From IMG/VR virus record IMGVR_UViG_3300042475_003226, positions 1 to 23,968 of that record: a DNA stretch of 23,968 nt. The stretch is one strand, 5' to 3'. The notes under the pieces were generated by a model that saw only the letters and a program-made list of their open reading frames with translations, did not search any database and was not told where the DNA came from. The translations under genes and the position numbers were made by a program. The DNA is from a virus. Shown piece after piece: positions 1 to 23,968 of the stretch (positions within the stretch are counted from its first letter, which is position 1; each line of letters begins with the position of its first letter).

Positions 1-42
1 CATCTTTAGCTCGCCTTCATAGGCTTCGACTTCAAGGTTCAT
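1..42 (-). CDS. 5' end of an unidentified gene, cut by the window edge
   Basis: An ATG on the minus strand opens a frame reading MNLEVEAYEGELKM, which continues past the window start. Its ATG shares one base with the TAA stop of the preceding 101-aa gene, the same stop-start coupling as in the rest of this run. Too little is visible to name it. Confidence 0.55.
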   Translation of the reverse strand, partial: MNLEVEAYEGELKM

Positions 43-347
43 TAGAACCTCTTCCATTCATACTCAGAGTTGCCCGTCTTGAATCGCACATACTCAACAC
101 CATCATCCTCAGTGCGTTCTTCAAGGATCTCGGTGATCAGAGTAGTCTGCCACCAGTCTTGCGCAGAGTATGAGCGGGCGTAGTGAGAACCAACTATCAT
201 CACAGCACCAATCTGAGGCCGTGCGTTTTCTTGAATTTCCTTATCAATCATCTTTCCTGTATCCTGATCAAACACCGGAAAGATAGCTTGACTCATCTGA
301 CCAGAGTCCCCAGCACCATCACGAGTACGACGAAGAGAGTAAGGCAT
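42..347 (-). CDS. Hypothetical phage protein, 101 aa
   Basis: I do not recognise this protein. It is a small soluble protein with no signal peptide, membrane segment or obvious catalytic motif. The N-terminus is basic (SLRRTRDGAGDSGQ) and the C-terminal half is rich in Glu and aromatic residues, ending in EYEWKRF. Its ATG overlaps the stop of the upstream 129-aa gene by one base, and its own stop overlaps the next ATG by one base. It is therefore the third gene of a translationally coupled chain that continues out of the window. Confidence 0.7.
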   Translation of the reverse strand: MPYSLRRTRDGAGDSGQMSQAIFPVFDQDTGKMIDKEIQENARPQIGAVMIVGSHYARSYSAQDWWQTTLITEILEERTEDDGVEYVRFKTGNSEYEWKRF

Positions 348-736
348 TAGTCAGTCACCTTCTTATAACGATTGATAGAACCATCAGCTTCTTCAACCAT
401 GATCTCATCCTTGTAAGCGGCCAGGACCCGAGCCTCGCCCTCTGCAATGACGCGATTACTGTCCCGGAGCTTACGCAGCACAGCGTTAGCAATACCAAAC
501 TTATTACGGTTGGTTTCCTTTGCTTGCTCGACAGCCTCTGCACACTCCCGATACACATCATCAGGCAATGACCAGGACATATCGACACCCGCATCTAAAG
601 CACCAACACGACGAAGGTATTCCTGGCCGCCATCAACAGAGATAGACCCGCACGTGCAGGTGACGAAGTCGTGTCGGTGCCTGGAGAAGATGAAGTCCCC
701 ACAGCTCAAGCAGGACATGGCGTTCTGAATAATCAT
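347..736 (-). CDS. Zinc-ribbon-like hypothetical phage protein, 129 aa
   Basis: The N-terminus has the pattern CxxCG (Cys9, Cys12) followed by CTCG (Cys27, Cys29), separated by a His-rich stretch SRHRHDF. This fits a small zinc ribbon of the kind common in short proteins of T4-like phages ('SCGD...RHRHDFVxCxCG...DGGxxYLRR'). Residues from about 55 onward are charged and probably helical. The ATG at 736 overlaps the TGA of the upstream 55-aa gene (ATGA), and GGGAAG lies at a suitable distance, which supports this start over the internal Met7. The role is unknown; metal or nucleic-acid binding is inference from the Cys pattern. Confidence 0.75.
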   Translation of the reverse strand: MIIQNAMSCLSCGDFIFSRHRHDFVTCTCGSISVDGGQEYLRRVGALDAGVDMSWSLPDDVYRECAEAVEQAKETNRNKFGIANAVLRKLRDSNRVIAEGEARVLAAYKDEIMVEEADGSINRYKKVTD

Positions 737-900
737 TTCAACTTCCCATCATATGTACGAAGCCAAGGCTGGGCCATGAGATACTTATCACCCAGCTTCT
801 GAGCGACACCATACCAGTAATCCTTGAACTTTGGATCCTGGGCACGATCGCCCGCTTCACGACACCTATCGATCGCTGTCAGTGCTTGAGCCCAATTCAT
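733..900 (-). CDS. Small hypothetical protein, 55 aa
   Basis: The frame starts MNWAQALTAIDRCREAGDR and ends WLRTYDGKLK. It is a short soluble, probably helical protein that I do not recognise. Support comes from the ATGA overlap with the following zinc-ribbon gene and from filling exactly the space between it and the 71-aa gene upstream. Confidence 0.6.
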   Translation of the reverse strand: MNWAQALTAIDRCREAGDRAQDPKFKDYWYGVAQKLGDKYLMAQPWLRTYDGKLK

Positions 901-901
901 A

Positions 902-1117
902 TTACAATCCCAAGATAGAGGAAACTTTTTTCGGATCCGAAGTCAGACCCTTACCCGAACGCAGATACTCTACGATCTGCTCGAAGTAGAACGCGCTGTC
1001 TTCATGACCCGCTCCATTGAGCTGCGCCGCGCATTCACGAGTAAACTGCATCAGAGTCATCGGATTAATCCGGTCATCTCCAATCGGCTTCTGAACTTTA
1101 CCACCACGTTGATACAT
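902..1117 (-). CDS. Hypothetical phage protein, 71 aa
   Basis: I choose the ATG at 1117 (MYQRGGKVQKPIGDDR...) because GGAG lies about 7 nt upstream. An upstream in-frame extension would run through the inverted repeat at 1138-1228. The protein is soluble and probably helical (NPMTLMQFTRECAAQLNG, FEQIVEYLRSG) and I recognise no domain. It is the first gene of the run leading to the left edge of the window. It is preceded by a sigma70-like promoter (1232-1260) and a strongly structured leader, so its expression may be controlled at RNA level. Confidence 0.65.
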   Translation of the reverse strand: MYQRGGKVQKPIGDDRINPMTLMQFTRECAAQLNGAGHEDSAFYFEQIVEYLRSGKGLTSDPKKVSSILGL

Positions 1118-1137
1118 AATATAATCTCCAAAAAAGG

Positions 1138-1228
1138 AATATGGACAGGGTCGACTCACCTAGGGAATTTACAAAGAATTCAATCCCAACCCAATTTACG
1201 AAAAGTCACTCGTGACCCTGTCCATATT
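1138..1228 (-). promoter_or_regulatory. Structured 5' leader: 15-bp perfect inverted repeat
   Basis: Bases 1138-1152 (AATATGGACAGGGTC on plus) are the exact reverse complement of 1214-1228, with 61 nt between. The distal part holds a second perfect hairpin (GTCAC-TC-GTGAC, 1205-1216) that would compete with it. On the minus strand the transcript would begin in the outer arm. The closing arm is followed by CCTTTTTT, and the GGAG ribosome site of the 71-aa gene follows directly. A nine-codon frame (MDRVTSDFS, 1196-1225) starts at the predicted +1. It could be an attenuator-like leader or an RNA-stabilising stem. Confidence 0.55.
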
Positions 1229-1231
1229 CTA

Positions 1232-1260
1232 GTTATAGCCCAGCTGAGGAATAAAGTCAA
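1232..1260 (-). promoter_or_regulatory. Sigma70-like promoter
   Basis: On the minus strand TTGACT (1255-1260) and TATAAC (1232-1237) are separated by 17 bp. The -35 directly follows the TAG stop of the 61-aa gene. The predicted start point is near 1225, inside the outer arm of the leader inverted repeat. Confidence 0.65.
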
Positions 1261-1446
1261 CTAGGATATTTTCTCTGTGCGCATAACATAGTCGCTGACC
1301 ATATCAAAGAAGTCTTCTGGCTTGTTGATAGACATCAACAGCAGACTGTCCCGGATATTCTCGTCGATTCCATGTTTATAGAAGTAGTCTTCGACGGCGC
1401 GGGCAACGGTTTCCTCACCGAAATACAGGCACGAAGGACATTCCAT
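1261..1446 (-). CDS. Hypothetical protein, 61 aa
   Basis: This small soluble protein begins MECPSCLYFGEETVARAVED. The N-terminal CPSC pair could bind a metal, but there is no second Cys pair. The rest is acidic and helical. The GGAG sequence inside the end of the upstream gene gives a good ribosome site, and only one base separates the genes, so the two are coupled. Family not recognised. Confidence 0.6.
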   Translation of the reverse strand: MECPSCLYFGEETVARAVEDYFYKHGIDENIRDSLLLMSINKPEDFFDMVSDYVMRTEKIS

Positions 1447-1447
1447 C

Positions 1448-1738
1448 TCACATCTCCATCATACGTTCGAAGGCAAAACGCTCAGCATGAGCGTCATAGT
1501 TGCAGCAGTCACGGAATGTGACCTTGAACTTCATCATCTCGAGAGCGGTATCAGCGAGGCGAGCAATCGAGTAATTCGAAGGCGATTTCTCGTTGTAGTA
1601 CTCGATATAGATCCAGTTGATCAGATCATGATTGGCGTTCCAGCCCTGCATGATCTTGACAACCTCACCACGGATGGTGCCAGCGGCGGATTCGTAGCGA
1701 ACGCGATCGCCAACGAGAACGGTCTTGGGAGCAGCCAT
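1448..1738 (-). CDS. Hypothetical protein, 96 aa, SH3-like N-terminus possible
   Basis: The N-terminal half (VLVGDRVRYESAAGTIRGEV, then IMQGW...NWIYIEYYNEK) has the alternating hydrophobic and Gly pattern of a small beta-barrel. This resembles SH3-like modules in many short phage proteins, but that is inference only. The C-terminal part is rich in Met and charged residues. It starts one base after the stop of the 43-aa gene with GGAAAG as ribosome site, and is co-transcribed from the promoter at 1903-1931. Confidence 0.65.
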   Translation of the reverse strand: MAAPKTVLVGDRVRYESAAGTIRGEVVKIMQGWNANHDLINWIYIEYYNEKSPSNYSIARLADTALEMMKFKVTFRDCCNYDAHAERFAFERMMEM

Positions 1739-1739
1739 C

Positions 1740-1871
1740 TTACTTTCCTTCTTCCATCTTCTTCAGACGTTCAGCTTCCTCGACGGCCCACTGGAAATCG
1801 CCAGGACGAGCGTTGCCATTCTTGTAAGCAGTTTCGAGCATCCGCTCCAGCATTTCACTCATCTTCTGCAT
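1740..1871 (-). CDS. Small hypothetical protein, 43 aa
   Basis: The frame starts MQKMSEMLERMLETAYKNGN and ends EEAERLKKMEEGK. It is a short charged helical protein. AGAAGGAAG lies 6 nt before the ATG, and the gene is the first one behind a strong copy of the repeated promoter. It is followed after one base by the 96-aa gene. No family recognised. Confidence 0.6.
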   Translation of the reverse strand: MQKMSEMLERMLETAYKNGNARPGDFQWAVEEAERLKKMEEGK

Positions 1872-1902
1872 CTCAATCTTCCTTCTCTTCACTCTATATA
1901 CC

Positions 1903-1931
1903 CTTATCGCTCTTTTTCACAAAAAGGTCAA
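1903..1931 (-). promoter_or_regulatory. Repeat-family promoter with palindromic spacer
   Basis: TTGACC (1926-1931), a 17-bp spacer containing CTTTTTGTGAAAAAG, then GATAAG (1903-1908) followed by GGTATATAG. The hexamers and the spacer dyad recur at several other sites in the window. Confidence 0.7.
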
Positions 1932-1951
1932 CAGCTCACTCATAAACAATT

Positions 1952-2155
1952 TCAGATGTCATAACCCTTACCGAAGTAGCCATTCTTATCGAGCACAAAA
2001 CCAGTCTCTTCGTTCGAGTCGAACTTACCATTGAGCTGAACAATGAGGTCTGACTTCACAGCCTGGATCCAGAACACATCGTTGAAGTTCTGGACCTCAA
2101 CCAAAACCGGGCCGCGGTAAGCTGTGAGCTGTTTGATGAGGTCTTTCTTAATCAT
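1952..2155 (-). CDS. Hypothetical protein, 67 aa
   Basis: The protein starts MIKKDLIKQLTAYRGPVLVE and ends NGYFGKGYDI. It has an alternating hydrophobic beta-rich core and no signal or membrane segment. GAAGGAA precedes the ATG at a good distance. It has its own promoter (2182-2210) and is followed by another (1903-1931), so it is a single-gene unit. Function unknown. Confidence 0.65.
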   Translation of the reverse strand: MIKKDLIKQLTAYRGPVLVEVQNFNDVFWIQAVKSDLIVQLNGKFDSNEETGFVLDKNGYFGKGYDI

Positions 2156-2181
2156 TCTATCGTTCCTTCACTTGATATCTC

Positions 2182-2210
2182 CTTATCCTGTTTTTTTCAG
2201 AATAAGTCAA
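2182..2210 (-). promoter_or_regulatory. Repeat-family promoter
   Basis: TTGACT (2205-2210), a 17-bp spacer (TATTCTGAAAAAAACAG), GATAAG (2182-2187), then GAGATATC. The palindrome in the spacer is less perfect here than in the other copies. Confidence 0.7.
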
Positions 2211-2218
2211 CAGCAAAA

Positions 2219-2590
2219 TCAGTCCATCGACATGAATTCGTAGCCCTTGCCAGACTTCCAGATGCAGCCGACCCGGGGGCCTGGGGGCTTAGTGTCATAG
2301 AAGCAGGTCATCTGATCGCTTACCTGAAAGACTGGCATGGGACCGTACCGATCGAAATTATGTTCTTTCGGATCGCCGATCGTCACCATAGTCAGCTTCG
2401 GATTGTGGTCACGAGCCTTCTGAGCCTGGGCGAGGCTACGACCAACCATTCGCTTGTAGTCGCTACCACCGTCCCAGCGGCCCGAATCCTTATAGGCATA
2501 CTTGGTGATGCCAACGGTGATCGGAGCCCGGCTAGGGTTGTCGATCGCAACGATCGGATTCTTGCGGAGTGTGTAAACGTAAATGCCCAT
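2219..2590 (-). CDS. Hypothetical phage protein, 123 aa
   Basis: I start it at the ATG at 2590 (MGIYVYTLRKNPIVAIDNPS). AGAAGGAAG lies just upstream, and a longer frame would run into the promoter at 2622-2650. The protein is soluble with many Gly, Tyr and Pro residues and two Cys. It contains a segment YKDSGRWDGGSDYKRMVGR. No known catalytic signature is visible. It forms a single-gene unit with its own promoter. Confidence 0.65.
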   Translation of the reverse strand: MGIYVYTLRKNPIVAIDNPSRAPITVGITKYAYKDSGRWDGGSDYKRMVGRSLAQAQKARDHNPKLTMVTIGDPKEHNFDRYGPMPVFQVSDQMTCFYDTKPPGPRVGCIWKSGKGYEFMSMD

Positions 2591-2621
2591 GTCATTCTTC
2601 CTTCTCTTGACCTTATAATTC

Positions 2622-2650
2622 AATATAGAGTCTTTTTCATAAAAAGACAA
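2622..2650 (-). promoter_or_regulatory. Repeat-family promoter with palindromic spacer
   Basis: TTGTCT (2645-2650), a 17-bp spacer TTTTATGAAAAAGACTC, TATATT (2622-2627), then GAATTATAAGG. The dyad CTTTTT-AT-GAAAAAG is perfect. It lies directly behind the hairpin terminator at 2661-2686. Confidence 0.65.
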
Positions 2651-2660
2651 CAGTTATTTT

Positions 2661-2686
2661 AAAAAGGGGACCGAAGCCCCCTTTTT
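2661..2686 (-). terminator. Intrinsic terminator of the 58-aa gene (symmetrical)
   Basis: AAAAAGGGG (2661-2669) pairs with CCCCTTTTT (2678-2686) around an 8-nt loop. Being A-flanked on one side and T-flanked on the other, it could work on both strands. It lies 11 bases after the stop of the 58-aa gene at 2697. Confidence 0.75.
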
Positions 2687-2696
2687 ATTTTAGCGA

Positions 2697-2873
2697 TTAA
2701 TCAATGAGTTCTTCGACATTGACGAGTTTGATTTCTGTGGTCCATTCGGGGATATCTTCGAGGTCGTTTTCGGTAGGAAGGTTTTCCCAAAGTTGGTTAT
2801 TGAACCAATCAATTTGGGTTTGGGTGAGAGGTTGTGAAGTTTGAAAGTTGTAGGTGTAAACTGGATTTTTCAT
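2697..2873 (-). CDS. Small acidic hypothetical protein, 58 aa
   Basis: The frame starts MKNPVYTYNFQTSQPLTQTQ and ends KLVNVEELID. It is acidic and rich in Trp, Asn and Gln, with no signal peptide. It is a single-gene unit: promoter at 2906-2934, AGAGGA ribosome site, coding frame, then the hairpin terminator at 2661-2686. The compact promoter-gene-terminator layout resembles the small host-takeover genes of T4-like phages, but the function is unknown. Confidence 0.6.
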   Translation of the reverse strand: MKNPVYTYNFQTSQPLTQTQIDWFNNQLWENLPTENDLEDIPEWTTEIKLVNVEELID

Positions 2874-2905
2874 TTTGGAGTTCCTCTGCTTGCTTTCGAT
2901 ATACC

Positions 2906-2934
2906 CTTATCCTCCGTTTTCACAAAAAGGTCAA
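2906..2934 (-). promoter_or_regulatory. Repeat-family promoter; -35 overlaps a stop codon
   Basis: TTGACC (2929-2934), a 17-bp spacer TTTTTGTGAAAACGGAG, GATAAG (2906-2911), then GGTATATCG. The TGA inside the -35 is the stop codon of the HD hydrolase gene. Confidence 0.7.
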
Positions 2935-3380
2935 CGACTATATTGCTTGGCTAGGATCTCGAGATAGAATTGATTGTACTTAGCCATACGATCAATGTCC
3001 TTTTGAGTGATGCCTTTCAACCGGCGGATGTCAGTGTTGTGACGGAGATCAGCCATCTTGACCAGCATTGCATCTTCGCTAGCGAGCACTCTCTGTTTGT
3101 ATTGATCATAGCTCTCGCCTGGCACCTTAGTGAGCACCCGAACAGCATTGATAACACGAGGGGTGCAGCCAATGTCTTCGAGATCCTGCCATGTGGTCTT
3201 TGTATCCTCAACAACATCGTGGAGCAATGCAACACACTGCAGCTCTTCATCATCTGTCTTGAGATAATGCATAACCTTTATCGGGTGGAGGATGTATGGC
3301 TTACCACCGCGGTCAAACTGACCTGCGTGTGCATTGGTAGCAAGAACTAATACCTTACCTAGAAGTTCGCCTTTTTTCAT
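2931..3380 (-). CDS. Stand-alone HD hydrolase of the SpoT/MESH1 type
   Basis: The 149-aa protein is a single HD domain like the hydrolase half of RelA/SpoT and like MESH1. Family enzymes remove the 3'-pyrophosphate of (p)ppGpp with a Mn2+ centre. The metal-binding set is visible: His32 (ILHP), His54-Asp55 in ALLHDVVEDT, and Asp111 in VKMADLRHN with Asn115. The start motif HAGQFDRGGKPYILHP is typical. No synthetase, TGS or ACT domain is present, so it could only degrade the alarmone, keeping an infected starved host in growth mode, or hydrolyse a related nucleotide. It has its own promoter (3406-3434), and its stop lies inside the next promoter's -35. The family call is firm; the substrate is inferred. 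Confidence 0.85.
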   Translation of the reverse strand: MKKGELLGKVLVLATNAHAGQFDRGGKPYILHPIKVMHYLKTDDEELQCVALLHDVVEDTKTTWQDLEDIGCTPRVINAVRVLTKVPGESYDQYKQRVLASEDAMLVKMADLRHNTDIRRLKGITQKDIDRMAKYNQFYLEILAKQYSR

Positions 3381-3405
3381 ATTCGATTCCTTTTCCTTAT
3401 ATACC

Positions 3406-3434
3406 CTTATCGCCTATTTTTATAAAAAGGTCAA
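3406..3434 (-). promoter_or_regulatory. Repeat-family promoter for the HD hydrolase
   Basis: TTGACC (3429-3434), a 17-bp spacer TTTTTATAAAAATAGGC, GATAAG (3406-3411), then GGTATATAAGG. It sits immediately behind the T-run of the terminator at 3445-3476. Confidence 0.7.
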
Positions 3435-3444
3435 CACCCCAGAC

Positions 3445-3476
3445 AAAAAAAGAGCAGGCCCTTTCGAGCCTGCTCT
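3445..3476 (-). terminator. Strong intrinsic terminator
   Basis: On the minus strand a 9-bp stem (AGAGCAGGC/GCCTGCTCT; plus 3451-3459 with 3468-3476) with an 8-nt loop is followed by seven Ts (3445-3451). It ends transcription of the replication block or of the candidate RNA just upstream. Confidence 0.85.
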
Positions 3477-3478
3477 CT

Positions 3479-3579
3479 ATGCGTGGACGGGAGGAACCCC
3501 ACCTGCCTTGCAGCTTCCCCGTCAATTCCAGTCGCCGAAGCACTTGCCTCTAGCATGAACGCGTCATACTTACACGCAT
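3479..3579 (-). ncRNA. Candidate structured small RNA
   Basis: About 100 nt without a convincing gene lie between a late-type box (3590-3597) and a strong terminator (3445-3476). A closing helix pairs 3573-3579 with 3479-3485 (7 bp, ATGCGTG/CACGCAT). Directly stacked on it, 3518-3523 pairs with 3486-3491 (GACGGG/CCCGTC), continued by GAA/TTC after a 2-nt bulge, with a CTGC-AAG-GCAG hairpin at its tip. The nested helices plus promoter and terminator suggest a small RNA of about 130-140 nt. Alternatively it is a long structured 3' UTR of the replication operon. No known RNA family is recognised. Confidence 0.4.
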
Positions 3580-3588
3580 TGTAATGTT

Positions 3589-3792
3589 TTATTTATATAA
3601 AGTAGTTACTTCATACGGAATGTTTTTTAAAAAAAATGCAGGTGTTTCACCATTAAATCCACCTCCAAGGTTCAGATGACGACATAAGTCCTTGGCCTGG
3701 TTGTTGGTTAGCTCGCTCTTAATGATGTTCCCTGTCACTGTCTCGAGCACATCAAACAGATTATTAGACTTCTGCATCTTGTAATTTACCAT
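3589..3792 (-). CDS. Hypothetical protein, 67 aa, last of the replication run
   Basis: The ATG at 3792 overlaps the TGA of the helicase gene by one base; the GTG one codon upstream is less likely. The sequence MVNYKMQKSNNLFDVLETVT...PYEVTTLYK is soluble, and the stretch SELTNNQAKDLCRHLNLGGGF looks helical. I do not recognise it. Coupling to the helicase gene suggests a co-expressed accessory protein, but nothing in the sequence shows a helicase-loader or SSB function. Confidence 0.6.
   Translation of the reverse strand: MVNYKMQKSNNLFDVLETVTGNIIKSELTNNQAKDLCRHLNLGGGFNGETPAFFLKNIPYEVTTLYK
3590..3597 (-). promoter_or_regulatory. T4-late-type promoter box
   Basis: TATAAATA on the minus strand, at the very end of the 67-aa gene. 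In T4 this sequence is the -10 of late promoters. The only thing between it and the terminator is the candidate RNA. Confidence 0.4.
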
Positions 3793-5180
3793 CACTTGAA
3801 TCCTTCAAACAGTTGCTTACGTTCATCCTGCATGCGCTGGCCAATCTGTGTCTTGTCCATCACAGGCGTATCATCGACGAGATCGTCTGTCGCATCTTCT
3901 ACATCATACAGTCTCATCTTTGATTTGTCAACGCCCACAACGAAACGCTTGAAGCGGTCTGGATCGTTGTAGCGATTCTTGAGCTGCTTAACCATGATCT
4001 GTTCGAGAGCGGCTAGCTCTTCAGATGAGATCAGCGCAAACATGAAGTCAGCCGTTGCGGGCAGACCGAAAGACTCAGAGGTGTCTTCGAGACCGACATC
4101 TGAGTTAGAGAAGCCCGAACGAGTCGTCTGAGTGGCTGAGACAATCGGAACATTGAACTCAACAGCCAGACCACGAAGCTCCTCTGCGATAGCCTTGATC
4201 ACCGTATATGAGTTGACATTAGAGCCTGCCTTAACACGTGACGAGGTACAGATGTTGAGGTAGTCAATGTAGATCACATCAGGAATGAAGTTCTTCTTGA
4301 GCTTCAACTCTTGTAAGAGGTGACGGAAGTTAGCAGAGCCGGCCGATGCAGTCGGATACTCCTTAATGATCAGCTTGCCCTTTGAGTTCTCCCTGATCTT
4401 AGCCATTCGCTTCTCATACGTGCTGCGGGGAAGATTAGCGAGGTCTCCAATCGGGCAGTCTAGCAAGTTGGCATCAATACGTTCTGCCACTCGTTCTTCT
4501 GCAAGCTCCAGGGTGATGTAGAGGACGTTCTTGTGGTCCTTGAGGTTCGCAGCAGCACAGCTACACATGAACATCGACTTACCAACGCCAGTACCAGCCA
4601 GAGCGATGTTTAGAGTCTTGTTAGGAAGACCTCCGCCAGTGATCTTGTTGAAGTAGTCGAGATCGAACTTCAGACGCTGCTCCTTACGATGATAGAAGTC
4701 ATAACGAGCCTCTGCATCTTCGATGAAGTCGTGTCCGATAGATGAGTCGAACGATACGGCAAGAGCATCCTGGAGGATCTTAGGAATAGCTCCCTTTGTC
4801 TGCTTCTTCTCACTCTTGTTATCTAGGATCGAGATCGATTCCATGATAGCATTGTAGATAGCTTTATCCTGACAGAACTTCTCTGTCGTATCGACAAGCC
4901 AGTCTACAGAGCGCTCGAGAGTATTAGGCTTGGTAACTTCATCGATTACACTCTTGGCTTGATCGAACAACTCCTGCTGAATCGATTTGTCTGAAAGGTC
5001 GACCTGCAGCGCTTCCTTCGAGGGGAAGGCATTATACTTCTGCACATAGTCTTCAATCAACTTGAAGACAATCTGCTCAGACTTCGTGTGGAAGTATGAG
5101 GTATCGAGGAAGGGGATAACCTTCCTCGCATACTCATCATTAGAAATGAGACTAGAAAGGATTACCTTCTCTGTGTTCAT
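3792..5180 (-). CDS. 41: Replicative DNA helicase, DnaB-type, T4 gp41-like
   Basis: At 462 aa it is close to T4 gp41 (475 aa). This family forms a hexameric 5'-3' helicase on the lagging strand and partners the primase. Residues 1-160 match the helical N-terminal domain in layout. The RecA-like ATPase domain follows, with Walker A AGTGVGKS (195-202, Lys201), Walker B VIYIDYLNI (302-310, Asp306) and the SATQTTRSG segment with Gln351. The stop overlaps the next ATG, and its own ATG overlaps the UvsX stop (ATGA). Polymerase, 92-aa protein, UvsX and this gene are thus read in order on one strand. No matching primase is seen in the window. Confidence 0.93.
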   Translation of the reverse strand: MNTEKVILSSLISNDEYARKVIPFLDTSYFHTKSEQIVFKLIEDYVQKYNAFPSKEALQVDLSDKSIQQELFDQAKSVIDEVTKPNTLERSVDWLVDTTEKFCQDKAIYNAIMESISILDNKSEKKQTKGAIPKILQDALAVSFDSSIGHDFIEDAEARYDFYHRKEQRLKFDLDYFNKITGGGLPNKTLNIALAGTGVGKSMFMCSCAAANLKDHKNVLYITLELAEERVAERIDANLLDCPIGDLANLPRSTYEKRMAKIRENSKGKLIIKEYPTASAGSANFRHLLQELKLKKNFIPDVIYIDYLNICTSSRVKAGSNVNSYTVIKAIAEELRGLAVEFNVPIVSATQTTRSGFSNSDVGLEDTSESFGLPATADFMFALISSEELAALEQIMVKQLKNRYNDPDRFKRFVVGVDKSKMRLYDVEDATDDLVDDTPVMDKTQIGQRMQDERKQLFEGFK

Positions 5181-6247
5181 TCTTCACCCATAGCATCGTA
5201 TACTTCTTGGACCGAATCTTCATCGGCAAGAATGTCGCCGTAGGCTACTCGATACTTCTTTTCCACAAACTCGCTAAATTTGCTGCAGGAGAGTACTGGC
5301 AGCCAGAAGTCTTTAGACTCTGTATCTTTGAATCGCCACTTCTTGTCTTCAATCTCTCCTGTAGACATGTCCACTCGCTGATACCAACCATTGGAAGGCT
5401 TGATAACATGACCACTACTAGTGGCCAGGTCAATAAGCCCCGACCATCGCGAAATGCCTCCTTCATGAAGAACCGTAACAGGAATCTTAGCTTTTTCACG
5501 AACATGCCGTGACTTCTCCACATTGATAATAAAGTTGTAGCCAGCTACCTCACCACCATCCTTCTCTTGCTGGCGACCAATGATAAAGATGTTATCTGCC
5601 GAGTAGTACGAACCCGTACCACCACCGACGATTGCTTTAGGGAACATACCGATTTCCATGTACGTATGGTTCACGACACACATAGGGATGTCCTTGAGTG
5701 TGAGGTGAGGTGTTACCATACGGAACAAAGACTTGAGCTGCTTTGCACGAGACATATCTGCAACCGACTTCTCGTTCAGACTGTCTTCTACTTCCTTCTT
5801 GGAAGCGAGGTTACCGATCGAGTCGACTACGATGATGATATGATCACCACGCTCGATGTTGTCGAGCTGACTCATGATATCGAACTTGAGTTGCTCGACG
5901 TCTGTGATAGGAGTATGGAGGACACGTGACGTGTCGATACCAAATGAGTTGAAGTAGGCCTGCGGCGTACCAAACTCTGAGTCATAGAACAGCAGCACAC
6001 CGTCCGCATACTTGTCGAGATACGACTTAGCCATCAGAAGCGAGAACGCAGTCTTAAAGTGCTTCGATGGTCCTGCGAACATCGTCAGGCCGGGAGTAAA
6101 GCCTCCATCGAGCTTGCCCGACAGAGCAACGTTTACGATAGGCACCTTGGTCTGGATCATATCCTTGTCTGAGAAGAACTTGGACTCCGACAGAATAGCA
6201 GTGTACTTCGATGTTGAATTCTTCTTTAGTTTATCAATAAGTGACAT
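5177..6247 (-). CDS. uvsX: UvsX-type RecA-like recombinase
   Basis: The 356-aa protein is a T4 UvsX-type recombinase, slightly shorter than T4 UvsX (391 aa). UvsX coats single-stranded DNA and catalyses strand invasion in recombination-dependent replication. The Walker A has the UvsX-specific form GPSKHFKT (59-66, Lys65), and Walker B is HIIIVVDSIG (Asp142). The glycine-rich VGGGTGSYYSADN segment sits where the DNA-binding loop L2 region is expected. It has a good promoter (6279-6307) and the site GGAG before the ATG. Its stop is coupled to the helicase start. Confidence 0.93.
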   Translation of the reverse strand: MSLIDKLKKNSTSKYTAILSESKFFSDKDMIQTKVPIVNVALSGKLDGGFTPGLTMFAGPSKHFKTAFSLLMAKSYLDKYADGVLLFYDSEFGTPQAYFNSFGIDTSRVLHTPITDVEQLKFDIMSQLDNIERGDHIIIVVDSIGNLASKKEVEDSLNEKSVADMSRAKQLKSLFRMVTPHLTLKDIPMCVVNHTYMEIGMFPKAIVGGGTGSYYSADNIFIIGRQQEKDGGEVAGYNFIINVEKSRHVREKAKIPVTVLHEGGISRWSGLIDLATSSGHVIKPSNGWYQRVDMSTGEIEDKKWRFKDTESKDFWLPVLSCSKFSEFVEKKYRVAYGDILADEDSVQEVYDAMGEE

Positions 6248-6278
6248 AATGACTCCTTGTAGCTCTAAGTGAACTTAC

Positions 6279-6307
6279 CTTATACGATGTTTTACTATAA
6301 AGGTCAA
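6279..6307 (-). promoter_or_regulatory. Promoter of uvsX; -35 overlaps a stop codon
   Basis: TTGACC (6302-6307), a 17-bp spacer TTTATAGTAAAACATCG, TATAAG (6279-6284). The TGA of the -35 is the stop of the 92-aa gene upstream. Confidence 0.75.
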
Positions 6308-6582
6308 CTACCTTGATACACTTTATCCAACTGATCGCGGAATTGTTCGATCTTGGCAAGTCTATTAGGCCAGAAGATGTAGTTCTTGTCTGGGTTCTTT
6401 GCCAAGTTGTTGAGTAGTGGCATCATCATATTGTACAGCTTGTTCAGCCTGTCCTCGAGTGTAGCTGCTTCTGCAGATACAGTCGTGATGGTATCTTGTG
6501 CCTCTTGTAGTACTTCTAGCTCTCCCTCATCTACGATGGAGAAGCCGAAGTCGAATGATTCGTCTAGTTTGATGTTAGCCAT
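6304..6582 (-). CDS. Hypothetical protein between gp43 and uvsX, 92 aa
   Basis: I start it at the ATG at 6582, which overlaps the TAA of the polymerase gene by one base; the longer frame would need a TTG. The N-terminus is MANIKLDESFDFGFSIVDEG. A predicted coiled-coil follows (LEVLQEAQDTITTVSAEAAT, then LEDRLNKLYNMMMPLLNNL), and the end is PNRLAKIEQFRDQLDKVYQGS. The position suggests a replication-linked role, but no domain is recognised. Confidence 0.7.
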   Translation of the reverse strand: MANIKLDESFDFGFSIVDEGELEVLQEAQDTITTVSAEAATLEDRLNKLYNMMMPLLNNLAKNPDKNYIFWPNRLAKIEQFRDQLDKVYQGS

Positions 6583-9137
6583 TAGTTCCAAAGGTCCTCT
6601 AGTGTGTATGTCTTTTCTGTCTTCCAGTTAATACTATCACAGATCGTCTTAATCGGTTCAAGATATGACTTATCGAACTGCATAGTGCGATCGATGTATC
6701 GGTCCAAACCAAACTCTGTCGGAAGTCCTCCTGGCGATGCAATCACATTACATTGGATAGGGTTAGGTGTCTTGAGATAGGAGTACTTGATCTTCTGTCC
6801 ATCCTCAATCGCTTCGTACTTCTTCTCTAGCTTGTGCACACGAAGAAGGTGGTTGTACATTAGTGCACCCTTCACGTTGATGGGCGTACCCTTCTTGAAG
6901 ATAGAGCCAGCATCCTTATATTTATTTAAGTCGGACACAGAACGAGGAGAAGCAACCAACTCAAAAGCCAGATCATCATACTCCTTACGGAAGTCGGCGA
7001 CGAACTTCTGCATATCATCTTCTGTAGAGTTCATGATAAGGCTAAGTGTGTCCTTAATAGCTTTACGACAGACCATAGGAGTCGAAGTACGGATAGCTTC
7101 GATACCAGCCATCTTGAGCTTGGGCTCACTATACGCAACACCTTCTTGGTTCCATACATTGAGGATGTAGCGCTTCTTAGCTGTCCAGATACCCTTCTCA
7201 GCAATACACTCACGCTTCATCTTCATCTTCTGAGCATAGCCATTCACATATTGACACAGCTCTTCGTACTTCTTGTCGATGAACGGCTCGAGGAGTTGAA
7301 GTGATACCTTATCGAGATAGGCAACGCACTGCTCGGTAGTCATTTCCTTACCAGCAAGCTCAATGAACTTATCGGCCTTCATGTATACAGAGTCAGTGTC
7401 ACACGCAATGACATAGTCGAAGTCTTCGGTCTTGAACGTCTTATTGAGAAGTTCGTTCAGCTTACGTTCGATCCACCGAGTAGTCAGCTGACCACAAGAT
7501 GTAATCGCCTCAGCAAACTCTGCACGATACCAACGGTTGTAGATGTTAGCAAGAGCACCATATCCGGAGTTCAACTGAATCTTCTTTGCCATCTGAAGGT
7601 TGTTGTACTTAGCAACGTCCTTCTCGAGCTGAACACTCTTCTGCTGCTCGAGCTGCTTCTTAGACTCGATCATCTGGTTCTTGTAGACCACACGGTCGTT
7701 ATACATCTTCTCCATCAGAGCAGGGAGGAACCCTTGCTTCGACCTGGAGAATGTGCGCATGTTAGCAGTACACGTCAGGTCGTTGTCCTGGAGATACTTA
7801 CGACGATCGGCGTTGAGATATCCATCCTGCATCATCATAACAAGAGGTTCAGCCTTGTCTGGTCCTTCACTGAGGTGGATAGGAGCATCAGGGAACACGC
7901 CCTTGTACGTATCAGGAGAGATATTGTACTGCATGATGATATGAGGATATAGAGAGTTCAAGTCGAGTGACACAACCCACTTATGCTCACCAACCTGAGG
8001 ATCCTTCACATAGCCACCCAGGATAGTGTCTCTGGCATCTCCGACCTTCACAGGAGGGATCACATAGCAACGATCAAGCAGATAGTTGTGGATGATCACA
8101 TCCCACAGTCCCACCGTAGTGAACGTGTCATGGTAGTTGACCTTGGCATCGTAGGCCATGGCCATCACAAGCTCAATCAGCTTCAACTTGTCGTCTAGCT
8201 TGTCGACGAGCTCTACGTCTCGGATGTTATACTCTGTGTAGCGCTGCCAGTCCTTTACCTGGAGGTCAGCGAGTGTTCCGAGATCAGAGTAGTCGGTCTT
8301 CTTCTCTCCAAGCTCTTCATAGCACACATGGTCGAGAGAATACGACTCTTGTGGGGTGTATGCGAACTTCTTGTAGAGCTGGATGTAGTCGAGGATGTTG
8401 AGACCGTAGATGTCCCAGACAATCTGCATATCCTCTACACCAAACTGTTTGATCGAACGAGACTTGACGATGCCCCATGGAGACAACTTCTTCACAGCAC
8501 TCTCGCCAAGGACACGAGCAACACGGTTGATGATGTAGGGAATATCGAAGAAGTCGATGTTCCAACCAGTGACAATGTGAGGTGAATACTCAACCGAGTT
8601 CCACACGTCAAGGAACGAACGCAAGAGTGCAGTCTCATCGACACACTTGTAATAGGTAACGTTCTCTGGATCCTTGTTATCGAATGGCTGACATCCGAAC
8701 ACAGCCTTCTTGCCTTTGCGAGAGATAGTGATCAGAGTGATCTCATTCTCTGCTAGCTCGGGCTTGGGAAAGCCTTTGCTGTTCGCAATGTCGACTTCGA
8801 TGTCGAGTGACACAACGGACGTCAGAGAGGGATCGTAGTTGATCTCTCCCTTGTAGGTGTCGTAGATGTACATGAAGTGAAACTTATCGAAGCCATACAT
8901 CGGCATGCCAGCAACGTCTTTGTACTGACGGATGTAATCCCGACAGTCTCGGATTGAGTCGAAGTGCAGCTTGTCGACAGGCTTACCATCGATCGTCTTG
9001 TACTTTGTATCCGTACGACATGGCACGAACATGTACGGCTTGTAAGGAACCCTCTTCATGATAGGCTTACCGTCTTCGAAGCCTCTCACAAGAAGTTCGT
9101 TGCCCAGGGGGTCGACACGGGTGTAGAATGTGCTCAT
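6582..9137 (-). CDS. 43: Family B DNA polymerase, T4 gp43-like
   Basis: The 851-aa protein has a complete proofreading exonuclease and polymerase. Exo I is LDIEVD (Asp112, Glu114), Exo II is WNIDFFDIPY (Asp195 and Asp198) and Exo III is EYNIRDVEL (Asp307). Polymerase motif A is SLDLNSLYPHI (Asp392), motif B is KKIQLNSGYGALAN (518-531), and motif C is CDTDSVY with Asp580 and Asp582. All catalytic acidic residues are kept, so the enzyme should be active. The length is slightly below T4 gp43 (898 aa). GGAG precedes the ATG, and a near-consensus promoter lies at 9159-9186. It heads the replication run. Confidence 0.95.
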   Translation of the reverse strand: MSTFYTRVDPLGNELLVRGFEDGKPIMKRVPYKPYMFVPCRTDTKYKTIDGKPVDKLHFDSIRDCRDYIRQYKDVAGMPMYGFDKFHFMYIYDTYKGEINYDPSLTSVVSLDIEVDIANSKGFPKPELAENEITLITISRKGKKAVFGCQPFDNKDPENVTYYKCVDETALLRSFLDVWNSVEYSPHIVTGWNIDFFDIPYIINRVARVLGESAVKKLSPWGIVKSRSIKQFGVEDMQIVWDIYGLNILDYIQLYKKFAYTPQESYSLDHVCYEELGEKKTDYSDLGTLADLQVKDWQRYTEYNIRDVELVDKLDDKLKLIELVMAMAYDAKVNYHDTFTTVGLWDVIIHNYLLDRCYVIPPVKVGDARDTILGGYVKDPQVGEHKWVVSLDLNSLYPHIIMQYNISPDTYKGVFPDAPIHLSEGPDKAEPLVMMMQDGYLNADRRKYLQDNDLTCTANMRTFSRSKQGFLPALMEKMYNDRVVYKNQMIESKKQLEQQKSVQLEKDVAKYNNLQMAKKIQLNSGYGALANIYNRWYRAEFAEAITSCGQLTTRWIERKLNELLNKTFKTEDFDYVIACDTDSVYMKADKFIELAGKEMTTEQCVAYLDKVSLQLLEPFIDKKYEELCQYVNGYAQKMKMKRECIAEKGIWTAKKRYILNVWNQEGVAYSEPKLKMAGIEAIRTSTPMVCRKAIKDTLSLIMNSTEDDMQKFVADFRKEYDDLAFELVASPRSVSDLNKYKDAGSIFKKGTPINVKGALMYNHLLRVHKLEKKYEAIEDGQKIKYSYLKTPNPIQCNVIASPGGLPTEFGLDRYIDRTMQFDKSYLEPIKTICDSINWKTEKTYTLEDLWN

Positions 9138-9158
9138 ATACTCTCCAATTGACTCCCT

Positions 9159-9186
9159 ATTATAAATACTTTTTGAATTAAGTCAA
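9159..9186 (-). promoter_or_regulatory. Near-consensus sigma70 promoter of DNA polymerase
   Basis: TTGACT (9181-9186), a 16-bp spacer, then TATAAT (9159-9164). The -10 shares bases with a plus-strand TATAAATA late box, so early and late promoters overlap back to back. Confidence 0.75.
9161..9168 (+). promoter_or_regulatory. T4-late-type promoter of the lysis genes
   Basis: TATAAATA on the plus strand, 38 bases before the first lysis ATG. It is the only promoter-like site for the two plus-strand genes, which are expected to be expressed late. Confidence 0.65.
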
Positions 9187-9205
9187 GCCCTAATCGAGGT
9201 ATTCT

Positions 9206-9655
9206 ATGTCTGTATTTTCTTTTTTCAGTACTCCACCCATCGCGTCCTTTGAGCAACTAGAGCTCGAAAAGGGTAAGGTGCAGCTCACTATTATGAAGAT
9301 GGCCGCCGCTATTCTTGGCACTATCATGATTGCGGTTGTGTTTATTTTTCTCATTGGCATGTTCATGCCTAATCATCTTATCGACAACAATGAGATTTTC
9401 AAAATCATTGGCCCAGCATTCTCTACTATTGTAGGTGCTTTCGTTGGAGCCTTTGCTACTATGATGGGTATGAAGGTGTCTGAGCTAGACACGAATGTAA
9501 AGACCCAGGAGCTGGGCAAGACAGATCATAAAGAGCTAGCAGAAGCTCACAAGATCAACGCAGAAGCTGAATCGATCGAAACAGACAACGAAATCAAAAT
9601 GATGGCAGCTGTCGACAAGTATCTTGATTCAGACGAAGACCACGGCCCATTCTAA
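9206..9655 (+). CDS. Two-TM membrane protein, probable holin
   Basis: The 149-aa protein has two strong membrane segments, about residues 33-53 (AILGTIMIAVVFIFLIGMF) and 66-88 (IIGPAFSTIVGAFVGAFATM). A charged helical C-terminal tail of about 60 residues follows. Its position directly before the endolysin, with only 10 bases between, and its late promoter are typical of a holin that opens the inner membrane. A CGAGG ribosome site precedes the ATG. No sequence family is recognised, so holin is an inference from topology and context. Confidence 0.6.
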   Translation: MSVFSFFSTPPIASFEQLELEKGKVQLTIMKMAAAILGTIMIAVVFIFLIGMFMPNHLIDNNEIFKIIGPAFSTIVGAFVGAFATMMGMKVSELDTNVKTQELGKTDHKELAEAHKINAEAESIETDNEIKMMAAVDKYLDSDEDHGPF

Positions 9656-9665
9656 GGAGTATATT

Positions 9666-10850
9666 GTGACCCAACTAACAGAACATTTTAATCTAGCAGA
9701 GATGATCGTTTCTCCTACAGCAAAGAAACTCGGTCTTCCCAACACGCCAACACCACAGCACATTGAGAACATGCGCTACTGCTGCGAGAAGATCCTCGAA
9801 CCAGTACGGGCAAAGTTCGGCCCAGTAACGATCAACTCATCATATAGAGCACCTGCTGTCAACAAGGCAGTAGGTGGTTCGGCTACTTCACAACACGTTA
9901 ACGGCCAAGCAATTGACTTCGAAGTTAAGGGTGTTGATAATAAGAAAGTAGCTGACTGGGTTGCTGACAACCTTGAGTTCGATCAGGTCATCCTTGAGTT
10001 CTACTCCGCTGGTGACAAGAACTCTGGATGGGTACATGCTTCGATCAAGAAAGAAGGCGGCAATCGCAAGATGCGTATGATCGCTTCTAAGTCGAAGGCC
10101 GGTGGGACGAAGTACACTCAGGTTGCTGACTTTGATCCATCAACGACTCGCGAAGCAGGAGCTCCTCCAACATCGAGTCCAGCAGCTGCTCCAGCTCAGT
10201 CGGCTGGTCAAAAGGCAGCTCCAGTTGCAGCGGGTCTTGGTCCATTAGCAGCTCTCCAATCTAAGTGCGGCATTGCTGCCGATGGTAAGTGGGGTCCTGG
10301 TACTTATAAGGCGGCGAGAGATTTCTTCAAGCTGTCCAACAACCAAGCAGCTCACTTCTTTGGTCAGTGTGCTCACGAGTCGGGTGGCTTCAATGTCTTT
10401 TCAGAAAACCTTAACTACTCAGACAAGGGCCTCAACGGGATCTTCAAGAAGTACTTCCCAACGATTGCTTCGACAGCAGGATATGCTCGCAAGCCAGAGA
10501 AGATTGCAAACAAAGTGTATGCTAATCGGATGGGGAACGGACCAGAAGCCTCTGGAGATGGCTGGAAGTATCGTGGTCGAGGCCCGATCCAACTGACCGG
10601 GAAAGCGAATTATACAGCCTTTGCCGCCGACATTGGACGTCACGACGTTTTAACGAATCCTGATCTTGTGGTAGGGGAGTTGGCTTTTGAGTCTGCATTG
10701 TGGTTCTTCCGTAAGAATGGTCTGCTGGCTGTTGCAGATAAGGGTGTAACCGATGCAGTGATCACTCAGATCACAAAGCGTGTCAATGGTGGGACTCATG
10801 GCCTAGACGATAGGCTTAAGAAAACCAAACAGTACGCCAACTGGGGATAA
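9666..10850 (+). CDS. Modular endolysin: M15 peptidase plus GH19 glycosidase
   Basis: I choose the GTG start at 9666 because TAAGGAG lies 7 nt upstream; a TTG further upstream would overlap the holin gene. The 394-aa product has an N-terminal M15A peptidase: SYRAPAVNKAVGG, SQHVNGQAIDFE with His77 and Asp84, and WVHAS with His124. A Pro/Ala-rich linker spans roughly 160-191. The C-terminal GH19 domain resembles lysozyme/chitinase, with FGQCAHESGGF (catalytic Glu238), WKYRGRGPIQLTG (about 300-312) and VNGG. Together they would cut both the peptide stems and the glycan strands of peptidoglycan. No signal peptide is seen, which fits holin-dependent release. Confidence 0.88.
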   Translation: MTQLTEHFNLAEMIVSPTAKKLGLPNTPTPQHIENMRYCCEKILEPVRAKFGPVTINSSYRAPAVNKAVGGSATSQHVNGQAIDFEVKGVDNKKVADWVADNLEFDQVILEFYSAGDKNSGWVHASIKKEGGNRKMRMIASKSKAGGTKYTQVADFDPSTTREAGAPPTSSPAAAPAQSAGQKAAPVAAGLGPLAALQSKCGIAADGKWGPGTYKAARDFFKLSNNQAAHFFGQCAHESGGFNVFSENLNYSDKGLNGIFKKYFPTIASTAGYARKPEKIANKVYANRMGNGPEASGDGWKYRGRGPIQLTGKANYTAFAADIGRHDVLTNPDLVVGELAFESALWFFRKNGLLAVADKGVTDAVITQITKRVNGGTHGLDDRLKKTKQYANWG

Positions 10851-10855
10851 AATGG

Positions 10856-10884
10856 GAAGGGGGCTCAAAGGCCCCCTTCTTTTT
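10856..10884 (+). terminator. Intrinsic terminator after the endolysin
   Basis: GAAGGGGGC (10856-10864), a 6-nt loop, GCCCCCTTC (10871-10879), then five Ts. It lies between convergent genes and may also slow minus-strand transcription leaving the Hsp20 gene, although the minus-strand T-run is weaker. Confidence 0.88.
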
Positions 10885-11407
10885 ACTTTGTTTTGCCTTC
10901 TGCCAAGAATTCAGCAGCTTGTGAAGGATACCCTTCCTCTGCATCATGAATCTCAACTTTCTTTGGCTTCTTATGCTCTGGTACAATTGCCTCTAGAGCA
11001 ATCTTCAAAATACCATTTAGCATCGATGCGCCACGAATCTCCACATTGTCAGCAATATTAAACGTACGTGTAAACGGACGCATTGCCAAACCTTGGTAGA
11101 GAACTTGAGGCCATGTCCACTCGCCCCTTGAGTCTTGCTCTGCGGGTTCACCCGATCCAACATTACCCTTGATGATCAACTTATCATCAACGATTTCGAT
11201 CTCGAGATCCTGCTTACCAAAACCAGCGACAGCTAGTTCGATAATGTACTTGTTCTCACAAACCTTCTTAATGTTGTATGGAGGATAGTTTTGAGCGAGC
11301 TTAGCTGTCTGCTCTGCAGCAGCTGCCAGGCGATCGATAAGAGGATCGAATCCTACAAAGAAACGCTGAAATTCGTTCGCCTTCATGAAAGGATTGTCTT
11401 TAAACAT
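10883..11407 (-). CDS. hsp20: Small heat-shock protein, Hsp20/alpha-crystallin (IbpA-like)
   Basis: The 174-aa product has an alpha-crystallin domain at about residues 45-145. Visible landmarks are PPYNIKKVCENKYIIELAVA, DLEIEIVDDKLIIKG, and the AMRPFTRTFNIADNVEIRGA...GILKIAL strand pair that ends such domains. Hsp20 proteins are ATP-independent holdases, and they are common in T4-like marine phages. I use the ATG at 11407 because GGAG sits 8 nt upstream; the longer frame would need TTG. The C-terminal tail is hydrophilic with a HKKPKKVEI stretch. It is read from the same direction as the EF-hand gene 14 bases upstream. Confidence 0.9.
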   Translation of the reverse strand: MFKDNPFMKANEFQRFFVGFDPLIDRLAAAAEQTAKLAQNYPPYNIKKVCENKYIIELAVAGFGKQDLEIEIVDDKLIIKGNVGSGEPAEQDSRGEWTWPQVLYQGLAMRPFTRTFNIADNVEIRGASMLNGILKIALEAIVPEHKKPKKVEIHDAEEGYPSQAAEFLAEGKTK

Positions 11408-11421
11408 ACTGCCGTCTCCAC

Positions 11422-11682
11422 TTACTTGCAACGAGGAAACAGAGTGTAATTGGAATTATACTCGTGGTGAGTAAGTTTTCCATCACTGTTTTCGTCGGCA
11501 TAGTTGAAGATACCATGCTTAACCTTACAACCATGAGAGGTCAGTTCGTCGTATGTAAGAACGTGATCCTGGTTAACATCCAGCGCAGCAAAGCGGACCT
11601 TTGGCGAAGCAAAGGCGGCCGATGAGATGATGCCGGTTGTCATGAGAGCGGCCATAAGGCCTGCGATAATGTACTTAGTCAT
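11422..11682 (-). CDS. Secreted EF-hand calcium-binding protein, 86 aa
   Basis: Residues 1-25 form a Sec signal peptide (basic start, hydrophobic core, cleavage probably after AAFA), so the mature protein is about 60 aa and periplasmic or secreted. Two EF-hand loops are readable, DVNQDHVLTYDE and DENSDGKLTHHE. Each has acidic residues at loop positions 1, 3 or 5 and Glu at 12. Two Cys residues (one mid-domain, one in the final PRCK) could form a disulfide. GGAG precedes the ATG. It has its own promoter and forms a unit with hsp20. The role in infection is unknown; bacterial EF-hand proteins of this type are often periplasmic, and this may be a gene taken from a host. Confidence 0.8.
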   Translation of the reverse strand: MTKYIIAGLMAALMTTGIISSAAFASPKVRFAALDVNQDHVLTYDELTSHGCKVKHGIFNYADENSDGKLTHHEYNSNYTLFPRCK

Positions 11683-11707
11683 TGTGTTCTCCTATTAAGC
11701 GAGATTG

Positions 11708-11736
11708 AAAAATTGCTACCCATTAGGCGTAGCAAT
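11708..11736 (-). terminator. Intrinsic terminator placed over a promoter start point
   Basis: On the minus strand ATTGCTAC (11729-11736) pairs with GTAGCAAT (11712-11719) around a 9-nt loop and is followed by five Ts (11708-11712). It lies between the dCMP deaminase stop and the EF-hand ATG, just downstream of the -10 of the promoter at 11739-11768. Confidence 0.65.
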
Positions 11737-11738
11737 AT

Positions 11739-11768
11739 TATATATGGGTATTAATTTACAAATGTCAA
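11739..11768 (-). promoter_or_regulatory. Promoter of the EF-hand/hsp20 unit
   Basis: Consensus -35 TTGACA (11763-11768) overlaps the TGA stop of dCMP deaminase. The -10 is TATATA (11739-11744, 18-bp spacer) or the overlapping TATAAT (11737-11742, 20-bp spacer). The predicted start is near 11730-11732, inside the 5' arm of the terminator hairpin. Confidence 0.65.
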
Positions 11769-12193
11769 CGGTCTAGTTCAAATAATTCTACACCAGCTTC
11801 CCGGAACATAATATCAGTCACCGCCCAGTTAAACCCATTGTCTTCGCGATCAGGCTTATACGTAACGACTTGCTTGATGCCCTTTTGGATAATAGACTTG
11901 GCACATTCAGCACATGGCTTGAGAGCAGCATACATTGTGCAGCCCTTCACCATCAGAGGCGCGTTGTCTAGGGCGTTGCGCTCTGCATGGGCGACGAAGA
12001 GATGTTTAACCTCCCGGTCTTGATAGCGACTGTCATCATCGTGTACGCCGCGAGGAAAGCCGTTATACCCAACAGAAACCACTCTTTTTTCGTCATCTAC
12101 AATCACAGCTCCTACTTTAGTACGGGGATCCTTAGACCACTGTGCGACGTGATCTGCAAGGTCGAGAAAGCGCTTATCCCATTTATTTAACAT
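11765..12193 (-). CDS. cd: dCMP deaminase
   Basis: The 142-aa enzyme belongs to the zinc-dependent cytidine/deoxycytidylate deaminase family, which turns dCMP into dUMP for dTTP synthesis. The zinc site and catalytic Glu are clear: VAHAERNAL (His69, Glu71) and KPCAECAKSI (Cys94, Cys97). The N-terminal VGAVIVDDEKRVVSVGYNGFPRG is typical of dCMP deaminases rather than tRNA or guanine deaminases. Single-domain length is near the bacterial enzymes and shorter than T4 Cd (193 aa). It starts inside the end of the upstream metallopeptidase-like gene (11-bp overlap). A role in phage nucleotide supply is expected. Confidence 0.92.
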   Translation of the reverse strand: MLNKWDKRFLDLADHVAQWSKDPRTKVGAVIVDDEKRVVSVGYNGFPRGVHDDDSRYQDREVKHLFVAHAERNALDNAPLMVKGCTMYAALKPCAECAKSIIQKGIKQVVTYKPDREDNGFNWAVTDIMFREAGVELFELDR

Positions 12194-12653
12194 TGTGCTG
12201 AACCCACTTCACGTAGAGACCGACTTCACGGCCGTACGCTTCGATCTCCCAAGGAGCATCGTAGTAGTGATCTTCCTTGCCCTTCGGCTTCCAAACCTGA
12301 CCCATCCACTTTGACGACATCTTAAGACCGCCGCGCGTAGGAACCATGACACCGCTCTGCAGCTCGTTCTTGGCATGCTGCTTGACGTGAACCATCTCAT
12401 GACCGAGCGTCTTGATCATCTCTCCGATGTCGCTCTGGGCCTTGAGACCGATCGTGAACCACCGAGGATTGCGAACGCCGTCCTCATCGACGCACTCGCC
12501 TTCGACGTCGAGATTCTTACTGACATCGATATCGAGAACGAGGTTCCGGACCATCCGCGGATCCATCAACTGCTCTGCGAAAAACTTCGCGGCCCGGATC
12601 AGCTGATCTTTCTGCCCGCGCTTACTTCCCATACCTGTCACTGTGATCTGCAT
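12183..12653 (-). CDS. HExxH metallopeptidase-like protein, 156 aa
   Basis: A zinc-protease motif TLGHEMVHVKQH is present with His85, Glu86 and His89. About 50 residues later APWEIEAYGREVG offers a possible third ligand or support residue. The layout resembles SprT-like or small 'gluzincin' phage proteins. The N-terminal part is basic. No signal peptide is visible, so it acts in the cytoplasm if active. The ATG at 12653 has AAGGAAA upstream, and a promoter (12680-12708) is buried in the gene before it. The substrate is unknown; proteolytic activity is inferred from the motif alone. Confidence 0.7.
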   Translation of the reverse strand: MQITVTGMGSKRGQKDQLIRAAKFFAEQLMDPRMVRNLVLDIDVSKNLDVEGECVDEDGVRNPRWFTIGLKAQSDIGEMIKTLGHEMVHVKQHAKNELQSGVMVPTRGGLKMSSKWMGQVWKPKGKEDHYYDAPWEIEAYGREVGLYVKWVQHNVK

Positions 12654-12859
12654 ATCGGTTTCCTTAAGTCTGTATATACAGTATCCCGGAGCTCGGCTAA
12701 TATGTCAACAGTTTTCTCTCGGATGTCGCTAGAAATATCTTCTGCGATTTCAAAGCCTTCGCCGAAGTAGGAGAGCAGCATCTCTGCAGACCTACGGTTC
12801 CGAGTCGTGCGGACTGCGATAGCAGGATACGCAGTTTCGATGATGTGGAAGACTGGCAT
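12638..12859 (-). CDS. Hypothetical protein, 73 aa
   Basis: I start it at the ATG at 12859 (MPVFHIIETAYPAIAVRTTR), which shares one base with the TGA stop of the 107-aa gene. The longer frame would overlap that gene by nearly 90 bases. The C-terminal half is acidic and helical (GEGFEIAEDISSDIREKTVD). Its 3' end carries the promoter at 12680-12708 and overlaps the metallopeptidase-like gene by 16 bases. Family not recognised. Confidence 0.6.
   Translation of the reverse strand: MPVFHIIETAYPAIAVRTTRNRRSAEMLLSYFGEGFEIAEDISSDIREKTVDILAELRDTVYTDLRKPICRSQ
12680..12708 (-). promoter_or_regulatory. Intragenic promoter for the metallopeptidase/dCMP deaminase pair
   Basis: TTGACA (12703-12708), a 17-bp spacer, GATACT (12680-12685), then GTATATAC. 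It matches the repeated family in hexamers and downstream TATAT but lacks the A/T palindrome. It lies inside the coding frame of the 73-aa gene. Confidence 0.55.
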
Positions 12860-13182
12860 CAGAGAGCGGTGAAGCCAAACGAAGCGCAACGGAACTTGGA
12901 ACCATCTTCCATCACAAGGATATCGCCAACCGACATCGACGAGCAACGGCCGAGCTTCTCGACGATGTTGTCAGAACCTTCCCAAAGGTTCATTAGGCGG
13001 AAGGCATCTTCCATGTCGTCAGTGTAGACGTTAGCAACGTGAGTGTAGTGTTCGAAGTTTTCTGCCTTGAACATCGAGTCGAACGAACGATCGAAGTAGG
13101 CCTTCAGCTTAGGCGAGGAGCCGCCGGCATTGGAGACGGTGATTTCCGAGTCGGTGAGCTGGATCTGGTAAACCTTAATCAT
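12859..13182 (-). CDS. Hypothetical phage protein, 107 aa
   Basis: A soluble protein starting MIKVYQIQLTDSEITVSNAG. The C-terminal segment reads RCSSMSVGDILVMEDGSKFR then CASFGF. The 'SMSVGD...G...C.S.GF' ending is a pattern I associate with small proteins of plasmids and phages of unknown role, so it may be a widespread family. It has a strong repeat-family promoter directly upstream (13214-13242) and is coupled to the 73-aa gene by a one-base overlap. Confidence 0.65.
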   Translation of the reverse strand: MIKVYQIQLTDSEITVSNAGGSSPKLKAYFDRSFDSMFKAENFEHYTHVANVYTDDMEDAFRLMNLWEGSDNIVEKLGRCSSMSVGDILVMEDGSKFRCASFGFTAL

Positions 13183-13213
13183 TCTGTATCTTCCTTTTCA
13201 AACCTTATAATTC

Positions 13214-13242
13214 CTTATCCGGTCTTTTTCAGAAAAAGGCAA
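13214..13242 (-). promoter_or_regulatory. Repeat-family promoter with palindromic spacer
   Basis: TTGCCT (13237-13242), a 17-bp spacer TTTTCTGAAAAAGACCG, GATAAG (13214-13219), then GAATTATAAGG. The dyad CTTTTT-CT-GAAAAAG is perfect. It begins 4 bases after the stop of the cyclase gene, and no other terminator separates the two. Confidence 0.7.
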
Positions 13243-13245
13243 CAG

Positions 13246-15300
13246 TTATTTGGAGGTGGCGCGATATACCCCATCAAAATTCTTCACGCCAGCGGCTTTC
13301 ATATCAACGCATCGGCCGATCATCATCTCGTAGTATGCGACGAGCTCGCCGTTCCAGCACCGCTTGAGATCCTCAGCGAACTTTGCAGCAGCATCCCATT
13401 TGGCTTCGCGATAGAGATCTAGGAACTTTTTATGCAGCAATTCACCAGCAGCATCGTATATCTCTACAGCCGTGAAGATGCGAGCCGGCTCGGTCTTACC
13501 CTTAACAGCTATCAGATCGAGTTCCACGACCTGGTATACATTCCCAACGAGGTCCGCTGTACGCGGCCCGAGGACGAGTTTAACTCCATAAGGCTTGGAT
13601 TGACCTTCGAGACGAGCAGCCAGATTAACGCCGTCACCCAGGCAAGTATAATCAAAGCGCTGATTAGAGCCCATATTACCAACAACCACAGTGGCAGTGT
13701 TAATACCAAGGCCCATACCGAAAGCTGGAACGCCTTCTTCTTTAATTTCTGCATTAAATCTCTCCAAGGCTTTCATCATCTCAAAGGACGTTCTCACAGC
13801 GTCCAGAGCGTGCTTTTCGTTTGCGACAGGTGCGTTCCAGAAGGCCATCTGAGCGTCCCCAATGTACTTATCCAGCGTACCATTGTTCTCGAGGATCGCC
13901 TTTGTCATAGCTGTCATGTAGCGATTCATGATCTTTGTGAGACCTTGAACGTCCTTACCATAATGCTCAGAGATCGTAGTGAAGCCACGAACGTCTGTGA
14001 ACATGATTGACAGCTCTTGCTCTTCACCGCCCAGAGCAAGTAGCTCAGGATTGCGTTGGAGCTTTGCAACCAGGTCTGGGGAGAGATACGTTCCGAACTG
14101 CTTCTTGATCTGCTGCTTCTGCAGATACTCTGAGATGAATTTTGCTGTGTAGATGTGTAGGTAAATTACAAGAGCAGCAAAGACATTGAAAGATATGTCA
14201 AGTAGCAGCTTCTCGTTGGCAAATAAATAGACAGGTAGATAGAAATATCCACCAACCAATACAATGATCCAAACCACAGAGTATCTAACTCTTGATAGAA
14301 CAACGATACCAATTGTGAGGAGTACGAACAGTGCCAAATCAAGATAACCAGCCCAGAGAGGAATCGCAATGGCCTCGCCGTCTAGAAGTGTCTGAAGAAT
14401 GCTTGCTTGTACATTTTGAGGATATTGAGCTCCTTGAGGCGTTGCTAGTGGATTCTGAATGCCGGCAGCAGTTACACCTAAGATTACAATCTTTTGATTC
14501 AAGTCTAAACTGGTCTTAGAGCCAAGCTCCATCTCTTTGAACTTGTAGTTCGGATTGATAAATATCCGACCGTATTCATCCGTCTTAATTGTGTCAAATT
14601 GAGGAATTCGTAATGCTTCAACTCCCGTCTCATTTACCTTCACTTGATACGAAGGATCTCCAGCTGCTACACGCAACAGTTCTAACGCGAATGCAGGATA
14701 ATATTCGCCAGCTGATTGAGCTAGAAGAGGAACTCGGCGCACGACCCCATCAGACTCAGGTAGCGTTGATGTTACACCAACACCAGCGGCTGCTTCTTGG
14801 AGAGCTGGTATATTACTTAGAACGCATGGGTATTGAGGAAGAAATTCAGTCGGTTGTCCGTCACCGATTACAGCGACTCCAGTACGACGAATCGATTTAC
14901 TGGAACGAGAGCACGAATCACTAATTGTTTGACTAAGAACTACTTGACTTTGGGCTAATGTGTCTGAAAGTACGCCATCAGTCCCGAAACGATCAGGCTC
15001 AGGCATAAGTATGGTGCTACCAACAATGCCAGCTCCTCGGCCATAAAGGTCGCTAATAATTTCTGCGTGGACCTTTCTCGGAAACGGCCATTGGCCATAT
15101 TTTTCAATTGCTTTCTCCCCTATGTTTACGACTACAATATCTTGTGAATGCTTTGTTTCACCCATCATAATGTAGTCATAAAATTTGAGTCTTGCCGACT
15201 CAACGAGGAACGGATCCTGCATCTTTACTGCGAATAGCAGGGCAAATGTGAGGAGAGCCAACCACGGCGATAATAGGATTTTACTCGCTTTGCTTGACAT
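13246..15300 (-). CDS. CHASE2-domain class III adenylate/guanylate cyclase
   Basis: The 684-aa protein has a membrane anchor at about 9-26, an extracytoplasmic CHASE2 sensor domain (about 28-310), three membrane segments (about 313-336, 341-361, 367-388) and a cytoplasmic cyclase domain (about 425-610). The catalytic set is intact: metal Asp436 in FTDVRGFT and Asp482 in KYIGDAQMAFW, base-selecting Lys478, Thr552 in the second base-selecting position, and Asn559 and Arg563 in GDGVNLAARLE. The Lys/Thr pair favours ATP, so cAMP is the likely product. CHASE2 cyclases beside FecR proteins are a known bacterial arrangement. Its ATG lies 20 bases inside the FecR gene. It is last in the curli-like operon, an unusual cargo for a phage. 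Confidence 0.92.
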   Translation of the reverse strand: MSSKASKILLSPWLALLTFALLFAVKMQDPFLVESARLKFYDYIMMGETKHSQDIVVVNIGEKAIEKYGQWPFPRKVHAEIISDLYGRGAGIVGSTILMPEPDRFGTDGVLSDTLAQSQVVLSQTISDSCSRSSKSIRRTGVAVIGDGQPTEFLPQYPCVLSNIPALQEAAAGVGVTSTLPESDGVVRRVPLLAQSAGEYYPAFALELLRVAAGDPSYQVKVNETGVEALRIPQFDTIKTDEYGRIFINPNYKFKEMELGSKTSLDLNQKIVILGVTAAGIQNPLATPQGAQYPQNVQASILQTLLDGEAIAIPLWAGYLDLALFVLLTIGIVVLSRVRYSVVWIIVLVGGYFYLPVYLFANEKLLLDISFNVFAALVIYLHIYTAKFISEYLQKQQIKKQFGTYLSPDLVAKLQRNPELLALGGEEQELSIMFTDVRGFTTISEHYGKDVQGLTKIMNRYMTAMTKAILENNGTLDKYIGDAQMAFWNAPVANEKHALDAVRTSFEMMKALERFNAEIKEEGVPAFGMGLGINTATVVVGNMGSNQRFDYTCLGDGVNLAARLEGQSKPYGVKLVLGPRTADLVGNVYQVVELDLIAVKGKTEPARIFTAVEIYDAAGELLHKKFLDLYREAKWDAAAKFAEDLKRCWNGELVAYYEMMIGRCVDMKAAGVKNFDGVYRATSK

Positions 15301-16372
15301 TGATAATAGTTCCTCCGGCAGGATCGTTGATTTCTATTAGGAATGATTTTCCGTTGCTATCTATGTATAGTGTTTTATTTTCATCCTTCTTAAATCGAAC
15401 ATCGACAGTGGTGCTGAGAGTTCTCACTAAGCGTATAGTGTCCCCAGATATAATAGATGTGATTTGAGTAGTATTGTCAAGTCCAAATACCGTGCCACAG
15501 AGCTTCGTTCCATCTCTGGTTGCGCAGACATTATCACTCAGACCGCTATCAAGAAAGTCTTCTCCGAGAAAGTCAGCATTGATAGAGTTGATATCGAGGT
15601 CTGAGCTAGCTAGCTGATCCTCTTTTAGATCATCTCTAGCCAGGAAGTCTATGTTAAGCTGGGAGAGATCGAGTATATTCGACTTTGTGTCGGCGATTTC
15701 TTCTCCCGTATCTACTTCTTCTGCTGGAGAGACAATTAACATGTTGTCTATTTGATCAAGAGTCAGATTCAAAATGACTGGCTGAGTAGGTCTGCTGTCA
15801 GTCGTTGAAACTATAGTAGCTTGAAAAGCTTTTGTGAGAACAACCATACCGGCTGCATTGGAAACAGTAATCTCTCCAACAGAGCCATCGGGTTCAGGTA
15901 GCAGAACAATAAGACTTTTGCCAAAGTCGTCAACTGTGGTTGCGAAGTCAGTACCACGAACTGCAATCGTGGCTGTCGGTGTTCTGAGGTTAATGTTACC
16001 CTTGCTCATTTTGCCAGATTGACCTGTCGCAAAGCGAGCAGTGCCCGAAGCAAATTTGAGAGCCATCCTAGAAGTAGACGGCTTTCCGCTGTAGACAAAG
16101 TCATCGATTACGAGTTTCGAGTGCTCTGTGACCTTAACGGTAGAGTCGTCCACAAATGTGATTTCGACTCTACCATTTCCAGTCTGCACTCTATCCATTA
16201 TGGCAATGGACAATTGTGGTGTTGTAGGAAAGCGCTGGGCTTTCTTTACAATCTCACTTATGCCGCGAGCCTGAGTTACCTTGCCTATATTAGCATGGGC
16301 CGCCGGCGTTGCACTGATTAATAGTAATAGTGCTGCCAGTGCTCGTACTATTGAGCTTGATGGTGTCCACAT
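15281..16372 (-). CDS. Secreted FecR-domain protein, 363 aa
   Basis: A Sec signal peptide (about 1-27, ending PAAHA) is followed by a FecR domain (about 45-145). The domain holds DRVQTGNGRVEITFVDDSTV, RMALKFASGTARF and the hallmark TPTATIAVRGTDF (131-143). The C-terminal 200 residues are Asp/Ser-rich with a CATRDGTKLCG Cys pair. It lacks the cytoplasmic anti-sigma segment of classical FecR, so it is not an iron-uptake regulator. FecR proteins of this kind are encoded next to CHASE2 cyclases in bacteria and are thought to work with them in the periplasm. The ATG lies 83 bases inside the curlin-like gene, because the signal peptide needs that start. Confidence 0.85.
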   Translation of the reverse strand: MWTPSSSIVRALAALLLLISATPAAHANIGKVTQARGISEIVKKAQRFPTTPQLSIAIMDRVQTGNGRVEITFVDDSTVKVTEHSKLVIDDFVYSGKPSTSRMALKFASGTARFATGQSGKMSKGNINLRTPTATIAVRGTDFATTVDDFGKSLIVLLPEPDGSVGEITVSNAAGMVVLTKAFQATIVSTTDSRPTQPVILNLTLDQIDNMLIVSPAEEVDTGEEIADTKSNILDLSQLNIDFLARDDLKEDQLASSDLDINSINADFLGEDFLDSGLSDNVCATRDGTKLCGTVFGLDNTTQITSIISGDTIRLVRTLSTTVDVRFKKDENKTLYIDSNGKSFLIEINDPAGGTIINVKQSE

Positions 16373-16982
16373 TGGTTGTGCTCTTTTGATTTACAGTGAC
16401 GTTGTTAGTGCTACCTGTAAGAATCATTTCGATATTCTTACCAGCTGTTCCATCTTGTACCATTGCAATCGTATTACCATCGCCCGTAACAGTCATGTCG
16501 TTGACTACATCATCTGCGTTGATAGTAGATGTATAGGTGTTTGTATCACCCGTCACAGCAATTGTTTGAGTAGCATTCGTTGCAGAGGCAGCAGTGCCCT
16601 GGTTGAATGTCATCTGGTTTGAATCACCAGTCACAGTAAGAGTCTTTGTAGAACCGGCAACGCTAGCAGCTGCGCCTTGGTCATACGTCAGAGTATTGTT
16701 ATCTCCGGTTACTGTTACATCATAGGCGATGTTATCAGCCTGAACAATCGAACCTTGAGTCAGGTTTCCATTACCTTCTTGTGTCGATGTAATGGTTTGA
16801 TTGTTACCTTCAATTACAACACGATTCTGTTCTGAACCGATTCTGTTGTTTTGGCCCTTTTGAGTAATATTGATTGTACTACTGTTACCCACTTGATCAA
16901 TATAAATCGAGTTAGTTGTCGACTGTGCAAAAGCTATCGAACTCGCCATCACTGACATAATGAAAAGAATTAGTCTCTTCAT
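16290..16982 (-). CDS. Curlin-like repeat protein, secreted, 230 aa
   Basis: The signal peptide is residues 1-19 or 20 (cleavage after AFA). The mature protein is Asn/Thr/Gln-rich with degenerate beta-solenoid repeats spaced 22-26 residues: TGDNNTLTYDQG, TGDSNQMTFNQG, TGDTNTYTSTIN, TGDGNTIAMVQD, TGSTNNVTVNQK. The N-terminal part has the curlin-style IYIDQVGNSSTINITQKGQN. This is the amyloid-type fold exported through CsgG. The end QCNAGGPC carries two Cys residues not usual in CsgA or CsgB. The ATG overlaps the CsgG stop (ATGA). Whether it is a fibre subunit, nucleator or other exported adhesin cannot be told. Confidence 0.8.
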   Translation of the reverse strand: MKRLILFIMSVMASSIAFAQSTTNSIYIDQVGNSSTINITQKGQNNRIGSEQNRVVIEGNNQTITSTQEGNGNLTQGSIVQADNIAYDVTVTGDNNTLTYDQGAAASVAGSTKTLTVTGDSNQMTFNQGTAASATNATQTIAVTGDTNTYTSTINADDVVNDMTVTGDGNTIAMVQDGTAGKNIEMILTGSTNNVTVNQKSTTNVDTIKLNSTSTGSTITINQCNAGGPC

Positions 16983-17767
16983 TGTTGTTGTTCCTTGTAT
17001 TTGAAATACCGTCTCTCGACGCCTTGTTTGATTAGTTGTAGAACAGCTTCTTCTATTGCCATTTTCACAGCCATTGTGTTGGCCTCATTTTCTGTCATTC
17101 CTGCTTCAGCTTCTATCAACTTTGTGCCAACATCAACAAACTTAAACAGAGAGAGGTCTCGACCGACAGACAATACTGTTTTGGAAACCTGCACATTAAG
17201 AATTACTTCTCCTGTATTGGTATTCACGCCGCGTAAAGCTACAACAACTTGGTCCTTGCGGTATACGGTTGTTCCTCCGATACCGAGATACCTTGCTCCT
17301 GCTCCACCTGTTTGTATGTTGCTATCATAGCCAATAATCCCACCCTGAATAATAAGACCCGCGAATAGCATAGGCTCAAGTTTGTTAGCCCCTTCGCCTT
17401 GATATTCTTCACGCGTCTGACGAACAATCTGACGTTCCTTTGCTAAATCATCAACACGGTTACGCTCTGCTACTCTAAACCACTTACCTCCGCCAGCTTC
17501 TTTTAGCGCAGATATCAGGAGAGCTGTTCCACCCTGAGTCACCGCGGTTGAGATGCTGGCGACCCCATCCTTGTCTTTGCGCTGACCCGTGAGATCAGGG
17601 AAATCGTAGACAGCTACAACTGCTTGTCTCTCTGGTGCGGGAAGGGCTTGTAGCTCCTTTACCTGAGTCGTCATTATCGCGGGAGCATCCTTAAGTTGAA
17701 ACACACCACGCCCCGTCGACATGCAACCACCCAGCAGTAGGGGTAAAAGCAATACTCTCCAGTACAT
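16979..17767 (-). CDS. csgG: CsgG-like outer-membrane curli secretion lipoprotein
   Basis: This 262-aa protein is close in length to E. coli CsgG (277). CsgG forms the nonameric outer-membrane channel for curli subunits. The lipobox LLGGC gives acylated Cys15. Shared blocks are VAVYDFPDLTGQ (51-62), STAVTQGG, WFRVAERNRVDDLAKERQIV, IIGYDSNIQTGGAGARYLGI and NTNTGEVILNVQVSKTVLSV. I use the ATG at 17767 (TAATG coupling with csgF) over the GTG two codons earlier. By eye the constriction residues Tyr51/Asn55/Phe56 of E. coli are replaced by Asp, Ser and Ile, so the pore gate may differ. Confidence 0.93.
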   Translation of the reverse strand: MYWRVLLLPLLLGGCMSTGRGVFQLKDAPAIMTTQVKELQALPAPERQAVVAVYDFPDLTGQRKDKDGVASISTAVTQGGTALLISALKEAGGGKWFRVAERNRVDDLAKERQIVRQTREEYQGEGANKLEPMLFAGLIIQGGIIGYDSNIQTGGAGARYLGIGGTTVYRKDQVVVALRGVNTNTGEVILNVQVSKTVLSVGRDLSLFKFVDVGTKLIEAEAGMTENEANTMAVKMAIEEAVLQLIKQGVERRYFKYKEQQQ

Positions 17768-18204
17768 TACCACTTGAATCCGCTAGTAGGAATGATAATT
17801 TCGGTAGTGTCTCCAGCATCATTCGTAATTGTCAGTTTGATCTCGGTATCAGTCTTCTCATACTTGATAGTATTGCCTTCAAGAGCAAACTCCCCAGACT
17901 GACCACCCATCTCACCAAATAGATTGTTTGTTAACTGCTGTGCAAGCTGAGAGTAGATACGAGATTGTAGGTTGTTCATGAATCGATTCAGGATCGAGTT
18001 CTTTTCCTCAAGCGCGGCGGCTTTCAGCTCAGCTTCTATTTTGTCTCCGATAGCTTTCTTGCGAAGTGTTTCTTGGTTTTCAATCGTAAGCCATTGTGCG
18101 CCTGCATTGACACCGGAGAACGATGGATTCTTAAATTGATGAACAATCTCACTTGCTTGCAGCGGGCTGCTTACTAGGAGCAGTAGGAGCAGACTCTTTT
18201 TCAT
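17767..18204 (-). CDS. csgF: CsgF-like curli assembly factor
   Basis: The 145-aa protein has a signal peptide (1-17, cleavage after LQA) followed by SEIVHQFKNPSFSGVNAGAQ. This matches the CsgF N-terminus (F.FRNP.F.G.....), which plugs into the CsgG pore and makes its second constriction. The central helix and C-terminal beta part (IKLTITNDAGDTTEIIIPTSG) follow the CsgF plan. In curli systems CsgF couples the secreted nucleator to the pore. The gene directly precedes csgG with a stop-start overlap. No csgE, csgB or csgC homologue is visible in this window. Confidence 0.9.
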   Translation of the reverse strand: MKKSLLLLLLVSSPLQASEIVHQFKNPSFSGVNAGAQWLTIENQETLRKKAIGDKIEAELKAAALEEKNSILNRFMNNLQSRIYSQLAQQLTNNLFGEMGGQSGEFALEGNTIKYEKTDTEIKLTITNDAGDTTEIIIPTSGFKW

Positions 18205-18284
18205 CTTGTTTGTCTCTTTTCAGTTTCAGTTCTTTGTCGGAAGACATATTGAATTCTAGCGAGAATACTTTCAAGATCTCAATT

Positions 18285-18542
18285 TTAAGATTTATTGTCA
18301 CTATGATCTTCCTTAATCTGCAGTACGACACTTACCTTCTGGTTCAGTCTAATCAAATCATTATCAAGCATGCGAACACGATCAATCAGAGCAATAAGAA
18401 TAACATTGGTTTCGCCAATCAACGGCATTAATCTATCTGTAACAAACTTGTAGACAAACCACACGAAGTATCCCATTCCCACAGCTGCGACAATCGGAAA
18501 CCCATATTGCTTTACAAGTTCGGCAATTACATTTACATCCAT
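18285..18542 (-). CDS. Small single-TM protein, tandem paralogue B, 85 aa
   Basis: The N-terminus is MDVNVIAELVKQYGFPIVAA with a membrane segment at about 14-33. An amphipathic, probably coiled-coil tail follows (LIALIDRVRMLDNDLIRLNQ). It aligns over most of its length with the next gene: both start MDxNVI, have GFPI-AA-G-FV-FV in the membrane segment, and the D(N)RV-----D-IR pattern in the tail. It starts on the stop of its paralogue (one shared base). The topology is like small holin-accessory or pore-scaffold peptides, but no family is recognised. It may act with the curli export genes. Confidence 0.7.
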   Translation of the reverse strand: MDVNVIAELVKQYGFPIVAAVGMGYFVWFVYKFVTDRLMPLIGETNVILIALIDRVRMLDNDLIRLNQKVSVVLQIKEDHSDNKS

Positions 18543-18829
18543 CAGTCTTTTCTCGCATCGTTCTTCCCGTCTGCTCGAGCGATACGATCTAGATCTGGCT
18601 TCAGACCCAAAGCGGAACTTACTACGGCATCAACACGGATAATATCATGGTTCATTGTCTTGACTCTGTTGTCAAGCCCCATAATGATACCTTGCATGCC
18701 TTTAATGGCCTTTAGAACACTTTCAAGAATATAATTAATGACGAAGTATACAAACACCCCAGCAAGCAGAGCTGCAGCTATGGGAAAACCAACATCAGCA
18801 ATTAGTTTGAAAATAACATTGTAGTCCAT
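18542..18829 (-). CDS. Small single-TM protein, tandem paralogue A, 95 aa
   Basis: The N-terminus MDYNVIFKLIADVGFPIAAA leads into a membrane segment at about 14-35. A helical tail follows (GLDNRVKTMNHDIIRVDAVV), ending in a charged stretch ARADGKNDARKD. It is paralogous to the 85-aa gene that follows. The start is secured by that similarity. No ribosome site is visible before the ATG, and the late-type box at 18835-18842 would place the transcript start on the A of this ATG, so a leaderless mRNA is possible. It is the first gene of the curli/FecR/cyclase operon. Confidence 0.7.
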   Translation of the reverse strand: MDYNVIFKLIADVGFPIAAALLAGVFVYFVINYILESVLKAIKGMQGIIMGLDNRVKTMNHDIIRVDAVVSSALGLKPDLDRIARADGKNDARKD

Positions 18830-18834
18830 GCCGT

Positions 18835-18842
18835 TATTTATA
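18835..18842 (-). promoter_or_regulatory. T4-late-type promoter of the curli/cyclase operon
   Basis: TATAAATA on the minus strand, contiguous with the T-run of the terminator at 18842-18872. With T4 late-promoter geometry (box at -13 to -6) the +1 falls at 18829, the first base of the operon. Confidence 0.55.
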
Positions 18843-18872
18843 AAAAAAAGGGGCAGCCGAAGCTGCCCCTTT
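18842..18872 (-). terminator. Strong intrinsic terminator
   Basis: An 11-bp stem (AAAGGGGCAGC/GCTGCCCCTTT; plus 18847-18857 with 18862-18872) with a TTCG loop on the minus strand is followed by eight Ts. It ends the small-gene run upstream (18874-19364) and insulates the curli/cyclase operon. Confidence 0.9.
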
Positions 18873-18873
18873 G

Positions 18874-19002
18874 TTAGTATTGATCAAAACTTTGATCTGT
18901 TCGGATCGTATACCCTGGCCTATCTGTTACAGGCCCGATTGTCACAGTAATGTTGCTACTGGGAACATTGTATGATAGAAGGTCAGTCTTCTTGGGACTC
19001 AC
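18874..19002 (-). CDS. Possible small protein, 42 aa, GTG start
   Basis: The frame reads MSPKKTDLLSYNVPSSNITV then TIGPVTDRPGYTIRTDQSFD, ending QY. It ends two bases before the terminator stem and fills an otherwise empty 100-nt stretch, and the composition is protein-like (beta-rich). The GTG overlaps the end of the 68-aa gene, and no good ribosome site is seen, so translation would rely on coupling. Confidence 0.4.
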   Translation of the reverse strand: MSPKKTDLLSYNVPSSNITVTIGPVTDRPGYTIRTDQSFDQY

Positions 19003-19189
19003 CGATTTTTTGAAGAACGACTTCACCTCGTTCATCGACATAATATTTAACATAACCTAACCTCACAAATAAATCAAAAGTTAACACTGAACCAATCTTG
19101 ATACCCATCTGTCTTCCAATGAAGAAGCTGACAAACGAACCCAATACATACGCAACAACTACCAATCCCATGACTTCACCGTTTAACAT
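18983..19189 (-). CDS. Small membrane protein, 68 aa
   Basis: I start it at the ATG at 19189 (MLNGEVMGLVVVAYVLGSFV) because AAGGA lies about 8-9 nt upstream; the longer frame overlaps the next gene deeply. A membrane segment spans about 7-27, followed by a soluble basic and then acidic tail ending QKIGESQED. It overlaps the end of the 62-aa membrane protein gene. Family not recognised. Confidence 0.6.
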   Translation of the reverse strand: MLNGEVMGLVVVAYVLGSFVSFFIGRQMGIKIGSVLTFDLFVRLGYVKYYVDERGEVVLQKIGESQED

Positions 19190-19364
19190 TATCATTATCC
19201 TTGAGCCATTGATGGTATTCAGCAAGATTAATATCCGAGTCAGACCAGTCGAGATCATCGAAGCTGATATTTGAGATCTCCCTGAATACCTTGTACCCAA
19301 GATACGAAAGGATCCCGACAACTGCTACACCAGCGATGCCGGCTGCTACCTTCTTATCTATCAT
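19176..19364 (-). CDS. Small membrane protein, 62 aa
   Basis: The N-terminus MIDKKVAAGIAGVAVVGILS forms a membrane segment (about 6-24), followed by a short basic stretch and an acidic tail (FDDLDWSDSDINLAEYHQWL). GGAGATAG precedes the ATG. It is followed with a 14-base overlap by another membrane protein gene, so the two may form a pair (for example a spanin- or holin-like pair), but nothing proves this. Confidence 0.6.
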   Translation of the reverse strand: MIDKKVAAGIAGVAVVGILSYLGYKVFREISNISFDDLDWSDSDINLAEYHQWLKDNDNVKR

Positions 19365-19565
19365 AATCTATCTCCAATGAATAAAGCGAAGTGGGTGGAT
19401 TCGGATATACCACCAGTGCCCAGTCAATTTCCTATGAAATCTCAGCACACGCCTCGTTAGCTGGTTGAGCAGGAGTACCACTCCCCGAGTCTACCTTATC
19501 CCCACTGACAAGGGGATTGTTCAGTCACACTTCTTACAAGGTCCGTCGACCCTGATATCTAAAAC
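19365..19565 (-). other. Non-coding stretch between the tRNA array and small membrane genes
   Basis: No gene with a credible start is seen. A hairpin ATCCCC...GGGGAT lies near 19498-19517. One minus-strand frame (KVDSGSGTPAQPANEACAEI) looks protein-like but has a stop just upstream and no ATG, GTG or TTG start. It may be a gene remnant or the 3' trailer of the tRNA transcript. Confidence 0.4.
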
Positions 19566-19640
19566 TGGCTCGAGTGGCAGGATTCGAACCTGCGACCAAT
19601 TGATTAACAGTCAACTGCGCTACCGCTGCGCCACACTCGA
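19566..19640 (-). tRNA. tRNA-Asn(GTT)
   Basis: Acceptor TCGAGTG/CACTCGA with discriminator G and encoded CCA. Anticodon loop TGTTAA gives GTT. T-loop TTCGAAT is canonical. Confidence 0.93.
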
Positions 19641-19659
19641 ACAAACTCTTATATTATAC

Positions 19660-19736
19660 TGGAGCCCCCGACAGGATTCGAGCCTGTAACCTTTTGATTC
19701 GTAATCAAATGCTCTCTCCAGTTGAGCTACGGGGGC
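19660..19736 (-). tRNA. tRNA-Arg(ACG)
   Basis: Acceptor GCCCCCG/CGGGGGC, encoded CCA, anticodon loop TTACGAA giving ACG. It would need A-to-I34 editing by the host TadA to read all CGU/CGC/CGA codons. Confidence 0.92.
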
Positions 19737-19741
19737 TTATA

Positions 19742-19816
19742 TGGTACCCGATGACGGGATTGAACCGCCGACCTTATCCGTGTAAAGGATCTGCTCTACC
19801 GCTGAGCTAATCGGGC
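19742..19816 (-). tRNA. tRNA-Val(TAC)
   Basis: Acceptor GCCCGAT/ATCGGGT with a G-U end pair, discriminator A and CCA. Anticodon loop TTTACAC gives TAC. Confidence 0.92.
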
Positions 19817-19817
19817 A

Positions 19818-20036
19818 TTATGGCGTAAAAGTATTGCCAATTTGTTTACTAGTAAGATGAAAAACAACATCGATGGTATTGATCACCTGCTTAATTAAAG
19901 CAGTTTCTGCATCAACATAACCATCAAGCGCACTCTGGAATGTTTTATTCTGTATGTACGTCTTATTCCATTGCTTTTTAAAGCTCTGTGTAACCATGAC
20001 CATATAGCTAGTCTGAGCTGTAAAATTTGCGTACAT
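19818..20036 (-). CDS. Small helical protein inside the tRNA array, 72 aa
   Basis: I start it at the ATG at 20036 (MYANFTAQTSYMVMVTQSFK) because AAGGAAG lies about 6 nt upstream. A late-type TATAAATA box (20069-20076) would put the transcript start about 27 nt before it. The protein is helical; its second half (FQSALDGYVDAETALIKQVI) has an amphipathic heptad pattern somewhat like phasin-type helices, which is only a resemblance. It ends two bases before tRNA-Val. Function unknown. A dedicated late promoter inside a tRNA array suggests a late, possibly structural or membrane-surface role. Confidence 0.6.
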   Translation of the reverse strand: MYANFTAQTSYMVMVTQSFKKQWNKTYIQNKTFQSALDGYVDAETALIKQVINTIDVVFHLTSKQIGNTFTP

Positions 20037-20068
20037 CGCATACTTCCTTGGTGGCTTAATGCCATCCA

Positions 20069-20076
20069 TATTTATA
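20069..20076 (-). promoter_or_regulatory. T4-late-type promoter of the 72-aa gene
   Basis: TATAAATA on the minus strand, one base past the CCA of tRNA-Leu(TAG). The predicted start is near 20063, leaving a short leader with a good ribosome site. Confidence 0.5.
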
Positions 20077-20077
20077 A

Positions 20078-20159
20078 TGGTACTCCAAGAGGGACTCGAA
20101 CCCCCACGCTTGCGCACTAGTTCCTAAGACTAGCGTGTCTACCATTCCACCATTGGAGC
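20078..20159 (-). tRNA. tRNA-Leu(TAG)
   Basis: Class II tRNA, 82 nt with a long variable arm (around TGCGCAAGCGTG). Acceptor GCTCCAA/TTGGAGT, discriminator A, CCA. Loop CTTAGGA gives TAG. Confidence 0.93.
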
Positions 20160-20160
20160 A

Positions 20161-20237
20161 TGGTGCCTTCGTAGGGAATCGAACCCCCCGACACGTGGTT
20201 CATCAAACCACTGCTCTACCAGCTGAGCTACAAAGGC
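20161..20237 (-). tRNA. tRNA-Ile(GAT), copy 1
   Basis: Acceptor GCCTTTG/CGAAGGC, discriminator A, CCA. Anticodon arm GTGGT-TTGATGA-ACCAC gives GAT. Base 37 is G, where Ile tRNAs normally have A (t6A). Confidence 0.88.
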
Positions 20238-20240
20238 AAA

Positions 20241-20310
20241 GTAAAGACCACCTGCAGTGTGCCTTGATTGCTTACGTCCGGACGTTGCAATCTTCCCAGA
20301 TAGTCTTTAC
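20241..20310 (-). ncRNA. Candidate structured RNA in the tRNA array
   Basis: An 8-bp closing helix (GTAAAGAC 20241-20248 with GTCTTTAC 20303-20310) encloses a hairpin GATTGC/GCAATC (20266-20271 with 20287-20292). That hairpin contains a 12-nt palindrome ACGTCCGGACGT (20274-20285). The size and three-way layout are tRNA-like, but there is no T-loop consensus or CCA. It could be a decayed tRNA or an unrelated small RNA. The rest of 20238-20381 holds no convincing gene. Confidence 0.35.
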
Positions 20311-20381
20311 CGTTGCAACAGCAAGTGCTACCTTTTCCTCTTTGTGGTTGCCCACGGGGTTCAGCAGAGGTGGTTCTATAT

Positions 20382-20457
20382 TGGTGGACCCTATCGGACT
20401 CGAACCGATCACCTTCTGCGTGCAAGGCAGACGCTCTCCCAGATGAGCTAAGGGCCC
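20382..20457 (-). tRNA. tRNA-Ala(TGC)
   Basis: Acceptor GGGCCCT/AGGGTCC with one G-U pair, discriminator A, CCA. Anticodon arm TCTGC-CTTGCAC-GCAGA gives TGC. Confidence 0.92.
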
Positions 20458-20476
20458 GTATATGGTAATAATATTC

Positions 20477-20550
20477 TGGAGCGGGCTACGGGAATCGAAC
20501 CCGTGTCGTCAGCTTGGAAGGCTGTCATAATACCATTATACCAAGCCCGC
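20477..20550 (-). tRNA. tRNA-Gly(TCC)
   Basis: Acceptor GCGGGCT/AGCCCGC, discriminator T, CCA. Loop CTTCCAA gives TCC. T-loop TTCGATT. Confidence 0.93.
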
Positions 20551-20557
20551 TCTATTC

Positions 20558-20633
20558 TGGTGCCGGCAGCAGGAATCGAACCCGCGACCTGAGGTTTACA
20601 AAACCACTGCTCTACCATCTGAGCTATACCGGC
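20558..20633 (-). tRNA. tRNA-Thr(TGT)
   Basis: Acceptor GCCGGTA/TGCCGGC, discriminator A, CCA. Loop TTTGTAA gives TGT. There is one mismatch (T28-T42) in the anticodon stem. Confidence 0.9.
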
Positions 20634-20640
20634 ATTAAAC

Positions 20641-20715
20641 TGGTCTAGATGGAGAGACTCGAACTCCCAATCCCCGCGCCCCAAACGCGGTGCCTTACCA
20701 TTAGGCCACACCTAG
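20641..20715 (-). tRNA. tRNA-Pro(TGG)
   Basis: Acceptor CTAGGTG/CATCTAG, discriminator A, CCA. Anticodon arm CCGCG-TTTGGGG-CGCGG gives TGG. It is the first tRNA behind the promoter at 20729-20757. Confidence 0.92.
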
Positions 20716-20728
20716 ATAACTAGTATAT

Positions 20729-20757
20729 TATATATCTCATTTTGTTGAATAAGTCAA
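20729..20757 (-). promoter_or_regulatory. Promoter inside the tRNA array
   Basis: TTGACT (20752-20757), a 17-bp spacer, TATATA (20729-20734) running into TATAATATAC. It lies between tRNA-Gln and tRNA-Pro and would drive the eight tRNA genes downstream of it. Confidence 0.6.
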
Positions 20758-20767
20758 CAACTATTTT

Positions 20768-20841
20768 TGGATGCCCCTTTAGGATTCGAACCTAAATTGA
20801 CGGATTCAAAGTCCGCGCTCTTACCATTAGAGGAAGGGGCA
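20768..20841 (-). tRNA. tRNA-Gln(TTG)
   Basis: Acceptor TGCCCCT/AGGGGCA with a Gln-like U1-A72 end, discriminator T, CCA. Loop CTTTGAA gives TTG. Confidence 0.92.
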
Positions 20842-20848
20842 GTGAAAA

Positions 20849-20935
20849 TGGTGGGTGAGGATGGATTCGAACCAACTCAGCCGTAAGACAACAGATTTAC
20901 AGTCTGCCGCGACTCTCCAACTTCGCCGCTCACCC
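20849..20935 (-). tRNA. tRNA-Tyr(GTA)
   Basis: Class II, 87 nt with a long variable arm. Acceptor GGGTGAG/CTCACCC, discriminator A, CCA. Loop CTGTAAA gives GTA. Confidence 0.93.
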
Positions 20936-20942
20936 AAACCTC

Positions 20943-21131
20943 TTAACGAGGTTGTTCGTGCTCGCCTGCGCCCACTGCAGGCTCTTCAACCTGAAATTCA
21001 GGTGCAGTCACATCAGCGTTAGCTGCTTCTGTTTCAACTGCCTCTGACGTGGTTACGTCCGCTGGCGTTTCGCTACATGCGGCAGTGAGAGCAACAACAG
21101 CAATCGCCATAAAAGTCTTAATATTCATCAT
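20943..21131 (-). CDS. Small acidic lipoprotein in the tRNA array, 62 aa
   Basis: Three ATGs lie in a row (21134, 21131, 21128) behind AAAGGA. Spacing favours the second. The N-terminus MMNIKTFMAIAVVALTAAC is a lipoprotein signal with lipobox LTAAC. The mature part is short, acidic and low in complexity (ETPADVTTSEAVETEAANAD), ending GAGEHEQPR. It should be anchored in a host membrane, possibly as an exclusion or surface factor, which is inference. It lies between tRNA-Lys(TTT) and tRNA-Tyr and seems to depend on the array transcript. Confidence 0.65.
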   Translation of the reverse strand: MMNIKTFMAIAVVALTAACSETPADVTTSEAVETEAANADVTAPEFQVEEPAVGAGEHEQPR

Positions 21132-21205
21132 CATGATTCCTTTGTTGTTAAAGTTGAGGGGCTGACCGTGACCCCTCGCGTGCCTATTAGGTAGCAACCC
21201 CATAC

Positions 21206-21281
21206 TGGTGGACACTCTGGGGCTCGAACCCAGGACCTACAGGTTAAAAGCCCGTTGCTCTACCGACTGAGCTAAGTGTCC
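21206..21281 (-). tRNA. tRNA-Lys(TTT)
   Basis: Acceptor GGACACT/AGTGTCC, discriminator A, CCA. Loop CTTTTAA gives TTT. Confidence 0.93.
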
Positions 21282-21285
21282 GAAA

Positions 21286-21361
<76 letters not shown>

Positions 21362-21370
21362 ATGTTAAAC

Positions 21371-21446
21371 TGGTAGGGGCTGTGGGATTCGAACCCACCC
21401 TGAAACGATTTTAAGTCGCATTCCTCTGCCGCTGGGATAAGCCCCC
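21371..21446 (-). tRNA. tRNA-Leu(TAA), with short variable loop
   Basis: Acceptor GGGGGCT/AGCCCCT with a G-U end pair, discriminator A, CCA. Loop CTTAAAA gives anticodon TAA. The variable region is only about 5 nt, making this a class I tRNA of 76 nt although bacterial Leu tRNAs are class II. Confidence 0.8.
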
Positions 21447-21451
21447 ATCGA

Positions 21452-21610
21452 TTACCATTCGTTGATAATCTCAATCCCTTTGTTCCGATAGTACTGCCTC
21501 CAATAGAAGCATTCATCCATCATAGCATGACCGCTATGACCTTTGTACTCGATCTTGCGAAGGAGCCTGTTGGTTTTAGCGTTGCGAATGGTGAGAGTGT
21601 AATTGAGCAT
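21452..21610 (-). CDS. Hypothetical protein, 52 aa
   Basis: The frame starts MLNYTLTIRNAKTNRLLRKI and ends RNKGIEIINEW. It is small, basic and rich in aromatic residues. AAAGGA precedes the ATG, and a promoter like the others in the window sits upstream (21637-21665). It ends 5 bases before tRNA-Leu(TAA). Function unknown. Confidence 0.6.
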   Translation of the reverse strand: MLNYTLTIRNAKTNRLLRKIEYKGHSGHAMMDECFYWRQYYRNKGIEIINEW

Positions 21611-21636
21611 CTCGTTTCCTTTCTGACTGTATATTC

Positions 21637-21665
21637 ATCTTACATCAGAAATAAAAAAAGGTAAA
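21637..21665 (-). promoter_or_regulatory. Weaker promoter of the 52-aa gene
   Basis: TTTACC (21660-21665), a 17-bp spacer, TAAGAT (21637-21642), then GAATATAC as in the repeated promoters. Confidence 0.45.
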
Positions 21666-21673
21666 CAACAAAA

Positions 21674-21748
21674 TGGGGTGATTGACGGGAATCGAACCCG
21701 CGACGATCGGCTTCACAAACCGACACTCTACCACTGAGCTACAACCAC
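21674..21748 (-). tRNA. tRNA-His(GTG)
   Basis: Acceptor GTGGTTG/CAATCAC, discriminator C as expected for His, CCA. A G is encoded at position -1 (21749). Loop TTGTGAA gives GTG. Confidence 0.93.
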
Positions 21749-21750
21749 CA

Positions 21751-21838
21751 TGGAGGAAGCGGTGGGATTCGAACCCACGGAACCTTTCAGTTCGACAGTT
21801 TTCAAGACTGTATCAATCGACCACTCTGACACGCTTCC
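21751..21838 (-). tRNA. tRNA-Ser(TGA)
   Basis: Class II, 88 nt. Acceptor GGAAGCG/CGCTTCC, CCA. Loop CTTGAAA gives TGA, with a long variable arm. Confidence 0.93.
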
Positions 21839-21841
21839 AAT

Positions 21842-21916
21842 TGGTGCGCATGGGAGATTTTGAAACTCCGACCTATCGGTTATCAACCGATTGCTCTGCC
21901 TCTGAGCTACACGCGC
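21842..21916 (-). tRNA. tRNA-Ile(GAT), copy 2
   Basis: Acceptor GCGCGTG/CATGCGC, discriminator A, CCA. Loop TTGATAA gives GAT with A37. The conserved G53-C61 pair of the T-stem is replaced by T-T, next to a T-loop TTCAAAA. Confidence 0.85.
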
Positions 21917-21950
21917 ATTAAAATATTTCTAGCAATGAGAAAGAACAAGC

Positions 21951-22024
21951 TGGCGAAGGTGGAGGGAGTCGAACCCCCGCTTGCGGTTTTGGAGACCGCC
22001 GTGCTACCGTAACACTTCACCGAC
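21951..22024 (-). tRNA. tRNA-Trp(CCA), acceptor stem imperfect
   Basis: Anticodon arm GCGGT-CTCCAAA-ACCGC gives CCA. Discriminator G and CCA are present. The acceptor GTCGGTG against CACCTTC has mismatches at pairs 2-71 and 3-70, and position 8 is A instead of T. It may be decaying or tolerate the mismatches. Confidence 0.75.
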
Positions 22025-22033
22025 ACAAACTTC

Positions 22034-22110
22034 TGGCGATCTAGAAGGGACTTGAACCCTCGACCTCTCGCGTGACAGGCGAGTGCTCTAACCAACTGAG
22101 CTACTAGACC
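22034..22110 (-). tRNA. tRNA-Asp(GTC)
   Basis: Acceptor GGTCTAG/CTAGATC, discriminator G as expected for Asp, CCA. Anticodon arm CTCGC-CTGTCAC-GCGAG gives GTC. It is the first tRNA after the promoter at 22120-22148. Confidence 0.93.
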
Positions 22111-22117
22111 AGAGTTT

Positions 22118-22148
22118 TATTTATACTCTTTTTCCAGTTTTATGTCAA
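22118..22148 (-). promoter_or_regulatory. tRNA-array promoter with overlapping late box
   Basis: TTGACA (22143-22148), a 17-bp spacer, TATAAA (22120-22125). The -10 is part of TATAAATA (22118-22125), so the site reads both as a strong sigma70 promoter and as a late-type box in the same direction. Confidence 0.65.
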
Positions 22149-22151
22149 CAT

Positions 22152-22949
22152 TTATTTTACGTTGACAATTCCCTTAAAGTCATAAGGAACAATGATCGTC
22201 GAGACCTTACCGTCCTTGACAGCTTCTGCAATAGTCACGAGAGCAGTTGCTTCCATGTACTTCGTTGCACCAGCGTTGGCGTTCAGAGCAGCAATACGTT
22301 CTGCTTCCAACTTTGCAGTACGAACTTCGACCAGCTTCTGCTTTTCGGCATTCTGTGCTTGCACGAGCTGGTTAGCCGAGGCTACGATGTTAGCTGCAGG
22401 CTTCACCTGACGAACGAGAACCTGCGAGATTGAGATAGCGCCAAGAAGCTCTTCAGCAGCGAGGCTAGCAACAACTTCTTGGCGGATCAGTTGTTCCATC
22501 TCTGCACGATTATCTGCCATCTTAAGCGACTCGTAGCGACGAGCAACCTTGTATGCAGCGTTACGACCAAGCTGACGAACATAGTTGTACATCAACAGAG
22601 TATCGCCTTCTTCAGTTTCAGCGTGAAATCCACGGTTCTTCTCGATATAGAGTTCGGCAACCGAGCCAGGATTGATCGAGTAGATGACAGCCATATCGAA
22701 GTCTGCAACGGTCGAGTTATCCGAAGCCAGCGGAGTCAAGTCAGCAACATCAACCTGAACGTCCTTGGTAGGGAACGTCATCACGTCGCCAAACATTGTC
22801 TGGTTGACAGAACCAGGCATCAGCTCGGTGGTTTCGATGGTCTTGTCAAACGAGCGACGAACACCAACTTCACCAGTTTCAATACGAGTACAAGCAGCAG
22901 TCGTAGCCAGCAGACCAGCGAGCACAGCAAACTTAGCAATACGATTCAT
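22152..22949 (-). CDS. SPFH/band-7 (prohibitin-like) lipoprotein
   Basis: I start it at the ATG at 22949, with AAAGGA 9 nt upstream; an ATG three codons earlier is too close to that site. The 265-aa protein has a lipoprotein signal ending LLATTAAC, then a band-7 domain: IETGEVGVRRSFDKTIETTE, DVADLTPLASDNSTVADFDM, YVRQLGRNAAYKVARRYESL. A long Ala/Glu-rich helix follows (around NQLVQAQNAEKQKLVEVRTA). SPFH proteins form ring or cage assemblies on membranes, for example HflK/C around FtsH and prohibitins. The lipid anchor would put this one on the outer face. A role in superinfection control or in protecting membrane proteins is inference. Confidence 0.85.
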   Translation of the reverse strand: MNRIAKFAVLAGLLATTAACTRIETGEVGVRRSFDKTIETTELMPGSVNQTMFGDVMTFPTKDVQVDVADLTPLASDNSTVADFDMAVIYSINPGSVAELYIEKNRGFHAETEEGDTLLMYNYVRQLGRNAAYKVARRYESLKMADNRAEMEQLIRQEVVASLAAEELLGAISISQVLVRQVKPAANIVASANQLVQAQNAEKQKLVEVRTAKLEAERIAALNANAGATKYMEATALVTIAEAVKDGKVSTIIVPYDFKGIVNVK

Positions 22950-22968
22950 TCTAAACATTCCTTTTCAA

Positions 22969-23145
22969 TTAAAACAAGATAACAATACCAGCAATGATGG
23001 ACATCACCACTACTGTTATTACCATACTACAACCCAGAGATTTAATCAACTGAATTTTTTCTCTACCGGTTGCAGCAACAAAGAATTTCACACCGACGAA
23101 CGCCAATGCAAACAGTATAAGAAAACTTAAAATCATTTTACTCAT
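22969..23145 (-). CDS. Small two-TM membrane protein, 58 aa
   Basis: The frame starts MSKMILSFLILFALAFVGVK and ends VVVMSIIAGIVILF. There are two membrane segments (about 5-24 and 38-57) joined by a short basic loop ATGREKIQLIKS. Its ATG shares one base with the stop of the 31-aa gene, so they are coupled. It lies 19 bases before the SPFH lipoprotein gene and may work with it. Function unknown. Confidence 0.65.
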   Translation of the reverse strand: MSKMILSFLILFALAFVGVKFFVAATGREKIQLIKSLGCSMVITVVVMSIIAGIVILF

Positions 23146-23240
23146 TAATTAGGTCCACTTCCATTTCCCCATGCTTTCACAGGACCTTCATATCCTGTAT
23201 CCTTCCAACGTTGTTGGATTCTTTGTTCAAGATCATCCAT
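23145..23240 (-). CDS. Very small protein, 31 aa
   Basis: The frame starts MDDLEQRIQQRWKDTGYEGP and ends GNGSGPN. AAGGAAG lies 5-8 nt upstream of the ATG, and a repeat-family promoter sits directly before it. It is coupled to the two-TM gene (TAATG). The strong start signals argue for a real gene despite its size. Confidence 0.55.
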   Translation of the reverse strand: MDDLEQRIQQRWKDTGYEGPVKAWGNGSGPN

Positions 23241-23269
23241 TGCCGCTTCCTTCTCTCACTCTATATCTC

Positions 23270-23298
23270 TTTATAGACTCTTTTTGAGAAAAAGGCAA
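23270..23298 (-). promoter_or_regulatory. Repeat-family promoter with palindromic spacer
   Basis: TTGCCT (23293-23298), a 17-bp spacer TTTTCTCAAAAAGAGTC, TATAAA (23270-23275), then GAGATATAG. It would drive the 31-aa, 58-aa and SPFH genes. It follows the stop of the YkuK-like gene by 3 bases. Confidence 0.7.
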
Positions 23299-23301
23299 CA
23301 T

Positions 23302-23745
23302 TTAATTTAGGTGACGCACCGCATGGTCAGCTGCGTGAGTAGCAGCGAATGAAGCCGGCTTGATCTTCGCATCCATATTGAGCGAACCCTTAACCCATCC
23401 AAGCGCTTCCTTCACAGCAACGTTTGACTTATGCTTTGGATCCGGATTGATATCAAGATGGATTTCCATGTGACGATTGCCAAGCACTTCGATGATTTCG
23501 GTTGCAGTAGCCACGGCATAATGGACCTCAGTCAGCAGACGCTGCTTTAAGTTACCGTAGTCAGGCATGTCAACAGATTCATGGAATAGTCGGCAACCCT
23601 TCTTCGAATCCATGTGAACAATCACAACTGTAGAGTACTTGGCGTACCACGTGTTATTCTTACGAAAACGAATCGAGTCACAGCCGATATAAACCGACGA
23701 CTCTTGACTCGAATCTAAGATTGCTTGCTTGGCTTCTTCAATCAT
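23302..23745 (-). CDS. YkuK-like RNase H-fold protein (DUF458), 147 aa
   Basis: The N-terminal SSVYIGCDSIRFRKNN with Asp23, the LLTEVHYAVATATEI helix with Glu73, HMEIHLDINP with Asp98, and the final ATHAADHAVRHL with Asp140 follow the plan of the DUF458/YkuK family. That family has an RNase H-like fold with a conserved acidic cluster, and no cellular role has been firmly shown. Full single-domain length. It lies between tRNA-Cys and a promoter, so it is transcribed with the tRNAs upstream. An activity on RNA or DNA is likely from the fold but unproven; the gene position invites a link to RNA turnover. Confidence 0.8.
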   Translation of the reverse strand: MIEEAKQAILDSSQESSVYIGCDSIRFRKNNTWYAKYSTVVIVHMDSKKGCRLFHESVDMPDYGNLKQRLLTEVHYAVATATEIIEVLGNRHMEIHLDINPDPKHKSNVAVKEALGWVKGSLNMDAKIKPASFAATHAADHAVRHLN

Positions 23746-23762
23746 TATACTTACTCAAAATA

Positions 23763-23840
23763 TGGAGAGCCGGGTGGGATTCGAACCCACGGTTTTCAGG
23801 TTTTGCAGACCTGTGCATTGGACCACTCTGCCACCGGCTC
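23763..23840 (-). tRNA. tRNA-Cys(GCA)
   Basis: Acceptor GAGCCGG/CCGGCTC, discriminator T as expected for Cys, CCA. Loop CTGCAAA gives GCA. Confidence 0.93.
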
Positions 23841-23841
23841 T

Positions 23842-23917
23842 TGGTACTCCCGGAGGGACTCGAACCCCCAACCTAACCGTTATGAGCGGTCAGCTCTAAC
23901 CATTGAGCTACAGGAGT
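23842..23917 (-). tRNA. tRNA-Met(CAT), elongator, or tRNA-Ile2
   Basis: Acceptor ACTCCTG/CGGGAGT, discriminator A, CCA. Loop CTCATAA gives CAT. Position 1-72 is A-U and the anticodon stem lacks the three G-C pairs of initiators, so it is either elongator Met or a lysidine-type Ile tRNA. Confidence 0.9.
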
Positions 23918-23918
23918 A

Positions 23919-23968
23919 TGGTGCGCCCGGCAGGACTCGAACCTGCTGCCTCAAAATTAGAAGTTTCG
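23919..23968 (-). tRNA. tRNA-Arg(TCT), partial at the window end
   Basis: The 3' half is present: CCA, discriminator A, acceptor strand CGGGCGC, T-arm with TTCGAGT, and an anticodon loop CTTCTAA giving TCT. The 5' half lies beyond the window. Confidence 0.85.

Follow-up and report, generated by a model that had tools for sequence, protein, structure and literature searches.

Why phages carry curli export genes together with a cyclase is a question posed in the marine phage literature. It is raised again by a minus-strand gene unit in a 23,968-nucleotide stretch of viral DNA (IMG/VR record IMGVR_UViG_3300042475_003226; hereafter, the window). The gene set as such is already known from ocean phages, and the present locus is a further example in a T4-like phage. 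Pelagibacter phage HTVC008M has the full module with its genes in the same order, as does Methylophilales phage Melnitz, and myo- and podophages with it have been described (PMC9599517); the set is also reported in PMC7029224 and PMC9004378. The novelty that the original prediction had attributed to the full set was thus anticipated. New in this work are the counts for linkage and for intact cyclase residues, the C-terminal strand of the FecR protein, the bacterial copies, the loss of the cassette with retention of the membrane genes, and the lack of kinase domains in the membrane proteins. The explanation which we favor, with a probability of roughly 0.45, is that a captured five-gene curli cassette lies behind a phage-resident late unit of three small genes (a, b and c) and signals from the fibre via FecR and CHASE2 to cAMP.

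Organization of the gene unit and its transcription signals

The phage stretch has a GC content of 42-52% and 21 tRNA genes. Its polymerase is nearest to those of cyanomyophages (<50% identity), there is no close sequenced phage, and tRNA genes were the only matches in a megablast search of the window against known phages. All seven minus-strand ORFs were present at the predicted positions, with the order, overlaps and late promoter as described before (Table 1). Consecutive ORFs overlap by 20, 83, 4, 7 and 1 bases, counted from the cyclase/FecR side to genes a and b. The only neighbors that do not overlap are gene b and csgF. The gap previously noted at this place does measure 80 bases between the listed genes, but it is covered by the conserved small gene c, which overlaps the end of gene b and the signal-peptide region of csgF. 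The N-terminus of its product is conserved (xINLKIEILKVF), and the gene is kept in relatives, including loci without csgF.

Table 1. Features of the gene unit.
Feature	Position	Strand	Basis or remark
CHASE2 (residues 20-328) and class III adenylate cyclase (428-604)	13246..15300	-	Pfam matches
Secreted FecR-domain protein	15281..16372	-	Pfam FecR PF04773, 1.6e-11
FecR residues 349-363, curlin-like strand at the C-terminus, NDPAGGTIINVKQSE	15284..15328	-	motif comparison
Curlin-like secreted repeat protein	16290..16982	-	family profile and Pfam Curlin_rpt
csgG homologue, lipoprotein, LGGC lipobox	16979..17773	-	Pfam CsgG PF03783, 1.9e-48
csgF homologue, signal peptide	17767..18204	-	Pfam CsgF PF10614, 2.7e-21
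Gene c, ~50-aa ORF, GTG start	18149..18301	-	18149..18331 when started at a more upstream GTG
Gene b, paralogous to a, 85 aa with a single N-terminal TM, phrog_18771	18285..18542	-	ORF and profile match
Gene a, 95-aa, one N-terminal TM, phrog_18771	18542..18829	-	ORF and profile match
T4-type late promoter TATAAATA	18835..18842	-	5 bases before ATG of gene a
Intrinsic-terminator-like hairpin GGGGCAGC-TTCG-GCTGCCCC and T run	18842..18869	-	read directly from sequence

The proximity of TATAAATA to the start codon of gene a predicts a leaderless mRNA. The same promoter sequence was found at most 60 bases from gene a in 39 of 86 viral loci, and exactly 5 bases away in 20 of those 39 (background rate, 0.05 per kb per strand). 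It is located directly behind the terminator-like hairpin, which may shield the unit from upstream transcription. Another TATAAATA, at 9161, belongs to a putative lysis cassette encoded on the opposite strand.

Genes a and b, which had been called paralogous, both match phrog_18771 (about 2e-30) and occur together in 73/73 complete viral loci. In the published phage module the gene preceding csgF is labelled as a histidine kinase, whereas here this place is taken by TM proteins of 85-95 amino acids in which Pfam detected no kinase domains (HisKA, HATPase); this check covered the a/b family proteins found here. The histidine-kinase label merits re-examination. A PDB search with the TM family gave nothing credible.

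Export genes and cyclase

The assignments of CsgF, CsgG, FecR, CHASE2 and class III cyclase were borne out by Pfam HMM search. The CsgG family profile matched E. coli CsgG structures in the PDB (2e-64), and the homologue is predicted to be the outer-membrane curli pore lipoprotein. The CsgF family profile found no match in the PDB; the N-terminal segment NPxFxG, which also occurs in bacterial CsgF, is the putative CsgG-binding segment. The curlin-like assignment was marginal for the single protein, whose Curlin_rpt match (E = 0.0022) lies below the curated cut-off, yet at family level the sequence comparisons make a firm case: Curlin_rpt is matched by 22/31 family members (best 5.1e-11), and a PDB search with the family profile yields CsgA 8c50 (E = 1e-10) and E. 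coli CsgA 8enq (1e-3). The predicted structure consists of consecutive short strands (pLDDT 82, pTM 0.80); a Foldseek search with it gave no significant match, with CsgA 8c50 at rank 38 only. The gate CsgE, the chaperone CsgC and the regulator CsgD are not among the seven products. As Alphaproteobacteria likewise lack all three (PMC3521004), this does not disqualify the locus from membership in the curli systems.

In the cyclase ORF, Pfam detected CHASE2 (7.7e-38) and Guanylate_cyc (7.9e-18). The catalytic residues D436, K478, D482, D556, N559 and R563 are all present, so that the class III set of two metal-binding Asp, the Lys/Asp substrate pair and the transition-state Asn/Arg is complete. 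Catalytic residues are retained in 140/142 cyclases; the two others, one of them from Melnitz, have lost the catalytic Asn, a point against the favored model.

Linkage, losses and bacterial copies

Export and cyclase genes had been predicted to belong together. All viral loci with enough flank link the two, 52/52 with one query and 34/34 with the other, each query being used independently, and unlinked export and cyclase genes did not turn up in relatives within the best 80 hits of each search. The five-gene cassette also occurs in a few bacterial chromosomes (Caulobacteraceae, Hyphomonas), from which membrane genes a and b are absent. In the best 80 genome hits, a cyclase is missing from most of the remaining bacterial csgG loci. 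FecR adjoins CHASE2 in 17/57 bacterial loci, and three of these 17 are curli loci.

Three relatives (L308, L310 and L319) keep a, b and c without the five-gene cassette. The two TM genes are therefore not obligatory components of the device: relatives that lost the cassette have retained them, and the bacterial copies are without them. Of the single device originally proposed, the association of export and cyclase genes stands, while all seven genes as one device had to be rejected. Judged by gene content, the locus is made up of two units, the five-gene cassette and the small-gene unit. These natural losses set the cassette apart from genes a, b and c and make the right unit testable, and the bacterial copies indicate that the complete cassette can exist in a cell that lacks the phage membrane genes.

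The C-terminus of FecR resembles a curlin strand at motif level

The FecR-domain protein is predicted to be exported and adjoins the CHASE2-sensor enzyme, its putative partner. The fold of the FecR model matches periplasmic domains of anti-sigma factors in cell-surface signalling (4m0h, 6ovk; PupR, BDI_1681). The model also resembles the RTX adhesin anchoring domain 5ix9 (probability 1.0; sequence E 0.013), a lead towards a role at the root of the fibre.

The C-terminal motif was found in 39/39 homologues, and Q361 is invariant in all 39; background windows have the motif at a rate of 1.8% each, and shuffled sequences in 1.1/39. Among unique tails, 71/78 of FecR but only 2/71 of CsgG and 1/93 of the cyclase contain a curlin-like motif. 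Where FecR has two motifs, their spacing is 20-23 residues in 10/16 proteins, near the curlin period. No curlin-type tail was present in the 14 FecR proteins adjoining other bacterial CHASE2 cyclases. Against the link to curlin count the Hyphomonas FecR, which is without the tail, and an unbiased matrix scan in which the tail ranked first in only 30/78 FecR proteins, the window's FecR not being among them. Because profile-profile comparison (hhalign) of the FecR C-terminus with curlin detected no homology and no FecR family member matched Pfam Curlin_rpt, the likeness is claimed at motif level only. At this level the tail is a candidate for the physical link between fibre and sensor, and it offers a concrete, testable contact between the two.

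Proposed mechanism and alternatives

According to the favored model, a T4-like phage would have captured the csgF-csgG-curlin-FecR-CHASE2 adenylate cyclase cassette and placed it behind the resident late-promoter unit a-b-c. Late in infection, the CsgG/CsgF outer-membrane pore would export the curlin-like protein to form a surface fibre. The FecR C-terminus, imitating a curlin strand, may bind or cap curlin on the periplasmic side, and FecR could relay the state of export or of the fibre to the cyclase in the inner membrane, by way of its periplasmic CHASE2 domain, and thereby alter the cAMP level. This scheme would be cell-surface signalling as in FecA-FecR, except that a cyclase replaces the sigma factor. 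The model is based on the identified genes and their linkage, the intact catalytic residues of the cyclase, the conserved tail motif, the promoter sequence and the close relatives that naturally lack the cassette; fibre formation, the contacts of FecR with curlin and CHASE2, and the direction and effect of a cAMP change are what we infer from them. The original prediction that fibre or pore assembly is sensed by FecR/CHASE2 and reported as cAMP gains support from the curlin-like FecR terminus.

Somewhat less probable is a remodelling of the infected cell's surface by the cassette, through fibres for aggregation or 'sibling capture' or through exclusion of competing phages, with the FecR/CHASE2 cyclase tuning host cAMP to an environmental signal and not to the fibre. 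Such remodelling was proposed in PMC7029224 and PMC9599517, and the original prediction likewise held that host surface and cAMP may be rewired before lysis. It accords with the complete exported set, curlin included, and with bacterial FecR-CHASE2 cyclases that have no curli. In none of the loci examined, however, was the cyclase separated from the pore genes, and FecR proteins without curli lack the curlin-like tail. Infections with Melnitz, in which no clumping was seen (PMC9004378), count against remodelling and also against the fibre-signalling model.

We consider it improbable that CsgG/CsgF is a pinholin-like or secretin-like lysis timer with the TM proteins as holins, as proposed for Melnitz (PMC9004378). 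The late promoter would suit such a role, as would a weak match to holin phrog_4898 in 6/16 TM-family members (best 1e-4, the others weaker; gene b, 9e-4 over 22 residues); no Pfam holin family was matched by the TM family. Against it stand the separate candidate lysis cassette, in which an M15/GH19 endolysin follows a small TM protein, the nature of CsgG as an outer-membrane lipoprotein pore, the bacterial chromosomal copies, odd for a lysis trigger, and the endolysin retained by the cassette-free relative L308. Least probable is that larger nutrients are taken up through CsgG/CsgF and sensed by FecR/CHASE2, an idea suggested in PMC7029224 and PMC9599517 and compatible with the missing E. coli gate CsgE; it leaves the conserved curlin gene and the curlin-like FecR tail unexplained.

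Relation to known systems and implications

The window's gene unit shares genes and order (membrane gene(s)-csgF-csgG-curlin-FecR-(curlin)-cyclase) with the T8SS/curli module of HTVC008M, Melnitz and HTVC023P-type podophages; the pelagiphage module has two curlin genes, the window one. Bacterial curli (type VIII secretion) systems have CsgG, CsgF and curlin homologues in common with the window, which differs from them by its built-in FecR and CHASE2 cyclase. A periplasmic FecR-domain protein paired with a CHASE2-sensor enzyme is known from a cyclase cluster of Campylobacterota (PMC9239204) and a kinase biofilm operon of Burkholderia (PMC5192318), to which the window adds curli export and the curlin-like FecR end. 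With FecR/PupR cell-surface signalling it shares the FecR domain fold; unlike those proteins, the window's FecR has no transmembrane or sigma-binding part, and the neighboring output protein is a cyclase. Signalling from an outer-membrane barrel through CHASE2 cyclases has been described for NsrA of S. meliloti (PMC13001267); like the bacterial FecR-CHASE2 pairs, it speaks for the favored model.

We tentatively suggest, at odds slightly below even, a self-monitoring secretion device common to phages and a few bacteria, in which the curlin strand of FecR reads export or assembly and CHASE2 reports it as cAMP. If true, such a curli device would be a previously undescribed form of cell-surface signalling.

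Gene content and transcription

The seven closely packed minus-strand ORFs of the original prediction were all found. Pfam and PHROGs clearly identified the predicted CsgF, CsgG, FecR and CHASE2 class III cyclase, and the two TM proteins (a and b) are indeed paralogous, both belonging to phrog_18771. The curlin-like repeat protein was marginal as a single protein (0.0022) but firm at the family level. The gap expected before csgF stands in so far as 80 bases separate it from the TM gene; it is, however, covered by a small ORF, c, also found in relatives without csgF or with a-b placed elsewhere.

Behind a terminator hairpin lies a late promoter, TATAAATA; 5 bases separate its end from the first ATG. 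The promoter is kept in relatives (within 60 bases in 39 of 86, at exactly 5 bases in 20). Given this spacing and the geometry of T4 late promoters, the mRNA of the unit is predicted to start at or near the ATG.

Features of the window
Feature	Position	Strand	Remarks
Seven closely packed ORFs	13246-18829	-	
Gene a	18542-18829	-	95 aa
Gene b	18285-18542	-	85 aa
Gene c	18149-18301	-	small ORF, conserved N-terminus; covers gap before csgF
csgF-csgG-curlin-FecR-cyclase cassette	13246-18204	-	
FecR gene	15281-16372	-	
Candidate lysis cassette	9161-10850	+	opposite strand; late promoter TATAAATA at 9161
TM protein, 149 aa	9206-9655	+	candidate holin by position only
M15/GH19 endolysin	about 9666-10850	+	
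EF-hand protein	11422-11682	-	small, secreted-looking; adjoins Hsp20 gene (10883-11431)
tRNA cluster	19566-23917	-	21 genes, many amino acids covered
SPFH/Band 7 (prohibitin-like) lipoprotein	22152-22958	-	phrog_200; adjoins tRNA genes

A member of a published module

A csgF/csgG operon was reported in 2020 (PMC7029224), and the order HK-csgF-csgG-csgA/B-FecR-(csgA/B)-adenylate cyclase was described in myo- and podophages in 2022 (PMC9599517). Since the same order is found in HTVC008M, a Pelagibacter phage, and in the Methylophilales phages Melnitz, the genes of the window are a further member of that module. HTVC008M and Melnitz have a further curlin-region gene, placed after FecR and before the cyclase, whereas the window has one curlin gene. 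The window further differs from the published module in its GC content (42-52%) and its 21 tRNA genes in 24 kb; no close sequenced phage was found. Curli cassettes also occur on very long viral contigs of 360, 383 and 236 kb (L222, L379 and L348), so the module may be present in jumbo phages as well. An unannotated 'Salmonella phage' record (OR851715.1, 1499 bases) encodes a CsgG 41% identical to that of the window.

Two separable units

Viral loci were collected with a CsgG or a cyclase query, and all genes of each locus were then read. The proposed linkage of export and cyclase genes held: with enough flank, the other gene was carried in 52/52 and 34/34 loci, counts that rest on the best 80 hits per search and could thus miss distant relatives with unlinked genes. 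Genes a and b were both present in 73/73 complete viral loci. Nevertheless, the view of all seven genes as a single device was not sustained. Searching with the TM family yielded three relatives (L308, L310, L319; all fragmentary records) with a-b but neither curli genes in the locus nor csgG in the record, and in other phages a-b lies downstream on the opposite strand. Hence, a-b-c is a separable phage unit, distinct from the csgF-csgG-curlin-FecR-cyclase cassette. On either side of the absent cassette, L308 shares synteny with the window. In L310 an ORF start resembling the csgF signal peptide is fused to an unrelated ORF, which points to loss of the cassette rather than a site never filled.

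Members of the a/b family (84-119 aa) have a single N-terminal TM segment and a conserved helix; they showed a weak link to holins and no match to kinase domains. The gene before csgF, called a histidine kinase in PMC9599517, would be of the same family, judged by position alone.

Copies in bacterial chromosomes

Among the best 80 genome-contig hits, two Caulobacteraceae MAGs (L084, L085) and Hyphomonas sp. TMED17 (L086, 705-kb contig) have the five core genes but lack a-b. Flanks of L084 and L086 are cellular (TonB receptor, alanine racemase, FAA hydrolase; metallophosphoesterase, amidohydrolase). Such copies are rare (2/390 genomes of one family, 1/105 of the other). They are exceptions to the statement that FecR and cyclase are absent from bacterial T8SS operons (PMC9599517), although there is some chance of mis-binning as all three are MAGs. 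Five further loci in MAG bins, which carry a-b (L087, L089, L091, L095, L103), probably represent binned phage contigs, which they resemble.

In trees, viral and cellular cores grouped in a single clade, apart from other bacterial CsgG (100/99) and CHASE2 cyclases (100/100), with the Caulobacteraceae copy inside the viral set, which suggests phage-cell exchange, possibly from phage to cell. The test of a viral-only clade gave a p-AU of 0.003 for the cyclase, a rejection, and a borderline 0.05 for CsgG; placement of the Hyphomonas cyclase is unsure.

A curlin-like strand at the FecR C-terminus

Q361, third residue from the C-terminus, is invariant in 39 FecR homologs with identities down to 34%, and I357 nearly so, while the neighboring C-terminal region is poorly conserved. 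The motif lies within the last nine residues in 39/39 FecRs; background windows contain it at a rate of 1.8%, and shuffled tails gave 1.1/39. A looser form matched 71 of 78 unique FecR tails compared with 2/71 CsgG, 7/70 CsgF and 1/93 cyclase tails. In several divergent FecRs the strand occurs twice, at a spacing of 20-23 residues. In FecRs adjoining other bacterial CHASE2 cyclases the loose pattern occurred in 3/14, the I-x-I-x-Q form in 0/14, and the best score fell at the tail in none. The tail is present in the Caulobacteraceae copies and absent from that of Hyphomonas. As profile methods detected no homology to curlin, the apparent likeness stays at the motif level. In the FecR model (pLDDT 77 on average and about 87 in the C-terminal part) a terminal strand spans 355-361, and the FecR part of the model matches anti-sigma cell-surface-signaling domains and an adhesin anchoring domain.

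Cyclase residues and proposed function

All six catalytic positions are kept in the window's cyclase, and the metal, Lys, Asn and Arg residues in 140 of 142 viral cyclases covering these sites. In Melnitz (L001) and viral locus L077 Ser replaces Asn at the catalytic transition-state position, suggesting reduced or lost activity.

A role of the curli genes in lysis was proposed in 2022 (PMC9004378); this is weakened by the separate endolysin, which has its own late promoter. Cell-surface signaling is the best-supported reading. Bacteria are known to pair FecR with CHASE2 (PMC9239204, PMC5192318), and CHASE2 cyclases of S. meliloti answer a signal relayed from an outer-membrane barrel (PMC13001267). 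In the phage, the pore and fiber would signal to FecR as a periplasmic adaptor, which would contact the CHASE2 cyclase and thereby change cAMP.

Follow-up and report, generated by a model that had tools for sequence, protein, structure and literature searches.

Why would a phage encode a complete membrane receptor whose output domain is a nucleotide cyclase? The question arises from a stretch of viral DNA of 23,968 nucleotides (positions 1 to 23,968 of IMG/VR record IMGVR_UViG_3300042475_003226, hereafter the window), in which the original prediction, made from the letters alone, placed a phage gene for a nucleotide cyclase that is intact and bound to the membrane. Viral origin is indicated by the IMG/VR record itself and by the T4-like DNA polymerase, UvsX, DnaB-like helicase and endolysin found in the window; the polymerase is 48.9% identical to its best named-phage match among the matches listed, and the 15 listed belong to Synechococcus phages and marine single-cell viruses. 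The window is a T4-like phage contig that encodes an intact CHASE2 receptor-cyclase. Its gene occupies 13246..15300 on the minus strand, starts with ATG and encodes 684 aa; the assignment as a CHASE2 receptor adenylate cyclase draws on Pfam, active-site residues, a structural model and a fold match. The CHASE2 domain (residues 20–328; Pfam, 7.7e-38) and the class III cyclase catalytic domain (residues 428–604, 13489..14019, minus strand; Pfam Guanylate_cyc, 7.9e-18) both score far over cut-off, so that neither match is due to chance. All catalytic residues can be located, as had been claimed: Asp436 and Asp482, which we take to be the metal-binding pair, Lys478 and Thr552, the presumed base selectors, and Asn559 and Arg563, which presumably serve the transition state. 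Lys and Thr as adenine selectors would, on our assumption, earn the label of class IIIb adenylate cyclase, and to judge by its sequence the enzyme is probably active on ATP and makes cAMP.

CHASE2 receptors carry the sensor domain between one transmembrane helix and three transmembrane helices. Our AlphaFold2 model of the cyclase monomer, built from a 76-row alignment (mean pLDDT 89.8, pTM 0.68), fits this layout: predicted helices of membrane length lie at residues 13–28 ahead of CHASE2 and at 317–335, 341–363 and 370–405 behind it, which, with the CHASE2 score, agrees with the original prediction of a complete sensor and four membrane segments. The model supersedes an earlier AlphaFold version from 17 near relatives, whose catalytic core was poor (mean pLDDT 73.9). 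Structure prediction was among the checks first proposed for this gene; run as a monomer, it recovered a class III catalytic fold, the modelled domain matching two solved class III cyclases, CyaB (3r5g; Z 19.2, 2.4 Å, 187 residues) and CyaC (1wc4; Z 18.5, 2.2 Å, 186 residues), as tied top structural matches. The likeness to CyaB 3r5g and CyaC (1wc0–1wc6) lies in the catalytic fold, and the Lys and Thr base positions align with those of CyaB, whereas both known enzymes have another N-terminal sensor.

Searching viral contigs with the cyclase retrieved at least 589 related viral stretches, and we kept the best 80 of these (54–75% identity). Full-length cyclases without an internal stop occur in 74 of the 80, the other six ending at a contig edge. 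Across the window and these 80 nearest viral relatives, D436, K478 and D482 are kept in 81/81 sequences, T552 in all 80 that cover it, and N559, R563 and K600 in all 79 that cover them. A comparison of dN/dS across related phages, also among the proposed checks, indicates purifying selection, with medians of 0.078 for the catalytic domain (346 of 2775 pairs usable), 0.193 for CHASE2 (507/2775) and 0.145 for the whole gene (323/2775), using only pairs with 0.1<dS<1.2 and excluding the 6/80 partial cyclases at contig ends. The invariant residues and low dN/dS argue that the gene is maintained for catalysis in the group of 80 nearest viral relatives; together with the fold match they bear out the central claim of an intact, phage-encoded membrane cyclase. 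A C-terminal W-[DN]-G-V ending was rejected as a general feature, the pattern being present in only 29 of 76 sequences.

The cyclase gene closes a one-strand operon of curli genes in the order tmB-tmA-csgF-csgG-curlin-FecR-cyclase, all on the minus strand. The first gene, tmB (18542..18829, 95 aa), and its neighbour tmA (18285..18542, 85 aa) encode small membrane proteins, judged so by eye, that are paralogues, both belonging to PHROG 18771 (phrog_18771; 2.4e-30 and 1.9e-30, respectively). Then come the curli accessory protein CsgF (17767..18204; Pfam CsgF 2.7e-21); the outer-membrane curli pore CsgG (16979..17773; Pfam CsgG 1.9e-48), whose N-terminal LGGC we take to be lipobox-like; a curlin-repeat-like fibre protein (16290..16982); and a FecR-domain protein (15281..16372; Pfam FecR 1.6e-11), whose gene shares 20 nt with the beginning of the cyclase gene. 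By eye, the fibre protein has a signal-peptide-like N terminus and the FecR protein a signal-peptide-like N-terminal segment. The curlin matches are weak: Curlin_rpt (0.0022, 18.4 bits) falls under its 20.7 cut-off, and NCBIfam CsgA (4.5e-4) far under its own. Canonical bacterial curli operons likewise contain CsgF, CsgG and a curlin-like fibre protein.

A phage type VIII secretion (curli) module that includes FecR and cyclase has already been described (PMC9599517, 2022), and curli genes in phages were reported earlier still (PMC7029224). According to PMC9599517, FecR and cyclase occur in some, not all, phage curli modules; the words ‘CHASE2’ and ‘promoter’ each have 0 occurrences in its main text. 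The pelagiphage module treated there (HTVC008M, KC465899; Melnitz, MZ577097) has the same genes in the same order as the window, namely small proteins, CsgF, CsgG, curlin, FecR, (second curlin) and cyclase; the positions of FecR and the second curlin carry a hypothetical annotation in HTVC008M. Melnitz is said in PMC9004378 to be without csgA and csgB, and its GenBank record names two curlin-repeat proteins. The window differs in that two proteins of 85–95 aa, the paralogues tmA and tmB, stand before csgF at the place where PMC9599517 names one or two histidine kinases, and in that the curlin HMM annotates no second curlin there. From their position, tmA and tmB would be the ‘histidine kinase’ genes of PMC9599517; a histidine-kinase identity found no support for them, either in Pfam, which gave no histidine-kinase match, or in PHROG.

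For module tallies we used only loci with enough flank among those nearest to the window: 48 of the 80 cyclase loci, each with 6 kb or more upstream, and 31 of the 45 CsgG loci, each with 5.5 kb or more downstream. CsgF, CsgG, curlin and FecR stand in that order in 48/48 cyclase loci, with a second curlin between FecR and cyclase in 29; tmA and tmB are present in 47 of the 48, six of these having them downstream on the opposite strand. Conversely, FecR and cyclase accompany CsgG in 31/31 loci.

The cyclases of the isolates HTVC008M and Melnitz are 42–43% identical to that of the window. In an alignment of nine sequences the Melnitz enzyme (42%) has Ser in place of the catalytic Asn559 and Asp in place of Thr552, both of which the window keeps; that of HTVC008M has Ser at 552, as in several bacteria, with the other catalytic residues kept. 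In the larger alignment of 76 rows, which spans phages and bacteria, N559 and R563 are invariant, and position 552 is Thr (39 sequences) or Ser (37). Relatives with broken catalytic residues, named at the outset as evidence that would speak against the gene, are thus absent from the 80 nearest viral relatives but appear in the distant Melnitz. Cyclase activity is therefore not kept in every carrier of the module, and HTVC008M is the better cultured test phage. The Melnitz substitutions count against a universal need for catalysis, and with a catalytic Asn lost while gene and place are kept, the cyclase could be a structural passenger, a scaffold of the export complex whose product hardly matters. 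The lack of any phage match to a cAMP receptor over cut-off would suit such a role; but purifying selection is strongest in the catalytic domain, and none of the window's 80 nearest viral relatives departs from the catalytic residues where these are covered. We consider a mere scaffold very unlikely.

The receptor search covered 24 related phage records (possibly fragments), none of which has the cAMP receptor domain PF00027 over cut-off, and the two complete genomes (HTVC008M and Melnitz), where the count is 0/2. One PF00027 match in the 24 records, lying in a reading frame of 1796 aa, was rejected as sub-threshold (E 0.007, 13.5 bits). A receptor for the cAMP, if any, would therefore be the host's, and it is plausible that the phage cyclase could change host cAMP-controlled behaviour, as first suggested.

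When would the operon be expressed? A T4-type late promoter element, TATAAATA (18835..18842, minus strand), ends 5 nt before the tmB ATG, and directly upstream of it lies an intrinsic terminator-like hairpin with an 11-bp stem followed by a T run (18847..18872, minus strand). A second TATAAATA (9161..9168, plus strand) lies 37 nt ahead of a gene pair at 9206–10850 whose second member is the endolysin gene. The exact element occurs five times in the window against 0.56 expected, a number reached in 0/100 dinucleotide shuffles. Of 55 relatives, 26 carry it in the 120 nt ahead of tmB, 19 of those 26 at 4–8 nt before the ATG, and the other 29 have no exact copy in that interval. The same search upstream of other genes gave 4/56 relatives for CsgF, 9/13 for HSP20, and none for tmA (0/55), CsgG (0/56), curlin (0/62), FecR (0/64), cyclase (0/75), the endolysin gene (0/22) or polymerase (0/28). 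Among 26 distinct tmB upstream regions, dereplicated from 33 loci with an aligned tmB start (of 55 with upstream sequence), 18 contain TATAAATA and 21 contain ATAAATA, for which 1000 mononucleotide shuffles averaged 0.58 and never exceeded 4; the flanks of the element are unalike among these regions (median ungapped identity 0.28). In HTVC008M the element precedes csgF; in Melnitz it runs into the start of the tmB homologue, and a partial copy, ATAAATA, stands before the cyclase gene there, so that transcription of the cyclase may in some cases be independent of the operon promoter. Because the element recurs before the operon, the curli-cyclase operon is probably expressed late. The usual spacing of T4-type late elements puts the transcript start a set distance downstream; the modal 5-nt gap would then place it at or near the tmB ATG, for a nearly leaderless message. 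In earlier work on Melnitz, PMC9004378 used TATAAAT to represent T4-like late promoters and arrived at 15 predicted late promoters; PMC7029224 reports that late promoter detection was tried in pelagimyophages, with no success.

This operon begins at its late-promoter motif, and T4-type late promoters require phage late factors, not CRP. Both points weigh against the published reading (PMC9599517), in which the cyclase serves to control expression: its cAMP would take the place of the cAMP-to-CsgD route of bacteria and regulate the expression of curli genes, or host genes, irrespective of the state of export. The constant company of cyclase and csg genes (48/48 loci having enough flank) speaks for such control; yet CRP-like sites show no excess in the window (11 matches vs 15 expected) and a Crp domain is present in 0/18 phage records. 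On balance we regard control of expression as unlikely to be the main role.

Counter-defence genes are generally expected early in infection. The original prediction had also proposed that the cyclase interferes with nucleotide-based defence signalling; in this reading its cyclic nucleotides would saturate or mislead the host's defences. The catalytic domain shares homology with Pycsar cyclases (best PADLOC PycC match 1.3e-24) and so belongs to the chemistry of such defences, but that match covers only the general cyclase domain, and no Pycsar effector was matched in the four other window proteins scanned (FecR, tmA, tmB and an HD protein). Unlike PycC, the window cyclase lies in a curli context, fixed in a secretion operon (48/48 loci) that starts at a late-promoter motif, which disfavours an early anti-defence role, and an elaborate membrane sensor would be needless for a decoy. 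This part of the prediction is thus unsupported, and we judge it highly improbable.

A further reading is that of a late membrane or lysis-timing module, with tmA and tmB as holin-like proteins, CsgG as a pore and the cyclase contributing to the timing of lysis or release. A holin PHROG (phrog_4898) matches tmA (9.1e-4) and, weakly, tmB (0.015); late-promoter motifs precede both the curli operon and the endolysin gene pair; PMC9004378 proposed a role in lysis for the CsgGF pore; and tmA and tmB covary with CHASE2 (rho 0.56 and 0.57). The holin match is short, however (residues 4–25 of tmA), the covariation may just follow phage lineage, the window has a separate endolysin and putative holin, and curlin and FecR are left unexplained. 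A primary role in lysis timing therefore seems to us distinctly unlikely. The endolysin and the putative holin, the latter so named by position, lie at 9206–10850.

Where, then, does the receptor come from? Bacterial CHASE2-cyclases, carried by Rhizobiaceae, Bradyrhizobium, Rhodospirillales and others, are 28–37% identical to the window's over nearly the full length and have the same domain architecture. To find them in genomes we used an alignment that includes bacterial sequences; a scan with phage-specific motifs had confirmed no relative. FecR genes, detected with an HMM seeded by 37 phage and 4 plasmid FecR sequences, lie within 3 kb of the cyclase in 25 of the 80 best bacterial genome loci (18 of these 25 within 200 bp), and in 22 of the 60 loci whose flanks exceed 1.2 kb on each side; three further FecR matches lie 3–10 kb away. 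The other 55 of 80 are without FecR within 3 kb, partly because contigs end there. All four plasmid cyclase loci examined, of 40 listed matches, have a FecR gene adjoining or one small gene away, and in two of the four the surrounding operon is one for NHLP peptide export that also encodes a cyclic-nucleotide-binding protein (Pfam PF00027). Unlike the window, these bacterial loci lack csg genes in their flanks: CsgG, CsgF and curlin are near the cyclase in 0/80 loci (flanks up to 10 kb). Conversely, FecR or cyclase was found at 0/9 bacterial csg loci, five genomic with flanks of about 10 kb and four on plasmids (4 of 30 listed CsgG matches), which sets canonical curli operons apart from the window's. 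Among 385 genomes sampled from the class to which a Thalassospira genome belongs, six have CsgF, five of them over cut-off. FecR beside bacterial cyclases, with 0/9 at csg loci, makes the module look like two bacterial units joined in phages, and the latter count agrees with the statement in PMC9599517 that bacterial curli operons are without FecR and cyclase. We found no description of the bacterial FecR/CHASE2-cyclase pairing, nor of NHLP with FecR and a cyclic-nucleotide-binding protein, in the open-licence literature as far as its text was available.

How the parts of the module travel was examined in 37 modules with all seven genes complete, dereplicated from 52 loci including the window (666 pairs); the 2000 Mantel permutations leave shared ancestry in place. 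FecR identity tracks that of CsgG and curlin (Spearman 0.82 each, reached by 0/2000 permutations), while its correlation with CHASE2 is weak (rho 0.21, 2/2000) though FecR adjoins the cyclase or lies one gene from it, and that with tmA weaker (rho 0.06, 198/2000). CsgF is intermediate, at 0.61–0.71 with FecR, CsgG and curlin and 0.64 with CHASE2; the covariation of CHASE2 with CsgF, tmA (0.56) and tmB (0.57) may reflect phage lineage. The 13 modules of the window's type form an identical set whether defined by CsgG, FecR or curlin, with cut-offs chosen after the values were seen. Discordant pairs are frequent in one direction: 95 have CHASE2 more than 70% but CsgG less than 50% identical, against five of the reverse kind, of which those listed all involve module L081. 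This pattern argues that a CsgG-curlin-FecR cassette has been swapped as a unit. Within the cyclase, 28 pairs are more than 90% identical in the catalytic part but less than 55% in CHASE2 (e.g. modules L017 and L064, 92% vs 40%), so that the sensor half appears to be swapped separately, with the catalytic half near-constant.

In our preferred explanation the phage protein would be an active class IIIb adenylate cyclase that forms homodimers; it would sit in the host's inner membrane during infection, its CHASE2 domain facing the periplasm. It would be made late from the T4-type late promoter, alongside the CsgG/CsgF pore, the curlin-like fibre protein and a periplasmic FecR protein. FecR and CHASE2 would together sense the envelope, a pairing acquired from bacteria: FecR, whose type goes with that of the fibre and pore cassette, may report the state of fibre or pore, and CHASE2 would relay it; the cyclase would then alter host cAMP late in infection, to be read by a host receptor. 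Taken whole, this late sensor of envelope or fibre export that sets cAMP for a host receptor is a tentative proposal, which we hold at slightly below even confidence. It draws on the intact and conserved enzyme domain, the operon, the late-promoter motif, the recurring bacterial FecR/CHASE2-cyclase neighbourhood and the cassette exchange, and it would entail cyclase activity, ATP as substrate, late timing, FecR-CHASE2 contact, a stimulus and a host cAMP output. The weak FecR-CHASE2 covariation counts against a strict fit between the two proteins; possibly they share a common stimulus instead. Melnitz, with the same module and an altered cyclase, is also counted against the sensor explanation, PMC9004378 reporting no clumping of Melnitz-infected cells. 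Further points on that side are the lack of a phage cAMP receptor match over cut-off, the 55 of 80 bacterial loci with no FecR inside 3 kb, the 29 of 55 relatives with no exact promoter element near tmB, its absence upstream of the endolysin gene in 22/22 relatives, the partial element before the Melnitz cyclase and the lack of an excess of CRP-like sites in the window.

A broader form of this explanation is that FecR and CHASE2-cyclase constitute a general bacterial sensor of secretion status, as found next to NHLP peptide export, which phages have rewired onto a late curli exporter; FecR, fitted to the type of fibre and pore, would signal export to an exchangeable CHASE2 that sets host cAMP; this we offer as a speculation that is rather unlikely to hold in full. 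Compared with print, the late-promoter motif, the bacterial FecR neighbourhood and the cassette and sensor exchange look new within the open-licence literature, in the parts available to us, and one of the late promoters of PMC9004378 may lie at the curli genes. Phage-encoded cAMP synthesis is hardly discussed in the open-licence literature searched, and here it would be a conserved part of a widespread phage module, with at least 589 related viral stretches. The purpose of that module is left open in the available text of PMC9599517, PMC9004378 and PMC7029224; the promoter, the cassette exchange and the FecR neighbourhood now make specific tests possible. If the secretion-status reading is true, it would draw a second messenger into the timing of phage release or cell aggregation.

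The catalytic Asn is replaced by Ser, and the residue aligned with the adenine selector Thr552 by Asp, in the cyclase of the cultured relative, phage Melnitz (L084, 7944-9995). Because of these two substitutions, the Melnitz enzyme may, judging from the alignment, be weakly active or inactive. PMC9004378 states that Melnitz lacks csgA and csgB, but in the phage's record two proteins next to FecR are annotated as curlin-associated repeat proteins. The pairing of FecR with a CHASE2-cyclase also occurs in the NHLP bacteriocin-export operons of Ensifer and Shinella plasmids (L085 and L086), which additionally encode a cyclic-nucleotide-binding protein.

The small paralogous proteins tmA and tmB (18285-18829, minus strand; 85-95 aa) show weak holin similarity and have counterparts in locus L083 and in Melnitz. 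PMC9599517 names histidine kinases at the position that they occupy. Among the 48 cyclase loci with at least 6 kb upstream, six have tmA/tmB downstream on the opposite strand, yet retained.

The T4-type late promoter element that precedes tmB, TATAAATA, also lies within 120 nt upstream of the phage HSP20 gene in nine of 13 related viral loci, which suggests that this gene may likewise be late. Within the tRNA region of the window (19566-23917, minus strand; 21 genes covering 18 amino acids), copies occur at 20069-20076 and at 22118-22125, the latter directly upstream of the tRNA-Asp gene. The same region encodes a stomatin-like protein of the SPFH/Band 7 family, whose N terminus resembles that of a lipoprotein (22152-22958, minus strand; Pfam Band_7, 2.7e-12; phrog_200, 7.4e-29).

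A small EF-hand protein (11422-11682, minus strand), which begins with a segment resembling a signal peptide, is present in only one of 80 related loci (L003), many of which end short of that region. The membrane-looking protein immediately before the endolysin (9206-9655, plus strand), a candidate holin by position, had no clear family match in Pfam and PHROG profile searches.

A small HD-domain protein (2931-3380, minus strand) resembles the hydrolase portion of RelA/SpoT (NCBIfam spoT_relA, 1.4e-16, below the model cut-off; Pfam HD_4, 1.1e-7), and from these profile matches is possibly a phage alarmone hydrolase. If so, it would be the window's second nucleotide-signal gene, besides the cyclase.
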